Below are positions 1-64,000 of a DNA stretch of 64,000 nt, piece after piece. The DNA is taken from IMG/VR virus record IMGVR_UViG_3300037805_000644, positions 1-64,000 of that record; one strand, written 5' to 3'. Both the position numbers and the translations under genes were made by a program. The notes under the pieces are model-generated. The model was not told the origin of the DNA. It searched no databases and saw only the letters and a list, made by a program, of their open reading frames with translations. Within the stretch, counting starts at the first letter, position 1; every line of letters begins with the position of its first letter. Source of the DNA: a virus.

Positions 1-693
1 ATCGTAGAAGGGCTCATCGGGTCAGGGAAAACCACCCTCACCCGGGAGTTGGGTGCCGCCCTTGGGCCGAATACCCTGACGCTTTTCGAGCCTGATGAGA
101 AAGACGCCAAAGGAGCCTGCAACCCGTACTTGGCGAGCTACTATAAGGACAGTGCTCGCTGGTCGTTTACCATGCAGGCACACCTCCTGTCGGAACGCTA
201 CCGGATGCACATGCACGCCCAGTGGCACGCCATGCAAGACCACGGTGACGCCATCCTTGATCGCAGCTTCTATGGAGACACGGCTTTCGCCCGCCTCCAA
301 GTCAAGCTGGGTCTGATGTCCCAGATGGAGTTCGACACCTACAGCCGCCTTTACGACGGGATGACCGCCACCGTAAAGCTCCCCACGATCTGTGTGCGGG
401 TCCTTGCATCCCCCGAGGTCTGCAACCGCCGAGTGGCCTCCCGGATGACCAAGGAGACCGGTCGGACGTGTGAGACCGCCATCGACTTGGATTACCTCAA
501 GGGTCTTGACCTGGAGATCGACCACATGGTCAACGTCCTGGATGCTCAGGGGGTCATGGTCATCAACGTGCCTTGGGATCAGGACCGAGCCACACCTGAG
601 TTGCGGGCATCCACGGTGGAGGAGTTGGTGGCTCGTATTGGCGCCTATGCCCCCTCAGACCTGTTCCTGGATCTCCACCGCCGGGCTCTCTGA
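1..693 (+). CDS. deoxynucleoside kinase, 5' end cut by window
   Basis: Phosphorylates deoxynucleosides for phage DNA synthesis. The frame is open from base 1 and no start codon is visible, so the N-terminus lies outside the window. The first visible residues carry a Walker A loop (GLIGSGKTTL, visible residues 4-13), followed about 75 residues later by DRSFYGDTAF. The latter corresponds to the D/ERS motif of the dCK/dGK/TK2 family, where the acidic residue acts on the 5'-OH. About 230 residues are visible, close to a full-length family member, so only a few residues should be missing. It is on the plus strand, ends at a strong terminator and converges on the next gene. With the thymidine kinase downstream it makes two nucleotide-salvage kinases. 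Substrate preference cannot be read from the sequence. Confidence 0.85.
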   Translation: MVEGLIGSGKTTLTRELGAALGPNTLTLFEPDEKDAKGACNPYLASYYKDSARWSFTMQAHLLSERYRMHMHAQWHAMQDHGDAILDRSFYGDTAFARLQVKLGLMSQMEFDTYSRLYDGMTATVKLPTICVRVLASPEVCNRRVASRMTKETGRTCETAIDLDYLKGLDLEIDHMVNVLDAQGVMVINVPWDQDRATPELRASTVEELVARIGAYAPSDLFLDLHRRAL

Positions 694-731
694 CCCCTTT
701 CCGGGTGTTATCTCCCCCAAACCCCCTTAGC

Positions 732-765
732 AAAAACCCGCTGGGCTCAGGCCCAGCGGGTTTTT
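732..765. terminator. bidirectional intrinsic terminator
   Basis: A perfect 10-bp GC-rich stem (CCCGCTGGGC, 737-746, with its complement at 751-760) closes a 4-nt TCAG loop. It is preceded by AAAAA and followed by TTTTT, so it can terminate transcription on both strands. It lies 39 nt after the kinase stop codon, between two converging genes. Confidence 0.95.
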
Positions 766-787
766 GCTTTCTCAGGCCATCTTGGAG

Positions 788-906
788 AAGTTTGGGGGAG
801 TTTGGAGAAGTTTGTCACCCAGCCGGATCATGGCTGGTGTCCCCCCAAAGTTTGGAGTTGCGAAAGTTTAGGGGCTCTAAGTTTGGGTGCTTGGAGAACA
901 AGTTTC
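788..906. repeat. AAGTTTG repeat cluster
   Basis: Seven copies of (A)AGTTTG/C start near 788, 799, 808, 847, 863, 879 and 900. Two are embedded in an exact 13-bp repeat (TTGGAGAAGTTTG) spaced 20 bp apart. The same core recurs at 10547-10648 and 37640-37663. Here it lies between converging genes, so it is not an obvious operator. An origin iteron or a protein-binding array is possible. Confidence 0.55.
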
Positions 907-1001
907 ACCTTGCTCTTCCCTAGGGTGTCGGCGTTGCAACTTTTGCAGAGGCCAAAACGGGGTTGAGGGGGGAGGGCAACCCCACACCCTCCGTGATGTG
1001 A

Positions 1002-1032
1002 GGGGTAAGGGGTTTTCTAGGGGAACTGGGGG
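1002..1032 (+). other. G-quadruplex motif in convergent gap
   Basis: Four G-runs of 4, 4, 4 and 5 bases (1002-1005, 1009-1012, 1020-1023, 1028-1032) with loops of 3, 7 and 4 nt. This satisfies the usual G4 folding rule. It sits one base outside the stop codon of the minus-strand gene. The rest of the 694-1033 gap holds the terminator, the AAGTTTG repeats and GC-rich sequence with no credible gene. Confidence 0.5.
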
Positions 1033-1033
1033 T

Positions 1034-3118
1034 TTACAGAGGCTCGAAGCTAACCTTGAGCCCCTGAGAGGCGGCCAGCTTGACAAGGTCTGCGAGGGTG
1101 GCGCCTGTGGGGGTCGCCTCGGCGGGGGCGAGGGCCTGGACATCCCGGCGAACCTGAGCCACCGTATCCGCCAAGGTGTTCACCCCCAGACGGATGGCCT
1201 GGGTGTCCTTCTGAGCATTGGCATAGGTCGAGACCTTGGGTGCCTCCATGAGGTCTGCCTGACCCCGGAGGAGGGCAGAGAGAGCCGCCTCGATGGCCTT
1301 GAGCCGCTGAACCAGAGGCTCACTGGCCTCGGGGCGAGTCTGAGTACGGCCTTGTGGGGCCTTAGCCGCCGCCTTAATCGATGCCTCGATGCCCCCAAGG
1401 CGGTGCTCCAGAACCGAGGCCAACGCCTCGGGGGACAGCTCAGCAGGATCTAGGGCCTTCATGCTCCGGCTGATATTCCCCAGCCAGGTGCGGATGTTTG
1501 CCTCCGAGGTCCGCACCTGACGTGCGGCCTCAGACACCGAATGGATCACGCTGGACCCGGTGTGGATGCGAGCCATCTCCGTGGTGTGCCCATGAAGGAC
1601 CTTTGCCACCTTGGAGGTCAACGCCTCACCAATGGTGAACAGGGATTTGTTCAGCGTCGCGAACAGGTCCCCCCGAAGGGAGACAAAATCTGCCCCCTGC
1701 TGGGTGGAGACCTGGGTGCCGATGAGGTCTGCCATGGTCTCCGAAAGGTCGATCAGCTTGGTCTCGATGATCTCCCCCAGGGCCTCCTGGAAAGCGGCGT
1801 TGAGGTCGAGGTTCGGCATCTCGTAACCAACCCCAACACCAGCGAAGTGGCCTCCCTCAACACCATCATCTACAGGAATGTCGATGGTCTCCAAGAATGC
1901 ATCGAGCCCGTCGGGGATGGGCTCAGCAGTCCCGCCACCGCCCAGCTCGGCGAGCAGGCGCTCCTCCTCGGGGTCCGGCGCTCGCGGGATCAAGGCGAAT
2001 GGGCCTGTCGAGGTGCTAATCGCCTCGGTCTTCTGGGGCTCCTCCTTGGGAGGCTTGGACCACTCTGCGATGTAAAGGTCCACCGCCTCCTTGGAGGTCC
2101 ACCAACGGCGGGCTGCCTCGTAGCCCAACAAGGTTCCGCATTTCAACGCACCCTTGATGTCGGTGTGAGGCACCCCTTTGGACTCACATTCTGACTTGAA
2201 ATAATCAGCCAGTTGGTTGCTGGGCTGCACCTCCAAGGCCCACTCCCCAAGAACTTTGGCGCGGGCCTGCTTGACGATGTCATGGTGGACATGCCTGCCA
2301 AACACAGCTACCCCCTCTTTCTTGATGAGGGAGGACCCGGGGAAAGCGCCGCCCTCAAGGAAATCCTCCCAGAGCTGGCTTGCCCAGATCCGGGAGGCCG
2401 CATGTCGAGCCGCCACATCCTGACCCCAGGTACCTCGGGCCGCTTCGGCCTCGGCCTCGACGACCCCCCAAAGGGAATCAGGCCACAGGAACCCCTGCAA
2501 TACCGTTGTCGGTCGGGCCAGCTCCTTGACAGCCGTGACCAGAGTGGCACTGAGCTGGGGCTTCGTGTATGCAGGGCGGGCCTCAATGACCGCCCTCGCT
2601 GCCTCCCGGATCGTCTTTTCTGAGATGGTGGGGGTTACCGGAGTGGACCGAGCTTCCTGAAACCACAGCTCCAGGCTCTTGCGAGTAACCTTGGTCTTGG
2701 GCCCCAGGTTCGCACGCAAGATACCGATCACCTCATCACGGCTTGGCTCACGGCCTGCGTGGTGTTGATCTTTGATGTACTGCACAGCCAGAGCTGCCTT
2801 GGTCCCGTAAAGCGGCTGGGCTCCCTGGGTGCTGGCGGGGAGGATGCCCGCAGCCCGCAGGATGGGCTCTGCCTTGGCCCATCTCCGTGATACCCGGATA
2901 AGCTTAGCGCCTACCCGCTCCACAGCCTCCTCTAGGCCCCGTCGGTTCAGGTCTGAGTAACAATCCGACAGGAAAAGGACGGCCTCGGTGCCGGTGGGGA
3001 TGTTGACGGCTTGGGTCAGATCAACGTGAGCCAGAAGCTCATGCCCGGCCGCTAGGACCACAGACATGAATTTCTGGGTCACGAACTTGACTTCCCCGCC
3101 TACCACTGTAATCCGCAT
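1034..3118 (-). CDS. large protein, DUF2325-like N-terminus, coiled-coil C-terminus
   Basis: 694 residues, function unknown. The first ~95 residues begin MRITVVGG and continue IPTGTEAVLFLSDC before an arginine-rich helix. This looks like the small Rossmann-like DUF2325 fold, but the match is by eye. Residues ~470-690 are helical and rich in A, L and E, with many regularly spaced hydrophobic residues, suggesting a long coiled coil. The ATG at 3118 has an ideal GGAGGA ribosome site 5 nt upstream. A GGTAAC/AGTAG promoter-like site lies a further ~25 nt upstream. It is the last gene of the minus-strand block, facing the terminator. A virion or nucleoid-associated role is possible but unsupported. 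Confidence 0.75.
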   Translation of the reverse strand: MRITVVGGEVKFVTQKFMSVVLAAGHELLAHVDLTQAVNIPTGTEAVLFLSDCYSDLNRRGLEEAVERVGAKLIRVSRRWAKAEPILRAAGILPASTQGAQPLYGTKAALAVQYIKDQHHAGREPSRDEVIGILRANLGPKTKVTRKSLELWFQEARSTPVTPTISEKTIREAARAVIEARPAYTKPQLSATLVTAVKELARPTTVLQGFLWPDSLWGVVEAEAEAARGTWGQDVAARHAASRIWASQLWEDFLEGGAFPGSSLIKKEGVAVFGRHVHHDIVKQARAKVLGEWALEVQPSNQLADYFKSECESKGVPHTDIKGALKCGTLLGYEAARRWWTSKEAVDLYIAEWSKPPKEEPQKTEAISTSTGPFALIPRAPDPEEERLLAELGGGGTAEPIPDGLDAFLETIDIPVDDGVEGGHFAGVGVGYEMPNLDLNAAFQEALGEIIETKLIDLSETMADLIGTQVSTQQGADFVSLRGDLFATLNKSLFTIGEALTSKVAKVLHGHTTEMARIHTGSSVIHSVSEAARQVRTSEANIRTWLGNISRSMKALDPAELSPEALASVLEHRLGGIEASIKAAAKAPQGRTQTRPEASEPLVQRLKAIEAALSALLRGQADLMEAPKVSTYANAQKDTQAIRLGVNTLADTVAQVRRDVQALAPAEATPTGATLADLVKLAASQGLKVSFEPL

Positions 3119-3141
3119 GGTTCCTCCGATGTGTGGGGCAT

Positions 3142-3168
3142 CTACTCCTTTATGGGGATCTTGTTACC
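3142..3168 (-). promoter_or_regulatory. GGTAAC-N16-AGTAG promoter-like site
   Basis: On the minus strand GGTAAC (3168-3163) is followed after 16 nt by AGTAG (3146-3142), which is 23 nt before the start codon at 3118. It overlaps the end of the upstream ORF. It matches the recurrent phage motif exactly in both boxes. Confidence 0.6.
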
Positions 3169-3447
3169 GTCCAAATCCCATCCATTGATATCTTCTGGGT
3201 CCTTTTGCATAGCGAGCACCGCAGCGGCGGCTACACGCCAACCATTCTGCACCTCTGGCCCCACAGCACTCCAAGGCGGGATGGGCTTACCGTCCCAGGT
3301 CAGGCCGCCCTTGGCGTTGTTGTACGCCTCGAAAGCAACCTGGCCTGCACCAGGGCCGGCGATCATAGCCCTGAGCCAGACGATCTCCTCGTCTCGGGAA
3401 CGGATATCCTGCATGGTCGGGACATCGATTTGGGAAGTCTCCCTCAT
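3142..3447 (-). CDS. conserved small phage protein, unknown function
   Basis: 101 residues, no signal peptide or membrane segment. The middle reads GLTWDGKPIPPWSAV then EVQNGWRVAA. This short Trp/Pro pattern is common in uncharacterised phage proteins that sit among replication genes. The ATG overlaps the thymidine kinase stop codon by 4 nt (ATGA), implying translational coupling with that gene. The C-terminus overlaps a promoter-like site for the next gene. No enzymatic motif is visible. Confidence 0.7.
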   Translation of the reverse strand: MRETSQIDVPTMQDIRSRDEEIVWLRAMIAGPGAGQVAFEAYNNAKGGLTWDGKPIPPWSAVGPEVQNGWRVAAAAVLAMQKDPEDINGWDLDGNKIPIKE

Positions 3448-5048
3448 GTTTTTCCCCCCTTGTTGTAACAGGCCCGGCAGCGGGCCTCATATTGGTCAGC
3501 CCCAACCTCTACCTGGTTGGTGCCCCCGGATTTCCGGTAACTCCGGGTGGCGTCCTCGCCACAACAAACGCAAACGGCATGGAGTTTGGTGATGTAATCC
3601 GCCCGCACCAGCAGATCGGCCATGGGCCCGAAAGGCTCCCCAAACGAGTCAAGGTCCAGACCCGCAACGATGACTCGTTTGCCCATCTGAGCGAGCACAT
3701 CCACCATCAAAACGAGACCGGGTGCGAAAAACTGGGCCTCGTCGATGGCGATCACGTCGCAGCTCTCATAGCTATGCTCTGAGATTTGGGTGACGTTCTG
3801 GACGGGGATGCAGGGGACTTGGGCGTTGACGTGGCTCACCACGGCGTGAGTGGCATAGCGGTCATCAACGGCAGGTTTGAAGACCTTGACGGCCTGCTTG
3901 GCGAACTGGGCTCGACGGACACGGCGGATCAGCTCTTCACTCTTGCCGGAGTTATGGGTGACCGTGAAATCCCCAAGCAAATAGCGACCCCCCTCAACCG
4001 TGATCCCAAAATAGGGCTCAGGGTCAGACAAAACACCCACATCGAAAGTGGTGACCGTTGGGCGGTGCTTTACTTTTCTTTCCAACTGTTTCCGGGGGAG
4101 GCGAGTCGGAACCTTGGAGACATCCCCCCCGACGTACACCCTATAGTAAGGGCGAACAGGCCCTGTCTGAGCTTTCTTATGGCTGATCCGTACTGTGGCA
4201 GCAAGACCGACACTGCGAGCCAGAAAAGCCACACCCCTTGCCAGATGTGGAGACTTGTTGATGAAATCAAACCCTGCGCCCTGAGTTGCGGACCCATCCG
4301 TGTCCAAGAGACCCGCCAGAAGTTCCAAACGGTCTGCTTGGGTGGCAGACAAGTACCGCTGGGGTATGAATTTGTCGGCCCCAGTCAACCCGTAAAGACC
4401 AAGGGCACGGAAACGATTTGCAATAGGGTTGGGCACTCCTCGACGCCCCACCAACCGAACAGTTCGGGCTTTACCTCGGGGAGCATCCTCGGCCACTCGA
4501 AGCCCATATTTCTGGGCTTGCCTCTCCGCCTCAGCAATGATTTCGGGGTCCATGCTGACCAACCCGATGCGAGAGTCGAAAGAGCCGTCCCCCAACATAG
4601 CGCCCAAAAAATAGGGGTCCAGGTCATCGTCCCCGACTCCCAGGGAGTCAAATGCTGGGACTCCGACGCGAAACAACTTGAAAATGCTTTTGCGCCGATC
4701 TGACCAAGTCAGCCAGTCCCGCACCGAAACATCGAGGACCCGGCCACCCCGCTCACAAGGTTTACCGTAAGGGCGGCTAGGGGTGTCCATGAGAGTCAAT
4801 TCGTGATCAAGGGTGACGACAAAAGGGTCTCCGCCTCGGGCGGGTCGGATCTCGGCCATTGCCCCGGATCCCCTGTGGATTGCAGTCACCAAAACAGGTA
4901 GGCCCTGATCTGAAACCACCCGATCTCCGGTTCTGATTTCCTCAATGGGTTTAAGGGTGCCGTCGGCCATCAAAATCAACTGCCCTTTACGATGGCAGAA
5001 CATGCAACCGCAGATAACCTCAACCTGACCTTGGGGGTTGTGGGACAT
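3444..5048 (-). CDS. tdk: thymidine kinase interrupted by an intein
   Basis: Phosphorylates thymidine to dTMP. Residues 1-17 and 367-534 join to give a ~185-residue type II (TK1-like) kinase. The extein P-loop reads GCMF + SGKSEELIRR, where most TK1 enzymes have GPMFSGKS. The C-extein carries DVIAIDEAQFF (Walker B and catalytic Glu) and paired cysteines CVCC and CRAC for the structural zinc. Residues 18-366 are an intein, so the enzyme should be inactive until splicing because the nucleotide-binding loop is split. Translation starts at ATG 5048. No strong promoter motif is seen directly upstream, so it may be co-transcribed with genes to its right. A direct 4-nt overlap couples it to the next small gene. 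Confidence 0.95.
   Translation of the reverse strand: MSHNPQGQVEVICGCMFCHRKGQLILMADGTLKPIEEIRTGDRVVSDQGLPVLVTAIHRGSGAMAEIRPARGGDPFVVTLDHELTLMDTPSRPYGKPCERGGRVLDVSVRDWLTWSDRRKSIFKLFRVGVPAFDSLGVGDDDLDPYFLGAMLGDGSFDSRIGLVSMDPEIIAEAERQAQKYGLRVAEDAPRGKARTVRLVGRRGVPNPIANRFRALGLYGLTGADKFIPQRYLSATQADRLELLAGLLDTDGSATQGAGFDFINKSPHLARGVAFLARSVGLAATVRISHKKAQTGPVRPYYRVYVGGDVSKVPTRLPRKQLERKVKHRPTVTTFDVGVLSDPEPYFGITVEGGRYLLGDFTVTHNSGKSEELIRRVRRAQFAKQAVKVFKPAVDDRYATHAVVSHVNAQVPCIPVQNVTQISEHSYESCDVIAIDEAQFFAPGLVLMVDVLAQMGKRVIVAGLDLDSFGEPFGPMADLLVRADYITKLHAVCVCCGEDATRSYRKSGGTNQVEVGADQYEARCRACYNKGGKT
3951..4997 (-). mobile_element. LAGLIDADG intein in the thymidine kinase P-loop
   Basis: 349 residues. It begins with Cys18 of the host ORF (CHRKGQLILMADG) and ends VTHN before Ser, matching standard splice chemistry: Cys1, terminal His-Asn, Ser +1. 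The block B motif TLDH lies at host residues 79-82. Two LAGLIDADG helices, LGAMLGDGS (~148-156) and LAGLLDTDGS (~244-253), make it a full homing intein. Insertion lies exactly between F and S of the phosphate-binding loop, a highly conserved target. All key splice residues are present, so splicing is expected. Confidence 0.95.
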
Positions 5049-5103
5049 CGAGGGTTCTCCTGGTTTGGGGTACCAAGGACCTTACCCTCAACGTGGGGCA
5101 CTT

Positions 5104-5411
5104 TCAGTCCCCCACGGCATCCATGTAGCAGGGAATCCCACGTTCCTTCAAAGCCTTGGCCAGGGTCTCCCCCTGAGCCAGCTCCCGTGCCGTTGTCGTA
5201 ACCGTAATAGAGACAGGGGCAGCCGATCCCATGGGCATTGGAGAGGTAACGCAAACCCAACGCCTTCGCCGCTCGGCGAAGGTCACTGCCAGCCTGCCGG
5301 CTGACGGGGACGACGTAAACCCGGCCACAGCCGCTGGATCGCTGGGGGGGGCGCGGCTTTGGCAAGGGCCAAAGCCTCGGAAAGGATGTCCTGGGCATCA
5401 GAAAGCTTCAT
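5104..5411 (-). pseudogene. small protein gene with two apparent frameshifts
   Basis: Three frames must be joined to get a plausible protein. The ATG at 5411, with GGAGGAG upstream, starts MKLSDAQDILSEALALAKAA. After a run of eight C (5343-5350, minus strand) the frame changes to GRVYVVPVSRQAGSDLRRAA and then YLSNAHGIGCPCLYYGYDNG. Near a GGG at 5184-5186 it changes again to ETLAKALKERGIPCYMDAVG and stops at 5104. Both changes are one extra base, and both fall at homopolymers. Sequencing error is the simplest explanation; decay or programmed shifting are alternatives. A strong promoter-like site precedes it, arguing for a real gene. Function unknown. Confidence 0.6.
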
Positions 5412-5434
5412 TTTCTCTCCTCCGTTCACCTCAC

Positions 5435-5460
5435 CTACTACCGAGGAGCCCAGAGTTACC
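5435..5460 (-). promoter_or_regulatory. GGTAAC-N15-AGTAG promoter-like site
   Basis: GGTAAC (5460-5455), 15-nt spacer, AGTAG (5439-5435), followed by GTGAGGTGAAC. It lies 24 nt upstream of the ATG at 5411. The extended downstream box is shared with sites at 10651, 36629, 39996, 40959 and 46238. Confidence 0.75.
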
Positions 5461-5476
5461 AGGGAAAAAGGTCCTT

Positions 5477-6178
5477 TCAGTCCCCTTTCCCGTCTTCCAC
5501 CCCCCTTCGATAAGACTTACGGACGTTGACACCGAGGGCTTTCCCTAGTTCAACTAGCCAGGGGGAGAGGGAGTCCCCGACGTACCCCGCATCGTAAGCC
5601 ATCATATCCAGGGCGACCTCTGCTGTCGTGGCCGAGTTCCCCTCTTGCTCCGACAAATGTTGGAGTCGACCCACAAGAGTTTGGGTACGCTCATCCTTGT
5701 AGTTGAGGTACCAGTGGCGGTGGTACGCAGCGACACGGTGCGGACACGACCCCCGAGACCGGACTGCCGATGCAACACGGGTAGCAGCCTCGACACCCCG
5801 GGGGTCATAGACCAGGGGGACCAGGGCCTTGCGCTGCTTGCGGACGGCTTCGGAGATGTCTCGGATGGCGTCACTGTCCTGGGCGTCTGTGACCAACACC
5901 ATGCACCTACGTGCCATCTCGGCCAGCTCATCGGGGATGGTGTAATACAGGCGGCTCACGTCAAGAGACTTGGCCTCCTCAGCGAAACCTTCGATGAGGA
6001 GGAGGTGCTTGCGGATGCAGTCGTCACAGTAATGGTGCTGGAGGTGGTCCTCCAGCAACAAGAGCTGCTTGGCGATCTCCCGGAGGTTGAACGCAGGGTG
6101 CATGAGCGTCATCCGCTCTCGGCTGGCCTGCTTGGTGCGGGCTGCCTGCCTTCGCCTGGTCTGGTGGGTTTGTAGCAC
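5477..6178 (-). CDS. conserved phage protein with CxxC, unknown function
   Basis: 233 residues. The N-terminal third reads HPAFNLREIAKQLLLLEDHL then CDDCIRKHLLLIEGFAEEA, a helical segment with a CxxC pair that I associate with uncharacterised proteins of large phages. The C-terminal half is mixed alpha/beta with several Arg/His residues. The ORF is open to GTG 6202, but GTG 6178 has GGAGGA six nt upstream, whereas the 6202 start has no ribosome site, so 6178 was chosen. It is transcribed leftward toward the frameshifted gene. No catalytic motif recognised. Confidence 0.7.
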   Translation of the reverse strand: MLQTHQTRRRQAARTKQASRERMTLMHPAFNLREIAKQLLLLEDHLQHHYCDDCIRKHLLLIEGFAEEAKSLDVSRLYYTIPDELAEMARRCMVLVTDAQDSDAIRDISEAVRKQRKALVPLVYDPRGVEAATRVASAVRSRGSCPHRVAAYHRHWYLNYKDERTQTLVGRLQHLSEQEGNSATTAEVALDMMAYDAGYVGDSLSPWLVELGKALGVNVRKSYRRGVEDGKGD

Positions 6179-6223
6179 GACGGGTCCTCCGGTTGGTATC
6201 ACCCTGGCCGGGTGATAGAAGAA

Positions 6224-6856
6224 TCACCGCTTGGGTGTGGGCAGGACCTTGGCCAGGGCGGCCTCATCCTCCTTGCGGATGTTGTCGTTGCCCTGCTCCA
6301 TCATGGCGAGGAGCCTTTTCTTGGTGGTGTCCAGGGACATGTTGCCCTGTGCCGTCATCTCTCCAGTATCCCGGTCCTGGCGACGGCTGGTGAGGCCCTT
6401 GGCACCAGGCTTGATGATCCTGACCAGCTCGGGGCTCATCGAATGCAGGGCGATATCCCACTGCCAATCTACAAAGGTACTCCCGTCAATCAGGATCGGC
6501 GGGGAGATGGCCTTCGTCTCCCGGAAAATGGTCATGCCTGCCCGAGTACGCAACTCCAGATCGAGGTAATGGAGATGCCGGATGATGGGAGACCCCAGGA
6601 AATCAAGGCGGAACCGGATACCGATCCGGTGGTCCCCCGCGATGATGTTCGGCTCGTTGAGTACGCCCCATTCGTGAGCAACAACCTCCAGGTCATCCGT
6701 CTCGATGAGACGCTGGATGACCTCCTGCTCGTCCTCCGACATGGGGACATACATCCCGTTGGGGTTCAAACCCCCGAAAGGGTTCAAGCCGTCAGGCCGT
6801 GCATTCGGGTTGTAGGCCCCGACCTGGGGGGTCCAGAGATTCTTTTTGACACTCAT
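6224..6856 (-). CDS. conserved phage protein, unknown function
   Basis: 210 residues starting MSVKKNLWTPQVGAYNPN. The middle is beta-rich (IGIRFRLDFLGS, LDLELRTRAGMTIF) and the end is a charged helix. There are no cysteines and no membrane segment. ATG 6856 overlaps the stop of the cold-shock gene by 4 nt (ATGA); this was preferred over the upstream in-frame ATG at 6877. Coupling to a nucleic-acid-binding protein gene is the only functional hint. Confidence 0.75.
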   Translation of the reverse strand: MSVKKNLWTPQVGAYNPNARPDGLNPFGGLNPNGMYVPMSEDEQEVIQRLIETDDLEVVAHEWGVLNEPNIIAGDHRIGIRFRLDFLGSPIIRHLHYLDLELRTRAGMTIFRETKAISPPILIDGSTFVDWQWDIALHSMSPELVRIIKPGAKGLTSRRQDRDTGEMTAQGNMSLDTTKKRLLAMMEQGNDNIRKEDEAALAKVLPTPKR

Positions 6857-7341
6857 CCGCACACCTTTACATGGCAAGCTCTGGGACGCCCTTGGCGGGT
6901 CCCGGCGAAGAACACGATGGTCTGACCCACGGTGGGGATTCGCCCTTCCAGGATTTCGGACTTGTGCAGGTGGTAGCTCAAGTCGTCGTCACCCTGAACG
7001 AACCCATATCCACGGTGGGCGTCGAACGTGTCCACCTTACCCTCAACGACTTTAATCATCCCGATGCGGGTCACCCTCTCCGCCCGAGGGGCCTTGTCTT
7101 TCCCCGCAGAGAGATCAACCTCGACCTCAACCAGCTCACCCAGGATGGGCGGCGGTGGGGCCTTGAGCCAAGAACAGCCGTCCGAGGAACAGAACAAGCA
7201 CCGCTTCTCAACGGGCTGGTGGCCAGGTCGGAAAGACCCCAGGTGGAAAAACACCTCCTGCTTGCTTTCGGGGTCTATGCAGAACCCAAACAGCTTGGAG
7301 GGGATGTATTTATGCACCCGCATTTTAACGGTGCTGATCAC
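6853..7341 (-). CDS. double cold-shock-domain protein
   Basis: 162 residues with two cold-shock-like OB-fold segments. The first (residues ~5-40) includes KLFGFCIDPESKQEVFFHLG, matching the K-x-FGF and VFFH ribonucleoprotein motifs. The second (~100-160) reads GKVDTFDAHRGYGFVQGDDD followed by LSYHLHKSEI. A Cys pair (CLFCSSDGC) lies between them. Tandem CSDs normally bind single-stranded RNA or DNA, so a role as RNA chaperone or translational regulator is likely. Translation starts at GTG 7341 with GAGGAG four nt upstream. The second domain has Tyr in place of one aromatic position, so RNP-2 is slightly degenerate. Confidence 0.8.
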   Translation of the reverse strand: MISTVKMRVHKYIPSKLFGFCIDPESKQEVFFHLGSFRPGHQPVEKRCLFCSSDGCSWLKAPPPPILGELVEVEVDLSAGKDKAPRAERVTRIGMIKVVEGKVDTFDAHRGYGFVQGDDDLSYHLHKSEILEGRIPTVGQTIVFFAGTRQGRPRACHVKVCG

Positions 7342-7349
7342 AGTGCTCC

Positions 7350-7790
7350 TCAGCTTCCTGCACGGGCGGCGATAATGGCGGCGATGACGTTTGGCTTGTT
7401 GCCCAGCTTGTCGGGGCGCTCAATGCCTGCGTCCATCGCCATCTCGTTCAGATCCCGACGAGACATGCCCATCTCAGGTTCGATGGCCTTGGGTTTCTTG
7501 GGCTTGGGCTTGGGCTTCTTCGGCTTCGCGGGCTCAGGCTCGGGCTCAACCTCGGGCTCAACCACGACAGGCTCAACCTCGGGCTCGGGCTCAACCTCGG
7601 GCTCAACCACGGGCTCAACCACGATGGGCTCAACCTCGGGCTCAATGGCGGCAAGGGCCTCCATTACGTTGGCGGGCTCAGGGGCGGGCAGGGGCGCCGG
7701 CGGTGAGGGCACCCGAGCTGTGCGCTTGGTCTGGTGATCCCTCTTGATCTTCCGCATACGGGCGAAAGGGGGCGGATACTGATTGGCCAT
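7350..7790 (-). CDS. Pro/Glu-repeat protein with C-terminal Rho-N/SAP-like motif
   Basis: 146 residues. Residues ~45-90 are a low-complexity EPEVEP/VVEPEVEP tract followed by a PKKPKPKPKKPK basic stretch. The C-terminus, MSRRDLNEMAMDAGIERPDK then NKPNVIAAIIAARAG, resembles a LEM/SAP/Rho-N helix-extended-helix. The repeat should be an extended, highly charged linker, so the protein may tether a DNA-binding mini-domain. Two other proteins here (9833-10531 and 43744-44559) carry the same kind of PEP/EPE tract. Translation starts at ATG 7790 with GGAG upstream. Confidence 0.65.
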   Translation of the reverse strand: MANQYPPPFARMRKIKRDHQTKRTARVPSPPAPLPAPEPANVMEALAAIEPEVEPIVVEPVVEPEVEPEPEVEPVVVEPEVEPEPEPAKPKKPKPKPKKPKAIEPEMGMSRRDLNEMAMDAGIERPDKLGNKPNVIAAIIAARAGS

Positions 7791-7802
7791 GGTTTTCTCC
7801 GG

Positions 7803-8180
7803 TTAGGCGACAAGGCCCTTGATGAGGCCGCTAAGCACCTGTCCAAGGACGTGTCCGACCTTGACCATGAACTCATCGGCGGCTGATTTGCGGCTTGTTT
7901 CTGCGTTCTGTAGATGTGCCAGGATATCAGATCCTGTGGCGAGGTCTGCCCACTCGGGCACCCCACTCCCACCCCTGAGGAGGTCTCCGACGGCATCCAG
8001 GGCCATCTGGATGCCCTGGGGTCCGTAAGTCTCGACCCCGTTGGAAACCAAGGCCAGGATAGCTTTTTTCCAAGGCTCCGAAGACTCGGAGCCCATCTCG
8101 GCCAGCTCACCTGCGAGCTTCTTGACACCCAGCTCACCCAGAGCTGGCGCCAGGCTCTCCAACAGCTTGCTGAAATCCAT
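7803..8180 (-). CDS. small helical protein, unknown function
   Basis: 125 residues, mostly amphipathic helices, starting MDFSKLLESLAPALGELGVK and ending VLGQVLSGLIKGLVA. The C-terminal 20 residues are amphipathic and glycine-bearing and could touch membrane, but no clear transmembrane helix is present. ATG 8180 overlaps the lipoprotein stop (TGATG), so the two are translationally coupled. Position beside a lipoprotein and a two-TM protein would fit a lysis group, but this is context only. Confidence 0.65.
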   Translation of the reverse strand: MDFSKLLESLAPALGELGVKKLAGELAEMGSESSEPWKKAILALVSNGVETYGPQGIQMALDAVGDLLRGGSGVPEWADLATGSDILAHLQNAETSRKSAADEFMVKVGHVLGQVLSGLIKGLVA

Positions 8181-8530
8181 CAGCTACCTCCGGGGCACAG
8201 GGAACTGGCATCCGGGATGATTGGGGGGTTGGCAGGGGGCCTGGTTTCGATCAGGCCAGCATTGAACAACCCCATCGCCTTGTGCCAAGGGGCACGGAAT
8301 TTGGCGGTGAGGGCTGTCTGGGCCGCCCTCTCACACAGGGAGTCCCCGAACCTGCCGTTTACACAGATGCAGTGTTTGGAGATGAAAGCTTCAAGGTGTC
8401 GGGCCTGCTCAGTGGCTGCTTGGGTGAACCAGGTCACCTCAGCCTTGTACACCTTGGCCTCTCTCGTCATGCGAGAGCCGCACCCGAGGGTTAGGGGCAA
8501 GAAAGCCAGCAGCAGGATGAATCGGGACAT
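8180..8530 (-). CDS. predicted lipoprotein
   Basis: 116 residues. It begins MSRFILLLAFLPLTLGCGS, a short basic n-region, hydrophobic core and LTLGC lipobox, so signal peptidase II should cleave before Cys. The mature part is helical with several cysteines (HCICVNG, SLCERA). An outer-membrane-anchored spanin-like role is conceivable given the neighbours, but no Rz/Rz1 pair is recognisable. The ORF extends upstream to 8653, but that extension is poorly protein-like; the ATG at 8530 follows GAGGTG and gives the signal peptide. Confidence 0.75.
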   Translation of the reverse strand: MSRFILLLAFLPLTLGCGSRMTREAKVYKAEVTWFTQAATEQARHLEAFISKHCICVNGRFGDSLCERAAQTALTAKFRAPWHKAMGLFNAGLIETRPPANPPIIPDASSLCPGGS

Positions 8531-8555
8531 GGAGGGCACCTCACAGACGAACACT

Positions 8556-9136
8556 CTACCCCCCGGTTTGGGGGGTTTCCGCAGACCGGGGCCAAGCCGA
8601 GAGTCTTTGCCTTTTCGGGCTAAAGCGGGGAGCGACGGCACCACGGAAAACATCTAGGGATCCTTTGCGGATGTATACCCTCTCCAGGTTCCTGTCTGGG
8701 CGCTTACGTTGAGTGTGCCCCACTCCCATCTGGGATAGTACCTCTACCAGCCGATCCAAACCCCCATGTGGTTTCTGGTAGAAAACCACTTGGCCAGTTT
8801 TTGAGACACTGCCATCAGCATCCAGGAGCCCTGCAACCCACTCACCCCAGTAAGTCGGTTCTTCGGGGAACATCCACTGCTCCTGCCCTTTTTCGGCGCC
8901 CGTTTGAGAACAGACCAGGACCCGAACTGCTGCCCCGTGAGGTCCCGCACTTTACCCACTCGGGCTCTCCCACATTTCCGGCAGGAGCTGCCCCCTTCCT
9001 GCCGAAGACGTTGTGAGGGGACAATGTCTTCCTGCCCACAGATGCACCGTGCAAGCCAATGCATCTGGCGGCCTCTCACAGGAACTGCCCGAATGGCGGT
9101 CCGGTCACCGAAGGTTTTCCCCGTCAGGTCGATCAT
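8556..9136 (-). pseudogene. LAGLIDADG homing endonuclease, split by a -1 frameshift
   Basis: Two frames make one protein. The first starts at ATG 9136 (GAGGA upstream) with MIDLTGKTFGDRTAIRAVPV, a zinc ribbon (CICG...CRKCG) and a second DLTGQQFGSWSV copy. After AAAAAGGG near 8893-8900 the reading must move -1 to continue GQEQWMFPEEPTYWGEWVA and then the single LAGLIDADG helix VAGLLDADGSVSKTG. The DLTGQxFG motif is typical of phage HNH/LAGLIDADG modules. Either a real -1 slip, an indel or decay explains the break. The start overlaps the end of the membrane-protein gene by 32 nt, as expected of an invading element. Confidence 0.7.
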
Positions 9137-9455
9137 CTTTTTCCTCTTCCAGGGGCTTACCGATCTTGACGTGTTTCATCGAAACATCAGCCCCTACCGA
9201 GGTGGCGATATGTGCCATTTCGATGTACCTGTCAAGTGCGGCCTGCCCCCCGATGTAGAGGGCTTCAATGAAGCCGGAAAGGGCAATGCAAGTCAACACC
9301 ACAGAACCAAGCATTGTGTCGATGTCGCCGTCTTTCATGCCCATGACCATCACAATGGCAATGATCATCTTCCAGGTTACCTCTGCCACCAGGAAAGCGA
9401 CGAATTTCTTGCTCTGCATGGGGGTCTTGTCCCTCGGGGGCCGTTCATCTACCAT
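9105..9455 (-). CDS. two-TM membrane protein, holin candidate
   Basis: 116 residues. Two hydrophobic helices at ~18-40 (FVAFLVAEVTWKMIIAIVMV) and ~47-69 (MLGSVVLTCIALSGFIEALY), then a charged C-terminal tail rich in K, E and D. Small size, two helices and a charged tail fit class II-type holins, and a lipoprotein gene is nearby. However, no endolysin is adjacent, so holin function is inference. The ATG is separated from the preceding stop by one base (TGAGATG). A homing endonuclease gene begins inside its 3' end. Confidence 0.6.
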   Translation of the reverse strand: MVDERPPRDKTPMQSKKFVAFLVAEVTWKMIIAIVMVMGMKDGDIDTMLGSVVLTCIALSGFIEALYIGGQAALDRYIEMAHIATSVGADVSMKHVKIGKPLEEEKDDRPDGENLR

Positions 9456-9456
9456 C

Positions 9457-9771
9457 TCAGTTCCCCCCTACCCGAGTCCCGCCTCGGGGACCTGCTGTGT
9501 ACACACCTGCGCGATTCCATTTGCTTTGGATACGGTCATGGAACTGTTTCTCATCCACATCCCGAGCCTTGACCAGAGCCCGGGTATAGAGGGGCTGGAG
9601 TCGATCCTGCTCCCCGATAGAGAGGGTGTTGAACAGGCGCAGATAGGACTCCCTAGCCGAAGCGTGCTTGGTCAGGAAGTCCAGAATGTAATCGTCAGGG
9701 AGCCGGTCACGACCACTGTCATCAGTCGTCAGGAGGTTCTGCCCTACTTCGTTGATCCACCACTCATCCAT
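9457..9771 (-). CDS. small acidic protein, unknown function
   Basis: 104 residues, MDEWWINEVGQNLLTTDDSG at the N-terminus, helical, no cysteine or membrane segment. ATG 9771 was preferred over GTG 9774 because GGAG lies seven nt upstream of it. It is translationally linked to the holin candidate. A hairpin lies immediately upstream. Nothing further can be inferred. Confidence 0.65.
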   Translation of the reverse strand: MDEWWINEVGQNLLTTDDSGRDRLPDDYILDFLTKHASARESYLRLFNTLSIGEQDRLQPLYTRALVKARDVDEKQFHDRIQSKWNRAGVYTAGPRGGTRVGGN

Positions 9772-9780
9772 CACGCAGCT

Positions 9781-9807
9781 CCAGCCCTTAGGTTCCTAAC
9801 AGGCTGG
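9781..9807. terminator. intergenic hairpin, possible terminator or attenuator
   Basis: CCAGCC ... GGCTGG (6 bp) encloses TTAGG TT CCTAA (5 bp), making an 11-bp interrupted stem in the 60-nt gap between two minus-strand genes. There is no T-run, so Rho-independent termination would be weak. Confidence 0.4.
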
Positions 9808-9832
9808 GATATAGGTGGAAAAACGGCGGGGT

Positions 9833-10531
9833 TCAGTCGTCAGCCAGGAGTAAATCGATGTTTAGGTCATCAGCGAGATCCAGGCTCTCGGCCTGGGCCG
9901 CAAGGGCAGCCATCCTGCCCTTGCGCTTCTTAGGGGGCTCGGGGACAGGCTCGGGGATAGGCTCGGGGATAGGCTCGGGGATAGGCTCGGGGGTAGGCTC
10001 GGGGGTAGGCTCGGGGGTAGGCTCGGGCACCTCAAACGGGATGACCCGGGTGGGGCCCACTGCGACAGAGGTGCGGACCCTGCTGGGGTTGGACAGGGCC
10101 TCTGCCTTGTGGATGGCACCCTGAATCTTGGTCTTGCTCCGCCCGAAACGTGCAGGGTCAATGCCCAGCCCCACGGCTTGCTCTCGAAGCTCATTCAAGG
10201 TAGGTAGGCTTGATTTCCAGGACCGCCGGGCACCCCCTGTGGGTGTGGTGGACCCCCGGTAAATAACCACCAGCTCGATCTCACCGTCAGAGCGCACTTC
10301 AATGTGGGGCGCACCTCTCCGGCTGGCTTTCGCCATGGCGGCGTTAGCGGCGATGTCCGCTAGAGGACTAGACCCCAGGAGGGTGCAGGCTTCCTTTCGA
10401 GCTTTCTCAAGCTCCTCCTTGGCTACCTGGAGGCGCTGGTACACCGACCCCGCAAAGGTCTCCGACTGGGCGGACAACAACGACTCCGCCCAGGTGGCGT
10501 CCAAAGGTTCTCGGTGCTGCTTGCCGCTCAT
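9833..10531 (-). CDS. protein with HeH/SAP-like motif and PEP repeats
   Basis: 232 residues. The N-terminal region is helical (RLQVAKEELEKARKEAC) followed by a beta-rich EVRSDGEIELVVIYRGS segment. SLPTLNELREQAVGLGI then FGRSKTKIQGAIHKAEA resembles a SAP/HeH DNA-binding motif. A PEP[TIV]PE tract of seven to eight repeats follows, then PPKKRKGRM and a helical acidic tail. The start is ATG 10531 with GAGGG five nt upstream; the TTG at 10558 has no site. A divergent control region separates it from the plus-strand Thg1-like gene. A nucleoid-binding or packaging role is possible but unproven. Confidence 0.7.
   Translation of the reverse strand: MSGKQHREPLDATWAESLLSAQSETFAGSVYQRLQVAKEELEKARKEACTLLGSSPLADIAANAAMAKASRRGAPHIEVRSDGEIELVVIYRGSTTPTGGARRSWKSSLPTLNELREQAVGLGIDPARFGRSKTKIQGAIHKAEALSNPSRVRTSVAVGPTRVIPFEVPEPTPEPTPEPTPEPIPEPIPEPIPEPVPEPPKKRKGRMAALAAQAESLDLADDLNIDLLLADD
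9937..10030. repeat. 12-bp tandem repeat encoding PEPxPE
   Basis: Seven full units of gctcgggg[ag]nag plus a partial one, in frame, encoding the Pro-Glu-Pro tract. Units differ mainly at one or two positions, indicating recent expansion. Confidence 0.9.
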
Positions 10532-10546
10532 GCTGTCCCTCAGCTC

Positions 10547-10648
10547 GAAAGTTTCCAACGTATCTACCCCTTGGCCATCCGCACGTTACCGCCCCAGAGC
10601 CTCTGAAACTTTCAGCGGGTCGAACTTTCGGAACCCACCCAAACTTTC
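10547..10648. repeat. GAAA[G/C]TTTC sites in a divergent control region
   Basis: Four copies: GAAAGTTTCC at 10547, TGAAACTTTCA at 10604 (an 11-bp palindrome around one base), CGAACTTTCG at 10621 and AAACTTTC at 10641-10648. The last abuts the GGTAAC box of the plus-strand promoter. Position between divergent genes fits operators for a dimeric regulator. Confidence 0.6.
10564..10590 (-). promoter_or_regulatory. GGTAAC-N16-GGTAG promoter-like site
   Basis: Minus strand: GGTAAC (10590-10585), 16 nt, GGTAG (10568-10564), one mismatch to the AGTAG box. It points at the gene starting at 10531 and is back-to-back with the plus-strand site at 10651. Confidence 0.5.
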
Positions 10649-10650
10649 AA

Positions 10651-10676
10651 GGTAACTTCCCTGCTCAGGGTAGTAG
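10651..10676 (+). promoter_or_regulatory. GGTAAC-N15-AGTAG promoter-like site
   Basis: GGTAAC (10651-10656), 15 nt, AGTAG (10672-10676), then ATGAGGTGAGC. It is 23 nt before the ATG at 10700 and directly downstream of a GAAACTTT-type site. Confidence 0.75.
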
Positions 10677-10699
10677 ATGAGGTGAGCAAGGGAGGTTAC

Positions 10700-11137
10700 A
10701 TGAAAACCATGCCCATGTTCGATTGCCGGGTGTGGGTCGTGCCAAATCTCACCGAGGCGGCGAACTCCGTTCTCTGGCGAGTGCAAGATGCCATCCGCAA
10801 CAGCATCTCGATGGCGGCCCAAGCCCACTTCCCCCACCGCGAACTCCAGGGGCGGGATCAGGACACCATGCTGGCCATGCTGGCGGATAAGGGCGTCCAC
10901 TGGGACAAGTACCCTGATTTTTTCAAGTGGGGGTACTTGATCCGACGACACAAGGTGCTTCGTCCGTTCTCCCCCGGAGAAATCGAGGCCCTGCCGCCTC
11001 AGCATCACGCACGCCGGGACCCCTCTCTGGTCATTGAGCGGACGGAGGTGCAGGTGTTGCAGACCTGTTTCAAGTTCATCCAGAACCGTACCGAATTCAT
11101 GCTTGGGGCGGAACCTCAGCTTGAGGAGACACCATGA
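10700..11137 (+). CDS. Thg1-like protein lacking the N-terminal catalytic part
   Basis: 145 residues matching the C-terminal half of tRNA-His guanylyltransferase/Thg1-like proteins. The visible family pattern runs MFDCRVWVVP, then SVLWRVQDAIRNSISMAAQA, HFPHRELQG and a G-x-x-W-x-x-x-P stretch. Full-length Thg1 (~240-270 aa) has a polymerase-like palm with metal-binding Asp residues before this region, and none is encoded here. The ATG at 10700 has GGGAGG four nt upstream and a promoter motif just before it, so the short form appears to be deliberately expressed rather than merely clipped. It may bind tRNA or nucleotide without 3'-5' polymerisation, or partner another protein. The stop overlaps the exonuclease start by 4 nt. 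Confidence 0.75.
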   Translation: MKTMPMFDCRVWVVPNLTEAANSVLWRVQDAIRNSISMAAQAHFPHRELQGRDQDTMLAMLADKGVHWDKYPDFFKWGYLIRRHKVLRPFSPGEIEALPPQHHARRDPSLVIERTEVQVLQTCFKFIQNRTEFMLGAEPQLEETP

Positions 11138-11850
11138 GCAAGAAAAAGCGGCCCGGTCAGAAAAACCGGGCTTTCATCGATATTGAGACAACGGGCCTAC
11201 ATCCCGATATCAATGAGATCATCTCTTTCGCGGGGCAGAAATACTCCCCTGAGGGGGTTCTGCTCGATGAGATCGAGTTCAAGATCAAGTTCCAGCACAC
11301 CGAGGAGCCCCCACCCAACGCGGAGCACATCTGGCCGGGACCCGACCCCTTCTCCCCTGAGAAATGGAAAGAAGGGGTGGACTTTTGTCTGGGGTTCAAC
11401 CATTACAGCGAGGAAGAGTGGGCAGATGCCTTGGTGCTCCTGGATGCTCTCCACTGCATTGCAGACTTTCTCAGGGGTTCGGTCATCGTGGGCCACAACC
11501 CTCACTTTGACCGGGAGTTCATCGCCACCAAAGCCAAGCGGCTCGGGTTGAAGGTGCATTTCCCGTACCACAAGATCGACACCGTCACGCTCGGTTATGA
11601 GCACCTGGCCCCCTTGGGGCTCCCTTACCTGTCGCTCTCAAAGCGGGGGGGCGTGTGTGACTTCTTGGGGATCCCCGTGGAGAAAGCGCATGAGGCCCTG
11701 GACGATGTGCGACGCACCGCCAAGGTGTTCTTCATGCTCGACAAGGCGACCTGGTTCGACCGACTGCGATGGCGGTTCAACTGGTGGTGGCGCCGCAATC
11801 TCAAGATTTCTGAGGTAACTGGATCCATCCCCGATAGTGGGGTAGCTTGA
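11134..11850 (+). CDS. DnaQ-like 3'-5' exonuclease (DEDDh)
   Basis: 238 residues. Exo I is FIDIETTGLHPD (catalytic D16, E18), Exo II VGHNPHFDREF (~124-134) and Exo III HEALDDVRRT (~187-196). The His five residues before the last Asp places it in the DEDDh class with DnaQ and RNase T. The C-terminus is basic and tryptophan-rich (WRFNWWWRRNLK), possibly a nucleic-acid or membrane-contacting tail. It overlaps the Thg1-like gene by 4 nt. PolA here also has a proofreading domain, so this enzyme may serve in repair, host DNA degradation or RNA trimming. Confidence 0.9.
   Translation: MSKKKRPGQKNRAFIDIETTGLHPDINEIISFAGQKYSPEGVLLDEIEFKIKFQHTEEPPPNAEHIWPGPDPFSPEKWKEGVDFCLGFNHYSEEEWADALVLLDALHCIADFLRGSVIVGHNPHFDREFIATKAKRLGLKVHFPYHKIDTVTLGYEHLAPLGLPYLSLSKRGGVCDFLGIPVEKAHEALDDVRRTAKVFFMLDKATWFDRLRWRFNWWWRRNLKISEVTGSIPDSGVA
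11814..11840 (+). promoter_or_regulatory. GGTAAC-N16-AGTGG promoter-like site (distal)
   Basis: GGTAAC (11814-11819), 16 nt, AGTGG (11836-11840), one mismatch. It overlaps the 3' end of the exonuclease gene and is immediately followed by a second copy. Confidence 0.5.
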
Positions 11851-11867
11851 TCTGCCCCTAATAGTAG
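11841..11867 (+). promoter_or_regulatory. GGTAGC-N16-AGTAG promoter-like site (proximal)
   Basis: GGTAGC (11841-11846, one mismatch), 16 nt, AGTAG (11863-11867). It is 22 nt before the ATG at 11890, in tandem with the site at 11814. Confidence 0.55.
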
Positions 11868-11889
11868 CTCGGGGGAAAGGAGGTACCTG

Positions 11890-12072
11890 ATGCAACTATA
11901 CTCAGAGGTTCTGCAAGAACGGTTGGTTACCCTGAAAAGGAGCCTTCGACGGCACAAACCCGGCAGCAGGGGGGAAAAGACCACCCTTGCTCGCATCGAG
12001 AAACTTGAGGGTCATCTTGAGAAGCATGAGAGAGCCGTCGCTGACAACCCCTATATCCCTTACAAGGAATAA
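11890..12072 (+). CDS. small basic helical protein, unknown function
   Basis: 60 residues, MQLYSEVLQERLVTLKRSLR and a KLEGHLEKHERAV helix. High Lys/Arg/Glu content suggests a coiled coil or nucleic-acid contact. AAGGAGGT precedes the ATG and two tandem promoter-like sites lie upstream, which supports it as a real gene despite its size. Confidence 0.65.
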   Translation: MQLYSEVLQERLVTLKRSLRRHKPGSRGEKTTLARIEKLEGHLEKHERAVADNPYIPYKE

Positions 12073-12074
12073 AG

Positions 12075-12101
12075 GGTAATGAAACCCTCACCCGGTAGTA
12101 G
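12075..12101 (+). promoter_or_regulatory. GGTAAT-N16-AGTAG promoter-like site
   Basis: GGTAAT (12075-12080, one mismatch), 16 nt, AGTAG (12097-12101), then CCCAGGTGAAC. It is 28 nt before the ATG at 12130 and argues against the alternative start at 12079, which would lie inside the promoter. Confidence 0.6.
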
Positions 12102-12129
12102 CCCAGGTGAACGAGCTGAGAGGTGGGGG

Positions 12130-12384
12130 ATGGTGAAGTCTGAAATTCTGGGTGTTGTCCTGACGGCTTTGTCGCCGTTGGCGCTCTTTGTGGCCGGGAT
12201 GGTCACATACGTGATCCCCGCCGATGCCCATCGGCTCAAGGTCCGGGTGTGCATGGAGGAGTTGCCCTCAGGGTTCCACTCTTACCGGGTGTGTCACAAC
12301 CGGCACATCGGAGAGGCAGGCGGCATTGTCGCCACCCTCACCCCCACCATCCCCGTTGAGTACGCCTATGAGGCCGCACGGTGA
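12130..12384 (+). CDS. single-TM small protein, unknown function
   Basis: 84 residues. One hydrophobic helix near the N-terminus (ILGVVLTALSPLALFVAGMV) then a soluble tail with cysteines (RVCMEEL, YRVCHNR). Probably inner-membrane with the tail outside, or an uncleaved signal. ATG 12130 has GAGGTGGGGG directly upstream and was chosen over ATG 12079. It overlaps the next gene by 4 nt (GTGA). Confidence 0.65.
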   Translation: MVKSEILGVVLTALSPLALFVAGMVTYVIPADAHRLKVRVCMEELPSGFHSYRVCHNRHIGEAGGIVATLTPTIPVEYAYEAAR

Positions 12385-12632
12385 GTGCCCTTTCGGTAGG
12401 CACGCTCGTCCGCGTTCGCGGGTTCTGGCGCAGCACGTTCGGTGTAATCATCGCTGTCAGTGGTAGCGGTGATTACACCGTCCGGCTGTTGGGTGGCCAA
12501 ACGCGTGTGATGGAATGCATCCGCAGTTCGCTTGTGCCACCGCCTGAGGTTTTCAATGACCTCGGGCGTCTCAGCAAAGCTCGGCGTCAGGACCTTGAGG
12601 CACAGCTCAAGGAACACCAGGATGAGAGCTAA
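12381..12632 (+). CDS. small SH3-like/KOW-like protein, unknown
   Basis: 83 residues from GTG 12381. The first half, VGTLVRVRGFWRSTFGVIIA then GDYTVRLLGG, has the beta-strand spacing of small SH3/KOW folds. The second half is a charged helix (RRQDLEAQLKEHQDES). The coding sequence contains an unusually strong RNA hairpin (12440-12480). Translational coupling to the membrane protein upstream is implied by the GTGA overlap. Confidence 0.6.
   Translation: MSALSVGTLVRVRGFWRSTFGVIIAVSGSGDYTVRLLGGQTRVMECIRSSLVPPPEVFNDLGRLSKARRQDLEAQLKEHQDES
12440..12480 (+). other. 16-bp RNA hairpin inside a coding region
   Basis: Arms 12440-12455 (CGGTGTAATCATCGCT) and 12465-12480 pair over 16 positions with a single G-T wobble and a 9-nt loop. 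It lies within the gene at 12381-12632. A stem this long is unlikely by chance and could regulate translation or RNA processing. Confidence 0.6.
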
Positions 12633-12862
12633 CCACCGAACTCAAGCGGCTGGAGATCCGCATCCGCCGCCTCGGCTACAAGATCTGTGATCCCTGGACC
12701 CCTATCGGCGGGGGTAACCCTTACAACCGTTGTGACGGCTGCGGGATTTCTGAGCCCTATGTGAGCATTGAAGGGGGCCATCGTGCAGGATGTACGGTGG
12801 CTGGGGTTGAGGCTGAGATTCGGCATTACCAGGGTCTTCTTGAAAGCCTGACCGATCAGTAA
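12622..12862 (+). CDS. small zinc-ribbon-like protein, apparent frameshift near start
   Basis: About 79 residues. The open frame runs from 12626 to the TAA at 12860-12862 and reads TTELKRLEIRIRRLGYKICD, then CDGCGISEPYVS and GGHRAGCTVAGVEAEIRHYQ. No ATG/GTG/TTG start exists in that frame near the 5' end. ATG 12622, which overlaps the end of the upstream gene in the usual style, is one base out of frame: an extra A around 12631 would restore MRA-TTELKRLEI. CxxC plus H/C residues suggest zinc binding. It converges with the FmdB-like gene, overlapping 7 nt. Confidence 0.5.
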
Positions 12863-13278
12863 CCGTCGCGGAACCAACCCCCGCCTTTGAGCTGGAAAGA
12901 CCCCTTGCTGATGAGCTTGTGGGTCTCCCCCCCGCACGTCCCCTGGACGTAACCTTCCAGCGACTCCAGACACTGCCCCGTCTTCGGGTCCACGAACCCG
13001 GAATCAACCTCCACCGGGAGGGGGTTGCCCTCTTCGTCAATGAAAAGGTCTCGGTCGTAGACAGGCAGACCCCCACCACCACCCTCGTTTGAGGTTTTCA
13101 GATACACCCTATTGGTGCCCGCCTGGAACCCCCGTACGACCTCGGTCCCGTAGTCGAACTGAAAAGGCTGGAGCACCCGGATGCCCTGGTTCGGGCACAA
13201 AGGGTTCTCCGCAGACATCGACTGCATGGTGCTGAACTGGTGATCGCACCTCTCACATTTGAATTCGTAAATAGGAAT
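12856..13278 (-). CDS. FmdB-like zinc-ribbon protein with ATT start codon
   Basis: 141 residues. FmdB-family proteins begin MPIYEF/Y with CxxC and often end with a short glycine-aromatic motif. Here the same pattern is PIYEFKCERCDHQFS at the N-terminus and FQLKGGGWFRDGY at the C-terminus. The codon at the M position is ATT (13278-13276), with AAAGGAGG ending 5 nt upstream, so ATT is the apparent initiator. The first ATG (13227) would remove the zinc ribbon. The second half of the zinc site reads CPNQG, with Gln where Cys is expected, so metal binding may be impaired. The GIY-YIG endonuclease gene ends 11 nt upstream. Confidence 0.7.
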   Translation of the reverse strand: MPIYEFKCERCDHQFSTMQSMSAENPLCPNQGIRVLQPFQFDYGTEVVRGFQAGTNRVYLKTSNEGGGGGLPVYDRDLFIDEEGNPLPVEVDSGFVDPKTGQCLESLEGYVQGTCGGETHKLISKGSFQLKGGGWFRDGY

Positions 13279-13289
13279 GGCAGCCTCCT

Positions 13290-13883
13290 TTATTTGGGCT
13301 CGTACCTGAAAGTCCAGCCCGAGCGAGTCCTCTGACTGTACCCGTTTAGTATGTTTTTGACCGAAGTTCTTCCCAATCCCAACTCCTGTGCGGCCGGGGT
13401 AACGTGGGTGAATTTCAACACCCTGCCGTCAGAGTGTTCAGCCACCACCTGATGCTTGTACCTAGCAACCCGTGAGCGAGTCGCTTTCTCGGACCAAGTG
13501 TTCTCCCCCCCCTTATTCCAAGAGGTGTTCCCTTTGTTGGCCCGGCCAATCGCAGCATTGTGCTCAGGTGTGTTCCGCTGGCCGAGCCTTGTCCCTCCTC
13601 GTGCCAGCGTGGCGATGTTGTACGTGTCACTGGAGGGGGTCTCATCCAGGAGGGCCTGCTCTTTCACAAGCAGCTCCTCCGGTAGGCAGTAGCCTAGGAC
13701 GGTGAACTCAAAGCTCTCAGCTCCGTACTTCGTCCAAGCCCGTTGAAGGTGGATGTTGTGGTGTACCCCCAACTTCAAATCCTTACGGTGCCGCCACCAC
13801 CGACTACGCATATGCCTGGAAGATCCGAGGTAAAACTTACCCGTTTGGGTGTTCCTGATTTCATAGAGGCCGCAAATTCTCAT
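13290..13883 (-). CDS. GIY-YIG homing endonuclease
   Basis: 197 residues. Residues 5-22 hold GLYEIRNTQTGKFYLGSS, the GIY...YIG catalytic core, with downstream Arg and Glu in the usual positions (SRHMRSRWWRHRKDL; PEELLVKEQ). The middle has a NUMOD3-like segment (NTPEHNAAIGRANKGN) and the C-terminus an IENR1-like DNA-binding motif (TPAAQELGLGRTSVKNIL). This is the SegA-type free-standing architecture. It is inserted between the unknown gene at 13899 and the FmdB-like gene, in their orientation, and ends just before the odd ATT start. Confidence 0.9.
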   Translation of the reverse strand: MRICGLYEIRNTQTGKFYLGSSRHMRSRWWRHRKDLKLGVHHNIHLQRAWTKYGAESFEFTVLGYCLPEELLVKEQALLDETPSSDTYNIATLARGGTRLGQRNTPEHNAAIGRANKGNTSWNKGGENTWSEKATRSRVARYKHQVVAEHSDGRVLKFTHVTPAAQELGLGRTSVKNILNGYSQRTRSGWTFRYEPK

Positions 13884-13898
13884 GCCCTAGTACGAGTA

Positions 13899-14483
13899 TC
13901 AGGTGATTATCGAACAAGGGCACAGCTCCGGGATGAGGGTGTGGAACAGGGAAAGGACCGCAGAATCGTTCTGGGGGTCATAGCTCCCCTGGATACACGG
14001 AGTGGTCGATCCGATGGGGGCGAACACCACACCAAGGTCCTCCAGGTACTCCCGCAAGCGCAGTGCCTCAGGAACCAAGTTGCTGGCAGGGGACACCTGT
14101 ACACGCACCTCAGCGTCCGAAAAGCCGTCGAGGGCTCCATCGACGGCGTAAACCGTATCAAACCCGCCTTTGCGAAGCATCCTCACCGTATGGCGAATAC
14201 CCTCATCTACCTGGCTGTAATCGAAAGTGTCTGCCGCCAAGGCGATGGCCAGGTGACGGCCACCTCGCAAAAGAGCCTGATCCTCCGACTGACCCTCCGA
14301 GTACACTTCAACCTTGGCCCCTTGCTGAACCATCAGGTCCCTGGCAGCGTCTTTGGCAGCCTCGCCCCCACACATCTTCCAGAGGCTCTGCGAGGGCCCC
14401 CCTCGGTGGTCTAGTTTGGGGCTCCCTCTGAACCCCATCTCGAAGGGCTCGCCTCCGGTGATGTGGAATGTCCAGATTTTCAC
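13899..14483 (-). CDS. unknown phage protein
   Basis: 194 residues from GTG 14483. It begins VKIWTFHITGGEPFEMGFRG. The middle, VDEGIRHTVRMLRKGGFDTV then DGALDGFSDAEVRVQVS, looks like an alternating alpha/beta fold similar in style to nucleotide-binding proteins, but no signature motif is present. The start overlaps the upstream stop by 4 nt (GTGA), which decides it. It is the fourth gene of a run of coupled unknown genes ending at 15.9 kb. Confidence 0.65.
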   Translation of the reverse strand: MKIWTFHITGGEPFEMGFRGSPKLDHRGGPSQSLWKMCGGEAAKDAARDLMVQQGAKVEVYSEGQSEDQALLRGGRHLAIALAADTFDYSQVDEGIRHTVRMLRKGGFDTVYAVDGALDGFSDAEVRVQVSPASNLVPEALRLREYLEDLGVVFAPIGSTTPCIQGSYDPQNDSAVLSLFHTLIPELCPCSIIT

Positions 14484-14779
14484 AGGTGCATCTCCCGGCG
14501 GCCATCCCGCCATGTATTGGCTTTGTCTCCCGACCCGCACCCTCGAAAAAGAACATGGTCTCCGAGGTCAGGATCGAAGGTCTCATCATCGAGGGCCACC
14601 ACACTCAGCCGACCGCCATCCAAGAGTGCGGTTCGGCCCGAAAAGGTAACACCCTCCGGCAGGGAGGCGGCCAAGGTGCGCCGGAGAGCTTGGGTGGCCG
14701 CATCGTCGGGGCACACCACCACCAACCATGTACCCGTTGCACGGGCCATCAGGTCCAAAACCTGGGGTACCTCGCTCAC
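14480..14779 (-). CDS. small unknown protein
   Basis: 99 residues from GTG 14779. GTWLVVVCPDDAATQALRRT resembles the first strand and helix of a P-loop or Rossmann-type domain, but the loop residues are absent. The stretch RLSVVALDDETFDPDLGDHV is acidic. It overlaps both neighbours by 4 nt (GTGA each side), so expression is coupled. No function assigned. Confidence 0.65.
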   Translation of the reverse strand: MSEVPQVLDLMARATGTWLVVVCPDDAATQALRRTLAASLPEGVTFSGRTALLDGGRLSVVALDDETFDPDLGDHVLFRGCGSGDKANTWRDGRREMHL

Positions 14780-15882
14780 GAGACCAACCGAGCGGCCCAG
14801 CCGACAGAGCGGATGTCCACCGTGTTCCTGGGTGTTACCTCCAGGTACAGGAACCCCTGAGTCCCCTCAGGGAGGCTGCGTAGGAGGCCCGAGGCGAGGG
14901 CATGGGCAGCGGTGTCGATGAGGTTGAAAGTCTCCTTGATGGCGCCCTTGCCGTGGATATTCACCACCCACTCATGGGTTGCCTGGACCTCCACCTCTCG
15001 GAGAACATCAAACTCCCGCTCAACCACCTCAAAGACACCCCCGCTCAATCGGGTGGCGACCAGCTCTCGGATGGTGGTTGTTGCGGAACGCCGCCCCTGG
15101 GTGGTGCTCAAAAACTTGTATGCGGCCTCTCGCCTCTGCTCAGGCGTCAAAGCCGCCAGCGCACTCCCCGTGGGCTTCCCGACCTCAACGAGGGCAGGTA
15201 CCTCCCCTCGGCGGTACCCGGGCAAATCGGTGAGCTGAGTGCCGCTTGCGAGGGCAGGGAAATCAGGGTCTCCGTTGGGTAGGGAGGCGGCCCACTGGTC
15301 TCCCCCTTTAGCGATCAGCCCGGCCTGGGTGAGTTCCCTGGCCAGATCCTCAATGGCCAGGGCTCGATTGGCCTGGTGCTGACGTATCTCAGCCTCAATA
15401 CCGGCACTGGCCCTATCCAGCATGACCCCCAGGGCCACTGCATCACGGGCGTCCGTCTTGACAGGCACCGCAGGCTTGACCCCCTCGGGGAGGTCGGAGG
15501 TTCGCAGCTCGGGGAGATCCCCATCGAACTGGAGACGTTCCCCCATTGCCGCCTGGACCAGAGGGTTGATTTGGGGGCGTCCGACACCATTGTCGAACAG
15601 GTCCCCCAACATCTCAGAGTCAGTGATTTCTTGGAGAATCTGGGCGTCCAAGAGGCTTCCTACCTGGGCCTCGATCTCGGGGCCTTGGGCCAGAGCCAGT
15701 GCCATAGCCTGGCCCATGGCCTCATCCAGGCTCAACTCCCCAGCCTTGACCTTGTCCACCAACGGGGCCAGACCCGGGATCTTCTCCTGGAGGGTGGTGC
15801 TGAGATCCCGCAACTGAACCTCATCAAACGGCTCGTACTGGATGCGGGGGTCAACACCTTCAAGGTTGATCTTATCAGTCAT
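14776..15882 (-). CDS. unknown protein of coupled operon
   Basis: 368 residues. The N-terminal 200 residues are acidic and helical (VQLRDLSTTLQEKIPGLAPL; DKVKAGELSLDEAMGQAMAL). The C-terminal 130 residues are a mixed domain with TRLSGGVFEVVEREFDVLRE and EVTPRNTVDIRSVGW. Four or five coupled genes from 17.1 to 13.9 kb share this acidic helical style. ATG 15882 has AGGAG upstream; it overlaps the preceding gene by 8 nt. No family recognised. Confidence 0.65.
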   Translation of the reverse strand: MTDKINLEGVDPRIQYEPFDEVQLRDLSTTLQEKIPGLAPLVDKVKAGELSLDEAMGQAMALALAQGPEIEAQVGSLLDAQILQEITDSEMLGDLFDNGVGRPQINPLVQAAMGERLQFDGDLPELRTSDLPEGVKPAVPVKTDARDAVALGVMLDRASAGIEAEIRQHQANRALAIEDLARELTQAGLIAKGGDQWAASLPNGDPDFPALASGTQLTDLPGYRRGEVPALVEVGKPTGSALAALTPEQRREAAYKFLSTTQGRRSATTTIRELVATRLSGGVFEVVEREFDVLREVEVQATHEWVVNIHGKGAIKETFNLIDTAAHALASGLLRSLPEGTQGFLYLEVTPRNTVDIRSVGWAARLVS

Positions 15883-16705
15883 CAATTTCTCCTGAGGCCG
15901 TGAGCTTGATCCTTACCCCGGCTTTGACCCTCCTACCCCCAGACCTGCGGGGATCAACCGGGACCGCCCAGGGATCCGCTGCGGGTTGTGGTTCAGGGAG
16001 GCTTCCGATCATGCCCCCTTGGGCTGTTGCATTCCCTCGGGGAGGCGGTGGGGCCTTGAGGGGCGCCTTGGGGTGTTGAGGGGCTGGGGGGCCTTTGATG
16101 ACAGGCTCAGCCTCCTCGGGCTCTTCGGGATCAGGCTCGCTCGACTCAAGTCGGTCGTAAATGGCCTGCACATACTCCTCGATGTGGGATTTCTGCTGCC
16201 GCTGGGCAAGGACCACTGCCCGCTCCCAAAGCAGAGGGTCCCGTTCGGGGCTCTCGCCTTTCTCGGGGGCCTTGCGCCCTTGAGCTTCTGCAAGGCGCTG
16301 CACCGCCGCGTCTACTGCCTTGGACTCATTGGACACGGGCTTGCCGTCCGTGATGTCAAAGGAGGGCGTCTCGACGGGGGTCCAGTCGTTCCGCTTGGAG
16401 CTGATCTCTAGCTTCACCGCCTGGTTGAGCAGGTTGGCGAAGTCCGCCTGCACGATGCGTGCGTACTTGGGCTGATTGGGGTCAGCCTGGCTGGGATTCA
16501 TCAGCCTGTCCGCCTGGTTGGACATGCGAGCGGCAAAGGGGTCACCGGCCTGGTGGTTTACGCAGACGGGGTTCCGGCACGCACGGCAAAACAGCTCTTT
16601 GAACTGATCCGTACTGGGGGGGTTGCCCACCTTCTGAGTTTTCTGTTTCCAGTCTGCCAAGCAGTCCGGGAGGAGGTCTTGCGTCTTGTAGTCTGGGATA
16701 CTCAT
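15875..16705 (-). CDS. unknown protein with CxxC motif and acidic linker
   Basis: 276 residues. CRACRNPVCVNHQAGDPFAA near residue 40 is a cysteine cluster that may bind metal. A helical region follows (AAVQRLAEAQGRKAPEKGES), then an acidic SSEPDPEEPEEAEPV linker and a proline-rich tail. Twenty-six bases of the linker are identical to a stretch in the methyltransferase gene at 28.7 kb. ATG 16705 overlaps the upstream stop (ATGA), fixing the start. Function unknown. Confidence 0.65.
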   Translation of the reverse strand: MSIPDYKTQDLLPDCLADWKQKTQKVGNPPSTDQFKELFCRACRNPVCVNHQAGDPFAARMSNQADRLMNPSQADPNQPKYARIVQADFANLLNQAVKLEISSKRNDWTPVETPSFDITDGKPVSNESKAVDAAVQRLAEAQGRKAPEKGESPERDPLLWERAVVLAQRQQKSHIEEYVQAIYDRLESSEPDPEEPEEAEPVIKGPPAPQHPKAPLKAPPPPRGNATAQGGMIGSLPEPQPAADPWAVPVDPRRSGGRRVKAGVRIKLTASGEIDD

Positions 16706-17118
16706 CGGATGTTCTTGGTCCGGTTGCTCTTGGTTCGGGGTCGGTTTTGGCCCTGGGCACACGCCAAGAAATTGGCTCGGCTATGGCCTTGGGAGGTGAT
16801 GTCCACAGCATCCACGATGGGGAAACTGTGCTCCCCATCCAGGCTCTCCAGGTGTGGGGGTTTGTTTCTCCCCACGGACACCAGTTTGCGGGCATGAGGG
16901 CAGTCCAGACAGACCTCGGGGTTCATGCCCTTATCAAGCCCGCAGACCCTTTCCCAGATCTTGTGGCTCTCATAGCCACCGGTGCTGATGAGCCCTTTAG
17001 ACCTCTGCTCCTCTACACCAATGTCCATCATGGCAGACACAGGGGGGAACACCCGCCAGTGGTGGCAATAAAAGGTCTCAGTCTTCCCCTGGTAGCTCGC
17101 TTGCATCGGCTTGAGCAT
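16702..17118 (-). CDS. unknown protein with cysteine motif
   Basis: 138 residues starting MLKPMQASYQGKTETFYCHH. A second cysteine group, ERVCGLDKGMNPEVCLDCPH, resembles an Fe-S or zinc site but the spacing matches no family I know. ATG 17118 has GGAGAGG upstream; the gene overlaps the preceding one by 41 nt in another frame. Confidence 0.6.
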   Translation of the reverse strand: MLKPMQASYQGKTETFYCHHWRVFPPVSAMMDIGVEEQRSKGLISTGGYESHKIWERVCGLDKGMNPEVCLDCPHARKLVSVGRNKPPHLESLDGEHSFPIVDAVDITSQGHSRANFLACAQGQNRPRTKSNRTKNIR

Positions 17119-17569
17119 GGGCCTCTCCTTCAAACAATTGCTTGCGGATCTGGGCTAGCCGGGCCATGCGGGCAGTGTTCAGATCCGTCCCCACTTTACC
17201 GACCATGCGCTCCAACTCTCGGCCACGGGAAATCTGTTCTGTGAGTCGATCCCCCTCCGCCCGAAGCTTGGCGATCCTTAGCAGGTCGTTGCTGACGAGA
17301 CCACGCTCTCGCAGGAGACCCACAATGTGGCGCATGACATCCATTTGTTCATGGATGCGGTCACTGCCATCAAGGGCTTGGGCGATGCGGTTGTGTACGG
17401 TAGGGCAGGCTTCGAGGCCGCAGGTGGGTTCCGTGCAGGTCGAGGGCATCCCCGTGCATCCAGACCCTTCCAGGTCGATGCCGAGGGCACCCTCGATCAC
17501 TCGGAGGCGTCGAAGGACATCAGGGAGTTTAGCAGAGTCCTCGGGCACGGGCGGTGTAGAAGAACTCAT
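17078..17569 (-). CDS. coiled-coil protein with four-cysteine knot
   Basis: 163 residues. A short N-terminal helix is followed by CTGMPSTCTEPTCGLEACP, four closely spaced Cys, then a long helical region (RIAKLRAEGDRLTEQISRGR). Likely a zinc- or disulfide-stabilised coiled coil. It overlaps the end of the DNA polymerase gene by 41 nt, so it is probably co-transcribed and may be polymerase-associated, but that is positional only. Confidence 0.6.
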   Translation of the reverse strand: MSSSTPPVPEDSAKLPDVLRRLRVIEGALGIDLEGSGCTGMPSTCTEPTCGLEACPTVHNRIAQALDGSDRIHEQMDVMRHIVGLLRERGLVSNDLLRIAKLRAEGDRLTEQISRGRELERMVGKVGTDLNTARMARLAQIRKQLFEGEAHAQADASELPGED

Positions 17570-20540
17570 TCTCGTTGACGACTACCTCGTCGTCCCCGAA
17601 GAGTTCCCTCCATGGTTCCAGATCGTTAAGCATCGTACCGTCCGGCAGCTTGATGCGGAGCAACCTGGTGCCGCGTCCTCGACATGCCAGGATGACCCTG
17701 GCCAGATCATCTACCGTCTCGTAACGGAGGGGGCTCCCAACCTCAAAAACGTACACGTCACCTTTCGCGAGCCCGACGGGGGGCCCTGCTGGCATCTGGT
17801 TGGCGACTGCCTCACTGGCCAGTCGGGCGATGGGGCCTTCCTCGAAAGGAGGCGCCACCCGGGGGAGGTCTTCTCGGTACACATCCAGTTCCGGCGAGTC
17901 ATGTGGGATGATCTCGTCGATGTGGTCCGGCTGCACCACCTCCATAGAGGGGATGGTGGTGAGGTGTGGGTACAAGGGCCCACCCACAACTTCCTCTTGA
18001 GGGGCCGACTCAACCACTGCGACCGCCGGCTTGGCGCCAGGCATCTTGGACGGGTCCTCCAAGAAAGCGTCCACCTCCTCGAAGGTGTGCATCTTGAAGT
18101 AAGGGGCCAGGTCCGCAGGGAACTTGGACATGGCATCCCAGACGAGACCCGCCGCCTCTGCTTTCTCAGGCTTCTTGAACTTCTTGTTGCCGTTGAACTT
18201 GACCTCGCCGGCACGCATCGAGTTGAGGTCCCAGGGCACATCCCAAGAGTCTCCGATCTCCACGTCGGAGACCAGCGGCACCGGCCACTTCTTTGCCAAG
18301 ATGAAAGGGTTGGCGCCCATGATGGGCTTGATGACCTCGATGGCCTCCTCCAGCACGGATCCGCAGATGTCGAACACCAGCTCATCGTGCATGGTGATGA
18401 TCATCAAGACCTTTTCTTCGGCCCACCCCCGCTTCTTGCACTCCTTGTACACCAGGGCCATGGCGATCTTGGTGATGTCCGCCGACGAACCCTGGATGGG
18501 GCCGTTCACAGAGTTCCGCTCTGCCTTGGAACGGAAGCCTCCATCCTCATGGTTGATGTCGGGAACCGGATACTTGCGGCCAAAGGCCGTCAGCACGTAC
18601 TCATGCTTGCGAGCGAACGCCCACTGGACCTTCCACCAGCCCGACAGGGTCTTGTAGGTCTCGTCGAACTGCCGCTTGATGCGCCAGCCTTCGTTCTTGC
18701 CGCAGCCCGTCGCCCGGATCACCGCGTTGCCGCCACCACCGTAACACAGGGCGAAGTTGGTCGCCTTGGCGTTCTGCCGGAGGTGCTTCCACTCAGGCTT
18801 CTCAGTGGCGTCGTCACCGTAAACCGACAGGGCCGTCAGGGAGTGAAGGTCACCGATCTTGTCAGAGCCACAGTTTGGGCACCGGCAGGGCGGTGCCTTG
18901 GGAGTCTTGGTCCCGTCCCCTCGATCAAAGGACCTTGAACAGGTACTGCACCGGAAGAACTCGGTCAGCCACTTGGGTTCCCGGCTCAGGTTGGTGACGA
19001 GCCGCAGCTCGACACCAGAAAAGTCGATGGCGACGATGTAACGGCGAGGCGAACCCGGTTTCTTGGGGGGCCTTGCCGCGATGCACTCCCGCAGGCGCCT
19101 CATGCACTCCGGGCGGTCGGGGTTGTACGTGGCGGGCAGTGACTGGAGGTTCATCTGGGGCCAGCCGGGGAGCTGGACCCGGGCCTTGGCTGGGGTGGCG
19201 AAACGTCCCGTGTCCACCTTGTGGGCACGGAAATTGACCCGCATCGTCCCGTCGGTCTCGTCTGCCCACTCCAACATGGGGAACAGGTAGTTCGTGAGAG
19301 CCTTGTGGACCTCACGGAACCGCTTGACCTTGCCCATGTAAGGGAACTTCTTGGCAGCACGTTCAACGATGAGGTCCAGCACGTCTTTCGAGGTCTTGAC
19401 CTGGCCGGATTTCTCAGTGAACACCAGACCGGGGACACCCAGCTCCCAGAACATCTGCCCAAGCTGCTTGGGGCTTGCCACATCATAAATCGGAGGCCAT
19501 GCCTTGCCGAGCTTGTCGATGGGCTGCTTGGGGTCGGGGTACTTGCGCTGGTACTGGTTCTTGGCCCGCTGAATCTGCTCATTGAGCAGGTTGTCGGGAT
19601 CGTTGGCGTCAAACCGATCCCGCAGCATCTTGTAGTAGCCCGGCATCACGTCTCGACCCAGGGCCTCCCCCACCGCACTGTACAGGTCGAAAACGGACTC
19701 GAACCACTCTTGCTGCCCGAGCTGGAGGAGTTCGAGCACCTTCTCCTTGTCCCGGTAAATGCGGTTGCGGTGCATCCACCGGATGGAGGCCACACAGCTC
19801 TTCTCAATGAGGTAAATGCGTTTCTGGCTGTGTCCCCCTGCGGGGGTCATCACCAGCGGATGGAACTTCTCGAAGAGCCTGTAGGTGAAGATGCCATCAC
19901 CGCCGCCATACCACGTCACCTCGACCCGGGCCGGGTCGAGGGTCGAGAAGTCCATGTCTCCCTTGTGCCCCTCAGGGAACAGCTCGGCGAGGTGGATCTG
20001 ATCGAACCCCAGCTCCTTGTCGGTCAGGCTCTTGAGCCGTTTGTCACGGCGCCGGGGGTTCTCCAGGTATGCCAGGATCTCGGTGTCTTCCCAGGTGCTG
20101 GGCTTGTCCCAGTCCCCGAAAGCGACCCCGCCCCAGTACGTCAGGAACACCTGATCGAAGATCCCGCCATGGAAGATCGCCCGCACCTTTTTGGCGACGG
20201 TGGCCGCCATGAGGCGCTGGAACTCTTTCTCGAAAACTGACCAGGTGACGTTGTGCTCAACACCCTCCTTGTGGCGGAGCGGGATGTAGTAACCCGTGAC
20301 ACCATCGGGGCACAGGCAAACCCCAACCATCTGGTCAACCGTGCGCCCGTTGAAGACCCGGTTGTCGAGCCCAGTGGTCTCCAGGTCGAGGGCATAGTAG
20401 CCGTTGGGTGCGTCAAGGCAGTGGTCAATGCATTGGGTGATGTTGTCGTTGGTGACCTGAACGAAGGTGCATTCCTTCATCCACTCACGAGCTTCGATCT
20501 GCGGGTACTGCTGATCGATCAAAAAGTCGAGTCCGTCCAA
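17529..20540 (-). CDS. DNA polymerase, family A, with zinc-ribbon insert and C-terminal extension
   Basis: 1003 residues; the replicative polymerase. A 3'-5' exonuclease domain holds ALDLETTGLD (D52, E54) and YGGGDGIFTY (~D215). Polymerase motif A is DFSGVELRL (507-515), motif B RQNAKATNFALCYG (588-601, with Phe at the position that discriminates against dideoxynucleotides), motif C MHDELVF (717-723). Between A and B lies CSTC ... CRCPNC (531-557), a zinc ribbon inserted into the palm/fingers region, which is not typical of Pol I. About 240 residues follow motif C beyond the usual end. The start is TTG 20540 with GGAGG five nt upstream. Downstream genes overlap, forming one operon. Confidence 0.97.
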   Translation of the reverse strand: MDGLDFLIDQQYPQIEAREWMKECTFVQVTNDNITQCIDHCLDAPNGYYALDLETTGLDNRVFNGRTVDQMVGVCLCPDGVTGYYIPLRHKEGVEHNVTWSVFEKEFQRLMAATVAKKVRAIFHGGIFDQVFLTYWGGVAFGDWDKPSTWEDTEILAYLENPRRRDKRLKSLTDKELGFDQIHLAELFPEGHKGDMDFSTLDPARVEVTWYGGGDGIFTYRLFEKFHPLVMTPAGGHSQKRIYLIEKSCVASIRWMHRNRIYRDKEKVLELLQLGQQEWFESVFDLYSAVGEALGRDVMPGYYKMLRDRFDANDPDNLLNEQIQRAKNQYQRKYPDPKQPIDKLGKAWPPIYDVASPKQLGQMFWELGVPGLVFTEKSGQVKTSKDVLDLIVERAAKKFPYMGKVKRFREVHKALTNYLFPMLEWADETDGTMRVNFRAHKVDTGRFATPAKARVQLPGWPQMNLQSLPATYNPDRPECMRRLRECIAARPPKKPGSPRRYIVAIDFSGVELRLVTNLSREPKWLTEFFRCSTCSRSFDRGDGTKTPKAPPCRCPNCGSDKIGDLHSLTALSVYGDDATEKPEWKHLRQNAKATNFALCYGGGGNAVIRATGCGKNEGWRIKRQFDETYKTLSGWWKVQWAFARKHEYVLTAFGRKYPVPDINHEDGGFRSKAERNSVNGPIQGSSADITKIAMALVYKECKKRGWAEEKVLMIITMHDELVFDICGSVLEEAIEVIKPIMGANPFILAKKWPVPLVSDVEIGDSWDVPWDLNSMRAGEVKFNGNKKFKKPEKAEAAGLVWDAMSKFPADLAPYFKMHTFEEVDAFLEDPSKMPGAKPAVAVVESAPQEEVVGGPLYPHLTTIPSMEVVQPDHIDEIIPHDSPELDVYREDLPRVAPPFEEGPIARLASEAVANQMPAGPPVGLAKGDVYVFEVGSPLRYETVDDLARVILACRGRGTRLLRIKLPDGTMLNDLEPWRELFGDDEVVVNENEFFYTARARGLC

Positions 20541-20576
20541 GGGGGCCTCCGTAGGTGGTCCGCCCTCTCTACCCCG

Positions 20577-21029
20577 TTAGAGGCTGAACTCACCCCCCAC
20601 TGCAACAAGCACGTAACGGCCGGTTTTCCATGCCTGAACCACCAGGGAGGCGGCGACGGAGGCGGCGTCTTCTAGGGGGGCCTCGTAACACTCAGGGGTA
20701 TCTTGGCAAGGGAAACACACCCTCTTGTCGAACAGGAGGCACCCCCCAGACACCCGGCAATCGCGGATGTCTGGGGGGACCATCTTGAGCAACCGCTCCG
20801 GCGGCCTGCCGATGGACCGCATCAGGGGTGTTCCCCGTCCATGGGCCGCGTGGCTCAGGTCTTCACCCTGCACCACGGGGATCAGGTCCTCAAAGGGGGT
20901 ACCTTTAAGGACCCCCAGAACCCCCCAGGCACCGTCAGCATCAGGGATGGGGCGGAGGACCTGGATGGCCCCCCAGTCGGGGGTCGTGAGGGTGAAACGG
21001 CGGATTCCGTCTTCGAGATCAGAAAGCAT
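20577..21029 (-). CDS. unknown protein with cysteine motif
   Basis: 150 residues starting MLSDLEDGIRRFTLTTPDWG. A C-terminal cysteine group (CRVSGGCLLFDKRVCFPCQD) may bind zinc. ATG 21029 overlaps the upstream stop (TGATG). Located between the polymerase and primase-domain genes, so a replication role is plausible but unsupported by any domain. Confidence 0.65.
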   Translation of the reverse strand: MLSDLEDGIRRFTLTTPDWGAIQVLRPIPDADGAWGVLGVLKGTPFEDLIPVVQGEDLSHAAHGRGTPLMRSIGRPPERLLKMVPPDIRDCRVSGGCLLFDKRVCFPCQDTPECYEAPLEDAASVAASLVVQAWKTGRYVLVAVGGEFSL

Positions 21030-21241
21030 CAGACCCAGCCTCCATAATCCCACTCAGTGATGAGGAACATCACCGCCTCACCCTCGTCGTCGGTGACCTG
21101 GTGGTCCTTGGTGGGGCGATCCCACAACCAATCGCGGCGGAGGGTGTACCCCCGCCCTTTGAGGAAAGCCTCTGCCTTGTCCTCCCCGACTCCCTGCACG
21201 CCTCCCCATTTCTCTCTCAGCTCAGGACTCGCTTGTGGCAC
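21029..21241 (-). CDS. small unknown protein between primase domain and polymerase
   Basis: 70 residues from GTG 21241 (AAGGAG seven nt upstream), reading VPQASPELREKWGGVQGVGE and ending WDYGGWV. The frame is open further upstream, but that part lies inside the primase gene. It has no domain I recognise. Overlaps both neighbours. Confidence 0.55.
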   Translation of the reverse strand: MPQASPELREKWGGVQGVGEDKAEAFLKGRGYTLRRDWLWDRPTKDHQVTDDEGEAVMFLITEWDYGGWV

Positions 21242-21836
21242 TTGCCCACTCCTTGTATCTCTCCAGGGCACGTCCCCGGAGCTTGGCCAGGGCCAGCCGG
21301 CCCTGGCGTTCATCGAGCCTCTTACCCTTCTCGTCAAGGGTGAGGTAGATAATTTTGTCGTAAGCCTCCCAGAGAGAGGCAGCCAGTTTTGGGGTCAGGT
21401 CCCGCTCCGAGGTGTAGCTCTGGAGCGTTGTCTCCAACGACTTGCGGTCATCCTCGAATGTGCGTCCTGGTTTGAGGGTCTGGGCGACCTCCTCACCCAC
21501 CAACACCCGCCGTTCATCACCAGCCTCCCAGGACATTGCAGGCAGGTTGTAGGTGCGCTCCAACCAGCCGATGGCCTCCATGAATTGGAGGCCGCGTTTC
21601 TCCCGGACGGTCTCGACCTGGTCTCGGGTCTTGTCACAGGCAAAGCAGTACCAGCTCTTGCTCTCAGGGTACACGCGGGCAGAGGGCTTCCCATCCAGCC
21701 CGTCACCGTGGAGATCACAGGAGAACTGCTGTTCCCGATCCATCCCCGTACGGACGGGGTAACCGAAATCCTCCAGGAGCTGGATGATGTCGATCTCTTC
21801 CTTGACCCGTTCGAGGCGTCGCTCAGATCTGCTCAT
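21222..21836 (-). CDS. DNA primase zinc-binding domain protein (CHC2), no TOPRIM
   Basis: 204 residues. The N-terminal 90 residues match the DnaG CHC2 ribbon: IDIIQLLEDFGYPVRTGMD, CDLHGDG and SWYCFACDK (C-x2-H ... C-x2-C) followed by FMEAIGWLERTYNL. In DnaG this module reads the template initiation site. The remaining ~110 residues are helical, with no TOPRIM catalytic core, so a separate primase subunit or host DnaG must supply synthesis. A promoter-like site lies just upstream. ATG 21836 has AAAGGAG at a long spacing. Confidence 0.85.
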   Translation of the reverse strand: MSRSERRLERVKEEIDIIQLLEDFGYPVRTGMDREQQFSCDLHGDGLDGKPSARVYPESKSWYCFACDKTRDQVETVREKRGLQFMEAIGWLERTYNLPAMSWEAGDERRVLVGEEVAQTLKPGRTFEDDRKSLETTLQSYTSERDLTPKLAASLWEAYDKIIYLTLDEKGKRLDERQGRLALAKLRGRALERYKEWASATSES

Positions 21837-21843
21837 GGTAAGT

Positions 21844-21869
21844 CTACTCCTTTGTGAGGCAGGCTTACC
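21844..21869 (-). promoter_or_regulatory. GGTAAG-N15-AGTAG promoter-like site
   Basis: Minus strand GGTAAG (21869-21864, one mismatch), 15 nt, AGTAG (21848-21844), 8 nt before the ATG at 21836. Leader would be very short or nearly leaderless. Confidence 0.6.
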
Positions 21870-21893
21870 CCTAAAGGTGGAGGAGTAGGGAAT

Positions 21894-21969
21894 TACCCGT
21901 TGAAGAGGGGAGAGTGGGGTGAGGGATACCCATTGAAGAGGGGAGAGTGGGGGGGGTTACCCGTTGAAG
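21894..21969. repeat. tandem repeat copying the 3' end of the ParB-like gene
   Basis: Two 26-bp copies (21894-21919, 21927-21952) differing at one base, and a partial third (21958-21969), spaced 33 and 31 bp. The third includes the stop codon and last codons of the ParB-like gene, so the others look like duplications of that gene end. Confidence 0.75.
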
Positions 21970-22823
21970 TCGACCACCTTCGCCGGCGTGACCGAGCGGG
22001 GGGTCCACCGCTTGTTGACAGTACCTCTCCCCTCTACCCAGAGACGGGCGCAGGTGGCCAGCCGCAGGTAACACTCACGCCAGGCGTTGTACCCCGCACC
22101 CCACTTGTAGTTCATGACCTCCACGGCCATTTGGGTGGCATCCCGAGCCGGCCCATTTTTGACACCTTCATCTTCAAGTACGGCTTTCCAGAAAGGAACG
22201 ATCTCGGCGCCATAGCGGCGGAGGGTCAGGAAGATACCTGCCATCACATCCGACTTGATCCACTTGGGCAGATCGAGGTTGTCCGCAAGCACCAGCTCCT
22301 CAGACCAATCCTCCACCAACTTTGCCAGGCGCTTGGGGTTGGATCCCGCATGTCGACCACTGGCCTGATCCAGCGCCGACTTCCAGGAACGATTCTTAAA
22401 CCGGCTGCTTTGCAGGCTCAGCCCCATGCCGTTGGCCATCCCCAGGATCAGCTCCCCTGCATCCTTGCCGGCCTCGCGGGAGTCGAACACGTAATAGAGG
22501 TCCAGGAACTCCTGGGGGGACTTAACAACGTATTTTGCCACCCAGAGAGTGGCAGGTGGGGTGAGCTTCCCCTCCTCCCAAAGGGAGGTGCGGGTATGGC
22601 CGTCTACCTTGTAGGTGACGCCTCCGAACTCGACGGCAGCGGTGACTCCGTGGCTGATGTGATCGCTGGCGAGGTGCTTGCGCCGCACCTTCTTGAGCCG
22701 TTTCTCCGTAGGGCGCTGGCGAGGGTGATCGGGCAGACCAGCCCACTCTGCATAGGGCATTTGAACCACGGTGAGGGTGGGGGCGAGGAGGGCAGTGAGT
22801 GGGTTCGTGGTGGTGGTGGGCAT
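21957..22823 (-). CDS. ParB/Srx-like domain protein
   Basis: 288 residues. Residues ~20-140 resemble the ParB/sulfiredoxin nucleotide-binding fold, with VVQMPYAEWAGLPDHPRQRP then YKVDGHTRTSLWEEGK. The D-G-H-T-R box corresponds to the GHRR-type motif where phage ParB-like proteins hold nucleotide and sometimes cut DNA. The rest is helical with Trp/Arg-rich segments (WKSALDQASGRHAGSNPKRL). The ATG at 22823 has GGAG five nt upstream; the upstream part contains A9 and C9 tracts, so the ORF extension to 22868 is doubtful. Genome partition, DNA nicking or transcription control are all possible. Confidence 0.65.
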   Translation of the reverse strand: MPTTTTNPLTALLAPTLTVVQMPYAEWAGLPDHPRQRPTEKRLKKVRRKHLASDHISHGVTAAVEFGGVTYKVDGHTRTSLWEEGKLTPPATLWVAKYVVKSPQEFLDLYYVFDSREAGKDAGELILGMANGMGLSLQSSRFKNRSWKSALDQASGRHAGSNPKRLAKLVEDWSEELVLADNLDLPKWIKSDVMAGIFLTLRRYGAEIVPFWKAVLEDEGVKNGPARDATQMAVEVMNYKWGAGYNAWRECYLRLATCARLWVEGRGTVNKRWTPRSVTPAKVVDFNG

Positions 22824-22871
22824 GGTAACTCCAGCATTTTTTTTTGGGGGGGGGTTGATCCCCTCCATGCC

Positions 22872-23753
22872 TTAACTACTATGTGGTGGGCTACCGTTAC
22901 CTCTTTTATCTGGCCCCATGAACATTTCGCAGAATTCAGGGATAGCGATCCTCATCCTTTTTCGGGCAATCTCCAGGTATTTCGGGGAGATATCCACACC
23001 TAAGAAGTCTCTGAGGTTATTGCCGGCAGCAACGCCTGTGGTGCCACTGCCACAGAAAGGGTCAAGAACCAGATCACCCTCTTTGGTGAACAGCTTAACG
23101 AAAAAATCAGGAAGGGCCACTGGGAATGCGGCTGGGTGTCCTAGATTTCGGGTCTCCGTCGGGAGGTGCAGGACATTGCTCGGGAAAACCATTTTCCGGT
23201 CTTTCCAAACCCCCGTGTTTTTCGTGTACCCTGAACCCGTCCCAGACATCACCTGACCAACGCTCTCCCCTTGTGTCCAATCTCCCACCGGAACACGGAC
23301 ATTATCCTGGTACATCAAGAACTTGCGGTTCTTGTTAAACTGTAGGATCCGTTCCCAAGAATCCCTGAAACGATTAGGCCATTTACCCGGTGTGGTGTTC
23401 TTTTTGTGCCAGATGAATTCCTCAGTCCAAATCCACCCCTGAGAGCGCATCGCCTGGATCAAATCCAGAACGTAGGTATGCCGCTCCCCGCGATGCACAT
23501 GCTCCTTGATGTTCACAAGCAGGGTGCCCGAGTCCTCCAACACCCTGTAAAGTTCCAAGGAGACATCCCTCCACCACTCCACGTAATCGTTTGCAGGGAT
23601 GCCCCCGTAAGTGGCTTTCCGCTGAGTTGCATAGGGAGGTGAGGTGAAGATAAGCTGGACACTCCCACTCTCAAGCCCTCCCAACGCCAGGGGCACAGCC
23701 CCTTCAATCAAATCCCACTCAACCACGCTTGTCTCCTTCGGAGTTAGCCGCAT
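22872..23753 (-). CDS. DNA methyltransferase (N4/N6-type, beta class)
   Basis: 293 residues, SAM-dependent. Catalytic motif IV is TSPPY (37-41) near the N-terminus and the SAM-binding motif I is DPFCGSGTTGVAAG (~235-248) near the C-terminus, the order of beta-class enzymes. TSPPY is most often seen in N4-cytosine methyltransferases, though N6-adenine cannot be excluded. A target-recognition region lies between (WIWTEEFIWHKKNTTPGK). Likely protects phage DNA from restriction. It overlaps the broken methyltransferase upstream by 35 nt. No cognate endonuclease is adjacent. Confidence 0.9.
   Translation of the reverse strand: MRLTPKETSVVEWDLIEGAVPLALGGLESGSVQLIFTSPPYATQRKATYGGIPANDYVEWWRDVSLELYRVLEDSGTLLVNIKEHVHRGERHTYVLDLIQAMRSQGWIWTEEFIWHKKNTTPGKWPNRFRDSWERILQFNKNRKFLMYQDNVRVPVGDWTQGESVGQVMSGTGSGYTKNTGVWKDRKMVFPSNVLHLPTETRNLGHPAAFPVALPDFFVKLFTKEGDLVLDPFCGSGTTGVAAGNNLRDFLGVDISPKYLEIARKRMRIAIPEFCEMFMGPDKRGNGSPPHSS
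22876..22901 (-). promoter_or_regulatory. GGTAAC-N15-AGTAG promoter-like site
   Basis: GGTAAC (22901-22896), 15 nt, AGTAG (22880-22876), inside the 3' end of the methyltransferase gene, 53 nt before the ATG at 22823. It would let the ParB-like gene be transcribed separately. Confidence 0.6.
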
Positions 23754-24331
23754 GTACAGGTTTCCGGGCCGTCAGAAAGGGCTCCCAGGAGGGGCGCACG
23801 GCTGTGCCGTAACCATCCCAGAACTGGGCCTCCTTTGTGGTGGGTTCAGTGATGTACTGCACCCCTGCCGAACCGGCATCCCCACTGCCAACCAGGGTGT
23901 CGAACCCCCGACCACCCTTGCGCTTAGAGTTCGGGCGACTGGAGGGGTTGACCCCCACCGGCGTCCCCTCGAAACCCAACCGCTTGTCGATGGATTTGCT
24001 GATGTTCAGGTTTTTAGGGAAGCCTGTGCCGTACCCCCAGGCTTCGAGGCTGAGGTCCGTGAACCCCGCCTCCTCAAGGACCTGTGCCAGCCGGTGATAG
24101 GTGCGGGCGGCCGAGAACACCTTGACCACCCCGCCAGGCTTGAGCTTCTGGTAAATGAGGGTCCAGAGATCTGCATCGAAAGCGATCCCCGAGCGGTCCC
24201 ATTTCTTGCCCATGAATCCAATCTCAGGTATTATTACTCGTAGGGGGGATCGGTGATGACAGCGACGATTGAGTCGTCGTCCAGCTCCAGCAGGCGCACT
24301 TGGCAAGCACCCAACCACAGCAGGAATGTCA
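23719..24331 (-). pseudogene. DNA methyltransferase N-terminal part, disrupted at DPPY
   Basis: Upstream frame: LLWLGACQVRLLELDDDSIV then VITDPPYE and two stop codons. Downstream frame: IGFMGKKWDRSGIAFD, LKPGGVVKVFSAARTYHRLA, WGYGTGFPKNLNISKSI and WEPFLTARKPV. Removing 14 nt (24223-24236) would fuse them as DPPYE-IGFMGKKWD, a standard methyltransferase motif IV region. The part after ATG 24213 could be expressed alone but would lack the catalytic motif. The protein stops after the ARKP motif and lacks the later motifs, which occur in separate genes at 28.4-30.5 kb. A homing endonuclease gene lies against the broken end on the opposite strand. Confidence 0.8.
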
Positions 24332-24346
24332 GATCCCCCCTACGAG
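24237..24346. repeat. 15-bp inverted repeat of the DPPYE coding sequence
   Basis: CTCGTAGGGGGGATC at 24237-24251 and its exact complement at 24332-24346. The minus-strand copy encodes the methyltransferase motif DPPYE. The plus-strand copy lies just before the homing endonuclease gene. An exact 15-bp match to a functional motif suggests rearrangement around the endonuclease target. Confidence 0.8.
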
Positions 24347-24374
24347 CCTTATTTTCCAGCATCGAGGGTTCCTC

Positions 24375-25175
24375 ATGAAAGTTCAACGCACATGCCCAAT
24401 ATGCGGCAAGGTCTACAAAGCAGACAGTACCCGGCTCAGGCATGGGAGGCAGACCACCTGCTCTCGTGCTTGCTCTTACTCGCTCCGGGGGGGGAAACGA
24501 GCTACCTCCACTGAGATCACCTGCACCACCTGCGGGAGTTCTTTCACACGCCCCCCCAGCCAGATGAAATCACGCCATGGGGGATCTTTCTGTTCAACTG
24601 AGTGCCATTACAAAGGTCGGGGTCTCGGCCACGTCCAGAGAATCGTGGAGGACGGATATGACCTCACGCCCGAGGGGCGTGCCTCTCTTTCCGTTCGCCG
24701 CAGGGAGGCCAACTTCAAACGCAAAGCCGAAGGCAGATACGGCCACACCGAGGAAACCCGAAAGAAACTCTCAGCCTCAACCGCTAAGGCCATTGCTGAG
24801 GGCCGGATCCCACGAATCTCCAAGTTTGAGCGGGAGGTGGGGGTGGTGCTGAGGAGCTTGGGGGTCAAAGCCCAACCCCAGCACGGCATCCGGGATGCTC
24901 AAGGGAGATTCCGTGCGGTGCTGGATTTCTGGCTGCCCGAGCTGGGGGTAGGTGTGGAAGCCAACGGCACTTTCTGGCACGCCGACCCTCGGGTTTTCCC
25001 CCAAGGCCCGGAGCACGCCAGCCAAAAGCGAACCGCAGAGAGGTATGCCCGGAAAATGGCTCTGTTAAATCTGCGGGGGGTTCCCGTGATCGAGGTGTGG
25101 GAGAAAGATTTCAGGGAGGACCCTAAGGGGGCCGTTCAGGATGCCCTTCGAGGTCTCAACGCCCCTGGTGATTGA
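24375..25175 (+). CDS. EDxHD/Vsr-like homing endonuclease with zinc fingers
   Basis: 266 residues. Two N-terminal zinc-finger-like modules (CPICGKVY...CSRAC and CTTCGSSF...CSTECH), a NUMOD-like helix (HTEETRKKLSASTAKAI), then a Vsr/EDxHD nuclease core: EREVGVVLRSLG, AVLDFWLPELGVGVEANGTF, WHADP and VIEVWEKDF. The architecture fits free-standing phage homing endonucleases of the EDxHD group. It is on the strand opposite the methyltransferase it abuts and sits between that gene and a likely methyltransferase promoter at 25298, so it appears to be an insertion. ATG 24375 has GAGG seven nt upstream. Confidence 0.85.
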   Translation: MKVQRTCPICGKVYKADSTRLRHGRQTTCSRACSYSLRGGKRATSTEITCTTCGSSFTRPPSQMKSRHGGSFCSTECHYKGRGLGHVQRIVEDGYDLTPEGRASLSVRRREANFKRKAEGRYGHTEETRKKLSASTAKAIAEGRIPRISKFEREVGVVLRSLGVKAQPQHGIRDAQGRFRAVLDFWLPELGVGVEANGTFWHADPRVFPQGPEHASQKRTAERYARKMALLNLRGVPVIEVWEKDFREDPKGAVQDALRGLNAPGD

Positions 25176-25271
25176 GGGGGCCGGGATCCGGCTTTATCGA
25201 TGGCGTCCCGTGCTCGGGCTTTCTGATCTCGTACTCGGCTCATCCCCATACCCTTCCGGTGGTCTAGGGGA

Positions 25272-25298
25272 CTACTCAAAACAGGGGTGAGTGTTACC
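25272..25298 (-). promoter_or_regulatory. GGTAAC-N16-AGTAG promoter-like site
   Basis: GGTAAC (25298-25293), 16 nt, AGTAG (25276-25272), pointing left. The nearest leftward gene is the disrupted methyltransferase, now separated by the plus-strand endonuclease gene. A short open stretch MSRVRDQKARARDAIDKAG follows it, possibly the original methyltransferase N-terminus. Confidence 0.6.
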
Positions 25299-25572
25299 AG
25301 CCCTGGCGGTTGACCGAGCAGGCGTCGATCTCCCCACAGGAGCTGATCTTGGCGAGGCAGGTGGGGTTGAGGGCGTGCCCTCGGGACTGGGTGTCCTCAC
25401 AGAACTGCTGGCAGCTCATCCCGTTGCCCAGGGGCTCACCCTCGGGGCAGCCCAGGTCTGCCATGCGGACACAGGCCGGCTTGCACTGGTCAGTGTCGTT
25501 GGGCTCCACGGGTTTGGGCTGGGGAGCCCCACAGCCCATAAGGAGCAGGACCATCAGGATGATTCGGCTCAT
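25294..25572 (-). CDS. cysteine-rich predicted lipoprotein
   Basis: 92 residues. MSRIILMVLLLMGCGAPQPK has a basic start, hydrophobic core and LMGC lipobox, so lipidation is expected. The mature part has eight Cys in a pattern (QCKPACVRMADLGCPEGEPL; CQQFCEDT; CLAKISSCGEIDACS) resembling small Cys-rich lipoproteins of Deltaproteobacteria/Myxococcota. It may be a surface-exclusion or lysis factor. The ATG overlaps the preceding virion gene stop by 4 nt. Confidence 0.75.
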   Translation of the reverse strand: MSRIILMVLLLMGCGAPQPKPVEPNDTDQCKPACVRMADLGCPEGEPLGNGMSCQQFCEDTQSRGHALNPTCLAKISSCGEIDACSVNRQGW

Positions 25573-26816
25573 GGTGTGAAGCTCGCGAAGTTCAAGATGG
25601 TCATGTTGAGCATGGAGGCACTATGCAAGGCCCCTGCCTCATTGTCCGTCAGGATGGGGAAAGTGTCCCCATCCCCCATCCTGAGCCACGCCTGCATGTC
25701 TGCCACGAAAGGCTTGGCGTTCAGATCGTCAGGAGAGCCGCCGTTGTAAAGGCTGGTGACATTGGCACCACTCAGCTCCACATCGAAGTAAGCCCACTCG
25801 TTGATGTAACCCAGCAACCAGTTTGCCTCCCCCTGCCCTCCCTGTGCCCTTCCGATGCGGAAAGACCCGGACCCTCCAGCACTCCCTGTCATGTTGTTTT
25901 CATTCGTGGTGTTTACCTGGAGTGCCCCATCCACATAGATCTTGATCCCGGCCGGGGTCTCCGTGCCGTCATTGGTGACCACGAGGTGGTACCAAGTGTT
26001 CCCGAGAAGGGTGCCGGCCTCAACCTCCAAGCTGGTGTTTTTGCTGTCCTTGAAACGAACTACAAGCTCACCCGAGACCTTGACCTCGAAAGCGATGTTA
26101 TCGTTTTTGGATCCGAAAGCCCAGATGTCGGAATCCACGAGGGTAAGGAGATGCACCCACTGGGAGATCGACCACGCCTGACTGGAGTCCCGCTCAATAG
26201 CCGCAGTGGTCGTGACATCAAGGTACTGCTTGAAACTAGGACCGTCAAAGCGTACTGAGTTGGTGTCCGAAAACCCCGGCCCAGATGCCAGCACCGTGAG
26301 GTTCAGATTGGCGGTGGTGGTCCCGTTCCCGTTGACTGCGGTGATCGGAATCACCACGGCACCCACAACTGTGGTCGATCCAAAAATGGTGCCCAGCTCA
26401 TTGTTGACGGCCAGGCCAAGGGGCAGCCCTGAGGCGTCAAAGTAAGTGGGGCCCTCTGTGGCGACAATCTGGTAATTGAAAGGCTGGCTTGCCACCACAC
26501 TCTCAGTGAGAGAGGAGGTGATCGTGGGCTTGTTCCCCCCGGGGCCCCCGCCAGCCAGGGCGTTGAACTCGGCGTTGAGGTAATTGACCACCTCGCCCAC
26601 GTTCGCACCCGCCGCCGTTCCGTCCTGTTTCAGTACCTCCGTGAAAGGTGCGGAAGCAATCTCCCGCCACCCCACGGGTCCATGCAGGTCGTAGATGTCG
26701 ATGAGGCCATCATCATCCTCAACTGCCTGGAGCGAGTTGGTGAATTTGGTGGCGACAGTGGAGGGGTCAAACACCACTGACCCTGCCTCATTGTCCCTGT
26801 AGATTTTGACTGCCAC
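25569..26816 (-). CDS. LamG/concanavalin-like virion protein
   Basis: 415 residues from GTG 26816. Residues ~110-190 resemble a putative Ig (He_PIG) domain (PFNYQIVATEGPTYFDASGL). Residues ~200-395 match a LamG jelly-roll: WSISQWVHLLTLVDSDIWAF, WYHLVVTNDGTETPAGIKIY, then GSFRIGRAQ and GYINEWAYFDVELSG. Such lectin folds bind glycans, so the protein is probably a head fibre, tail fibre or receptor-binding accessory. Neighbouring genes are also virion-like. No catalytic motif. Confidence 0.8.
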   Translation of the reverse strand: MAVKIYRDNEAGSVVFDPSTVATKFTNSLQAVEDDDGLIDIYDLHGPVGWREIASAPFTEVLKQDGTAAGANVGEVVNYLNAEFNALAGGGPGGNKPTITSSLTESVVASQPFNYQIVATEGPTYFDASGLPLGLAVNNELGTIFGSTTVVGAVVIPITAVNGNGTTTANLNLTVLASGPGFSDTNSVRFDGPSFKQYLDVTTTAAIERDSSQAWSISQWVHLLTLVDSDIWAFGSKNDNIAFEVKVSGELVVRFKDSKNTSLEVEAGTLLGNTWYHLVVTNDGTETPAGIKIYVDGALQVNTTNENNMTGSAGGSGSFRIGRAQGGQGEANWLLGYINEWAYFDVELSGANVTSLYNGGSPDDLNAKPFVADMQAWLRMGDGDTFPILTDNEAGALHSASMLNMTILNFASFTP

Positions 26817-26826
26817 GGTAAAACCC

Positions 26827-27570
26827 TTAGAAGTGCTTGATAAAGAAACCGTTTACCGTCACCGAGGCGGCGGCACTGCACAAGACCTCGATGGTGGCGC
26901 CTGCCGCCAACACCTGTTCTGAGCCGATGTAGAATTGCAGGGTTTCCACTCGGGGGTAAGCAACCCCAGCACCCTCATCGAGAGAGGACAACCCCTTGGT
27001 CAACTGGAATCCCCCAAAGGCAGGGAAATTCAGGCGGACGGACAGCCGTGCGTTGTTCACTGTCGGTGTGACGGTGAAGTCTGCACGAAACAGCAGCACA
27101 TCACCCACCGTCAGGTCATCAAACAGGAGGGCGTTCCCCACGGTGTCCCACAGCTCCTCAACACCTGTCGGTGCCCAGGTTTTGGTGGTCTGGGGCCCAA
27201 GGCCATCGTTTGTCAGAGGCGTCCAGGTGTCTGCCACCAGCGCGAGGGGGGCTGCGATTGTCCCCAGATCGTTGTAATCCATGAAACCAAACCACTCCTG
27301 GGTGGCTCGGTGCATTTCGGACCCCACTTTGAAGAGTGCTGTGATCAACCCCCGATCAATGAACCCCCGTAGGACTCCGCTCTCGTAAGAGGCTGCCACG
27401 TCGCTGGAGTAAAACAACTCCAGCGTTCCCGTGGTCGGGACATAGACGCCACCAGCCCGGACGGAACCGCCAGCCCGGCCCCTCCCCAGGTCATTAACCA
27501 CGATGTCCTGGATCAGCAAGGGTGCCGCGCCCCCAACCAGGGTTACCTCAATGTATGGTCCAAAAGCCAT
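26827..27570 (-). CDS. probable virion structural protein
   Basis: 247 residues, almost all beta-strand and small residues, starting MAFGPYIEVTLVGGAAPLLI and ending VTVNGFFIKHF. Low cysteine, high Thr/Gly/Val, as in head decoration or tail components. RBS AGGAGG before ATG 27570. It directly precedes the LamG protein gene. Not assignable to a known family by eye. Confidence 0.65.
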   Translation of the reverse strand: MAFGPYIEVTLVGGAAPLLIQDIVVNDLGRGRAGGSVRAGGVYVPTTGTLELFYSSDVAASYESGVLRGFIDRGLITALFKVGSEMHRATQEWFGFMDYNDLGTIAAPLALVADTWTPLTNDGLGPQTTKTWAPTGVEELWDTVGNALLFDDLTVGDVLLFRADFTVTPTVNNARLSVRLNFPAFGGFQLTKGLSSLDEGAGVAYPRVETLQFYIGSEQVLAAGATIEVLCSAAASVTVNGFFIKHF

Positions 27571-27608
27571 GCTCAGCCCTCCTCATAGAACACCCGTGGA
27601 TAATCAAA

Positions 27609-28406
27609 TTATTCACGGTAAGGCTCAAAGCCCTCCTGGGCAACCCAGAAATCCTTGGAGGTGGGGGAAGCAATCAGCTCAGGAGACACGAGGCCATACC
27701 CGTCATCTCCCCAGGTCACCCCCCAGGAGTTCTCGATGAGGAACATGCCGTCCACATAGCCCACGATAACGACGGCATGGAGACCTACCCGGTCCTCTCG
27801 GGGGACCGGCTTGAGGGGGACCAGGGGACCTTTGCTCTTGTAGTGCTGGTACCAGTTGTCCCCCACATTGGTGCCGAACACCACAGGGTTTCCCGCCCGC
27901 AAGCAGTTGATCACCTCGGTGACCCGAGCGGCACCCGTGGACCGGATTTTGAAATAGCTCTCGATCTTGTGGAGGTAAGCAACCCGCAAAGACATGAAGC
28001 TCGGGGGGGTGTTCACCTTGTCGAGGTCGAACGGCCAGTTGGCCTCAGGGGGCACACCGAACCGACGCAGCACATTGAAGGCGTGGCTGACATACGTCCC
28101 CTCATCGTTGTGGGTCTCGGGGGGGCTCATCAGCTCTCGGGCCAGGTAATAAACGGCCAGGCGACTCAGATCCACATGGGCTGCCAGGCCGTGCTTCTGG
28201 ATGCGCTTGATCTCCAACGCCTTGATGCAGGCGTTGGCTACACAAGAGTTGGACCACCTCTGGTCATGGCGGGGCCCCGAGAAAGGGCGGAGGTCAGCAT
28301 CGCCGGAATCCTCATAAACCATTTGTGCCTTGAGGCTGTCCTCATACGACCAATGGCTAGGGTTGTCCGGTTCCTCCCGGAACCCCTTCAACGTGATCGG
28401 GTTCAT
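27609..28406 (-). CDS. papain-like (C1 family) cysteine peptidase
   Basis: 265 residues. Catalytic Cys55 in RWSNSCVANACIKALE (C1 consensus SCxA), His210 in GLHAVVIVGYVDG and Asn226 in IENSWGVTWGDDGYG. All three catalytic residues and the oxyanion region are present. There is no signal peptide or pro-region, so it should act in the cytoplasm or in the virion. Possible roles are virion protein maturation, host protein cleavage or exclusion of a bacterial defence. It lies between virion genes and methyltransferase pieces; the start overlaps the latter. Confidence 0.85.
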   Translation of the reverse strand: MNPITLKGFREEPDNPSHWSYEDSLKAQMVYEDSGDADLRPFSGPRHDQRWSNSCVANACIKALEIKRIQKHGLAAHVDLSRLAVYYLARELMSPPETHNDEGTYVSHAFNVLRRFGVPPEANWPFDLDKVNTPPSFMSLRVAYLHKIESYFKIRSTGAARVTEVINCLRAGNPVVFGTNVGDNWYQHYKSKGPLVPLKPVPREDRVGLHAVVIVGYVDGMFLIENSWGVTWGDDGYGLVSPELIASPTSKDFWVAQEGFEPYRE

Positions 28407-28656
28407 CGTGGATCCTCACCTGTTTGAAATAACCAGAAGCCCCGGGGAGTACCCTCTCCAGCTCGGGGATAGGGCAACCCTTGGCGCAGAACGACTTGGA
28501 GCATCCTGCCTTATGGACCAGGATCACATTGGCACCAAACCCACCAGAGGGCAAGCGGCTGCCATCAATGTTGACGGCACCTGTCCCGTGGGTTTCAACA
28601 TTGGCGACGATACTGGGCTCGCCGAGGGGCTTGCGGAGCATGTGGATCACGTACAT
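28357..28656 (-). CDS. methyltransferase central fragment
   Basis: 99 residues. RKPLGEPSIVANVETHGTGA then NIDGSRLPSGGFGANVILVH matches the RKP...HGTGA...NID...ANV segment that in phage N4/N6 methyltransferases follows the DPPY half. The Cys pattern KSFCAKGCPIPELE is also typical. No motif I or IV is present, so it cannot act alone. It would complete the broken enzyme at 23.7-24.3 kb and the C-terminal protein at 28.7-30.5 kb. The start overlaps the preceding stop (TGATG). Confidence 0.75.
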   Translation of the reverse strand: MYVIHMLRKPLGEPSIVANVETHGTGAVNIDGSRLPSGGFGANVILVHKAGCSKSFCAKGCPIPELERVLPGASGYFKQVRIHDEPDHVEGVPGGTGQP

Positions 28657-30500
28657 CAGTCTTCCCCAAACATGGCGTCAAACAGGTCGGGCTCTTCGGG
28701 ATCAGGCTCGCTTTCGTGCCTCTGATCAGTTGCCAGATCGAGCTTGCGGTACCCGGGGAGCCTTTGGTCCCAGTGCTCAATGCGGTTGGTGGAGATCTCC
28801 ACGTACTCCGGGGTCATGTCGATGCCCGTGAAATCGTGGCCTGTCCTCAAGCAGGCAACTCCTGTGCTGCCTGACCCCATGAAAGGGTCCACCACCCGGC
28901 CCCTTGGCACATCCCGCAGCAGGGTCTGCATGAGCCTCCAGGGTTTTACTGTGTTGTGACTCATCCCTACTGCCGTCTGAAACGTAGGGCAGTCCCGTAC
29001 CGTGAGGTTCCACACATCACCTTTGTAAGGGGTCGGGGTGATCCCTTGAACATAGGAGAGCCGGTATTCCACGCTTTCATGTTCCAGGATGGTGGGTCGG
29101 GTAGGTTTACGGCGCTCCTGCTCCCGGTCCAAGGCGTAAAAGCGCATTTGGTACGACGGCAGGGTCTCCTTGAACTTCCGACTCCCAATTTTGCCCGGCT
29201 GCGCCCCATAGCGGTGCAGGTTGCCCTTAGACCCCAGGGCCTCCCCCAGCAAACGCATCTGCGAGGCGAGATCTGGAGAGACGGTTTTAGCCTGGCGGTA
29301 TGTCCTCACCTTGCCGCCATCTCCTGCCATGTACCCCTCGAACACTGCTTGCCAAGTGGACCGCTGCCGTTGCCAGATCGTGGGGGGTAGCCGCTTGTTC
29401 GACGCCCCACACGGGGACCATTCCCGGAACTGCCCCCCGACCTCCGGGTCGAACCCGATGACCTGGACTGCCTTGGTTCCCTTTTTCGGGTACTCCCCCA
29501 GATTGAATCCCCGACCCTCAAAAAACCGACGAAGCCGGTTGATGTAGTCCGTCTCGTCCTGGTGGAGAGTGAACGAGGGGTACACGTTGGAACCGTGTCC
29601 CGCACGCTGGAGCACACCCTCTGCCAGCCACAACCCGAATACCCACCACCACTCATCCGGCCGGTCGTCCTTGATCCCTATGTCCACCAGCAGAGGGGTC
29701 ATCGTGTAATCCCCTCTGCGGATCGCTTGAGCCTCCACCCACCCCACGTTACCGCCGGTGATGTTCTTGCCTTTCCGGGTGGGCCTCCAGATGAGGAACG
29801 GGTGGTTGTCTGATGCCAGGGTGGTGTAGTTCGTCCCCTGCACTGCGATCTCGTACAGGTGGTCGCTAGTGTACGGGTGGTGGCTGATGTCCTCAATGGC
29901 GTGGAAACGCCCATCCGACCCCAACACCCGGTGGGCCAGGGTGACCTCAGAGATGGGCCGGTACCCTTGTTCTGTCATCACGAAAGCATCAGGGTGCAGG
30001 CAAGGGTGGTGATTCTTGACCCCCTGGGCCGTTCGGGAAGCCCCTGCCCGAGGGCTCTTGAGGCCGTCCGACCCTTCCTTACGCCCAGTGGCAGCGGCGC
30101 CAGTCTGCTCAGGTAGACCCTGGCACCCTGCCTCACGCTCAGCTCGGCTGACCTTGGCCATGTAGTGGAAAGGATCGGAGGCGTCATCGACCACCAGGAA
30201 CGTATCCCGGACCTGGAAGCCCCCGTCCTCCAGGTTGACCGCCCCCTTGTGCCCAATGGGGTTGTCCTCAGGGGCAACCACCATGAGGTGCGCCCCCGGC
30301 TTGAGGACCCTCAGCAGTTGGACGGTCATGGCCTTGTCAGGGGTCCCCACGACGAGGAGACCTGTTAGGGCTCCATCGGCGATGGAGCCCCAGTCCACCT
30401 TGGACATGTTGGGGATGAACACTGCCTCAAGATAGGGCTCGGGAGGGCTCAGGAACGTCCGTAGATAGTCGGACAAGCCCTTGGGGATAGGACGGCTCAT
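28656..30500 (-). CDS. DNA methyltransferase C-terminal part with intein
   Basis: 614 residues, of which 167-516 are an intein. The N-extein reads LLRVLKPGAHLMVVAPEDNP, then VSRAEREAGCQGLPEQTGAA, GRKEGSDGLKSPRAGA and VKNHHP. The C-extein starts TVKPWRLMQTLL followed by VVDPFMGSGSTGVACLRTGH, the SAM-binding motif I of beta-class enzymes. Splicing rejoins the conserved HHP-TVKP motif. DPPY (motif IV) is absent and exists only in another gene at 24.2 kb, so a split enzyme is plausible. The C-terminal tail (ESEPDPEEPDLFDAMFGED) is acidic and shares 26 identical bases with the gene at 15875. Confidence 0.88.
   Translation of the reverse strand: MSRPIPKGLSDYLRTFLSPPEPYLEAVFIPNMSKVDWGSIADGALTGLLVVGTPDKAMTVQLLRVLKPGAHLMVVAPEDNPIGHKGAVNLEDGGFQVRDTFLVVDDASDPFHYMAKVSRAEREAGCQGLPEQTGAAATGRKEGSDGLKSPRAGASRTAQGVKNHHPCLHPDAFVMTEQGYRPISEVTLAHRVLGSDGRFHAIEDISHHPYTSDHLYEIAVQGTNYTTLASDNHPFLIWRPTRKGKNITGGNVGWVEAQAIRRGDYTMTPLLVDIGIKDDRPDEWWWVFGLWLAEGVLQRAGHGSNVYPSFTLHQDETDYINRLRRFFEGRGFNLGEYPKKGTKAVQVIGFDPEVGGQFREWSPCGASNKRLPPTIWQRQRSTWQAVFEGYMAGDGGKVRTYRQAKTVSPDLASQMRLLGEALGSKGNLHRYGAQPGKIGSRKFKETLPSYQMRFYALDREQERRKPTRPTILEHESVEYRLSYVQGITPTPYKGDVWNLTVRDCPTFQTAVGMSHNTVKPWRLMQTLLRDVPRGRVVDPFMGSGSTGVACLRTGHDFTGIDMTPEYVEISTNRIEHWDQRLPGYRKLDLATDQRHESEPDPEEPDLFDAMFGED
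28953..30002 (-). mobile_element. LAGLIDADG intein in a methyltransferase
   Basis: 350 residues. It starts at Cys (CLHPDAFVMTEQGYRPI) and ends GMSHN before Thr, with His-Asn and Thr +1 as expected. The block B His lies in LASDNHPF. LAGLIDADG-like helices are FGLWLAEG (288-295) and FEGYMAGDGG (387-396). The insertion splits HHP/TVKP, a motif conserved in many phage methyltransferases. Confidence 0.93.
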
Positions 30501-30539
30501 GTCTCAGCCCTGGGGGCGCTGAGTGTGCCCTCAGGGGCG

Positions 30540-30899
30540 TCAGTGGTTGTGTGGGTCCCCATCGGTGTGCTCCTTCTCGCAAAGCGTACAAGTCAGAGTA
30601 TCTACCCGGCAACCCATCGAAAGGTACCGGGGAGCACTTTGGGGTATCGACCCTCCAGGGGCCATCACGGGGTAAACCCCCGTGACGAAGGGCTTACCCG
30701 CCTGGCCGCACCCTTCGGCAAAGCACGCCCATTCGGAGTTGGAGGTGGACTCCATCAAGGTGCGGCATTCGGAGCACTGAGGCGCCGGCACAAAGCTCAC
30801 TGAGTGGAACTGGATCCCCTCCTTGCTGATTCGTGTGTCGGGTCCAAGCTGGACGGCGAGCCCCTGGACCGGGGTCTTTTCAATCGGAGTTCGGTTCAT
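30540..30899 (-). CDS. small zinc-ribbon-like protein
   Basis: 119 residues. Cys pairs CSECRTLMES, CFAEGCGQ and CTLCEKEHTDGDPHNH suggest one or two zinc sites. No enzymatic motif. RBS AGGAG precedes ATG 30899, 8 nt after the DnaB-like gene stop. Possibly replication-associated by position. Confidence 0.6.
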   Translation of the reverse strand: MNRTPIEKTPVQGLAVQLGPDTRISKEGIQFHSVSFVPAPQCSECRTLMESTSNSEWACFAEGCGQAGKPFVTGVYPVMAPGGSIPQSAPRYLSMGCRVDTLTCTLCEKEHTDGDPHNH

Positions 30900-30909
30900 C
30901 TGTCAGCTC

Positions 30910-32463
30910 CTATTCGAGGGAATCCATGAGGGCGTCAATTTCCAACTGGTTCTCAGGGGACTGACTGCCTCCCCCACCCCCACTGGCTTCCATGCCGGGG
31001 GGTAGATCGTGACAGGTCAGGAGCCGCCTACAGGCCCACTCTACTCGGGCGAGGAAAATGTTGAAGGGGGCTTGGTCACGGGATTTCAGGCACTGGAATT
31101 GAACTCGGTTAACCTCACGCAGGTCATCATCAGTCCAGGTGGCTGTCACGATGTCGGCTGAGCGTTCCGCTTCGTTTGCGTAACTCAGGTGGGTGAGGTC
31201 ATAACGGGCTTGTTCGGTTTTCTCCTTGCGTTTCATCGCCGCCTTGTAGCCTTCGCGGTTGATCTGGAAAAGGGCTACGACGGCAATGCCCATGCCTCGG
31301 TTGAAAGACATGGCGAGCCGCTTGAGATCTCGAATGACCTCGTTCAACCGCTCCGTCGTGGAGCTGGACCATTTCCGGGGGGACATGAGGCCCACATGGT
31401 CCACGAAAATAGTGGCAAAGGGGGACTTGGCGAACAGGATCTCGCACTTCGAGCGGAGGTCCGCCACGGTGAAGTCAGACTTCTCTGGATCACCGACCTC
31501 GATATGGATCTTGCCGTACTCGTTGGCGGGGTTGTTAAAATCCGGCACCACATGCTGAAACAGGAACTCTTTCTCTGCGGGTTCCAGGATGCCGTCTCGG
31601 ATCTTCTGGTACTCCAGACCCATCGAGAGGTCCGGGTTGCTCTGGAGCCCCAGCTTGTACCGGATGGCCTTGAATTTCTCATGCATGGAGTGCATCGAGT
31701 AAATGATACGACGGCACTGGTTGTACGGCATCTCCAGCGAGAAAATGATCGAGTCGTGGCGGTAATAGATGGCCTGGTTGTACATCCAGTTGAGCGCGAA
31801 GGTGGACTTGAGGCCACCCGTGAAAGCGGCATGGATCCACAGCTCGTACCGCTTGGCCCCACTCAGGGCTACGTCCGCTTGCTGGAGCCCGGACATCTGA
31901 CCGACACCTGCCAGCGGGTCTGCCTCAATGCGCTCGTACTCAGCCTTGAAGTCCTCACCATCCGTGGTCACCTCACCGCTCAGCCTGGTGCCCAGGGTCG
32001 GAGTCACGATGTCGTGGCTCTTGTCCATGATGTACCGGGCGGCGTCAATGGGCCCCTTGAGGTGGCGTTCCTCCTTGCCCTCCTTGATGATGATGCCGCT
32101 CGTTGTGATGGCGGCAGCCTCTTTGAGGATTTCCTCCCAGCGGCGGCGGCGGCGGTCGTCGGCCTTGTCCTCCAACCGCTTGAGGAAGTCCCCTTTGGTG
32201 CGGGCAGCAACAGGGCTGAGCACCGTCTCCAGACGGTCTACAATCTCCGTCTCCCCGCCCCGCTGGAAATGCTGGCGGAGGGTGTCGATGTTGGGGACGT
32301 GGTTGTGTGACCGGACGAAAGACCGGATGAAATTCCAGAGGGCGATGTCCTCGGGGATGTCGAAGCCCAGCTCCGACTCCTGGAGGGCCAAGAAGTTGCG
32401 GAGAAAGAGGGTGTCATTGTCGGCGGGGTTGACTTTGAAGCAAGAGCGGAGAAGGATTTTCAT
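30910..32463 (-). CDS. DnaB-like replicative helicase
   Basis: 517 residues, RecA/DnaB-type. Walker A is AFTGGLKSTFALN (213-225), where DnaB has GxxGMGKTAFALN, so one Gly is replaced by Leu. Walker B is FATIFVDHVGLM, followed by sensor-like ALFQINREGYKAA. Residues 1-100 form a helical N-domain and the C-terminal tail is Gly/Ser-rich and acidic. Its gene overlaps by 4 nt with a putative loader gene, the usual helicase-loader pairing. It should unwind DNA ahead of the PolA enzyme and interact with the CHC2 zinc protein. Confidence 0.88.
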   Translation of the reverse strand: MKILLRSCFKVNPADNDTLFLRNFLALQESELGFDIPEDIALWNFIRSFVRSHNHVPNIDTLRQHFQRGGETEIVDRLETVLSPVAARTKGDFLKRLEDKADDRRRRRWEEILKEAAAITTSGIIIKEGKEERHLKGPIDAARYIMDKSHDIVTPTLGTRLSGEVTTDGEDFKAEYERIEADPLAGVGQMSGLQQADVALSGAKRYELWIHAAFTGGLKSTFALNWMYNQAIYYRHDSIIFSLEMPYNQCRRIIYSMHSMHEKFKAIRYKLGLQSNPDLSMGLEYQKIRDGILEPAEKEFLFQHVVPDFNNPANEYGKIHIEVGDPEKSDFTVADLRSKCEILFAKSPFATIFVDHVGLMSPRKWSSSTTERLNEVIRDLKRLAMSFNRGMGIAVVALFQINREGYKAAMKRKEKTEQARYDLTHLSYANEAERSADIVTATWTDDDLREVNRVQFQCLKSRDQAPFNIFLARVEWACRRLLTCHDLPPGMEASGGGGGSQSPENQLEIDALMDSLE

Positions 32464-33530
32464 TTCTTGTAACCTCCTTTCCAGGACTGTTTCTTAGGTG
32501 TGGCGGGGGACGTGTCCAGGTTAGGGGGGGCATACTCCTCAGCGGCTGCGGCAATATCATCGCTGATATCGTCGCCACCCTCATCCGTCTCCGCCTTGAA
32601 TGCCCCCGAAGGCATCCGTCCCGGTTTTGCCGCAGAGTTGCTGAGAGATCCCGCCTGGGAGGTCTTCGACCTCGTAGTTGGCAGTGTTGTGGGGATCTCC
32701 GTGGCCCGACCCTCTGACTTGCCAGAGACCCCCGAGTATGCGGAGTTCACTCCCCGGGGCTTGGTGTCCCCTGCCCCTGGGCGATCTTCCTCGGACAAGA
32801 TCCGGTGATCCCACAGCTCCAAGAACTCCCCCACCCTCACGTCAAAGCTGATGTGGCCAGGTGACAGGGGGTACCCTGGGCTGTCCACGATCCAAGTGGC
32901 ACGACCCTGCTGCTCACGGATCTGGAGAGCTTCGAGCAACACCTCAGGGGCTGCCACGTTCCGTGCAGTCTTGACCCCCAGGCGAATGATCAGCAGGTCC
33001 CACCCCTCAACCAAATCCTCGATCCGGCTGTAACGGTCCTCCATCCCCGCAGTCTGCTTATGCATGTGGGCGTCCGCGTCGAACACCTCATTGGCCGAGT
33101 ACAGCCATGCAGAGATGAGACTCACGTCCGTGATGACCTTGAAATTGAAATGACGGCCCTTATCAAAGGCCACCCTACCCAGGTGCTTCTGGAGGTCCTG
33201 TAGGGATGAGGTCAGCCAACAATTGCGCCGCACCATCTCCGCCAGGGGGGTCTCCCGGACAGGTCCGACCTTGGTGAGGCCCTTCCAGCCCCGCTCCATG
33301 TTCATCAGGGTGTCTCGGCGGTGGGTGCAGAGGCACGAGCGGGTCACCTCCCCCACACTGAATGGGGGGCACTCCTCAGGGGGGATCACCACCACTCCGC
33401 GACCGTGACACCGCTTGCAGTCCTTGTGGCCATCCCCCTGGGGGTACTGGTGATCTTGCCGGCCCGGCTTGGCCCGGTTGGAGCCCAGCCCATAGAACAT
33501 CTTGGTGAACGGCTTGATTTTTTGGGTCAT
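32460..33530 (-). CDS. possible degenerate helicase-loader-like protein
   Basis: 356 residues. The N-terminus has CKRCHGRGVVVIP and CLCTHRR, a zinc-ribbon-like element. Then WLTSSLQDLQKHLGRVAFDK, LVEGWDLLIIRLGVKTARNV and REQQGRATWIVDSPGYPLSP resemble DnaC/DnaI segments around Walker B and the TTN box. No Walker A is visible and the Walker B acidic pair is changed to Ile-Arg. The acidic C-terminal tail is unstructured. Because it directly precedes and overlaps the DnaB-like helicase gene, a helicase-binding role is likely, but without ATPase activity. Alternative: unrelated zinc protein. Confidence 0.5.
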   Translation of the reverse strand: MTQKIKPFTKMFYGLGSNRAKPGRQDHQYPQGDGHKDCKRCHGRGVVVIPPEECPPFSVGEVTRSCLCTHRRDTLMNMERGWKGLTKVGPVRETPLAEMVRRNCWLTSSLQDLQKHLGRVAFDKGRHFNFKVITDVSLISAWLYSANEVFDADAHMHKQTAGMEDRYSRIEDLVEGWDLLIIRLGVKTARNVAAPEVLLEALQIREQQGRATWIVDSPGYPLSPGHISFDVRVGEFLELWDHRILSEEDRPGAGDTKPRGVNSAYSGVSGKSEGRATEIPTTLPTTRSKTSQAGSLSNSAAKPGRMPSGAFKAETDEGGDDISDDIAAAAEEYAPPNLDTSPATPKKQSWKGGYKK

Positions 33531-33532
33531 CC

Positions 33533-35362
33533 TCAGTCCTCGAACAAGGAGTCTAGGTCTTCGTCGTCGTCGGCGAAGGCCGCCAGGAGAGCCGTGCTCT
33601 TCTGGGTTTTCTCCTGGGCTGGCCCCTTCTTTCGGGCCTTCGGGGTGGTCTTACGCTTTTTAGGCTTGAGACCAGCCTCCGCCCGAGCCTCATTTTCCAG
33701 GCTGGCGTAAATCAGGGAGACCTCGGGGGTCGCGTCGATGATGCGGATCTCGTCGGACTCGGTGGTGCCCTTGATGCGCTCACCCAGGACAGCCTCCACC
33801 AGCTCCATCTTCTTGTTCAGGACCTCAATCACCTGGTGGTCAATGGTTTTCCAGGCTCGCTTCGATTCATGTCGCCGGGACACCAGGTGGATGGCGTAAC
33901 AGCGATCATGGATTGACCCGATACGGATCATCCGACCCAACACCTGGAGGTATTCCCCCGCAGACCAGGGGGTGTCAAAAAAGATGATGGCCTTGGCGGA
34001 CTGGAGGTTGATGGCCTCACCCCCCGCCGAGGTGATGCAGATCACACGCACGGGAGAGGCGGCTGCCTGGAACCGTTTCTTGGACTCGTTACGCTGCTTG
34101 GAGTTCTCATCTCCGGTGACTCGAACAACCCGCTGCGTCTTGTCCTTTTTAGAGGTGGACAGAGCTTTCTCGATGGCCGGGACCATGAGGTCCACCATCG
34201 ATTTGAACCTGGTGAAGATGATTACATTCTCACCCTCGAAATCCTCGGTCAGCAGCTCCAGCAGCCTGTTGAGCTTGGTGCTGGGCCCCTCACAGTTCAG
34301 CAGCTCAAGGTGGTTCACCGCCTGCTGGTAATAGATGAGAGCGGTGAGCTTCGAGACCTCACGCTCCTCATAGAGGGTGTCGTTGCCCTCCCCAATCGTG
34401 ACCATGCCGGTCATGATCTCGGTGTACTTAGCCTCCTGGGCCTTGGACATGGGGATCTCAATGTTTTTCTGGATCAGCGCCGGCAGCTCGTCAGCCACGT
34501 CATGCTTGGGTCGGCCCAGGTAGAACGGATCAATGGTCGCCTTGAACTCCGCGATCCGCTCAGGCTCATACCCGATGACCTTAGGGACCCTCCGCCCCCG
34601 GCCGATCATGACCGTTTCCGTGATGCAGTAATGGGTTTGGAATTGAGTTACCCGGTTGTCGAAAAGCCCCGGGACTACCACTCGATAGATGGAGTACCCC
34701 TCGACGAGGTTGTTCTTGATCAGCGTGGCTGTCGCGGCCCAGACCCTCTCCGAGTTGTTGGCCAGGTGGCACACCACCTGGTGGGTCTGGCTGGTGATGG
34801 TCTTGTACGCGGTGGCCTCATCGGTGATGAGGATGTACCCCTTGTAATCCTGAAAGCGCCCGAAATCCTGCCACGCTTTCTTGTAATTCATCACCAGGAC
34901 CTTGGGGTCCTCAGCGGCCAGGAACGCCTCCCAGACCTCCCCTCGCCGGTCCCGAACCACACCCTTGCTGTTCTTGGTCTTGGTCCCCTCATAGAGGAAA
35001 GCTTGAACCCCCTCAGTGAACTTGTTGAACTCATCCACCCACTGGGGGGCCGAGGACTTGGTCGTCAGGATAATTGCGGGGATCTGGGGGGTTTTCTCCC
35101 AGATCAGGCAGAGTGCGGCGATGATCTCCAGGGTCTTACCGAGCCCCGTATCATCGCCCACCACAAACCGCTTCATGGCCGCCAGATGGATGGCCATCTG
35201 GACCTGGTAATAGCGGACGGTGAGCTTGCGCTCATTGCCATCAATGTCGAGGAAAGTGTCTCGAAGGTGCTTTGACGAAGGGAGGCTGAGATCAGTCCTC
35301 TCCCTTAGCTTCTTGAGCTTGCCGTAAAGCTTGTCGAGTCGTTCATTCGGTGGGAGTGCCAA
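33533..35362 (-). CDS. SNF2/DEAD-like helicase (SF2)
   Basis: 609 residues from TTG 35362 (GGAGG six nt upstream). Motifs: GDDTGLGKTLEIIAALC (I, ~69-85), VMNYKKAWQDF, DEATAYK (II, DEAT), AATATLIKNN (III), VIIFTRFKSMVDL (IV), ITSAGGEAINLQ (V) and QVLGRMIRIGS (VI). The spacing fits the SNF2 group. It likely translocates on double-stranded DNA for recombination, repair or replication-fork remodelling. The tail (PKKRKTTPKARKKGPAQEK) is strongly basic then acidic. Confidence 0.93.
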   Translation of the reverse strand: MALPPNERLDKLYGKLKKLRERTDLSLPSSKHLRDTFLDIDGNERKLTVRYYQVQMAIHLAAMKRFVVGDDTGLGKTLEIIAALCLIWEKTPQIPAIILTTKSSAPQWVDEFNKFTEGVQAFLYEGTKTKNSKGVVRDRRGEVWEAFLAAEDPKVLVMNYKKAWQDFGRFQDYKGYILITDEATAYKTITSQTHQVVCHLANNSERVWAATATLIKNNLVEGYSIYRVVVPGLFDNRVTQFQTHYCITETVMIGRGRRVPKVIGYEPERIAEFKATIDPFYLGRPKHDVADELPALIQKNIEIPMSKAQEAKYTEIMTGMVTIGEGNDTLYEEREVSKLTALIYYQQAVNHLELLNCEGPSTKLNRLLELLTEDFEGENVIIFTRFKSMVDLMVPAIEKALSTSKKDKTQRVVRVTGDENSKQRNESKKRFQAAASPVRVICITSAGGEAINLQSAKAIIFFDTPWSAGEYLQVLGRMIRIGSIHDRCYAIHLVSRRHESKRAWKTIDHQVIEVLNKKMELVEAVLGERIKGTTESDEIRIIDATPEVSLIYASLENEARAEAGLKPKKRKTTPKARKKGPAQEKTQKSTALLAAFADDDEDLDSLFED

Positions 35363-35471
35363 GCCTGTCCTCCAAGGGGTCTTCCCTTGGTTACCCGGCT
35401 GGCAGGGGGATTGGTCTACCGGCGGGTCAGATCATTCAGTATGGGTCCGTATCCCGTACAGCCCAGAGGGA

Positions 35472-36572
35472 TCAGGGGTCCCCTTTGAGATCCACACTCA
35501 ACCCGTGGGCGCGGTATTCTGCAATGCAGGCCGCGTCAGCCTCAACACACGCGGCCTTACTGGCATTCATCTGAGCTAGGTAACTGCCAGTGGCCTTGGC
35601 GGCGTGTCCCGCAAGGCGGTGGCGATCCGTGATGCCCTCAGCCTGTGAGCGGACAAACAGGCCATCTAGGATTTCGATGCGCTGGATGAATTCGGGGAGG
35701 CGCCCCACCAGCTCTCGGGCTGCGGCGTTGCGCTCCTCGGAGGTGAACCGCACACCAACCATCCGGGCCGTGAGGTCACTGGCGTACTCCTCAATGCGGG
35801 TGATCCAGCCATGGAGGGTGTAGCTGAAATTGTCGAAATGCTCGTTGAGGGGGAGTTTCCGACCGTAATGGAACTCCCGCCATGCTGTGGCAGCCTCAGC
35901 CTCAGAGATTTCCGCCCGCACACCCTTGGCGAGCTGGCGGAGCCGTGCCTCCTCCACGATTCGGGCAGCATAGGTGTTCAGGGCACCTTCACCCACAGCT
36001 ACCTGAACCCGGTTGCGGAGAGCAGCGGTCAGCTTGGGTGCTTTCTGCTTGGCTCCCCTACACCCGTAACACACGGACCCATCGATGGAGTTGAAGGAAT
36101 AATGACCCGTCCCACCACAGCGGTTGCAGGTCACGCCAAAACCAAGGGCAACCAGCCGGACGCCGATGCGGGCTGTGCTCTCCACCGGACGGAGGCTGGG
36201 GTGGTTGAGGAGGTCAGAGAATTGGGCAGTGATGCTGGGTCGCGTGGCAGTCTTGCTCATATCCTCACTCCTCAGTGGCGGGCAGGTCCGGGAAAAAAAG
36301 GGGTGGAGTTCGTCCTCGGTGAAATCCGAGGCCAGGTACGTGGCATAGAGGGCTTTGCGGAACCTCTGATGCTCTTGGGCGGTGGGGCGTCCAAACAAGG
36401 GTTCAGCAGCCTCGATCAGGTCTTGCTCCCCATCCGTTTGAGGGAGAAAGTTCTCCTTGATGTACAGGAAACCTTTCCGGCGGATGATCGGGCCGAACCC
36501 CGGATGTGCGATGAAAGGGGTGGGCTTCGTGCCTTCCAAGGCCAGGAGAAGCCGTTCAGTCTGCTTGTTCAT
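35472..36572 (-). CDS. protein with DnaJ-type zinc motif, unknown function
   Basis: 366 residues. A CNRCGGTGHYSF ... CYGCRGA motif (~160) is a DnaJ-like zinc-finger pair. The N-terminal half has FRKALYATYLASDFTED. The C-terminal half is helical and charged (RNAAARELVGRLPEFIQRIE). Read as one ORF from ATG 36572 (AAGGA upstream). The 109-nt gap downstream (35363-35471) holds no gene. Preceded by a clear promoter-like site. Confidence 0.7.
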   Translation of the reverse strand: MNKQTERLLLALEGTKPTPFIAHPGFGPIIRRKGFLYIKENFLPQTDGEQDLIEAAEPLFGRPTAQEHQRFRKALYATYLASDFTEDELHPFFSRTCPPLRSEDMSKTATRPSITAQFSDLLNHPSLRPVESTARIGVRLVALGFGVTCNRCGGTGHYSFNSIDGSVCYGCRGAKQKAPKLTAALRNRVQVAVGEGALNTYAARIVEEARLRQLAKGVRAEISEAEAATAWREFHYGRKLPLNEHFDNFSYTLHGWITRIEEYASDLTARMVGVRFTSEERNAAARELVGRLPEFIQRIEILDGLFVRSQAEGITDRHRLAGHAAKATGSYLAQMNASKAACVEADAACIAEYRAHGLSVDLKGDP

Positions 36573-36603
36573 GGGGTCCTTTCGGGGTTCTCTCTCACCT
36601 CAC

Positions 36604-36629
36604 CTACTACCGAGACGTGAGGGGTTACC
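36604..36629 (-). promoter_or_regulatory. GGTAAC-N15-AGTAG promoter-like site
   Basis: GGTAAC (36629-36624), 15 nt, AGTAG (36608-36604), then GTGAGGTGAGAGA, matching the longest version of the motif. Start codon at 36572. Confidence 0.75.
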
Positions 36630-36634
36630 CCTTT

Positions 36635-37573
36635 TCACGGACTTTCGGGGCTCCAGCTCCAGTTGGCAGAGGGCACCGGGAGACTCTTACCAACCGCGTG
36701 GAGGTCATCCGCATAGGAGAGGCGGAGGTCGATGAGGGACCGGACACCTGCGTCGTGCGCCAGGGCCTGCCGGAACAGGGGCTTGATCTTCCGCCAGGTC
36801 TTGGAGACCTGGACCACCCCATTGTTGCGGTGGCGGTGCGCTTTCAGGCCCTCGCTGGGGTCAATGAGGCCAGCCGCAATGGCCCACCCCATACCGGGCA
36901 GGAGAAGCTTGCCTTCCCCGAGGGCACCTAACCAGGTGTGCATGATCTGGCGAGCCACCCGGGTGGTGTTGCGGTCGGGGAAACGCCGGTCAACGACACC
37001 CGCCAGGAGGTGGCGGAGCTTGAGGGCGATCTCAGAGCTGCCCACCATGCAGTCAATGAGGATCTGTGCGCTATCCTGGGTCGGGGCTGCGGCCTCTGGT
37101 CGGTTGCTCATGGGCCGCTCGCCCAGGCCGGAGGTGGAGATCTCGGCACCGCCTTTTTTCTTAATGACATTGAGGGCCATGCGGTGGACCCAGGTGCCCA
37201 GGGTGCCTCCGGCGAGGCGGCTGGGGGTCTCCACACCGCTGAGGATGTTCTCCCGAGCGAGGACACCTACCGCGTGGAAACGGTGCTTGCCTCGGGATCC
37301 ATTGGTGTTGATGCCAGCCAATGCCTGCTGGAGCAGATCCTCCCCGGACAGGAAGCGGATGCCCGCTCGGGAAAGGTCACCCTCCAGCCGGGCGAGGAGC
37401 ATCCCATACATCCCAGAGGACTTAGCGGAGATCCAGGCGGGGTGGGGGGTACCCTCCAGATGGCCTGCAACCCGGCGGAGTGCAGCGGGGGTGCAGGAGC
37501 GGGTCCAGGTGAAGGGCTCGACGTTAGCCACACCCTCAAGGACCAGGATTCGAGCTAGGATATCCATCTGCAT
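36635..37573 (-). CDS. possible divergent sigma-like protein
   Basis: 312 residues from ATG 37573 (GGAGG 11 nt upstream; 37612 is an alternative without a ribosome site). SGEDLLQQALAGINTN and GTLGTWVHRMALNVIKKKGG resemble sigma-70/ECF region 2, in which W-x-x-R-x-A-x-N precedes basic residues. The later NGVVQVSKTWRKIKPLFRQA could be a region-4-like helix. The match is by eye and weak. It lies immediately downstream of three CAAAGTTT repeats and in the same area as many GGTAAC/AGTAG sites, so it is a candidate for the phage's own promoter-recognition factor. Alternative: unknown helical protein. Confidence 0.4.
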   Translation of the reverse strand: MQMDILARILVLEGVANVEPFTWTRSCTPAALRRVAGHLEGTPHPAWISAKSSGMYGMLLARLEGDLSRAGIRFLSGEDLLQQALAGINTNGSRGKHRFHAVGVLARENILSGVETPSRLAGGTLGTWVHRMALNVIKKKGGAEISTSGLGERPMSNRPEAAAPTQDSAQILIDCMVGSSEIALKLRHLLAGVVDRRFPDRNTTRVARQIMHTWLGALGEGKLLLPGMGWAIAAGLIDPSEGLKAHRHRNNGVVQVSKTWRKIKPLFRQALAHDAGVRSLIDLRLSYADDLHAVGKSLPVPSANWSWSPESP

Positions 37574-37639
37574 GATTTCGGGGTCCTCCGAGTTGTGTTC
37601 GCCCCGAATCATGGGGGGTAAGCTGGTGTGCGGTCAAGT

Positions 37640-37663
37640 CAAAGTTTCAAAGTTTCAAAGTTT
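37640..37663. repeat. three tandem CAAAGTTT repeats
   Basis: CAAAGTTT three times at exact 8-bp spacing, 28 nt before the ORF limit at 37612 and 67 nt before the preferred start of the sigma-like gene. Same core as the clusters at 788-906 and 10547-10648. Confidence 0.75.
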
Positions 37664-37666
37664 GAT

Positions 37667-37921
37667 TTACAGGGGCTCGGTCGAGGCGCACTTGGTACAA
37701 AGGGGTCCCTGAGCAGCCTCAAAATACACACACCGGGAGCACAGTCGGGGCACCTGGCCCCCCAGCTCGGTTTCGGCGTCCTTGCGCTGTTTCTCAAGAG
37801 AGGCCAGAAGCTCGTCCCCTCCTCCGCAGCACCAGTCACACCCGCTCAACTCCCGGTGCAGCTCCGCGATACCTCGAACCGCTTTCAGGTACTTGCGGAG
37901 GTTCGTCATCTGAGCTGGCAT
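37667..37921 (-). CDS. small protein with cysteine pairs
   Basis: 84 residues. Cys motifs GCDWCCGGGDE and CSRCVYF...CTKC suggest two zinc sites; the N-terminus is helical (MPAQMTNLRKYLKAVRGIAE). ATG 37921 lies just after the upstream stop; an in-frame TTG at 37942 has no ribosome site. Adjacent to the AAAGTTT repeats. Unknown function. Confidence 0.6.
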   Translation of the reverse strand: MPAQMTNLRKYLKAVRGIAELHRELSGCDWCCGGGDELLASLEKQRKDAETELGGQVPRLCSRCVYFEAAQGPLCTKCASTEPL

Positions 37922-37923
37922 TT

Positions 37924-38298
37924 TCAGTTGTTCCCCGTCCAACGGTTGTGGGGGTTGCTCGTGAACCCCCGGACATCATGCTCGAAATCCCGACGAGCGA
38001 GGGTGAACCCCCAGCTTTCCAGCATCGCCTTGACCTCAGAGAGCAGGCAGCCCATTCGGAAATACACACACTGGAGTTCCTGGTGGGTGAACTCCTCCCG
38101 AGTTTCGGCGATGAGTTCCGCCGCGAAAGTGTCCACACTCTTGTATTCAGGATCGTAAGGGTCAAGATATCCGAAACGCCAGTCCGATTCCCGCTCGGGA
38201 ACCGCCTCCTGTTTGCGAACAGCTCTCTTGTCCGCTTTGCGGGCAATCTTGTCATCCTCACGCCCCTGGTCAAACGGGATATATCCGACGCGGGCCAT
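37924..38298 (-). CDS. small protein, unknown function
   Basis: 124 residues, basic start MARVGYIPFDQGREDDKIAR, helical (VDTFAAELIAETREEFTHQE) and a Trp/Phe end. AGGAG eight nt before ATG 38298. It sits in the minus-strand run of small genes 36.6-45.6 kb, which has frequent promoter-like sites and may be the early region. Confidence 0.65.
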   Translation of the reverse strand: MARVGYIPFDQGREDDKIARKADKRAVRKQEAVPERESDWRFGYLDPYDPEYKSVDTFAAELIAETREEFTHQELQCVYFRMGCLLSEVKAMLESWGFTLARRDFEHDVRGFTSNPHNRWTGNN

Positions 38299-38357
38299 GG
38301 GTGGTTCTCCTGGTTTGTTCTCACTGAGGGGCGCGGGTGCGGTTCAAAACTTCGGCA

Positions 38358-38489
38358 CTAGCCCTTGAGGCCGTCGGTGTACCCCTTGACGTACCAACGG
38401 TAATCCTCGGAGCCGGGCGAGTAAGGGTTGGTGGAGGGGCGGCCGGACTTGGCGTCCTTGTAACCTTTTTCCCAGGCAGTACGGATCAT
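38358..38489 (-). CDS. Rmf/CrpP-like small protein
   Basis: 43 residues, below most ORF cut-offs. MIRTAWEKGYKDAKSG then NPYSPGSEDYRWYVKGYTDG matches the A-x-E-x-G-Y...NPY...G pattern of ribosome modulation factor and CrpP-type phage proteins. It may bind ribosomes or inhibit a host enzyme. AAGGAG precedes the ATG by 5-6 nt, and its ATG overlaps the upstream stop (ATGA), which makes it convincing. Confidence 0.7.
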   Translation of the reverse strand: MIRTAWEKGYKDAKSGRPSTNPYSPGSEDYRWYVKGYTDGLKG

Positions 38490-38776
38490 GATGTCTCCTT
38501 GAGGGCTTTCACAGCCGCCAGCATCTTTCGGGCAGTCTGTGCGAGGGTCTGTGCAGGGTTGTCCGAATCCAGGATCATTTCAAGGGCAGCATCGCTGCCG
38601 TCGTAATAAAGCGATCCGACGGAATCCTTGTAGACGAAATCCTTGTAGACGACGGTCCACTCCTCACAGCGTATGTTGATCAGGCCCGGGGGTGCTGAGA
38701 CCGCCGGACGTTCGGTTACCCAGGGTCCCGGGATGCCCGCCTCAGCCAGGATGCGTTCGATATCAGCGCGGTCCAC
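38486..38776 (-). CDS. small acidic protein, unknown function
   Basis: 96 residues from GTG 38776, MDRADIERILAEAGIPGPWV then VVYKDFVYKDSVGSLYYDGS and a helical end. An imperfect internal repeat (YKDFVYKDS) is visible. Overlaps both neighbours (ATGA with the Rmf-like gene). Start GTG has AAGG nearby. Confidence 0.6.
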   Translation of the reverse strand: MDRADIERILAEAGIPGPWVTERPAVSAPPGLINIRCEEWTVVYKDFVYKDSVGSLYYDGSDAALEMILDSDNPAQTLAQTARKMLAAVKALKETS

Positions 38777-38993
38777 CAGCCTTGTCCACGTCGTCGAGCC
38801 AGCGGGACAGGGAAAGGTCGTTACCGACGACCCAGCCTCTGCTTGTCTTGATGGCGTGTTCTTGGGTCCAGGCAGGCTTACTGCCTTTCCGGGTCCAGAT
38901 GTTGGCAGGTGCCGGCATGAAAATGGTGGCGATGGTCCGTTTCAGGGACAACATAACGGTGATGTCCCCGTAAGTCTGGCTGAGCAGGAGCAT
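38763..38993 (-). CDS. small protein, unknown function
   Basis: 76 residues, MLLLSQTYGDITVMLSLKRT, with a basic middle (WTRKGSKPAWTQEHAIKTSR). The start overlaps the upstream stop (TGATG), supporting translation. Nothing recognisable. Confidence 0.55.
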   Translation of the reverse strand: MLLLSQTYGDITVMLSLKRTIATIFMPAPANIWTRKGSKPAWTQEHAIKTSRGWVVGNDLSLSRWLDDVDKAGGPR

Positions 38994-39244
38994 CAGGCGC
39001 CCCCTGCCACGATGGTGAGGAGGGTGCCGCTGATTCGGGTGTCCTCACCACAGGTGAAGCTGATGTCCTCGACAGCAAAACCAGCGACCCCGTTGATGGA
39101 GCCCGGAGCGCGCCGGAGGGGGCCCTTCACCACAGCCGTGAGACCCGTGCTGAGCGGGTTGGGGCCCTCGATGTTGATGGACAGGACTACGACCTCCCCA
39201 CAAAGAGCATCAAGATGGTCGAAAGTGGCGCGTTCCATGGGCAT
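38993..39244 (-). CDS. small protein, unknown function
   Basis: 83 residues, MPMERATFDHLDALCGEVVV, mixed beta (DISFTCGEDTRISGTLLTIV). AGGAGGT five nt before ATG 39244, and a promoter-like site at 39294 confirms the gene start. Confidence 0.65.
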   Translation of the reverse strand: MPMERATFDHLDALCGEVVVLSINIEGPNPLSTGLTAVVKGPLRRAPGSINGVAGFAVEDISFTCGEDTRISGTLLTIVAGGA

Positions 39245-39268
39245 CGGTTACCTCCTCGTTCACCCCAC

Positions 39269-39294
39269 CTACTATCAAGGTGGCGAAAGTTACC
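39269..39294 (-). promoter_or_regulatory. GGTAAC-N15-AGTAG promoter-like site
   Basis: GGTAAC (39294-39289), 15 nt, AGTAG (39273-39269), then GTGGGGTGAAC, 25 nt before the ATG at 39244. Confidence 0.7.
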
Positions 39295-39584
39295 TAGTTT
39301 TTCAGATTGTGCGACGGAGGGGCGTGCTTGAGGTGAAGGGCGCTGCCCACAGGCAGAACCATCGTGCAGTGCTGGGCCGCTGCCCGCATCCAGAAGACGG
39401 TGTGACCGCCTTCCTCAGGGCGAGTGCTCTTCACCCGCCCGAGCATCGGCTTGAGGGTGCGCCGCAAGAATTTCTTCACGTCCTCACTGGAGGTGATGTC
39501 CCCCTCGAACTCGAAAGGGCCGCTGGTGTCCGCCTCAGGGTTTTGGCTGACGCGGTGAATGTGTCGAAGATAAACCTGGGTCAT
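39294..39584 (-). CDS. small protein, unknown function
   Basis: 96 residues, MTQVYLRHIHRVSQNPEADT, central basic helix (SSEDVKKFLRRTLKPMLGRV). Chosen start ATG 39584 is preceded by GCGAGA; the longer ORF to 39752 reads through the upstream gene in another frame and is not protein-like. Likely co-transcribed with the gene at 39620. Confidence 0.55.
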   Translation of the reverse strand: MTQVYLRHIHRVSQNPEADTSGPFEFEGDITSSEDVKKFLRRTLKPMLGRVKSTRPEEGGHTVFWMRAAAQHCTMVLPVGSALHLKHAPPSHNLKN

Positions 39585-39619
39585 ATCATTCTCGCTTTGC
39601 TTGTGATTGGAGGGTAACC

Positions 39620-39943
39620 TCAGCCTTGAGTGCTCTCGGCCGTGCGAGCCTTGCGGAAAGTCACGGTGGCGGTGTACAGGACAGCTCGCTGTTCGCGGGT
39701 CAGGGGGTACAGGAGGCCGGCGCGGGAGACTCGGCGGTAATCCGCCCAGCAAGTCACCCCCTTGCGGACCATGAGCGCATCATCCTGCCCGACCAGGGCT
39801 CGGAGGTTGTTGGCGGTGCAGTTGGGGATTTCACCTTTCCCGACCATGCCTCGGAGGGTCCGCACCGCCACATCGTTGAGTTCTCCGATGGTCTGGGCAT
39901 CGTTTGCGGCGTCGGCGGCGAGGGCCATCTCGTAAGGCTTCAT
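39620..39943 (-). CDS. small helical protein, unknown function
   Basis: 107 residues, MKPYEMALAADAANDAQTIG, helix-rich, later RAVLYTATVTFRKARTAEST. AAAGGGAG before ATG 39943 and a promoter-like site at 39996. Confidence 0.65.
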   Translation of the reverse strand: MKPYEMALAADAANDAQTIGELNDVAVRTLRGMVGKGEIPNCTANNLRALVGQDDALMVRKGVTCWADYRRVSRAGLLYPLTREQRAVLYTATVTFRKARTAESTQG

Positions 39944-39970
39944 GGTTTCTCCCTTTGTGTCTCACCTCCC

Positions 39971-39996
39971 CTACTACCGAGGAGGCGGGAGTTACC
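39971..39996 (-). promoter_or_regulatory. GGTAAC-N15-AGTAG promoter-like site
   Basis: GGTAAC (39996-39991), 15 nt, AGTAG (39975-39971), then GGGAGGTGAG, 28 nt before the ATG at 39943. Confidence 0.75.
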
Positions 39997-40615
39997 CTCT
40001 TTTCTTGAGTGAGTTCGAGATATCCCGCTCCAAGGCGATCTGAGCCCGCACGACATCATCGTCCAGTTTGTTGGTGGACTGAGGGTGGGTGCCGACGGTG
40101 GATTCGATGATCTCCCCATCTGCATACTGGGTCTCGAAGTGTGTGCAGAGTTTATCCCTCTCCACCCGAATGATCGCCCAGAAGAGCCCTAGCACCTGTG
40201 CCTTATACTGCACCTGTGCGTCTTTGGTGATGTCATACTTCCAGCAGTAACGCGTGCTCGCCGTCAGCGCCCCTTCGCCCATGAAGGTTTCGGCAGCAGC
40301 CACCAGCAGACCAGATATCGTTCTGCTGTGGACGCGGGTGCCGAGGATGAGGAGGGTGTAGGTGGTGTGACCACTGTGTGACAGCTCACTCGTGACGTGC
40401 AAGGCGTGGACGCCCACGCCTTTCTTGGCAGCAGGGACCCAAGCCTCTTTATCGGACTCAGCCTCATCCTCGGGTCGGTGGAACACCACCGGGAACCAGC
40501 CCTTGTCCAGCCCCAGCTCGCGGGCCAGTGCCAAGGATTTCTTCTGTGCGTCACGCTCGGTTCGGGTGACAGTGCCGAGGCTGAGGTACCGGCCACCGAG
40601 ATCTTCGATGCTCAT
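39992..40615 (-). CDS. unknown phage protein
   Basis: 207 residues, MSIEDLGGRYLSLGTVTRTE, mixed alpha/beta with several cationic stretches (TRTERDAQKKSLALARELGL; TLLILGTRVHSRTISGLLVA) and an acidic end. Start chosen at ATG 40615 (AAAGGA upstream). Its 3' end overlaps the promoter-like site at 39996. No family recognised. Confidence 0.65.
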   Translation of the reverse strand: MSIEDLGGRYLSLGTVTRTERDAQKKSLALARELGLDKGWFPVVFHRPEDEAESDKEAWVPAAKKGVGVHALHVTSELSHSGHTTYTLLILGTRVHSRTISGLLVAAAETFMGEGALTASTRYCWKYDITKDAQVQYKAQVLGLFWAIIRVERDKLCTHFETQYADGEIIESTVGTHPQSTNKLDDDVVRAQIALERDISNSLKKRG

Positions 40616-40654
40616 GGTGATTTCCTTTGGCAGAGTAAGGGGCAGCCCCAAGCC

Positions 40655-40897
40655 CTAACGGACGCTGAGGTAGTAGCCCTGGTAGGTTTCGGAGTACCCG
40701 ATGTTGACGTTCTTGCCCTCGCGGTAATTGTAATGTGCCTTGAGCTGAGCCCACTCGGTAGAGAACACGGCAACCCAGCCCCCGCCCTTGGCCTCTTCGT
40801 ACCCCACAGCGTGGATGACGTGCCCGTCAGTCTCAGAGACCTGTTTGTTCAACGTGGCGGTGATCTTGCGCTCGAACTCGGGGGTGTTCAGATCCAT
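40655..40897 (-). CDS. small protein, unknown function
   Basis: 80 residues, MDLNTPEFERKITATLNKQV, ends with a tyrosine-rich YSETYQGYYLSVR. AAAGGAAG upstream of ATG 40897 and a strong promoter-like site at 40959 support it. Confidence 0.65.
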   Translation of the reverse strand: MDLNTPEFERKITATLNKQVSETDGHVIHAVGYEEAKGGGWVAVFSTEWAQLKAHYNYREGKNVNIGYSETYQGYYLSVR

Positions 40898-40933
40898 GGG
40901 ACTTCCTTTCGCGGGGGTTCTCTCTCACCTCCC

Positions 40934-40959
40934 CTACTACCGAGATCCCTGGAGTTACC
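40934..40959 (-). promoter_or_regulatory. GGTAAC-N15-AGTAG promoter-like site
   Basis: GGTAAC (40959-40954), 15 nt, AGTAG (40938-40934), then GGGAGGTGAGAGA. It overlaps the end of the small open stretch at 40955-41098. Confidence 0.75.
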
Positions 40960-41098
40960 CCTTTTTTGTCTTTCTCAGGTAACCCCGCAAGGTGTACCAG
41001 GGGCCCGGCAGGTACTCATTGGAGAACCCCAGCGAGTGCGCCTGGTGGTTGTCTACGCGAAGCCGGGGGTCAGAGCACAGAGCTGAGCAAGGGCTGCA
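40955..41098 (-). other. protein-like open stretch without a start codon
   Basis: The minus-strand frame ending TAA at 40957-40955 reads RLRVDNHQAHSLGFSNEYLP then GPWYTLRGYLRKTKKG, which looks like a genuine protein C-terminus. No ATG, GTG or TTG is available before the in-frame stop near 41100. It follows the gene at 41070 in another frame, so an indel in that gene's 3' end or a lost start may be responsible. Confidence 0.35.
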
Positions 41099-41669
41099 TC
41101 AGGTCTGGATTCTTGAACCAGCCGGGCTCGGTGACAACGGCCCCTTGGAGTGCCTGGTAAATGTAAACGAGGGTCTTTCCCTCTAGCCCATCGTGCCTCT
41201 TGAGGATGCGGGCCATTGGCCTCTTGTGCCTCTCTGCTGCCTTCATCAGGTCTGCCTTGAGACCCGCCACCAAAACGCCCTGTGCCCAGAGGGACATTCG
41301 AGAAATCACCTGGTCTACCTGATCCTCCAGCTCTGCGGGGATCTTCTGAAACCCGAGGTTGTAAGCGGGAACTCGGTCCGACCGGACCATCAGGTCTCTG
41401 GCCAAGATGAGCGCACGCCGGGCAGTCCCGGACAGGTTCCAGGTCCGGGACTGCTCCACTAGCACCCAGAACACGTATTGCAACGACTCGGGCGGTAGCC
41501 CTGCCTTATTGGATTCCGTGATGACCTGATGTCCGAAATCCTTGCCCTTGCCAAGGGCTGCGGTCTCCCACTCGGAGAGGATCTTCTGGAGGATTTCGTT
41601 CTCGGGTGCCCCAGAGGAATGCGGCTGGCCTGAGATGTTCTCCCAAAACCGGGTCAGGAAATTACTCAT
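41070..41669 (-). CDS. unknown helical protein
   Basis: 199 residues, MSNFLTRFWENISGQPHSSG, mainly helices (ARRALILARDLMVRSDRVPA; AERHKRPMARILKRHDGLEG). No membrane segment or motif. The ATG overlaps the upstream stop (ATGA). Its 3' end borders the open stretch at 40955, raising a possible frameshift. Confidence 0.65.
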   Translation of the reverse strand: MSNFLTRFWENISGQPHSSGAPENEILQKILSEWETAALGKGKDFGHQVITESNKAGLPPESLQYVFWVLVEQSRTWNLSGTARRALILARDLMVRSDRVPAYNLGFQKIPAELEDQVDQVISRMSLWAQGVLVAGLKADLMKAAERHKRPMARILKRHDGLEGKTLVYIYQALQGAVVTEPGWFKNPDLMQPLLSSVL

Positions 41670-42412
41670 GCGGGATCTCCGATGTCCACGACCACCCGGC
41701 CCGGACCTGTCACGGTAAGCAGAGCACCGTGTGGTTGATGTTTGACCTGGACGCTGCCTGCTGCCTGGACCACCACCTGACGACCATGGATATACACCTG
41801 GCCTCGGCCCACCACACCTCCAGGGGCTTTGGAGGTGTGCATCCCCTGGAGCTGGAGCGCCGTCTGAGCCAGGGAGCTTCGGCCGAGAGCAAGGGTTTGG
41901 ATCTGAGAGGTGGTTCGAGGTCCGATTACCCCATCCACAGGGCCAGGGTTTCGACCCACCCGGTGGAGCTGGGTTTGGACGAACTGCTCGGTGGTGCCGA
42001 GGCCCACGTCTGCCTGGGCAGCAGACTCAACGGAAGGCCAAGCCAGGTGGCCTCGACCCTCCGCCAGGAGGTTGTCTGCAACGACCTGCCAGTCCCCCAG
42101 GAAATGGAAGGTCCAGTTGGATGCCTCCCCCTCAGGGCCTGTCAGCACGGGCCACCGAGACCAGGGCGTGAACCCTAGAGGCACGGCGAACCCCCAAGCA
42201 GCATTGAGAGCTTGCTGGGGGGTCATATCCGAGCGCCGCAGCCGGAACTGGACCTCACGCCCGGCTGCGGCCATCAACGGGCGGTAAACACCCTTGATCA
42301 GCTCAAGGCGCCAACCGCCCTCCGCAGCTTTGGCCTCCAGCCCTCGAAGAGCCTTGGCCATGTCCGGGGTGGCGATGACGCCTCGATAGTTGAGGGTCCG
42401 GTTTCGTTCCAC
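41666..42412 (-). CDS. protein with peptidoglycan-binding-like segment
   Basis: 248 residues from GTG 42412 (AGGA upstream). The segment QLHRVGRNPGPVDGVIGPRT then TSQIQTLALG matches the PG_binding_1 core (G..pG.vDG..G..T...I), often attached to endolysins or virion proteins. The N-terminal half has LKYR-like beta/alpha elements and the C-terminus is a beta-rich GGVVGRGQVYIHGRQVVVQA. It may be a virion or lysis component; no hydrolase motif is present, so binding without cleavage is likely. Confidence 0.6.
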   Translation of the reverse strand: MERNRTLNYRGVIATPDMAKALRGLEAKAAEGGWRLELIKGVYRPLMAAAGREVQFRLRRSDMTPQQALNAAWGFAVPLGFTPWSRWPVLTGPEGEASNWTFHFLGDWQVVADNLLAEGRGHLAWPSVESAAQADVGLGTTEQFVQTQLHRVGRNPGPVDGVIGPRTTSQIQTLALGRSSLAQTALQLQGMHTSKAPGGVVGRGQVYIHGRQVVVQAAGSVQVKHQPHGALLTVTGPGRVVVDIGDPA

Positions 42413-42423
42413 GTTTCCTGCTC

Positions 42424-42819
42424 CTACTTGACCATTAGGGATAGTTTCTCTACCGGAATGGGCTCACCATCTGCACCGAAGACCTTGATCCTTTTGCCCC
42501 ACTGGAGAGCTTTACGGATGCTGTCCCGGCTTCCGGGGCTCTGCTCATCCCAGAACGCCACGATCAGGTCAGCCTGGCGTATGAGGAAAGAGTTGCGGAG
42601 CATCCCCGCAGATCTGCCGTGGGTCTCCCAATCTGCGTTGAACACCTTGACGGACAAACCGCAGCTCTGAGCCTCTTCGGCCGCCCAGGTGTCAACACCC
42701 TTGGCGCCGCCAGAGATCACCTCGACGGAGACCAGGCGCTTGCCCAGCCTGCGGACAAAAGCACGCACCAAAAGGGGTAAGGGGTACTGACGAGACCCGA
42801 TGACCGCTACCTTGAGCAT
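42424..42819 (-). CDS. DUF2493/SLOG-like protein
   Basis: 131 residues. MLKVAVIGSRQYPLPLL, SVEVISGGAKGVDTWAAEEA, FNADWETHGRSAGMLRNSF and LIVAFWDEQSPGSRDSIRKA match the SLOG/DUF2493 Rossmann fold: GSR, GGAxGVD, aDW...G...AG..RN and the FWDxxSxG loop. These proteins bind a nucleotide-like ligand and often occur with toxins or NAD-related defence. Function in the phage is unknown. GGAGAGAC before ATG 42819. Confidence 0.85.
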   Translation of the reverse strand: MLKVAVIGSRQYPLPLLVRAFVRRLGKRLVSVEVISGGAKGVDTWAAEEAQSCGLSVKVFNADWETHGRSAGMLRNSFLIRQADLIVAFWDEQSPGSRDSIRKALQWGKRIKVFGADGEPIPVEKLSLMVK

Positions 42820-42828
42820 GTCTCTCCG

Positions 42829-43692
42829 TCAGGCCCCTTCAAGGGTCAGGTCACAGAGGCAGGTGGGGCACTCAACGCTACGCCCGTACCGCCAAGCGTG
42901 ATCGGAGGCCCACTCCGAGGTCTCCTTACACACCCCGCACAGGATAGCCTCTGTACCGCCCAGCACCAGCCTGCCGTCAAAGCGGTAATTGCCCTCCCGA
43001 GGGTACCCCAAGGGGTTGCACCGGAACTTGCAGTTGCCGATCTCGAACCCCATGGAGTCATGGGTGTGACCAAAAGCCCACCAAGCCGCCCGCTCCAGAA
43101 CCTCCAGGGGCATCTGACAGAGGAAAAACCGGTTGTAGGTCCCCATTGGGGGTTGGGCGTATCTCGGGTGAATCCCTGCGGCGTCCGGGATGTGGTGGGT
43201 GATGACAAAATCCCCCTCCCGCACCGTTTCCGCCAGGAATTCCATGCTCTCAGCACATGCCTGATAGTTCCAATTCCTGAACCCCTGGATGCACTTGAAA
43301 TCGGGAAGCCACCACTCATGCTCTTTGTTCGCGGTGCTGTCTGGGAACCAGAGGGTGCAGCCGACAAACCTCTGGCCCTTGAGGGTCACGGTGTCGTTTT
43401 CCAGGATGGTCAGCGTCGGGATGTCCCGCTTGATAGCCTCCAGGTGCCGCAACAGGTCCTGCTTGCAGGTGTGGTAATACTCGTGGTTGCCCAACACCAT
43501 CACGATGGGGACTTCCCCGTACCGCTGGGCCAGAAGGGAAAGCCCTCGGTGAAGGCTCCCGCCTCTCTTTATGCCGATGTCACCCGCGAGAACAAGAACA
43601 TCAACCCCCTCGGGGTCCAAGCTCCCCACGAAAGAGTGGCCCCCGTCCAGGTGATGCTCAAAATGAATGTCGCTGAGAACTTGAACCTGCAT
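42829..43692 (-). CDS. calcineurin-like metallophosphoesterase
   Basis: 287 residues. Metal and active-site motifs DIHFEHH, VLVLAGDIG, VLGNHEYYH, ITHHIPDA and GHTHDSMG, the five conserved blocks of the PP2B-like superfamily. The C-terminus adds a zinc-like CGVCKETSEW...CPTCLCDL. Substrate could be a nucleotide (for example a defence signal), RNA or phosphoprotein. ATG 43692 with AAGGAGG five nt upstream. It pairs with the SLOG-like gene downstream, a combination that might handle nucleotide signals; that is inference. Confidence 0.9.
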   Translation of the reverse strand: MQVQVLSDIHFEHHLDGGHSFVGSLDPEGVDVLVLAGDIGIKRGGSLHRGLSLLAQRYGEVPIVMVLGNHEYYHTCKQDLLRHLEAIKRDIPTLTILENDTVTLKGQRFVGCTLWFPDSTANKEHEWWLPDFKCIQGFRNWNYQACAESMEFLAETVREGDFVITHHIPDAAGIHPRYAQPPMGTYNRFFLCQMPLEVLERAAWWAFGHTHDSMGFEIGNCKFRCNPLGYPREGNYRFDGRLVLGGTEAILCGVCKETSEWASDHAWRYGRSVECPTCLCDLTLEGA

Positions 43693-43743
43693 AGGACCTC
43701 CTTGTCGGGGCAAGATACCCCACCAGGGGTGACAGGCAGGCTA

Positions 43744-44559
43744 CTAGCTTCCCAACTTTCCGCTCCCTGGGGCAGAGATCAGGTCCAGGATGTTGAAGCC
43801 CGGCTCCGTCCGTACTTTCCGGGGCTCTAGGGCCTTGGGCTTCTCGGGTTCGATCTCAGGTTCGATCTCAGGTTCGATCTCAGGTTCGATCTCGGGTTCG
43901 ATCTCGGGTTCGATCTCGGGTTCGATCTCGGGTTCGATCTCGGGTTCGATCTCGGGTTCGATCTCGGGTTCGATCTCGGGTTCGATCTCGGGTTCGATCT
44001 CGGGTTCGATCTCTCGATGCGCCTCATGGATATGCCCAAGGGGGACCAGGTAAGCTCTCGCCTCCGGTGCCCACTGGGGGTTATCCATCAGGAGGTGCCC
44101 GGGGACCGCCTGTTCGACCACCCGGGTTGTGGACCCCCCGCCAGGGGCCCAGAACTGAACGACATCACCTGGCCGAATGTCCTGAGCATCACCGAAATTG
44201 GGGTTGCCTCCAGGGGACTCCCAGAACCGGTAAATTTTCTTGAACTTGCTGGGCGTCTCCACAACAGGGACTGCCCGACTGGCCCGGGGTAAGGGTGGGT
44301 CCACAGCATCAACGGGTGCTTCCTGCGCAAGAGCAACCAACTTGCCATCGATCTGCTTGAACCAACCCGCCTCAGTCCCAATCCGCAAGACCTCAACCCA
44401 CTTTTTCTCTCCGATCCGGCGCCACCCCAGGTGACCCTTTGCCAGTGCTTTTGCCCAGGGCAAGGGTCGGGGCTTTCGCACAGTGGGGGTCTTAGCAAAG
44501 CGGGACTCGTCCAGCCCCTCAAAGACGGCCCGCGCCGCTGCTTGAAGATCCTCAGCCAT
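43744..44559 (-). CDS. repeat protein with EPEI tract
   Basis: 271 residues. Residues ~1-95 are basic and Trp-bearing ([20 protein letters not shown]). [21 protein letters not shown] beta region follows, then a perfect 14-unit IEPE tract and a basic end ([20 protein letters not shown]). The tract is encoded by 12-bp DNA repeats (43846-44013). Probably an extended linker or structural rod. Third protein of this type in the window. Confidence 0.65.
43846..44013. repeat. 14 units of a 12-bp tandem repeat (IEPE)
   Basis: Unit [GA]GGTTCGATCTC repeated 14 times without interruption, all in frame. Three units carry A at position one; the others are identical. Confidence 0.97.
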
Positions 44560-45099
44560 TTAGATACCTCGAATGGTGACCTGGTGGGAGCGGGCCAGCC
44601 TCTGGGCCTCCGCCTGATTTGCTGTGCCTACAGAAGCACCCGCAGCATCAAACACTTGGTAGGTGCCGTCTGGTTGAACCTGCATGGTTGCGGCTCCTGC
44701 GAAAGGTTGGGGGTTGGGGGACGGGGCACCCAGGAGCAAGGTGAGCTGTTGCGGGGCCAGTACAGCGACAGGGTTGAGGGCTGCCTCGATCTCCGCAGTC
44801 GTCGGGATCTGGCCCAAGGTGCTGAACAGGTCCAGGACCACCTTGCGGATTTTCCGCCATGCACAGGGGAGTTCACTCCACATGCACAGATCGATCAGGG
44901 TCTCCGCTTCGGTGATGAAGTCCTGGAAAGCCTTGACCACGAACCGAGAGCCGGTTCTGTCGGTCACCAGGATCTCAACGGGTTGGTGTGGGGACCGCCC
45001 CGTTGCCTCCCAGCTCTCGGCACCCAGGCCCAGCTTGATCGTCCAGGACTTGTCCTGACCAGACATCCGGTTCACGTCTTGAATAGTATTGGTTCTCAA
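44560..45099 (-). CDS. unknown protein, TTG start
   Basis: 179 residues, TTG 45099 with GGAGG four nt upstream; ATG 45066 is an alternative. SWTIKLGLGAESWEATGRSP, then LPCAWRKIRKVVLDLF, and a beta-rich tail (TMQVQPDGTYQVFDAAGASV). It follows a promoter-like site at 45142. No domain recognised. Confidence 0.65.
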   Translation of the reverse strand: MRTNTIQDVNRMSGQDKSWTIKLGLGAESWEATGRSPHQPVEILVTDRTGSRFVVKAFQDFITEAETLIDLCMWSELPCAWRKIRKVVLDLFSTLGQIPTTAEIEAALNPVAVLAPQQLTLLLGAPSPNPQPFAGAATMQVQPDGTYQVFDAAGASVGTANQAEAQRLARSHQVTIRGI

Positions 45100-45115
45100 G
45101 ATTCCTCCACCTTCC

Positions 45116-45142
45116 CTACTCGCCTGAGGGTGGGGTGTTACC
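45116..45142 (-). promoter_or_regulatory. GGTAAC-N16-AGTAG promoter-like site
   Basis: GGTAAC (45142-45137), 16 nt, AGTAG (45120-45116), 17 nt before the TTG at 45099. It lies in the last codons of the upstream gene. Confidence 0.65.
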
Positions 45143-45358
45143 CGTCCTGGGGATCTCGGCGGTTTTGTTTTCGCTGAAAAGGCACCCCTGACATACCCGA
45201 AAAGGGCTCTTTTCGGGTTGGCTAAAGCTCCAGGTGGCCCAGCCTGTGAACCAGTGGCCGCCGCTCTTTTTGCAGAGTGTTACAGAGCGGGGGTCCGCCG
45301 GAGGCCAGTGCCCAACGGCTTGTCGAACTGCCCCCCACGGATCAGCCGTTTTCATCAT
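45116..45358 (-). CDS. small protein with cysteines
   Basis: 80 residues, MMKTADPWGAVRQAVGHWPP, with SVTLCKKSGGHWFTGWATWS then CQGCLFSENK. The two Cys sets may bind metal. ATG 45358 overlaps the upstream stop (ATGA), so it was preferred to the longer ORF to 45484. Confidence 0.55.
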   Translation of the reverse strand: MMKTADPWGAVRQAVGHWPPADPRSVTLCKKSGGHWFTGWATWSFSQPEKSPFRVCQGCLFSENKTAEIPRTGNTPPSGE

Positions 45359-45582
45359 GCCCGCCCCTGCACCTGGGTGACCTTGTCGAGAACGAGGTCC
45401 ACATGAAAGACAGCCTTTGCCGTCCCGGTGAGGGGGTTGGCCATCCAAGAGATGATGTGGTCGCCGCCGTGAAAGCCGCTCCACCGGAACCCCTTGGAGA
45501 GCATATCCCGCTGCTCATGACCTAGCTCATTGGCGACCAACGCGAGGGCTCGGATTTTGAGAGTCATGCTGATGGGGCTCAT
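45355..45582 (-). CDS. small protein, unknown function
   Basis: 75 residues, MSPISMTLKIRALALVANEL, GAGGACAGC before ATG 45582, and the AGTAG half-site at 45610-45614 upstream. Helical, no motif. Confidence 0.6.
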   Translation of the reverse strand: MSPISMTLKIRALALVANELGHEQRDMLSKGFRWSGFHGGDHIISWMANPLTGTAKAVFHVDLVLDKVTQVQGRA

Positions 45583-45605
45583 GCTGTCCTCGTTTCGTTT
45601 CGTTT

Positions 45606-45625
45606 CTCACCCCACCTACTACCGG
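45606..45625 (-). promoter_or_regulatory. AGTAG box without a GGTAAC box
   Basis: GGTAGTAGGTGGGGTGAGA reads on the minus strand as in the other sites, but 15-16 nt upstream there is CTGCAA instead of GGTAAC. A weak or degenerate copy upstream of the gene at 45582. Confidence 0.35.
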
Positions 45626-45709
45626 GAACGGGCCTTTGCAGGGTGGTTCCACATTAACACGACCTGCCTCTCTGAGGAGACGGGTGACGCAGTGCGCCCC
45701 ATCTCCACG

Positions 45710-45967
45710 ATGGTCATGCAGGAGTTCACCGACCGATCCATCCTCTCAGGGTTCCTCCCGGGGACCGCTGCTGCGGCCCGCGCAGACGAGGAATTCGGCC
45801 CGGGGATCGATCTCGCCTGCGATGGGCGGTGGGTGGGGATGCCTCGTGTGGAACAAGCCTTCAACCTGGGTTACGCGGATGCCTATGAGGGCATTGATGA
45901 GCCGTGCCGAGGGTTTGAGGTTGAGTACGGCCGTGGTCAGCGTGAGTACCAAGAATCCCTGAGCTGA
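45710..45967 (+). CDS. small protein, start uncertain
   Basis: 86 residues from ATG 45710, reading MVMQEFTDRSILSGFLPGTA then QAFNLGYADAYEGIDEPCRG and VEYGRGQREYQESLS. The frame is open far upstream, but that part overlaps the minus-strand gene and its promoter, and no start there has a ribosome site. GYADAYEG resembles Rmf-like repeats. Starts the plus-strand cluster 45.7-48.8 kb. Confidence 0.5.
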   Translation: MVMQEFTDRSILSGFLPGTAAAARADEEFGPGIDLACDGRWVGMPRVEQAFNLGYADAYEGIDEPCRGFEVEYGRGQREYQESLS

Positions 45968-45988
45968 ACAAAACCAGTGGAGAACATG

Positions 45989-46213
45989 ATGGCCGAAAAC
46001 ACCACCCCTCTCACTTACCACGTCCGCTCTTATGTCCAGCTCGCCCGACACTTGGGCCGCAAGCCCGAGGGGATGGTCATAGAGGGGTTCCGGCACATCG
46101 GTGTGCTCTGCGTACCCGACGGTGAGGCCCAGAAAGTCCTTCACCGCGTCAAGCACCCCGATGGTCGGGAGTGGCTGATCGATCTGAAACTCAAAACCAC
46201 CAAACTCACCTGA
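45989..46213 (+). CDS. small basic protein, unknown function
   Basis: 74 residues from ATG 45989 (GGAG five nt upstream), MAENTTPLTYHVRSYVQLAR then RHIGVLCVPDGEAQKVLHRV. No motif. Plus strand, between two unknown genes. Confidence 0.6.
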   Translation: MAENTTPLTYHVRSYVQLARHLGRKPEGMVIEGFRHIGVLCVPDGEAQKVLHRVKHPDGREWLIDLKLKTTKLT

Positions 46214-46237
46214 GACCCCGAAAACCTCAATTTTGGA

Positions 46238-46264
46238 GGTAACGATCCGGGGGGTCCCTAGTAG
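46238..46264 (+). promoter_or_regulatory. GGTAAC-N16-AGTAG promoter-like site
   Basis: GGTAAC (46238-46243), 16 nt, AGTAG (46260-46264), then GTGAGGTGAAC. Start codon follows at 46288. This plus-strand site has the same downstream box as the minus-strand sites. Confidence 0.75.
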
Positions 46265-46287
46265 GTGAGGTGAACAAAGGAGACCAC

Positions 46288-46668
46288 ATGAGCCGCATCA
46301 ACAGGGTCCTCACCATCACTTGCGTCGGATTCGGGTACGGCCCGGATCGCACCCTGGAGGTCGAAGGTTACTTCGAGCCCGAGATCGCGGCTTTCACCTC
46401 GGGCCTGCCCGAAAACTGTTACCCTGCTGAGGGCGGGACTTTCGAGGTCATTAGCGTCACCGAGGCCGGCAAGGAGGTCCTCAACCTCCCACACGATTTC
46501 CCCTCTGATGAGGATCTTTACGAGCTGGCGAGCGGAGACGAGAGCCAGCCCGAAAGCCGACCCGAGGATGAGGACATCGAGGATTTCATCGACCCCAACG
46601 AAGATGCGGACGGGGCTTTCCTTGGTTGCGACTTTGAGGATTACAGTTCCTGGGGACACCCTGACTAA
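46288..46668 (+). CDS. acidic small protein, unknown function
   Basis: 126 residues, MSRINRVLTITCVGFGYGPD with a strongly acidic C-terminal third (PEDEDIEDFIDPNEDADGAF). AAGGAG before ATG 46288. Acidic tails of this kind can mimic DNA, but there is no further support. Confidence 0.65.
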   Translation: MSRINRVLTITCVGFGYGPDRTLEVEGYFEPEIAAFTSGLPENCYPAEGGTFEVISVTEAGKEVLNLPHDFPSDEDLYELASGDESQPESRPEDEDIEDFIDPNEDADGAFLGCDFEDYSSWGHPD

Positions 46669-46678
46669 TTGAGGTAAC

Positions 46679-47224
46679 ATGGCCGAACATAAAACCACCA
46701 TCAACTACTCTGAGCGCACCCGCGCATTCACCCTCAAGTGTGGCAAGGCACAAGCCGTTGTACGCGTTGAGGGTGATGAGGTAGCAAACATCAAGTTGAG
46801 CGGGCGATCTGATCCTCGTGATTGGTTCATGATCGGCAGCCGCCTCACCAAGCTTGGCGGCACCTGTGGCGAGTGGTTTGAGGCGCTTGAGTGTGACCAC
46901 GCCCAGTCGCCTGCACATAAGCCTTGCAACGTGGATTGGATCCTGGTGCGGGGCGGCGTTGGGGTGCGGATCCAAGACCAGAACGACGAAGAGATCTCAG
47001 AACTACGGGTCACGTCGAGCAGTGCTTGCCTGCTCACCGTCAAGTCTGATTGTTACTTTGGTGTCGATCAGGCGGCTGTGGCGGGGCACATCATCAATGC
47101 AGTGGCAATTGCCACTGCTCGACTCGTCATGTTCGGCGCGAAAAACATTGCAACCATCACTGAGACGGCGTGCAACGATTACCCCGACATCCTCGAAATC
47201 GAAGAAGGTGAGGGTGATGACTGA
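46679..47224 (+). CDS. unknown protein
   Basis: 181 residues, MAEHKTTINYSERTRAFTLK, beta-rich (VVRVEGDEVANIKLSGRSDP; HIINAVAIATARLVMFGAKN) with one Cys in LECDHAQS. GAGGTAAC directly precedes the ATG. Overlaps the next gene by 8 nt. Confidence 0.65.
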   Translation: MAEHKTTINYSERTRAFTLKCGKAQAVVRVEGDEVANIKLSGRSDPRDWFMIGSRLTKLGGTCGEWFEALECDHAQSPAHKPCNVDWILVRGGVGVRIQDQNDEEISELRVTSSSACLLTVKSDCYFGVDQAAVAGHIINAVAIATARLVMFGAKNIATITETACNDYPDILEIEEGEGDD

Positions 47225-47420
47225 CATCTACGACGACAACGGCGAAAAGATCTCCCTCGGAGACACCTTGTGCTCTGTTTATGGCTATGAGGTCATCGTG
47301 TACGAGGTTTCCCCTGGAGACTGGGCAGGCAAGTTGATCTGCACGCCCGACCACTCCTGTGCAAACATCCCCTATGCCCTTAACAAGGGGCAGGGGCACA
47401 CCATTAAAGTGGGTGCGTAA
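47217..47420 (+). CDS. small protein, unknown function
   Basis: 67 residues, MTDIYDDNGEKISLGDTLCS then VIVYEVSPGDWAGKLICTPD. Beta-rich with several aspartates; no motif. ATG 47217 lies inside the previous gene's end, GAGGGTG upstream. Confidence 0.6.
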   Translation: MTDIYDDNGEKISLGDTLCSVYGYEVIVYEVSPGDWAGKLICTPDHSCANIPYALNKGQGHTIKVGA

Positions 47421-47422
47421 CG

Positions 47423-47641
47423 ATGCACCCCCTCCTGAAAAACCTGTGGACCCACTACGCCACCTTCACAGTCCTGCTCGCGTTTACCTTCGGTGCCTAT
47501 GCCACCAATTACCACGATTGGAAAGCGCCTTACCCAGCAAACACCTGGGGTCCGGTATCCACTTTTATGGCCGTCTTGACCGCTGGGGCCGGCGTGGGTT
47601 TCGTGCTACGTTTTTGGGCCTGGATGGCTTCGTCTAAATGA
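47423..47641 (+). CDS. two-TM small membrane protein
   Basis: 72 residues. Hydrophobic helices around residues 14-32 (YATFTVLLAFTFGAYATNYH) and 46-68 (VSTFMAVLTAGAGVGFVLRF). No signal peptidase site. A second holin-like candidate, or an inhibitor of a host membrane process. It overlaps the next gene by 4 nt (ATGA). Confidence 0.6.
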   Translation: MHPLLKNLWTHYATFTVLLAFTFGAYATNYHDWKAPYPANTWGPVSTFMAVLTAGAGVGFVLRFWAWMASSK

Positions 47642-47889
47642 AGACGTACACTCTCCTGCTCCTGGAACAGGGCAAGCCTCCTGAGACCATCCTGGAGGCC
47701 GAAAAGGACCTCCATCAAGTTCGTAGGGTTGCCTCCAGTCGGAGGATGACCCGACGCTTGCGGAAAGGTCTGGGGCGCCGGCTGGAGATCCAGCGGGACG
47801 GCAAGATCATGCGAGGGGGCCGCTTTGCCCTCGATGAGGCGATTTACCAGCTATGGCTGGAAGCCAATCAGCCCGAGGAGGGCAAATGA
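47638..47889 (+). CDS. small basic protein, unknown function
   Basis: 83 residues, MKTYTLLLLEQGKPPETILE then VASSRRMTRRLRKGLGRRLE, strongly basic in the middle, so a nucleic-acid contact is possible. Coupled to the membrane protein by ATGA. Confidence 0.6.
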   Translation: MKTYTLLLLEQGKPPETILEAEKDLHQVRRVASSRRMTRRLRKGLGRRLEIQRDGKIMRGGRFALDEAIYQLWLEANQPEEGK

Positions 47890-48386
47890 GAAAACGAAAG
47901 CAACATGTGGATCCCTTGCCCGTGGGCTCGGTGGTCCACAAGATCTCAGGTAAGCCCTTCAAGAGTGGCCTCAAGCGGGGCACGGTCTCAGGGGTCATCG
48001 ACCACCTGCAACTACCTGGGATCAAGGCGTACACCTTTGAGGAGGATGAGAGTTACGTCCGTGTGTCTTACTGCGAGGAGTGGAAGCTCATCGCCCTCCA
48101 CATTGATGCCCTGGTGCAGCGGTGTGGGTGGTTCACCATGGACACCGAGCTGAACAACGGCTACGGGTGCAACCACCCCGAAACGGAAATCGAGTTTGAG
48201 TGTGACGGCGATCAACGCCGGTGCAACCCCTCCTCCTGCCCCGTAGCATCATGCTTCGACGACTGGGGCGATCCTGACGTGGTTCGTGACGCCGCCGAGT
48301 ACGGGATCACCCCAGATAATCACTCCGCCCAAGAGTGGATGGAGTGGGACCCCTCGAACCACAAGGGAGGCTCACATGAGCCTTGA
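47886..48386 (+). CDS. unknown protein, possible cysteine metal site
   Basis: 166 residues from ATG 47886 (ATGA overlap), MRKRKQHVDPLPVGSVVHKI then a mixed region ALVQRCGWFTMDTELNNGYG, CNHPETEIEFECDGDQRRCN and PSSCPVASCFDDWG. Seven Cys in a 60-residue span may hold metal. Function unknown. Confidence 0.6.
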   Translation: MRKRKQHVDPLPVGSVVHKISGKPFKSGLKRGTVSGVIDHLQLPGIKAYTFEEDESYVRVSYCEEWKLIALHIDALVQRCGWFTMDTELNNGYGCNHPETEIEFECDGDQRRCNPSSCPVASCFDDWGDPDVVRDAAEYGITPDNHSAQEWMEWDPSNHKGGSHEP

Positions 48387-48838
48387 TCTAAGCAGTATCT
48401 CCACCCCTCACCGCGAAAGTGACGGGCTTCGCCGCTGCTTTCGCCATCTTCTCAGGGTCCCTCGGAGCCGCTGAGGCCCTGATCTGGCTTGCAGGATTGT
48501 TGCTGGTGGCCTCCATCGGCGTGTGCCTCAAGAGCTTTCGGGATTCCCTCCCCGAGCGCCGTCGTGCCCTTTTGGCCAAACTAAAGATCGAGTTTGGGGA
48601 GGTCGAGGAGGCTAAGCCGGCAAATCGGAGTGAGACCTCGGACCACCACGAGGCTTTCGGCGTGAAAGTGCTCCGGGCTCCCCCCTCAGAGGCTGAGAGC
48701 CGGGGGTGGCGGCACTGGTGGTACGACGGCTATGCGGATAGCACGAAGCAACCCCGTCAGCGGGGGATCATCCCCAGCTCAGCAATACCCGCATGGGCCG
48801 CAGGCCGGGAGGCAGGTCTGAAAGACCTAGACCCCTGA
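48376..48838 (+). CDS. membrane protein, holin-like, apparent frameshift near start
   Basis: ATG 48376 has GGGAGG upstream and reads MSLDLSSIST, then the frame must move by one base at the CCCC run (48406-48409) to continue LTAKVTGFAAAFAIFSGSLG and AAEALIWLAGLLLVASIGVC. One or two membrane helices lie there, followed by a charged tail with ERRRALLAKLKIEFGEVEEA and a Trp-rich end. The ORF from GTG 48419 gives 139 residues in the correct frame but lacks a ribosome site. Holin-like small membrane protein is the best reading; the shift may be a sequencing error. Confidence 0.55.
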
Positions 48839-49243
48839 TCAGCGTGCTTGGATCTGGGCGAGCAATTCATCATGAAGCCCCGTGATCATCACCACCCCAC
48901 CTTTACCCTGCCCTGGGCTGTAGCTGGCCTCGATGAAGACACCATCACCATAGGTGATCCCCTCCTCCTGCACCCCGACGGCCTCCTCCACCTGGTCCTG
49001 GGTGGGTCCAAAAACAACACCCTCCCCCTCCAGTGCTGCATATAGGCCATCCGCCAGATCGAACAACAGGTCGCGGTCGGGGACGGACAGGATCACATGA
49101 GGGGTGGGGATCATCTGACACTCCAGGTCTGTGCCGAGTTTGGCCACACCATCCCCCGAATCGCAGGTCTCGAAGCCCAGCTTGTTGATGAGGTGGACGG
49201 TGTTCGTGATGTTGGGGTCGAGCGGCATGTAAAACTCAGGCAT
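48839..49243 (-). CDS. small acidic protein, unknown function
   Basis: 134 residues, MPEFYMPLDPNITNTVHLIN then ECQMIPTPHVILSVPDRDLL and a beta-rich C-terminus. GAGGATACC upstream of ATG 49243. It converges directly with the membrane protein gene. Confidence 0.65.
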   Translation of the reverse strand: MPEFYMPLDPNITNTVHLINKLGFETCDSGDGVAKLGTDLECQMIPTPHVILSVPDRDLLFDLADGLYAALEGEGVVFGPTQDQVEEAVGVQEEGITYGDGVFIEASYSPGQGKGGVVMITGLHDELLAQIQAR

Positions 49244-49274
49244 GGTATCCTCAAAGGTTTTAGGGTCAGAATGA

Positions 49275-49310
49275 AGAAAGCCCCACCCACGTATGTGGAT
49301 GAGGCTTTCT
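49275..49310. terminator. intergenic hairpin, possible terminator
   Basis: AGAAAGCC (49275-49282) pairs with GGCTTTCT (49303-49310), with a smaller inner stem around CCAC/GTGG. It lies between minus-strand genes 49330-49851 and 48839-49243. No T-run, so weak or non-terminating. Confidence 0.35.
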
Positions 49311-49329
49311 GAAAGGCTCAGGCTGAACC

Positions 49330-49851
49330 TCAGGCGTCCGGCGTGTCCTTCTTGTGGGACTGGAAGAACATCTCCCAGAGGCCCACGGAGGTCGCACCAC
49401 CCAGGAAACCCTGGAGCAGGGCCTGGGACAACGGGAGGTTACCCGCCAGGAGCGCAGTGGCGATGGAGCCAGCCACCCCAATCGTGGCTGCCACCCAGGG
49501 GACCGCCTTTTTCGGGATCCGCTTCTTGAGACCGACGACCTTGTCGAGCCCGAAAATCAGCAGCAAGATCAGAACACCCGAGAACAGGGGCCAGGCGCCA
49601 GCCTCGGCGGAGACTACCAGGAAATCAATGGCCTCCTGAGCATCCTCAGCGGTATTGACCTGCTTGGGGGCCTCGGGCAGGGCTGCAACCGCAGCATCAA
49701 CGAAGCCGGCATCCGCAACGAAGCCGGCATCCGCAACGAAGCCGGCATCCGCAACGACCGTCACGGCATCGGGGGCCGCATCTGCGGCGAGAGCCATAGC
49801 AGGGCTGAGTGCCAGGGACAGAGCGAACAGGGGGGCGAAAAACTTCTTCAT
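49330..49851 (-). CDS. exported repeat protein with membrane helices
   Basis: 173 residues. MKKFFAPLFALSLALSPAMA then LAADAAPD is a classic Sec signal. The mature N-terminus has a threefold ADAGFV repeat encoded by 18-bp DNA repeats. Two hydrophobic helices follow (WPLFSGVLILLLIFGLDKVV; VAATIGVAGSIATALLAGNL), then a hydrophilic end. Envelope location is likely; a role in lysis, exclusion or virion entry is possible. AAGGAG before ATG 49851. Confidence 0.75.
   Translation of the reverse strand: MKKFFAPLFALSLALSPAMALAADAAPDAVTVVADAGFVADAGFVADAGFVDAAVAALPEAPKQVNTAEDAQEAIDFLVVSAEAGAWPLFSGVLILLLIFGLDKVVGLKKRIPKKAVPWVAATIGVAGSIATALLAGNLPLSQALLQGFLGGATSVGLWEMFFQSHKKDTPDA
49702..49755. repeat. three exact 18-bp repeats (ADAGFV)
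   Basis: GAAGCCGGCATCCGCAAC three times at 49702, 49720 and 49738, in frame in the exported protein gene. Confidence 0.95.
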
Positions 49852-49866
49852 CTGGAACTCCTTATC

Positions 49867-50079
49867 TCAGCTCGGCAACTCAATGGCACCGGGCGGAGCG
49901 GGTGAATCTGCATCATATACACGAGGACCACCCAACTGGTCTAGTTCAGCCTTGATCCGCACCTGCTGTTCAGCAGTGAGGAGGGGGTGGCCCAGGGCCT
50001 GGCGAAGCCGGGCCCTGTACTTTTTCTCATGGGGACGACGGAGTTCGGGGCTGATCCCCTGACGGGTCAAGATCGGCAT
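49867..50079 (-). CDS. small protein, unknown function
   Basis: 70 residues, MPILTRQGISPELRRPHEKK then LRQALGHPLLTAEQQVRIKA, basic then neutral. The ATG overlaps the upstream stop (TGATG). No motif. Confidence 0.55.
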   Translation of the reverse strand: MPILTRQGISPELRRPHEKKYRARLRQALGHPLLTAEQQVRIKAELDQLGGPRVYDADSPAPPGAIELPS

Positions 50080-50363
50080 CAGAACCGCACCACAATCCGG
50101 CCACTGACGACCGAAAGCCTGCCGGGCAATGCCTCGACAGACCAGGGGGCTTTCAAGGCCAAGATCGTCTTGTCATGGTCGTCCAGGTCTGACGAGATCC
50201 AGGCTGCCATCTCCCGCTCCAGATCCTCAATGGAGTTCTGAGGGCGGGTGATCCAGACAGGGGGTCCTTGCTGGGGGCCTCGGGGCTCCGCAAGGACGCT
50301 GAGGGGGACAAAGGCGGCCACAGCGGCTACCATGAACCCTTTGAGGAATTTCCGTCGGTTCAT
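50079..50363 (-). CDS. Tat-signal exported protein
   Basis: 94 residues. MNRRKFLKGFMVAAVAAFVP has the twin-arginine SRRxFLK-like motif (NRRKFLKGF), a moderately hydrophobic core and a VLAEP cleavage region. The mature part is mixed (VWITRPQNSIEDLEREMAAW). Tat signals are uncommon in phage proteins, so a folded or cofactor-bearing periplasmic protein is implied. ATG 50363 overlaps the upstream stop (ATGA). Confidence 0.7.
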   Translation of the reverse strand: MNRRKFLKGFMVAAVAAFVPLSVLAEPRGPQQGPPVWITRPQNSIEDLEREMAAWISSDLDDHDKTILALKAPWSVEALPGRLSVVSGRIVVRF

Positions 50364-50656
50364 TGCTTCCACTCCGGTTTGACTCGGGCAAAGCCACTAA
50401 GGGTCCCGTCTTCCTCGAAAACGGCGGCCACAGCACCCCACCCGTCTGAATCTACCCCGCAGAGGCCGTTAAGCACCCCCAGGATGCCCACAGAAGCCGT
50501 CAAGCCGTCTCCGTGAACCTGGACAGTAGGATGCCAGGAGAGGGCGTGTGAGCACGACACACGGGACTCCACGAGCTGGTGGACCGCAACAGGGTCAACC
50601 TCCAGAAGCTCGTTGAGGAGATCAACGGTCCGCTCAACCAGCGCCTCGTCAATCAC
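50360..50656 (-). CDS. small protein, unknown function
   Basis: 98 residues from GTG 50656, reading VIDEALVERTVDLLNELLEV then HALSWHPTVQVHGDGLTASV and ASVGILGVLNGLCGV. The GTGA overlap with the giant virion gene and AGGAGG six nt upstream fix the start. Possibly a chaperone or small virion component by position. Confidence 0.6.
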   Translation of the reverse strand: MIDEALVERTVDLLNELLEVDPVAVHQLVESRVSCSHALSWHPTVQVHGDGLTASVGILGVLNGLCGVDSDGWGAVAAVFEEDGTLSGFARVKPEWKQ

Positions 50657-53600
50657 GAGCAACCTCCTGGTTGACCGCCTTCACCGCCACGGGCGTTCTC
50701 ATCATAAACGGCCAGGGCCACCTCAGAGGGGTCCGGGACCCGGCGGCTGTACCCTCGGAACATCGGGCGCCCATTGATGCGGTAACGGTCCGCAGCAGCG
50801 TACCCCTCACCGTACCCCGTGGGGCTGATGATCCCATCCAGGTTGATGCCTTCCTCGGTGGTGTTGCCGTTCCCGAGAATGCCCTGGGTCAGGATCACCA
50901 TCTGGATCTCGTCACCGTCACTGACCTTGTAAGGGGAGCCGGAGAACGCCTCCTCGTAAAAGTTCCGCACCAGCATTGCCCGGCAGACCAGAACACCGCC
51001 CTTGAGAACAGGGTTCGAGCTGAACGGCAAGGAGTCAGACACCCAATCGATGGGCCCACCAGGCACATCACCGTGCAGGACGAAGGCTGAGCCGCCGCCA
51101 CGGTAGATGCGGAACCGCTTGGCACCCGTCGGGGTGGCCGTGGTGTAGGCTGCAAACCCGTCGATAGCCGTGTGCCCATCGGACATCCCCAGCAGCTCAC
51201 CAGGAGCACCCAAGAAACGGGTGTACTCATCCCCATTGCCCGTGAGGGGCAGCAAGGACTGAATCGGCTGGATGTTTGCCGGGCTGGACCGCATGGCACT
51301 GGCGTTGCCCCCGAGGGGGTTCTCGGACAGGAAATCACTATCCTGGAGCAAAGCACCCAAGGGCAACCGCTCCGTCATGCCCGTCAGCTTGAGCTGACTC
51401 GTGCCGATCCCCGCGTTGACCGGCTTGTCCACACCACCCATCAGGTAGGTGGCCACGCAAGGCGGCAGCACACCACCCGTGCTCACGGGACCCGCATTGG
51501 AGAACAGGCTGTTGAACCGACCCACAGAATTTTCACTGTACGTCGCGTCCTCGTGGTCCGTCCAAATGTAGATGCCATTGCCCTCAGCACCCGTGGGGAC
51601 GGACTCGATCTCCACCCGCTTGTCCAGCGAGTAAGCACGAACCGACCGCTGGAGCTTTGAGTGCCCCAGGATGGCGAGAGCCAGGTTTTCCGCTGTCCCC
51701 TCTTGGGAGATGCTGTTGCGGCTAAACGACACCGACAGGGACGGGTTGCCGAGGGACGGGTCGAGCGTCCAGGCACTCTGGTCAGTGTCCTGGAGGACAG
51801 CCAGCGTGACCGTGATCGGGGCGCCCAGCACATACCCGACGTTCGACGGGTTGTGGAAGTACACCTGGATGGTGTCCGGCCCCGTGATCTCTGCCTTCAC
51901 ATGAGCACCCAAGGTCAGGGGCTCATCCACCGTGGCGAGGACCATCTCATCGAGGGCTCCCCCGACACCAGGCCAAGACACCGTGGTTGTGGCGGCCCCA
52001 GCCGTCTCCCCGGGGATCGGGGAAGGGAACGTCAGGCTGAACTGGCGGACCATGTGACCATCACCCACGTCCTGGGGGTTGAAGGCCCCTGGGCTGGGTG
52101 TCATCACTGCCTGGACCCGAACCACGTCCTTGGTGGTGCAGAAACCGCTCAGCACCACCTCCGCAGCGGCACTCCGCCACTGAGCGGGATCCGTCGGGGT
52201 CACCTGAACGGTGTCCCCGGGCAGGGCCCCCGCCGCAGCGAAATCGAAAGACTCGAAGGGGTTCTCTGGAGTGAAGGCAGTGATGGCCTGGTTGGCCGTT
52301 ACCGTCCCTCGCACGATGCCAGAGGTCTCGTCGATGAGGAAAGTGTCCTCAGCGTTCACATCTGGGCGAGCCTGGAGGGCTGCCTCATTGGCAGAGAGGG
52401 TGCCGTAAAGCTTGACGATCTCGCCATCAAGGAGCTTGAAGTTCATGCTCCAGTGCTCATTGGCACCACCCAGGTCAACCCCGTCAATGATGCCCGCGTT
52501 GATGTACTGGGGGGCCTCCAGAGCGTAGTTGGCCCTGGCCCGGCTGCTGTTTTCTTTCTGTCCCTCAGAGAAAGCCCGTGCCACCACCCGCCAATCAGGC
52601 TGGGACGCACTCTCAGGCATCCGGGAGGCTGCCGCCGGGGAGTTCTCAGTATGGCCCACATCGAGGACCGTGCCGGGGAACAGCTCTCCGCCGATCTTGC
52701 CGGTACCGAGCGTCGTGTAGAAATCCAGCGAGGCGAGGACCTGGAAGGCCCGCTCATTGATGGTCTCAGGCACAAAGTTGCCGTTGGCGTCGTACTGCTG
52801 GATCGCTGTCCGCAGGCTGTTCTGACCGGCGGTCGAGATCTGGCCGTAACGGAACTGATAATCCGAGGTCGTCCGGTTCTCACCGTGGCGACTCATGAAG
52901 GGGTCACCCTGGTACACCGTCCGGTTGTGGGCGATGTAGAACTGGTCGTTCGACCCTGCGGGGCAGGGGATGCACATCGGGACGCCTTCGAGGTGGATCG
53001 GCTTGTCGCCATCCCCATTGTCCTCGGTCATCCCATCCGTTCGCAAGACGCCCTGGCCATTGTGCTTGCGAGCCAGGACCAGGTTGTTCTCACTGATGAA
53101 CCCTCGGGAGAACCCGAAGACCGTGCAGACAACCACATACTCGAAATCACCGAAATCATCATTCGTGGCCCAGGTCGGGATACGGGTGAGGTCAAGGGTG
53201 TGCTCCGGGAGGATGTACGTGTGGTCGCCATCCGCCTCGGTGCGGTCCTTGGCCCCGTTCTGCATGATGAACAGGGACATCTTCTCGGCATCCCCCCGGA
53301 GGAGGTTGGTCGCCGGGTCGTCCTCGATCTGGTAACGGTTGGCCTTGAAGGTGCGCCCGCCCTTACCGAGGAAATCATCTTTCTCGTACACGCCCATGAT
53401 GCGGGCCGGGCCGTGATACGGCGGGAGCTGGATGCCCCGCAAGCCACGGCCGAACTCCGAGCTGTTGACCTGGGCCAGGTAATCCACGATCTCCTGGGCA
53501 AAGGTGCTGGCGTTGGGGTCGATGTCTGTGGTCTTCCGGGCCTCGACGTTGGGCAGGCCCAAGAAGGCACCGCCTACGGTATCGCCCTTGCCGTAACAGG

Positions 53601-56600
53601 TCGGGGTCCCCGTGATGAAGTGGAAGAGGGTGACCTCATTCCCGCTCGTCACGTTGTCCTGGGCGCCGCCGATGATGTTGAACACCGGGTTGGTGGCGTC
53701 CGCCTTGTCCGTGAACAGGTGGTTGATGCCAGACAGGAACGTGCCCTGACCTGCATCGATGTCCTGGTAGTTCGGGATGTCCTGACGACCGAATCGGGGC
53801 ATGTACTCCCGAGGAACGTCAAAGCCCATCTGCTTGCCGAGGTTGGCCGCAGGGGTCGAGGCAGCCGTCCAGAGGGAGAGCCCATCTTTCTGATCTGCGT
53901 TGGGGTACTGGTAATCCCCAATCAGGCTCGTGGTGTCCAGCTCCAGGAAGCTCAGGGCCTCCAAGGTGAGCTGGCGGTCTCGGAAGGGACGGAACACCAG
54001 GGTCTTGGACCCCTTGTCAATGAAAAGCTGGCTCTCACGGTCGATTTCGGTGAACCCGACCGTGGTCCCGCCGTAGCTCGGCGCAACTGGGGCGTGCCAA
54101 CCATAGCCCGGAATCCTGTTCCAGGTCTGGATGTGCTCTTGCTCAAAGAACGTCTCATCCGTGGGGACACCCGACACCGAGCTGAATGTGGTGTCGATGT
54201 CGGCACCATTCTGCTGGAGGTAAGTCCCGACAGACTGAGTCGTCGGACCACGAAGGGCGAAACGGGTGATGTCGTCAGGGACTCGGGCAGCGCCGCCACG
54301 TCCGGGATGGTAAAGCAGGCTCAAGCTCAGGACGGCCTTGGAGGTCACCCCCACCTTGCCGGCCTCAACCTCTCCGTCGAAGCTGTTGTCGTAAGCACCC
54401 TGAACCAGGTTGCCGTCCAACCACGGGTAATCCCCGTCACCTGAACGCTCACCCTTGAGGTCCGTCAGCACCACCACCAGGTCAGCGGTACGGCCAGCAT
54501 AATCACTGACATCGTCGCTGTTGTGGTGGGGTGAGCGCATCTCAGCGGTCACCAGGTTACCGGTCGCCACGAAACGGGTGCCTGCATCCCAGTCTGCGGA
54601 GACGGGCTGCACCACCACACTGGTGGCGTTGGTGGCATTGTTGTTGGTGTAGCCGACCGTACCCGCGCCAATGACCCGGAACAGGCCGTTGTTTTGAGTG
54701 CTGTCCTGATCACCGTACAGGACGATGTACACCTCGGAGCTGGAGCCCGTGGTGTCCTTGCCACCGCGAGTCAGCATCTCCCGGAGGGTTCGACTACCTC
54801 GAAGCATGGGGCGGCTCAGGTAGCCTGCCTCACCAACTGCTGCGGAGGTGTCTCCGTCCCAGACTCCGTGGGAGTCCTTGGAGTGGAACACCCCATCGGT
54901 GTCGAAATTGAAGCCCAGATCGATCTCTTGAGCGGCAGCGGCGGCGTTCACCAGTGCCGTATCCACATCCAGGGTCGCCTTGGCGTTGGCATCCAGGATG
55001 CCGCCGAGGGCCATGAAAGGCGTCTCAAAGCCGTGATTCCGCCAGGGGTACATCGGGCCCGGGTGTGCCACTTTCTCTGCCACAGACAGCTCTGTGGGCG
55101 GTGCAGCATGTGCTCGGGCACCAAGGAATCGAAGGCTCACCGGATGCTGGTTCCCACCCTCGGAGTCCACGACGGGGTAGCCGGTCTTCCACATCTCGGT
55201 GGGGGTGACGAACCGGACGGCCCGCTCGGAGCCGTCACGGAAGGTTTTACGGGCACCCTGGGTGCCGTCCTCGCCGCCGATGTAAATGTGGATGCAGGAG
55301 CCGTTGGTCCATGCCTTGTCAAACCCAGCGTTGGGGGTGGCGCCGACGTTCAAGAACCCAGTGGGCTTGAAATCGGGGCTCACATCCCAACGGACGTTGG
55401 TGTCGAACTGGTCGTTGGTGGTCAGGCCCACCCCACCATCAGTGAGGGTGGCATCATCGTCCAGGAGGAGAGTCACATCACTCTGGATCACCGCTGCATC
55501 CGACCACACGGTACGGATGCCGTCAGGGCCATCCAGGACCTCGGTGTGGTTTGGGTTCACGACGGAACCGTCTGCGTGCAGATAATCCACCTCGTGGACG
55601 CTCACACCCTCAGAGTCTCCGGCTCCACTCTTCTTCCACGCCGTCCGCAGCTCGCCCTTGGCGAGAGCGGCCACGTTGTGGGCCAGGAGGCGTTGGAAAT
55701 CCCAGTCGCCGGGGTTGATGCCTCGGCGAAGGTCCAGGATGTCGTTACGGTCCACCTGATCGGCGTACTTGCCATCCGGGCGGGAGTTGAAGAACTGAAT
55801 CGAGGCACCCGCAGGGTGGCCCACGGCGGCGGTTCCCCAGCGACCACGGCCACCGACGGCAAGGGTGATCGTCCCGCCCGCCACGTCAACGGCAGAAATC
55901 CCGAAGACCTCTTCGCCCACTCGGAGGAAAGTGCTCGCCAGGACCAGGCCAGAATCCTCCAGCCCCGACCCGTTGAGGTTCGTGATACTGATGGCCACAC
56001 CCTCTGAGTCATAGGGGAGGGGGTCGGTCAGACTGGCCTGGAGCAGAGCCTTGGAGCCCTCCAGGGGGTTCACCAGCAGCTTGCTGCCGGGCGTCCTCTC
56101 GAAGGCGCCGTTCTGGTTCGGGTTGCCCGAGCTGTTCACTGCGACATAGACGTTGCTGTTGCGTCGGAAAATGGCGCACAGGGGGATGGCGTAAGAGTAA
56201 CCATCCACGGTGCCCAGGTCACTGTTCGCATCGCCGTCACCGGCACGCCAGAGGCTGGGGTCACCCAGCTCCTCTCGCATGTTGGACCACTGGAGACCCG
56301 CCACAGGCGTCGAGTTGGCGCCCTGGCCCAGGACGTTGGGGTCATCCAGACCATCAGGGTACACATCGAGGGCGAGGCCCGCACCAAGCCCAACACCCTG
56401 CCCGAATACCCGAATCCGGTACTGGGTCTGCACACGAGCAGTCGTCTCGAACCCGGCCTCCGGGTCTTCGAGGTCATCGGAGATGTTGGTGCCGCCGAAC
56501 TTGGTGTTGCCGTACTTCCAGACAGAGCTGGAGCTGGGCTTGTTGATGGTGCTGGGGTTTGGGCGGACCAGTGTCTGCCACGCCTCCAAGAAGACGAAAT

Positions 56601-57018
56601 CCACCCGACCATCTGACTCAGGGGCGGGGTACAGCTTGATCCAGTTGGTGACCTCTTCGCCCTCAACAACATCTGTGCCGGCGACGGGGATGATCCACCC
56701 GTTGACATTGGCCCAGACTACAGGCGTTTGCTCGGGACCCTCATGCACACCTGTCGGGGTGCGGGGGGTGCCCAGCTTGAGGAGGTTCGCCCACTGAGGG
56801 TTGAACTCGAAATCGTCGTAAGCTCGGGTTGGATCAAGGAAAAACCCTGAGGGCATCACCGCACGAACAAGGCGCTGCATCCGATCCCATTCGATCTGGG
56901 ACATCAGGTTCAGTTCGCTGTCCAACGGCGGCTTATCTTGCTGCCAAACCACGCCATCGAACTGGCGCATCAGTGCGCTCAGGGTGCGGGATACGCCATT
57001 TCCGAAATCGTGGCTCAT
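50653..57018 (-). CDS. giant virion protein (2121 aa)
   Basis: 2121 residues, beta-rich and Gly/Asp/Thr-rich throughout, no membrane segment. The N-terminus (RQFDGVVWQQDKPPLDSELN then LMSQIEWDRMQRLVRAVMPS) resembles the start of phage structural proteins that carry a Q-x-G/D-K-P-x-L-D-x-E-L-N motif. Later segments are repetitive beta-sandwich-like (DVSDYAGRTADLVVVLTDLK; FGRGLRGIQLPPYHGPARIM). Such length suggests a baseplate, tail fibre or head-fibre protein. Start ATG 57018 with GAGGAA upstream. The opposite strand is open over 2.8 kb inside it; that is a shadow. Confidence 0.85.
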   Translation of the reverse strand: MSHDFGNGVSRTLSALMRQFDGVVWQQDKPPLDSELNLMSQIEWDRMQRLVRAVMPSGFFLDPTRAYDDFEFNPQWANLLKLGTPRTPTGVHEGPEQTPVVWANVNGWIIPVAGTDVVEGEEVTNWIKLYPAPESDGRVDFVFLEAWQTLVRPNPSTINKPSSSSVWKYGNTKFGGTNISDDLEDPEAGFETTARVQTQYRIRVFGQGVGLGAGLALDVYPDGLDDPNVLGQGANSTPVAGLQWSNMREELGDPSLWRAGDGDANSDLGTVDGYSYAIPLCAIFRRNSNVYVAVNSSGNPNQNGAFERTPGSKLLVNPLEGSKALLQASLTDPLPYDSEGVAISITNLNGSGLEDSGLVLASTFLRVGEEVFGISAVDVAGGTITLAVGGRGRWGTAAVGHPAGASIQFFNSRPDGKYADQVDRNDILDLRRGINPGDWDFQRLLAHNVAALAKGELRTAWKKSGAGDSEGVSVHEVDYLHADGSVVNPNHTEVLDGPDGIRTVWSDAAVIQSDVTLLLDDDATLTDGGVGLTTNDQFDTNVRWDVSPDFKPTGFLNVGATPNAGFDKAWTNGSCIHIYIGGEDGTQGARKTFRDGSERAVRFVTPTEMWKTGYPVVDSEGGNQHPVSLRFLGARAHAAPPTELSVAEKVAHPGPMYPWRNHGFETPFMALGGILDANAKATLDVDTALVNAAAAAQEIDLGFNFDTDGVFHSKDSHGVWDGDTSAAVGEAGYLSRPMLRGSRTLREMLTRGGKDTTGSSSEVYIVLYGDQDSTQNNGLFRVIGAGTVGYTNNNATNATSVVVQPVSADWDAGTRFVATGNLVTAEMRSPHHNSDDVSDYAGRTADLVVVLTDLKGERSGDGDYPWLDGNLVQGAYDNSFDGEVEAGKVGVTSKAVLSLSLLYHPGRGGAARVPDDITRFALRGPTTQSVGTYLQQNGADIDTTFSSVSGVPTDETFFEQEHIQTWNRIPGYGWHAPVAPSYGGTTVGFTEIDRESQLFIDKGSKTLVFRPFRDRQLTLEALSFLELDTTSLIGDYQYPNADQKDGLSLWTAASTPAANLGKQMGFDVPREYMPRFGRQDIPNYQDIDAGQGTFLSGINHLFTDKADATNPVFNIIGGAQDNVTSGNEVTLFHFITGTPTCYGKGDTVGGAFLGLPNVEARKTTDIDPNASTFAQEIVDYLAQVNSSEFGRGLRGIQLPPYHGPARIMGVYEKDDFLGKGGRTFKANRYQIEDDPATNLLRGDAEKMSLFIMQNGAKDRTEADGDHTYILPEHTLDLTRIPTWATNDDFGDFEYVVVCTVFGFSRGFISENNLVLARKHNGQGVLRTDGMTEDNGDGDKPIHLEGVPMCIPCPAGSNDQFYIAHNRTVYQGDPFMSRHGENRTTSDYQFRYGQISTAGQNSLRTAIQQYDANGNFVPETINERAFQVLASLDFYTTLGTGKIGGELFPGTVLDVGHTENSPAAASRMPESASQPDWRVVARAFSEGQKENSSRARANYALEAPQYINAGIIDGVDLGGANEHWSMNFKLLDGEIVKLYGTLSANEAALQARPDVNAEDTFLIDETSGIVRGTVTANQAITAFTPENPFESFDFAAAGALPGDTVQVTPTDPAQWRSAAAEVVLSGFCTTKDVVRVQAVMTPSPGAFNPQDVGDGHMVRQFSLTFPSPIPGETAGAATTTVSWPGVGGALDEMVLATVDEPLTLGAHVKAEITGPDTIQVYFHNPSNVGYVLGAPITVTLAVLQDTDQSAWTLDPSLGNPSLSVSFSRNSISQEGTAENLALAILGHSKLQRSVRAYSLDKRVEIESVPTGAEGNGIYIWTDHEDATYSENSVGRFNSLFSNAGPVSTGGVLPPCVATYLMGGVDKPVNAGIGTSQLKLTGMTERLPLGALLQDSDFLSENPLGGNASAMRSSPANIQPIQSLLPLTGNGDEYTRFLGAPGELLGMSDGHTAIDGFAAYTTATPTGAKRFRIYRGGGSAFVLHGDVPGGPIDWVSDSLPFSSNPVLKGGVLVCRAMLVRNFYEEAFSGSPYKVSDGDEIQMVILTQGILGNGNTTEEGINLDGIISPTGYGEGYAAADRYRINGRPMFRGYSRRVPDPSEVALAVYDENARGGEGGQPGGCS

Positions 57019-57024
57019 AGCTGT

Positions 57025-57249
57025 TTATTCCTCTGAGAGCGGCACAGGGGCACATGCCAGGAACTCTGCCCTGTCATATACGCCTTCGGTCACAGTACCG
57101 TCCGGGTGTTGCTGCTTATACTTGCGGGTCTCAGTATCTGCGGAGATGATGAACCCGAGCTGCTGGTTGTCCTTGATCAAACGGACCTGCATGGGGGTGT
57201 AGGGGGGCAGGTCCTTTGTGAACAACATCTGGTCATGGGCCAATTTCAT
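57025..57249 (-). CDS. small protein in virion gene cluster
   Basis: 74 residues, MKLAHDQMLFTKDLPPYTPM then LGFIISADTETRKYKQQHPD. AGGAGCCCCC before ATG 57249, just upstream of the giant virion gene and downstream of another. Likely a small structural or assembly factor. Confidence 0.6.
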   Translation of the reverse strand: MKLAHDQMLFTKDLPPYTPMQVRLIKDNQQLGFIISADTETRKYKQQHPDGTVTEGVYDRAEFLACAPVPLSEE

Positions 57250-57257
57250 GGGGGCTC

Positions 57258-58103
57258 CTAGAACATCACAGCGAAGTGGGCTAGGTACAGCTTGTCCGAA
57301 CCATCGTTGCGGAAAGCCACCTGGATGTCAGTGGTTTTCTGGCAGAAACCGACAGGCTCCAGCAACCCCACGGCGCACCAGTTGGCGCCCCCATCCACGG
57401 AGACGTAAGCCCGGAAATCCGGGTCTTCCTGATCGATCTCGTACACCTTCTTGACAGCAGGTGTGTTGGTCCCGGCCAAGGCGCCGTAGTCGGCGGCCAC
57501 ATCGGCGCTGGTGTCGAAACGGTAAATCTTCCAGTACAGCATGAACTGATCGGCACCCACCTCATTGCTGTTGCAATCGAGGGTGTAAGGGCCAATATCA
57601 ATGCTCTCGCCAATGAACAACCCAGGCCGGTTCGGGGTGACCCGGGTGTTGGCGGGGAGCAGGGCCGTCATGTTGGGCGCCTGCCCCGGATCAGGGTTAC
57701 CCGAAGCCCGGCCCGTCTGGAAACGAGGGCCCATCTGTTGAGCAGGGGTCACCGTCCGGTCCACAAACGCTTGGTTCGCGGGGTCGGTGACCACTTCCAC
57801 CAGGTGCTCTGCCGTGAGCAGAGGGTTGAAGTAAATGTTTCCGTACTGGGGGAAAGAGGCCAGGAGATGGGCGAACCCAATACTGGCCACATCTCCGCCA
57901 TCTACATCCCCTGCATTGAGGACATAGCTCAGCTCATCCACATGGAAATCTCGGCCCAGGGGGACCGGGATTAGGTATTTACCATTGAGGGCAGTGCCCG
58001 CATCGGGGTCCCCCGCAGTCTCAATGTTCTCGGGGACCTTCTCGACCTGGATGATCTGAGGATCACCCGAAAGGTGGGAGGTCAGGTCTACGTGGATCCT
58101 CAT
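57258..58103 (-). CDS. virion structural protein
   Basis: 281 residues, MRIHVDLTSHLSGDPQIIQV, a beta-rich fold with VGADQFMLYWKIYRFDTSAD then YVSVDGGANWCAVGLLEPVG and no signal. Its position between two giant spike-like genes suggests a tail or baseplate adaptor. No catalytic motif. Confidence 0.7.
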   Translation of the reverse strand: MRIHVDLTSHLSGDPQIIQVEKVPENIETAGDPDAGTALNGKYLIPVPLGRDFHVDELSYVLNAGDVDGGDVASIGFAHLLASFPQYGNIYFNPLLTAEHLVEVVTDPANQAFVDRTVTPAQQMGPRFQTGRASGNPDPGQAPNMTALLPANTRVTPNRPGLFIGESIDIGPYTLDCNSNEVGADQFMLYWKIYRFDTSADVAADYGALAGTNTPAVKKVYEIDQEDPDFRAYVSVDGGANWCAVGLLEPVGFCQKTTDIQVAFRNDGSDKLYLAHFAVMF

Positions 58104-58116
58104 CTACATCTCTCCC

Positions 58117-61100
58117 TTACACGTTGCCCTGTTTCGGGCCATCACCACTGGCAGCCACGGGCGTGGCGGCGGAGTACCACTCGGTACCGATACTCAAGCC
58201 CGACGTGTCCAGCCGGTTGCCCAGAGCCACCCCAGCGGCGACATCCGGGTCAACACCCCCGCCACCTGTGGTATCCACAGTGTCGGTCACGGTGTTGCCG
58301 ATGATAACATACCCCGCAGCATCGTTTAGCAACTGAGCGGTGATGGTGTTACCCATGATAGTCGGGGCTGCCCCCGTATTGCTGAGGTTGACGGCCCGAT
58401 TACCCATGAAGGTCGGAGAACCACCAATCGTGTGAGTGATGTTCCCCGCAACATGGTTGCCTCGGGCAGTAAGCCGGACACCCTGGGTGGTGATGTCGGA
58501 GCCAACCCGGTTGGAATCAAGGATGTTGTCGGCCCCTGCACAAATGATGTCGCCGACAACACGGTTACCCTGCACGACTTCATCCGCACCTGCCAGGTTG
58601 ATATCCACCTGGATCAGGTTGTTGGCGATCAGGTTACCTCCGGTCACCGTCAAATCGATAGCAGCCGCCTGGTTCCCGACAATCTGATGCAAGTTGCCGG
58701 CACCATCAACCCGACCTCGGAACTGGTTCCCCTCCACTCGGACCTGCACCTTGTTGCCTAGGTCAAGGCTGATGCCCAGGGTGTCTCCAGTGGTGTCTCC
58801 AAGAACGATGTTGCCAATCACGCTGCAACGGGCACCTGCCGCGATCAAGGTGGTGTCCGTGCCGTTACTCAAGGTGTTGTGGGAGATCAGGTTATCCTGT
58901 CCCATGGCAGAGATGCCGGAGGTACCCTCAACGAAGTTCCCCGTGATGCGGCAGTTATCTGAGCCCCCACTGAGGGCAATATCCCCGCTGAGGGTGTTGC
59001 CCTCAATGGAAACGCCGAGACCTGCAACGCTGACATCTACACCGAGGTTGCCCGCAAAAACCACACCATCCCCCAGGGTGGCGGTGCCGGTGAGGATGTT
59101 CCCTCGGATGGTGGTATCTGCACCGAACCCTGATGCCCCAAAAGCAGTAGCCACGATGTTGTCAGTCACCTGGGATCGGGACCCCCAGACCATGTCGTCA
59201 GCTAGCACGTTCTCGCTGTAAATACAGAGAGTAGATGCGGCAGCGTCGATGGCCCGGTCCCCCACACCCGAGGCAGCAAGGGTGATGCGGTTTCCCCGGA
59301 GGATGTGGCCGCTTGTGGCGTCCAGGATGGCCAGACCAACCTTGTGGGCGAAATAAGTCCCCCCTGCCACACTCTGGTGAATCCCCGTGAGGGTGTTGTC
59401 CACCACCGAGATGTTCTCGGCCGTGTTGTGGAGCTGGATCCCCATGAAAGCGGTGTCCGTGATTCGGTTACCCCGAACCTGGTCACCATCGCCTTCGAGA
59501 GAGATGCCGATATGGCCACCCTCCAAGACGTTATTGAGGATCCGGTTATGCCCAGAGAAGCCGCCATTTGACGCACCCCAGATGATCGCGGAGCCCACGA
59601 CAGACTGAGGGACGGCCCCCACCTCAAACAAGTTCTGTTCAATGGTGTTTTGCAGGAAATACGCCAGGACCGAGGAGACGCGAACAGCGAAGTCCGTGGC
59701 CTTGATCCAGCAATTACGGATGGTCGTGTTCTGGATGCCGCCGGTGGTGGCCGAGTAAATGAACCCATGGACCACGTTGGTGTCGTTGATGCCGAGTACG
59801 CTGATACCGTCGAGGGTCCAGTCGCTCATCGTGGAGCCCGCAGCAAGATTGAACACAATGCGCTCAGTGGGGTTAACACTGCCACCCAGGGCACCATCGT
59901 CATAGACGAAGGTCAGGTTGCGGAACTCGTACCGGGCTCCAGTGTCGCTGTCCACCTCAAACAAGGCAGCATTGGTAGTGGTGCCCCAGTTGACAGCGTG
60001 CGTGTGCGGTGCCGTCAAGTCCGTGCGGCGATTAGCGCCCTCAATGATAAGGCCGTCAATCGCAGGCAACGTCATCGGCAGAGACGCTGCGGGTTCAGAG
60101 GTGCCCCCGACAACCTGGATGCGGTGCTGTACACCATTTGCAGAACCGATTGCCCCGCTCTTAGCAAGCTGGTCGACGTAAGCAATGGCCTCCGTCAGGG
60201 TCCCGAAATGCGTCGAGAGTGGCTGGGGGTGTCCCGTGGGGTCTGAGCCCACCGTGATGTCCAGCCGCTTGTCAATGTCTTTCAAGGGACGCCGGAGGTC
60301 CTGGACCCCCGTGATGACCCCGCCGCCGTCAACCTGAACCCGAGCCAACAGGATGTCGTCAGCGTTGGGCAGGGGAAGCGTTGTGGAAGCCCAGGGGTGC
60401 ATCCCACACAGGTCCACATCACTGCGGAGGTAAACGTACGTGTCTGCCCCGTTCGGCAGGATTGCCGCAGCAGAGGAGCCCCAGGCAATCTTCCCCGACT
60501 CAATCCGTCGGCCCTTCATGATGAAGGCACCCGAGGCGATGTCCACCTCGTTGGGGTTGCCGTTAGCCGCCACCTCCAGCCCATCCAGCGCCCAGGACGA
60601 GAACAGGTCCTCAAAGAGAGCGGTGTGCTCATCTACCTGGGGGTCCTTGGTGTGGATGCTGACCGAACCATCCGACTGACGGCTGACGGTCGCCCCCTCA
60701 AACCGGAGGACAGAGGCACGGGCAGCGTAGCCCATGGTCGTGTCCTGGCGGTAATCCGTCCCCTGGTTACCCAGGTAGCTCGGAGAGGTCTCGATGTCCT
60801 TACGCCAGACAGCAGTTACCGGGTTGGTCCCATCCATCACGAAGTTGCCGGCGCCAATCTGCCCACTGCCGGAGAGGTTGTCCAGCACCAGGTAAGTCTG
60901 GCCCCCCGTGGTGAAGGTGGTCACACCCTCATAACGGAAAGTGGAAACCTCGTTACCGTCATCATCCATGAAGAGGGGTTCGCCAGCACAGCCCGTGCCC
61001 TGTACCAGGGTCACCCAGCCCGACTGGGGGATGTCCCAGGCGTCCATCCCCTCGGAACCAAGGATCAACTCAAACCTATCGACATCGACGGCGTTGACCG

Positions 61101-63228
61101 AACCCTCCGCCGTCAGTGTCTGAGGGTGGTACAGGGGGTGGAAGACTCGCTCCCCATACACATCAGCCAGGCCCTCTCCCAGGGTGCAACCAGCCTCCTT
61201 GGTGCCGTCGTTCGCGGCAACACGGGGGTTACCTCCAAGCTGACCCGGCTCCCTTGAGAAAGGAACAAAAGAGGCGAAAAAGAAAGGCTCGCCTCGGGCG
61301 TTGTCCGCCTCGACGGTGTCCACCCCAGTGGGGAATAGGCCACCATCCACACCCACCTTGGCGGGATGCGAGAGGTAAACGAGACCCGCCGAGTAATCAA
61401 TACGGATCCACTGATCTTCCGCCGGGAGGGTGGGGTCGATCAGGATCTCCCCTCGGGTCTCGATGGGGTTGCTGAAATCGGCACTCCAGAACGTGTCGAT
61501 CCCGTACTTGGTCGCAGGGTAAAACACCGGACGGAAACCCAGGTCCAGCAAAGAGCCCGGGTTGGCGTTGGTGCCGGCTGCACCGGAGCTAGAGGTGCTG
61601 GTGTCAAAGGCGGCCTTGTCAGCACGAGCCAGGTTGATCCCTACCTTTTGGCTGCCTGCGGTCTTCGCGGACATCCCTGCCCAGGCAGGATCAATGATGT
61701 TCTTGAACCGGGCGATCTCCAGGATCTCAGGGCTCAGGTGGTTACGCTCCCACAGAGAGGGGATCTGCTCATGGAGAGAGCACTCCACGTAAGCCCGCTC
61801 TTGCTGGGTGTTGATCGAGGCCACGATGCCAAAGGCATGATCGTCAGCCTGGGGCCACCAAACATAACCATTGCCCATCTCCCAGCTCGGGTGAGCCTGG
61901 ATGCTCCAGGTCTCTGAGCCCGGAGTGAGGTCCACAGCATAAACCTCAAAGTACCCGAGGATTCGATCTGACCCGGGGTCCTCCTGGGCGGTTCCGATGC
62001 CCAGGGCATCCCACTGAGTCACACCCGAGGTGCAATCCAGTTCCCTGATGCGGAGCATCAGGCCAACATCGTTGGCGGCGGGCAGCCGCTCACCTGGCGT
62101 GGCGTGGACCACCCATTTCCCCAGGTCTGAGACGACGAGGACATGGTGTGGTCCTGGAAGCTCTGCACGGAAATGATCCGTGGAATACGGGATGGGGGTT
62201 GGAGGTGCGTACTGGTACAGGAGCGGGTCGCCTGCATTCTCGCTGAAAGCATAGCCGGGATGCAGGCGAGCACCAAGGGGGTACTCCTCAGCCATCGGCC
62301 AGAAATCACCCGTCAGGGCGGCTTTCGGGGGGAGGAAAGCGAACACCTTGTCGCCGGAGCCGGGCACGGGGGCCAGGCGGGCAGCCGCTGGCTTGATCAG
62401 GGCAACCGCACGGATGACAGGGTTGGCACCGAAAGTGTAATAATCCGACAGCCGCTTCCCAGAGTCCAGGATCAGCGTATCGCCAGCGATATCCACCACC
62501 CTGAAAATCTCGTACTTGGAGTTGCCGTCCTTGGGTGTGCCCGCATTGCGGGTGATCAGGTTGTCCTGACCCAAGGTGCCGTCACCTACCCCACCCCCCA
62601 CAATCAGGGGGGTCTGTGTAACCAACTCACCCTCGGAGCCAGAGTCGAGAACATACAGATACAACCCCTCATTGGGGATAGCGGTGATCCCGTAAATGTC
62701 TCCCACGGTGATGTAAGTCGGGGCCACGACCGTGTTGAAGGTTGAGTTGAAGGCCACCGTATCGATGGTCAGGGTGTCCTCGGAGGCACCGACGGTCACC
62801 GACCATTGGTGATCCATGTTGGATTTGGTGGCCGTGTTGGTGCCTTTGAGTGTCGGGCCGACGAACTCAAAAGAGATGGGGTGGCCCAGCAAGGACGGGC
62901 CATTGCGCCCACTCATCAGGGTGTGCTGATCGTAAGGCCGGAAGTTGATCTCCGGCCAACCATCATGCCCAAGCCGGTTGCGCTTGACCTGCACTGCGGG
63001 TGCAGCACCCGAGGCGACACTGCCGCCCGTAGATGCCGATTCCTCCAGAGCCCACTGGCCTGCCCAGGAACCCGCGAAACCTTTAAGGATCTCAGGGGCC
63101 TGGCTGGACTTGCCGGCGGGGACGGTCTGATAACGAGCAAAGGGCTCCTGCCACACCATCCGGTCATCGGAGGTGGCAGCGACCGCTGCATTGGCCTTGG
63201 CCAGCTTGTTCTTGGGGTCGATTGCCAT
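58117..63228 (-). CDS. giant tailspike-like protein (1703 aa)
   Basis: 1703 residues. Residues 1 to about 1000 are beta-sandwich-like virion domains; around 930 there is PNADDILLARVQVDGGGVIT then VQDLRRPLKDIDKRLDI, a style seen before trimeric spike helices. From ~1150 to 1660 there are regularly spaced N-rich turns (LQNTIEQNLF; NRILNNVLEGGHIGISLEG; DQVRGNRITDT; NLIANNLIQVDINLAGADEV), the signature of a right-handed parallel beta-helix. These folds usually carry or bind polysaccharide, so receptor recognition or capsule depolymerisation is likely. Active-site residues cannot be placed by eye. ATG 63228. Confidence 0.9.
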   Translation of the reverse strand: MAIDPKNKLAKANAAVAATSDDRMVWQEPFARYQTVPAGKSSQAPEILKGFAGSWAGQWALEESASTGGSVASGAAPAVQVKRNRLGHDGWPEINFRPYDQHTLMSGRNGPSLLGHPISFEFVGPTLKGTNTATKSNMDHQWSVTVGASEDTLTIDTVAFNSTFNTVVAPTYITVGDIYGITAIPNEGLYLYVLDSGSEGELVTQTPLIVGGGVGDGTLGQDNLITRNAGTPKDGNSKYEIFRVVDIAGDTLILDSGKRLSDYYTFGANPVIRAVALIKPAAARLAPVPGSGDKVFAFLPPKAALTGDFWPMAEEYPLGARLHPGYAFSENAGDPLLYQYAPPTPIPYSTDHFRAELPGPHHVLVVSDLGKWVVHATPGERLPAANDVGLMLRIRELDCTSGVTQWDALGIGTAQEDPGSDRILGYFEVYAVDLTPGSETWSIQAHPSWEMGNGYVWWPQADDHAFGIVASINTQQERAYVECSLHEQIPSLWERNHLSPEILEIARFKNIIDPAWAGMSAKTAGSQKVGINLARADKAAFDTSTSSSGAAGTNANPGSLLDLGFRPVFYPATKYGIDTFWSADFSNPIETRGEILIDPTLPAEDQWIRIDYSAGLVYLSHPAKVGVDGGLFPTGVDTVEADNARGEPFFFASFVPFSREPGQLGGNPRVAANDGTKEAGCTLGEGLADVYGERVFHPLYHPQTLTAEGSVNAVDVDRFELILGSEGMDAWDIPQSGWVTLVQGTGCAGEPLFMDDDGNEVSTFRYEGVTTFTTGGQTYLVLDNLSGSGQIGAGNFVMDGTNPVTAVWRKDIETSPSYLGNQGTDYRQDTTMGYAARASVLRFEGATVSRQSDGSVSIHTKDPQVDEHTALFEDLFSSWALDGLEVAANGNPNEVDIASGAFIMKGRRIESGKIAWGSSAAAILPNGADTYVYLRSDVDLCGMHPWASTTLPLPNADDILLARVQVDGGGVITGVQDLRRPLKDIDKRLDITVGSDPTGHPQPLSTHFGTLTEAIAYVDQLAKSGAIGSANGVQHRIQVVGGTSEPAASLPMTLPAIDGLIIEGANRRTDLTAPHTHAVNWGTTTNAALFEVDSDTGARYEFRNLTFVYDDGALGGSVNPTERIVFNLAAGSTMSDWTLDGISVLGINDTNVVHGFIYSATTGGIQNTTIRNCWIKATDFAVRVSSVLAYFLQNTIEQNLFEVGAVPQSVVGSAIIWGASNGGFSGHNRILNNVLEGGHIGISLEGDGDQVRGNRITDTAFMGIQLHNTAENISVVDNTLTGIHQSVAGGTYFAHKVGLAILDATSGHILRGNRITLAASGVGDRAIDAAASTLCIYSENVLADDMVWGSRSQVTDNIVATAFGASGFGADTTIRGNILTGTATLGDGVVFAGNLGVDVSVAGLGVSIEGNTLSGDIALSGGSDNCRITGNFVEGTSGISAMGQDNLISHNTLSNGTDTTLIAAGARCSVIGNIVLGDTTGDTLGISLDLGNKVQVRVEGNQFRGRVDGAGNLHQIVGNQAAAIDLTVTGGNLIANNLIQVDINLAGADEVVQGNRVVGDIICAGADNILDSNRVGSDITTQGVRLTARGNHVAGNITHTIGGSPTFMGNRAVNLSNTGAAPTIMGNTITAQLLNDAAGYVIIGNTVTDTVDTTGGGGVDPDVAAGVALGNRLDTSGLSIGTEWYSAATPVAASGDGPKQGNV

Positions 63229-63284
63229 GTCTCAGTTCTCTCCGTGCCTCTTCACCGTCAGCACTATAGCCAGCTCACCGGCCC

Positions 63285-64000
63285 TCACACCTCTGAGAGG
63301 CGAAGGACCTCCATGCGAACCAGCCCGCGCCGACGACCAAGAGAGGTGCCGGGGGTCGCTGCACCGACGAACGTCGCGCCGTCGTGCTCATTTTCCAGGT
63401 TGTACAGGTCGCCGCCCGATGTTCCTCGCATCGTGACCTTGACCAGCACAGGGACCTCATTTGAGGGGGAGTCGCCGCCGTCGTAGTTTCCACCGATGGC
63501 ACCGACATTCTTGAACAAGTTCACTGCCGGTCCGACATTGCACTTGACCTGGCAGTAAACCATACCCGAGGCGTCATCCACCCCGTCAAAGGTCTTGGGG
63601 CCTGCAACCTGGCAGCCGCCACCATCCAGTGCCACATCCTGCTTGGAGGGGCCTGCGCCATCGGCACGCCCAACATCCATCCAGGTCGTCAGACCAGGAA
63701 CCTTGAGGAGCACTGAGACTCTACCGTCTTCTTGGCCACCAGGGCCTGGTGCGGCATAGGTGAGATCTCGAAGCTGCACACCCAGAAGCTTGAGGTAGAC
63801 GAACGGCTGCCCGTCCACACCCACCTCCGGGGAAGCATCCTTGCTGAACGCGGCATCAAAGGTGCGCAGGTATGTCAGCACGTCGTCCACTGCGGGGAAC
63901 GCTGAGTAATCCGGCTGGTTGCCCGTGAAGTCCGTGCCCCCGTCCGTGTTGCCCAGCGGACGGGTGAGCGGATCCCGCAGATCGTCCTGCGGGTACATGA
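63285..64000 (-). CDS. virion protein, possibly cut at window edge
   Basis: At least 237 residues, reading MYPQDDLRDPLTRPLGNTDG then VDDVLTYLRTFDAAFSKDAS and a beta-rich end. ATG 63998 is the last possible codon in the window and the frame is open to the edge, so the true start may lie outside. Position and composition suggest a structural protein of the same cluster as the giant spike. Confidence 0.6.
   Translation of the reverse strand, partial: MYPQDDLRDPLTRPLGNTDGGTDFTGNQPDYSAFPAVDDVLTYLRTFDAAFSKDASPEVGVDGQPFVYLKLLGVQLRDLTYAAPGPGGQEDGRVSVLLKVPGLTTWMDVGRADGAGPSKQDVALDGGGCQVAGPKTFDGVDDASGMVYCQVKCNVGPAVNLFKNVGAIGGNYDGGDSPSNEVPVLVKVTMRGTSGGDLYNLENEHDGATFVGAATPGTSLGRRRGLVRMEVLRLSEV

Follow-up and report, generated by a model that had tools for sequence, protein, structure and literature searches.

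A mobile, bifunctional class-1 intein, combining a Hint splicing domain with a two-motif, PI-SceI-like LAGLIDADG endonuclease, has very probably invaded a phage thymidine kinase gene at its Walker A codons, where it would splice and home, having most likely arrived from another P-loop gene. From the sequence anatomy, the predicted fold of the insert, an empty allele and the insertion sites of related inteins, we infer splicing, inactivity of the precursor, cleavage and the route of acquisition. The stretch of DNA analysed (the window, 64,000 nucleotides) belongs to a virus record of 222,939 bases, here G000, and the insert is known from a single metagenomic assembly.

An intein divides the phosphate-binding loop of a thymidine kinase

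The precursor of a type II (TK1-like) thymidine kinase is encoded on the minus strand by an open reading frame of 534 amino acids (3444–5048) that stays open throughout, with a likely ribosome-binding site read from the sequence, AGGAGAA (5055–5061, minus strand), 6 nt ahead of the ATG. Its N-extein (4998–5048, minus strand), MSHNPQGQVEVICGCMF, comprises 17 codons and ends in ...ICGCMF, the first half of the Walker A motif. The 349-residue intein follows, from Cys1 to His348-Asn349 (3951–4997, minus strand; precursor residues 18–366), and the remainder of the kinase is the C-extein (3447–3950, minus strand; residues 367–534; stop codon 3444–3446), which begins with Ser+1 in SGKSEELIRRV... The insert thus splits the motif just before the Ser of Ser-Gly-Lys-Ser (GCMF/C1...HN/SGKSEEL, slashes marking the junctions), and joining the exteins yields GCMFSGKS, a GxxxxGKS Walker A motif, in a reading frame of 185 codons.

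The host protein was identified from the C-extein, which matches the Pfam TK profile (E 2e-43) and was aligned to PDB 1xx6 (E 2e-43), and from an extein score of 208.7 bits on the NCBIfam thymidine kinase equivalog NF003296, above its cut-off of 183 bits. Hallmarks of TK1 enzymes are present, namely the joined Walker A motif and, in the C-extein, AIDEAQFF and the zinc cysteine pairs. GC content at third codon positions is higher in the C-extein (0.71) than in the intein (0.585), a weak sign that the two differ in origin.

The precursor would be translated in one piece, and predicted self-excision through Cys1, TxxH, His348-Asn349 and Ser+1 would ligate MF to SGKS and so rebuild the phosphate-binding loop of an ordinary 185-residue kinase that should be active once the intein has been excised. 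Because this loop is split in the precursor, the unspliced protein is probably inactive; the sequence-only reading had held that nucleotide binding must await splicing, which is a sound deduction from the divided Walker A loop. The predicted endonuclease would cut intein-free kinase alleles of co-infecting related phages, leading to homing, and selection for a working kinase would protect splicing, since imprecise deletion of the insert would destroy the loop.

The splicing and endonuclease modules both appear intact

All class-1 splicing residues are present in the insert: Cys1, a block B TLDH (TxxH), His348-Asn349 at the end of the C-terminal splicing (Hint-C) part (3951–4064, minus strand, ending GDFTVTHN), and Ser+1. 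In an alignment of 35 relatives, Cys1, His65, His348 and Asn349 are invariant. The insert matches the profiles Hom_end_hint (1.2e-11) and LAGLIDADG_3 (5.2e-07), and its AlphaFold model (pLDDT 93.3, pTM 0.91) has a Hint fold, with Z scores of 14–32 against solved inteins. The best solved structure for the model is PI-SceI (Foldseek E 2.5e-24); a VIA-align comparison gave Z 31.6 and an rmsd of 3.2 over 338 residues, covering residues 1–349.

Asp218, Asp326 and Lys301 are catalytic residues of PI-SceI. In the sequence alignment they correspond to D137 in the first LAGLIDADG motif (FLGAMLGDG, 4584–4610), D234 in the second (LLAGLLDTDG, 4293–4322, within the Pfam LAGLIDADG_3 match) and K209 (4371–4373), all on the minus strand. 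PI-SceI, from yeast VMA1, is likewise a class-1 LAGLIDADG intein, sharing the full-length fold at 25% identity; it differs in length (454 residues against 349), in its host, a V-ATPase subunit, and in the sequence of its splice site. Together these features suggest that both the splicing and the endonuclease module remain intact.

These results bear out the anatomy proposed in the sequence-only reading: its intein borders are exact to the base (349 codons) and are backed by profiles, fold and the empty-site allele described below, the splice residues Cys1, HN and Ser+1 are supported by the sequence and by the alignment of relatives, and both LAGLIDADG motifs are intact, as their sequence alignment with PI-SceI indicates. 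A chance resemblance or a wrong intein call is ruled out by the profiles, the fold and the empty site.

We also considered that the intein has lost splicing, leaving a dead kinase in a decaying gene. The phage carries a separate deoxynucleoside kinase (ORF 1–693) that might compensate for such a loss; nevertheless, the frame is open, the splice and endonuclease residues are all kept, and the extein motifs are intact and score above the equivalog cut-off, which makes decay very improbable.

A syntenic relative carries the empty site

In a 402-kb IMG/VR phage (L002 and L003, which are identical in sequence), a kinase sharing 77% identity lacks the insert (L002, 5001–5558) and also has 185 codons. 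Aligned with it, the joined exteins of G000 show no gaps and 74.7% nucleotide identity, and the junction is spanned by 19 bases identical in both, TGCATGTTCTCCGGCAAGA. The DNA of the empty site in L002 reads TGCATGTTC^TCCGGCAAGACC, with the caret at the insertion point. From the deoxynucleoside kinase to ORF 9833–10558, a few small ORFs excepted, the genes of the two phages occur in the same order at 37–74% amino acid identity. The kinase of the relative is a natural empty site as judged from these comparisons, and the uninterrupted allele in a syntenic phage implies that the insert was gained in one lineage or precisely lost in the other.

Reciprocal examples occur in the same phage group. 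The PolA ORF of G000 (17529–20540) has an empty site, NGPIQG/SSADI, at 18488–18489 (minus strand), and the same polymerase bears an intein in the 402-kb relative. Inteins are found in the relative G001 (L035, L036 and L037) in a class II ribonucleotide reductase (RNR; apparently two), a DNA polymerase and a P-loop helicase, the last at TGVGK/C, the RNR and helicase identities having been assigned by eye from motifs. Sites occupied and empty in turn in G000 and G001 are as would be expected of mobile inteins moving within the group.

One alternative is that the insert acts as a regulatory switch, in which delayed or conditional splicing (by redox state, metal or temperature) times the start of thymidine salvage in infection. 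Because the insertion divides the catalytic loop, the precursor is expected to be inactive, and PMC6195587, PMC7360933 and PMC5790916 report conditional splicing in the mycobacterial DnaB and Pyrococcus RadA inteins. However, the close relative has an uninterrupted kinase in the same gene neighbourhood, indicating that the lineage needs no such switch, and the observations are accounted for by a selfish element whose endonuclease is intact, with no need of regulation; we therefore regard this alternative as unlikely.

An intein read from another gene could also have been joined into the kinase gene during assembly. There is one metagenomic assembly, and P-loop codons are presumably conserved between genes. 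Against this, the in-frame borders are precise (C1 and HN/S), and no near-identical intein was found in other genes (best 44–46%), so that the searched data hold no source for a chimaera. An artefact of this kind is extremely unlikely, and an invading mobile intein remains our preferred explanation.

Most related inteins lie at one of two Walker A positions

Matches to the intein were found in 686 INPHARED records, many of them annotated as helicases or terminases. A profile search of IMG/VR, in which retrieval relied on intein motifs and ignored the exteins, left 80 loci, and insertion sites were surveyed in 79 inteins, 73 from this search and six from named phages. Just two positions in Walker A motifs account for 75 of the 79: x/[SCT]GK[STAE] in 56 and GK/[STC] in 19. 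The four inteins elsewhere lie mostly near or inside degenerate Walker A motifs, and one of the 19 at GK/[STC] is outside an NTPase, in the portal protein of the crAss-like phage cr118_1 (L030, REGGK/SATF). The hosts are unrelated phage NTPases, mostly SF2 helicases: among 48 scanned C-exteins of relatives, ResIII and Helicase_C were each matched in 31, with DnaB, RecA and terminase also present, and PHROGs added primase and an ATPase.

Site labels change 10 times along the intein tree, compared with a mean of 22.1 in shuffles, none of the 200 shuffles being as low. Changes that are few but still several imply that insertion position passes down lineages but has also shifted from site to site and from one gene to another, non-homologous one. 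The kinase intein falls, without finer resolution, in a mixed clade of 24 members (support 98/88) whose hosts are helicase, RecA, DnaB-like and terminase proteins. Since relatives occupy Walker A motifs in a wide range of unrelated NTPases, another P-loop gene is the most likely source; the nearest relatives of the kinase intein are just 44–46% identical to it and point to no particular donor.

The same family and architecture are seen in P-loop inteins of phage SF2/DarB-like helicases (Escherichia phage PJ16, Listonella phage phiHSIC and IMG/VR L040–L046), which share about 36–46% amino acid identity over about 350 residues and the position x/[SC]GK[ST]. They differ in having a DNA helicase as host, and in the residues ahead of the junction, PTG or ATG in place of the CMF of the kinase.

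A more specific reading, which we consider possible though short of probable, is that the family tracks Walker A motifs: the endonuclease would recognise P-loop codons, jump between non-homologous genes, and have reached the thymidine kinase because the P-loop codons downstream of the junction served as a common target. The 10 bases 3' of the junction (TCCGGCAAGA) match the majority base at every position among 54 site-A relatives, and the 18 bases upstream show no resemblance to those of the same 54. The downstream agreement is weak evidence for a shared DNA target, because these bases mostly just encode SGK.

Precedents and the rarity of thymidine kinase inteins

A tblastn search of INPHARED with a 110-residue junction query returned seven kinase matches, none crossing into the intein. 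Degenerate junction patterns of the form HN-S-GK-x-EEL had no match in IMG/VR or in GTDB representative genomes, nor did HN-S-GK-x-TEL in IMG/VR; such patterns cannot pick up junctions with Thr+1 or Cys+1 or in different contexts, and entries close to the window could be hidden from the search. The analogous pattern for uninterrupted kinases matched 48 stretches in IMG/VR, duplicate contigs included. The huge phage LR745208, which has a similar polymerase, gave no thymidine kinase match, and text searches of the open-access literature yielded no report of an intein in this enzyme. The earlier impression that inteins are uncommon in thymidine kinase is thus upheld, within the limits of these patterns, by the absence of any other case in INPHARED, IMG/VR and the GTDB representatives against 48 uninterrupted stretches. 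The element itself is of an established kind, whereas its host protein is new, no earlier thymidine kinase case having been found within the searches made.

The nearest precedents are in mycobacteriophages, where inteins occur in terminase and in ThyX; TerL1-a, between the Lys and Thr of Walker A, is termed a classic P-loop insertion in PMC5050341. These, as described there, are also phage inteins, in a Walker A motif (TerL1-a) or an enzyme of thymidylate supply (ThyX); unlike the present case, ThyX is a synthase rather than a kinase, and TerL1-a lies at GK/T, not at MF/SGK. Pithovirus LCPAC304 protein A0A481ZAD2 (613 residues), found by fold, likewise combines a nucleoside kinase with an intein-like insert sharing this fold, but is annotated as a deoxynucleoside kinase rather than as a thymidine kinase of the TK1 family, and belongs to a giant virus of eukaryotes.

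Thymidine kinase joins the proteins with a P-loop intein, and this example is chiefly valuable for testing whether inteins move from one P-loop gene to another. The occupied phage and its syntenic empty counterpart form a clean pair for testing homing, and one phage intein family at two Walker A positions in several unrelated NTPase families means that movement across genes could be tested directly with cleavage assays. Since TK1-type kinases are small and simple to assay, the spliced kinase could serve as a convenient splicing reporter.

Other features of the window

A second intein, of 350 residues (28953–30002, minus strand; KNHHP/C...HN/TVKPW), lies within a DNA methyltransferase ORF (28656–30500); it has weak TIGR01445 and Intein_splicing matches and is followed by N6_N4_Mtase. 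At 8556–9136 (minus strand), an ORF of repeat-type N-terminal sequence (8744–9136) appears to run on, in another frame, into a LAGLIDADG half-domain (8556–8873), possibly representing a frameshifted free-standing homing endonuclease gene. At 5106–5412 (minus strand), the frame of an ORF beginning MKLSDAQDILSEALALAKAA looks interrupted at a C run near 5345–5352 and appears to resume in another; a homopolymer error could account for this, as could a disrupted gene.

Follow-up and report, generated by a model that had tools for sequence, protein, structure and literature searches.

Phage enzymes split by mobile elements are already known, mostly as two halves in order. In Aeh1 NrdA (mobE) and gp43 of phage 25, a split associated with a homing endonuclease leaves two ordered pieces, and the enzyme assembled from their products remains active (PMC2988022). 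Fractured genes with split inteins and an EDxHD/Vsr endonuclease (Dassa et al. 2009) are likewise genes in pieces accompanied by a free-standing Vsr-like endonuclease. In topoisomerase gene 60 of T4, which is split by a neighbouring endonuclease, a ribosomal bypass of 50 nt between GGA codons has been proven; the take-off codon is followed by a stop and matched by the landing codon, and a 5' hairpin is present (PMC5009743). Two further systems belong by sequence to the methylase family considered here: (i) the Dorothy_75 family of actinophages, a single gene with insertions that include inteins (Gosselin et al. 2023, PMC9957025), and (ii) gp72/gp73/gp74 of the mycobacteriophage Seagreen (also in Techage and KilKor), where two halves in normal order, split once between the recognition region and motif X, are separated by a Vsr-like homing endonuclease that points the other way. 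The Seagreen genes are annotated, and a description of them as a split enzyme was not found in the literature consulted.

We analyzed a 64,000-nt window, the whole stretch of DNA presented, from the virus record IMGVR_UViG_3300037805_000644 (hereafter G000, a 223-kb linear fragment), and found a member of this family distributed over several genes on the minus strand. At a probability of about two in three, the locus encodes an orphan phage beta-class (N6-adenine or N4-cytosine) methyltransferase as separate complementary polypeptides, the products of which would work only together. Unlike the single-gene Dorothy_75 family, the pieces are separate and stand in reversed order (C, B, ..., A1, A2); unlike Aeh1 NrdA and phage 25 gp43, they represent a different enzyme, of predicted activity. 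What sets the locus apart is the number of pieces (three or four), their reversed order, the retention of a decayed catalytic half in one of them, and the same arrangement in a relative. The features of the locus are as follows, with ranges on the methylase profile described below.

23719-24213, minus strand: A2, the remainder of the catalytic half (MGKKWD..GTGFPK..WEPFLTARKP; profile 37-187)
24223-24236, minus strand: 14-nt gap, TAATAATACCTGAG, separating DPPYE from IGFM(GKKWD), with stop codons at its start
24234-24362, minus strand: A1, a 42-codon ORF ending ..VITDPPYE-TAA, with the catalytic motif IV (profile 4-33)
24237-24251, minus strand: 3' arm of a hairpin, GATCCCCCCTACGAG, formed by the DPPYE codons
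24332-24346, minus strand: 5' arm of the hairpin, CTCGTAGGGGGGATC, inside A1 codons
24375-25175, plus strand: free-standing homing endonuclease with a zinc-ribbon-like N-terminus and an MTES_1575/Vsr-like nuclease
28357-28656, minus strand: B, a free-standing target-recognition piece (RKPLGE..GTGAVNIDG..ANV)
28656-30500, minus strand: C, a decayed catalytic half without DPPY, followed by motif X (HPTVKP) and motif I (DPFMGSG)
28953-30002, minus strand: LAGLIDADG-type intein of 350 aa in C, at NHHP^TVKP
L009 12458-12592: ortholog of A1 in the relative G001, with a GTG start

A sequence-only reading had proposed three pieces with complementary motifs, and all three exist (24362-23719, 28656-28357 and 30500-28656, minus strand); the DPPY piece consists of two ORFs, A1 (24362-24234) and A2 (24213-23719), while the start of B overlaps the stop of C (ATGA). 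The pieces were aligned to a model of the undivided phage beta-class (N6/N4) methylase, 412 positions long. They cover it with no segment missing: A1 matches positions 4-33, A2 37-187, B 177-209 and C 298-405, with E-values of 2.5e-7, 2.7e-48, 4e-9 and 3.5e-32, respectively, in a search set of 13 sequences only. The coverage of B is longer elsewhere, reaching 177-256 in G001 and 177-303 in L106, a 57-kb fragment. A2 ends at RKP, the point where B begins, and C resumes at FxY after the B region. In addition, C holds a degenerate copy of the catalytic half (54-95) that lacks DPPY. No single polypeptide carries a full set of motifs, A having motif IV only, C motifs X and I only, and B neither; the beta-class order of motif IV (DPPY), recognition region, motif X and motif I (DPFxGSG) appears in the summed pieces only. 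These profile E-values and the conservation of the pieces in a second genome rule out a chance resemblance. C exceeds the cut-off of PF01555, the family of beta-class enzymes such as M.RsrI, CcrM and M1.HpyAVI, and the solved relatives are beta-class. The AlphaFold model of C (pLDDT 62) gave a global fold match of TM about 0.24, with beta-class similarity local only, and was given no weight in our conclusions; it is the motifs, not structures, that suggest complementarity of the pieces.

The second genome, G001, is a 402-kb relative represented by two identical IMG records and is the sole relative found with a split methylase. Piece order and boundaries are identical in both phages, and amino acid identity is 65% for C, 53% for B, 70% for A2 and 64% for A1. 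At a divergence of dS about 1.3-1.6, pN/pS is 0.30 in A2, 0.33 in C and 0.43 in B, similar to the 0.37 of the neighbouring C1 peptidase, and the changes in A2 show a third-position excess (37/23/77 by codon position). Thus, A2, B and C are under protein-level selection. A1 alone (pN/pS 0.47; 11/7/15) has too few changes to reveal selection. Neither record contains an intact member of the methylase family; as G000 is a linear fragment, its phage may still carry an intact copy outside the 223 kb.

The split state is common to both phages and is therefore old, and since the same pieces are kept in both, a working enzyme made from parts is favored over a dying gene. The opposite reading, that the methylase is a pseudogene left by endonuclease and intein invasion, would account for the stop codons in A, the lost parts, the decayed DPPY region of C and the adjacent endonuclease. 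It meets with the identical broken state in G001 at the above divergence, with a pN/pS of about 0.3 for A2 and for C, with the presence of all three modules in abutting form, and with inteins that are in-frame in both phages (that of G001 in A2, that of G000 in C). For A2 and C the evidence already contradicts decay, which is improbable for the locus as a whole; in the form first put forward, following endonuclease invasion, it lacks support, since the endonuclease leaves A uninterrupted and G001 has the same split. Rather, the locus looks like a maintained gene in pieces, with intact single-gene relatives, full coverage by the pieces and retention by selection of A2, B and C. The proposal of a multi-part enzyme put together in trans thus gains support from the common pieces, order and boundaries, the gapless tiling and the selection, and we infer that the split methylase is expressed, assembled and active.

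The sequence-only reading suggested looking for a single-gene version in related phages. Of the 80 closest viral relatives, 78 carry one full-length ORF; G001 keeps the same split. A scan with A as the query gave many single-gene relatives. Scans of viral_contigs (C, B, DnaB and endonuclease queries; two DPPYE-stop-GFM patterns) returned no split beyond G001 and its duplicate record, and a scan of genome_contigs returned no split methylase relatives. The PHROG families 6025 and 3008, which correspond to the N and C halves, hinted at further split cases; the phages inspected had full-length genes.

In LR745208, an intact single methylase gene occupies the corresponding place after dnaB, the place held by C and B in G000; A may therefore derive from a different paralog than C-B. 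This position allows an alternative in which C and B form a catalytically dead DNA-binding relative of the methylase and A is a separate remnant that makes no contact with them. A DPPY-less paralog next to intact ones in LR756508 and the free-standing B of L106, found without the other parts, point the same way. Against this stands the exact complementarity of lost and kept parts in both phages, A ending at RKP and C resuming at FxY, and we regard two unrelated functions as unlikely. In the preferred reading of an enzyme working from complementary pieces, A1 and A2 would supply the catalytic half from DPPY to ..ARKP, and target recognition would fall to B (RKPL..). Once its intein self-splices, C would contribute motif X together with the SAM-binding half (HPTVKP, DPFMGSG). 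As C keeps a decayed catalytic half, A would have to dock beside this half or replace it. Most likely, two ancestral paralogs degenerated complementarily and their products are now interdependent, as in genes-in-pieces enzymes. The locus offers a natural test of how much fragmentation a retained enzyme tolerates and of paralogs turning into mutually dependent subunits.

The end of the methylase had been described by the motifs HPTVKP-DPFMGSG. Both motifs are present in C; HPTVKP is not contiguous, as the overlooked 350-aa intein (30002-28953) lies inside it. Its boundaries, NHHP^C..HN^TVKP, comprise Cys1 and a C-terminal HN followed by Thr, and the G001 ortholog of C is an empty site without intein. 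Its profile hits are weak though consistent, falling below cut-off for PF14890 (E 0.0014) as well as TIGR01445 (E 0.099); the match to the mycobacteriophage methylase intein has 98% coverage (E 6e-7). Its site differs from that of Dorothy_75; the intein in A2 of G001 sits at the site known from Dorothy gp75 (W-YG^C..GN^SGFPK), for which A2 of G000 is the empty allele. The inteins at the locus are whole and internal and would be independent passengers. No split-intein halves were found at the breaks, A2 extending only about a dozen residues past RKP and B starting 7 before it; in this respect the locus is unlike the fractured-gene systems.

The methylase was also thought to be broken by the homing endonuclease. 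This does not hold: the endonuclease lies directly upstream of A1 in divergent orientation, and A1 is uninterrupted, retaining a start codon (ATG 24362) and a Shine-Dalgarno sequence of its own. An endonuclease remnant occurs at the same place in G001, and related endonucleases split the same methylase family at a different site in Seagreen, Techage and KilKor; a role of the endonuclease in the ancestral split is therefore possible. It would be an old neighbour that may have produced the break.

The break between A1 and A2 may be a termination-reinitiation site, in which case the enzyme has four pieces, or the ribosome may hop across it, as happens in T4 gene 60. Comparison with the family confirms the insertion of 14 nt after DPPYE (24236-24223); the gap is 5 nt shorter in G001 (9 nt, TGACTTGAG). 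In both genomes a GAG codon flanks the gap on both sides, a stop is immediate, and a 15-bp hairpin ends at the putative take-off codon (fold z -6.2 and -8.0), whereas comparable arms in other family members are at most 7 nt. Between the genomes the basal stem has one compensatory G-C to A-T change.

In the reinitiation reading, the ribosome stops after DPPYE and restarts by translational coupling at an ATG 20-odd nt on, giving two chains and a four-piece enzyme. The stop-to-ATG distance is 18-23 nt in both genomes, the weak Shine-Dalgarno sequence of A2 (-2.7 kcal/mol) fits coupling, and the gap length is not kept in frame. An in-frame ATG lies 9 nt past the landing GAG, so that no special mechanism would be required for reinitiation. 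On the other hand, reinitiation drops E-I-G-F, which scarcely varies across the family and whose codons are still present, and leaves the hairpin and the matched GAG codons unexplained. We consider the odds for reinitiation to be even.

A hop would make A1 and A2 one protein of a three-part enzyme: the ribosome would leave at GAG, skip the stop-containing stretch (11 nt in G000, 6 nt in G001) and land on the matching GAG, giving DPPYE-IGFMGKKWD. The hairpin, re-forming behind the ribosome, would help to move it, and, in line with the proposal made for T4 gene 60, the insert would keep the endonuclease off the site. The matched codons and immediate stop persist despite the difference in gap length, the stem-loop stands 5' of the take-off site, an endonuclease adjoins the locus (as a remnant in G001), and GAGATTGGATTC is identical between the genomes at 12/12 positions. 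The parallels with T4 gene 60 are thus matched codons, an immediate stop, a 5' stem-loop and an endonuclease-split gene; the differences are the shorter gap, the GAG codons and a bypass that is putative here and proven there. The in-frame ATG speaks against a hop, as do 12/12 identity upstream of 2 of 51 other orthologous starts and the G001 stem, which can extend into the gap and landing codon; moreover, the case rests on two genomes and no nascent-peptide signal was identified. Bypass is accordingly a tentative possibility.

Other explanations of the junction were rejected. Readthrough of the A1 stop retains the frame in G001 and not in G000, so it does not serve as an explanation common to both; recoded stops are contradicted by the ordinary use of TGA and TAA as stops in C and its neighbours; and the canonical N-terminus is encoded by the present orientation only, which excludes DNA inversion at the 15-bp repeats. 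No tRNA was found in the window and no Rfam intron at 22.8-31 kb. In a G000-G001 gene comparison for general use of hops, slice-boundary artefacts and overlapping-frame matches were obtained, with no other convincing stop-gap pair. It is rather doubtful that A1-A2 is a second phage endonuclease-linked ribosome-bypass cassette, with a GAG-flanked stop insert at DPPYE and a large coding hairpin in an enzyme also trans-split three ways in permuted order. The hairpin-stop-GAG element at DPPYE makes this rare decoding event directly testable.

The methylase of the window (bases 1-64000 of G000, a record of 222,939 bases) is encoded in pieces. The three pieces named by the sequence-only reading are real, and all of them lie on the minus strand: the catalytic half A, here resolved into A1 and A2, the target-recognition piece B, and the piece C with motifs X and I.

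Features of the methylase region, in 5' to 3' order on the minus strand
30500-28656, minus: C, first in order
30002-28953, minus: intein in C (residues 167-516), inserted exactly at NHHP^TVKP
28656-28357, minus: B, after C; its start overlaps the C stop as ATGA
28406-27609, minus: papain-like peptidase, next after B
25569-27570: two further ORFs (one resembling LamG), separating the small ORF from the peptidase; G001 lacks them here
25572-25294, minus: small ORF, before the homing endonuclease
24375-25175, plus (opposite to the pieces): homing endonuclease
24362-24234, minus: A1, after the endonuclease
24213-23719, minus: A2, after A1
23753-22872, minus: complete, unrelated methylase, after A2

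The intact phage homologs 9NA, Solent, MPhalcon and BSP18 (389-410 aa) have the motif order DPPY, GSGFPK, ARKPL, recognition region, NHHPTVKP, DPFMGSG; among solved structures, those nearest to this family belong to beta-class enzymes (e.g. M1.HpyAVI, CcrM and M.RsrI). Comparison of the pieces with a family profile (412 positions, built from 62 single-gene relatives) revealed the following tiling: (i) A1 covers positions 4-33 and A2 37-187, (ii) B begins at 177 and ends at 209 in G000, 256 in the relative G001 and 303 in the free-standing B of locus L106, and (iii) C covers 298-405, with an additional weak match at 54-95. Thus, A ends at RKP, the beginning of B, and C picks up at FxY after the recognition region. 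Judged by this alignment, the summed pieces leave no part of the enzyme absent. A decayed catalytic half without DPPY is also retained in C.

HPTVKP, previously taken as a contiguous motif, is split by the intein, and C is an interrupted methylase piece. The intein has Cys1, LAGLIDADG-like blocks (WWVFGLWLAEG and FEGYMAGDGG) and a C-terminal HN followed by Thr; it matches intein profiles weakly and mycobacteriophage methylase inteins across 98% of its length.

A search for single-gene relatives, as the sequence-only reading had proposed, showed that, among the 80 viral relatives closest to A, 78 have open frames of at least 367 aa; the other two, shorter, both run off contig ends. The huge phage LR745208.1 (485 kb), with a related DnaB (64% over the longer segment), has an intact 543-aa methylase after dnaB; its DnaB helicase (13816-16668) carries an intein-like insertion. 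The 484-kb phage LR756508.1 has four tandem copies of the C/B/A methylase family (575-5902). One contains an intein, two are intact, and the fourth, a degenerate paralog next to the intact copies, is 332 aa long and lacks DPPY. In IMGVR_UViG_3300048031_000576 (L106), a B-like free-standing recognition-region gene (11460-11966, HMM 177-303) directly follows dnaB, and no other PF01555 match was found in this 57-kb contig.

A scan with the C extein identified IMGVR_UViG_3300027985_000918 (G001; 402,383 bases), also present as an identical record under another number. The pieces come in the same order there: C, B directly after with a similar overlap, peptidase, small ORF, A1 and A2. The G001 C (265 aa, 65% identity to the G000 C) is intein-free, with an empty site at the intein position; the G001 A2 has an in-frame intein at WGYG^C..GN^SGFPK, the same site as in Dorothy gp75 (PMC9957025). 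A2 ends at the same position in both phages (..WEPFxxxxKP), and neither record contains an intact member of the family.

Between G000 and G001, A2 has a pN/pS of 0.30, C of 0.33 and B of 0.43; for comparison, the peptidase has 0.37 and DnaB 0.14. A2 differences by codon position are 37/23/77. A1 (0.47; 11/7/15) is too short to decide. Since both phages have the split and end A2 at the same point, the bulk of the measured selection postdates the split. These values and shared features argue against decay of the methylase, one of the two originally suggested outcomes. The evidence fits best with a maintained gene-in-pieces methylase, its parts working in concert; they would be expressed, freed of inteins by splicing and assembled into an active enzyme. 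The synteny suggests that C-B and A are two complementarily degenerated paralogs: of two ancestral copies that lost complementary parts, one would have become C-B and the other A. Inteins in this methylase family and phage enzymes split by endonucleases are already known; the literature searched yielded no report that describes this family as three or four permuted pieces, or that describes the hairpin-stop-matched-codon element at DPPYE presented below.

The A1/A2 junction reads GAT CCC CCC TAC GAG, TAATAATACCT, GAG ATT GGA TTC ATG in G000, and GAT CCT CCC TAC GAG, TGACTT, GAG ATT GGA TTC ATG in G001. In both genomes, a stop immediately follows DPPYE and GAG flanks the gap on each side, while the gap length differs by 5 nt. 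The DPPYE codons double as the 3' arm of a hairpin with 15 perfect base pairs, the 5' arm of which is near the A1 start. A single base pair of the arm distinguishes the two genomes, with both of its bases substituted (G-C to A-T), and broken pairs are below the expectation from substitutions (0.005 and 0.002, simple null). Folding gives z-scores of -6.2 and -8.0. Among 79 other family members, no arm exceeds 7 nt and z averages -0.4, with one as low as -5.3.

Two readings of this junction remain. Translation of A2 may restart at the ATG after the gap, which has a weak Shine-Dalgarno sequence (-2.7 kcal/mol). Alternatively, ribosomes may hop over the gap and join A1 to A2. This happens at T4 gene 60, which likewise combines matched codons, an immediate stop and a 5' stem-loop with a split by an endonuclease (PMC5009743). 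GAGATTGGATTC is identical at 12 of 12 positions between G000 and G001, which favors translation of its codons just mildly, because 2 of 51 other starts are equally conserved.

The homing endonuclease, a zinc-ribbon plus MTES_1575/Vsr-like protein, had been thought to break A but does not: A1 possesses a start and a Shine-Dalgarno sequence of its own. Short remnants of the endonuclease 5' end (34 nt at 82% and a further stretch) occupy the same place in G001, so the common ancestor already had the endonuclease. Related endonucleases of the mycobacteriophages Seagreen (L113, 1596-3927), Techage (L111) and KilKor (L112) lie in opposite orientation between the N-terminal and motif-X/I parts of the same methylase family. 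This ancestry and these splits make the endonuclease a plausible origin of the methylase split. At the mycobacteriophage loci, the C-terminal 84-aa piece is separately annotated as 'DNA methylase domain protein'. In Microcystis phage MaeS (L114, 827-5768), a related endonuclease separates two halves of an apparent tape-measure gene.

An exact 26-nt repeat (16116-16141 and 28687-28712) encodes SEPDPEEP, both in C, within its acidic C-terminal part, and in a second protein (..LESSEPDPEEPEEAEP..). At the start of ORF 22868-21957 (minus strand, N-terminal PPPKK) there are long homopolymer runs of T and G (22839-22856).
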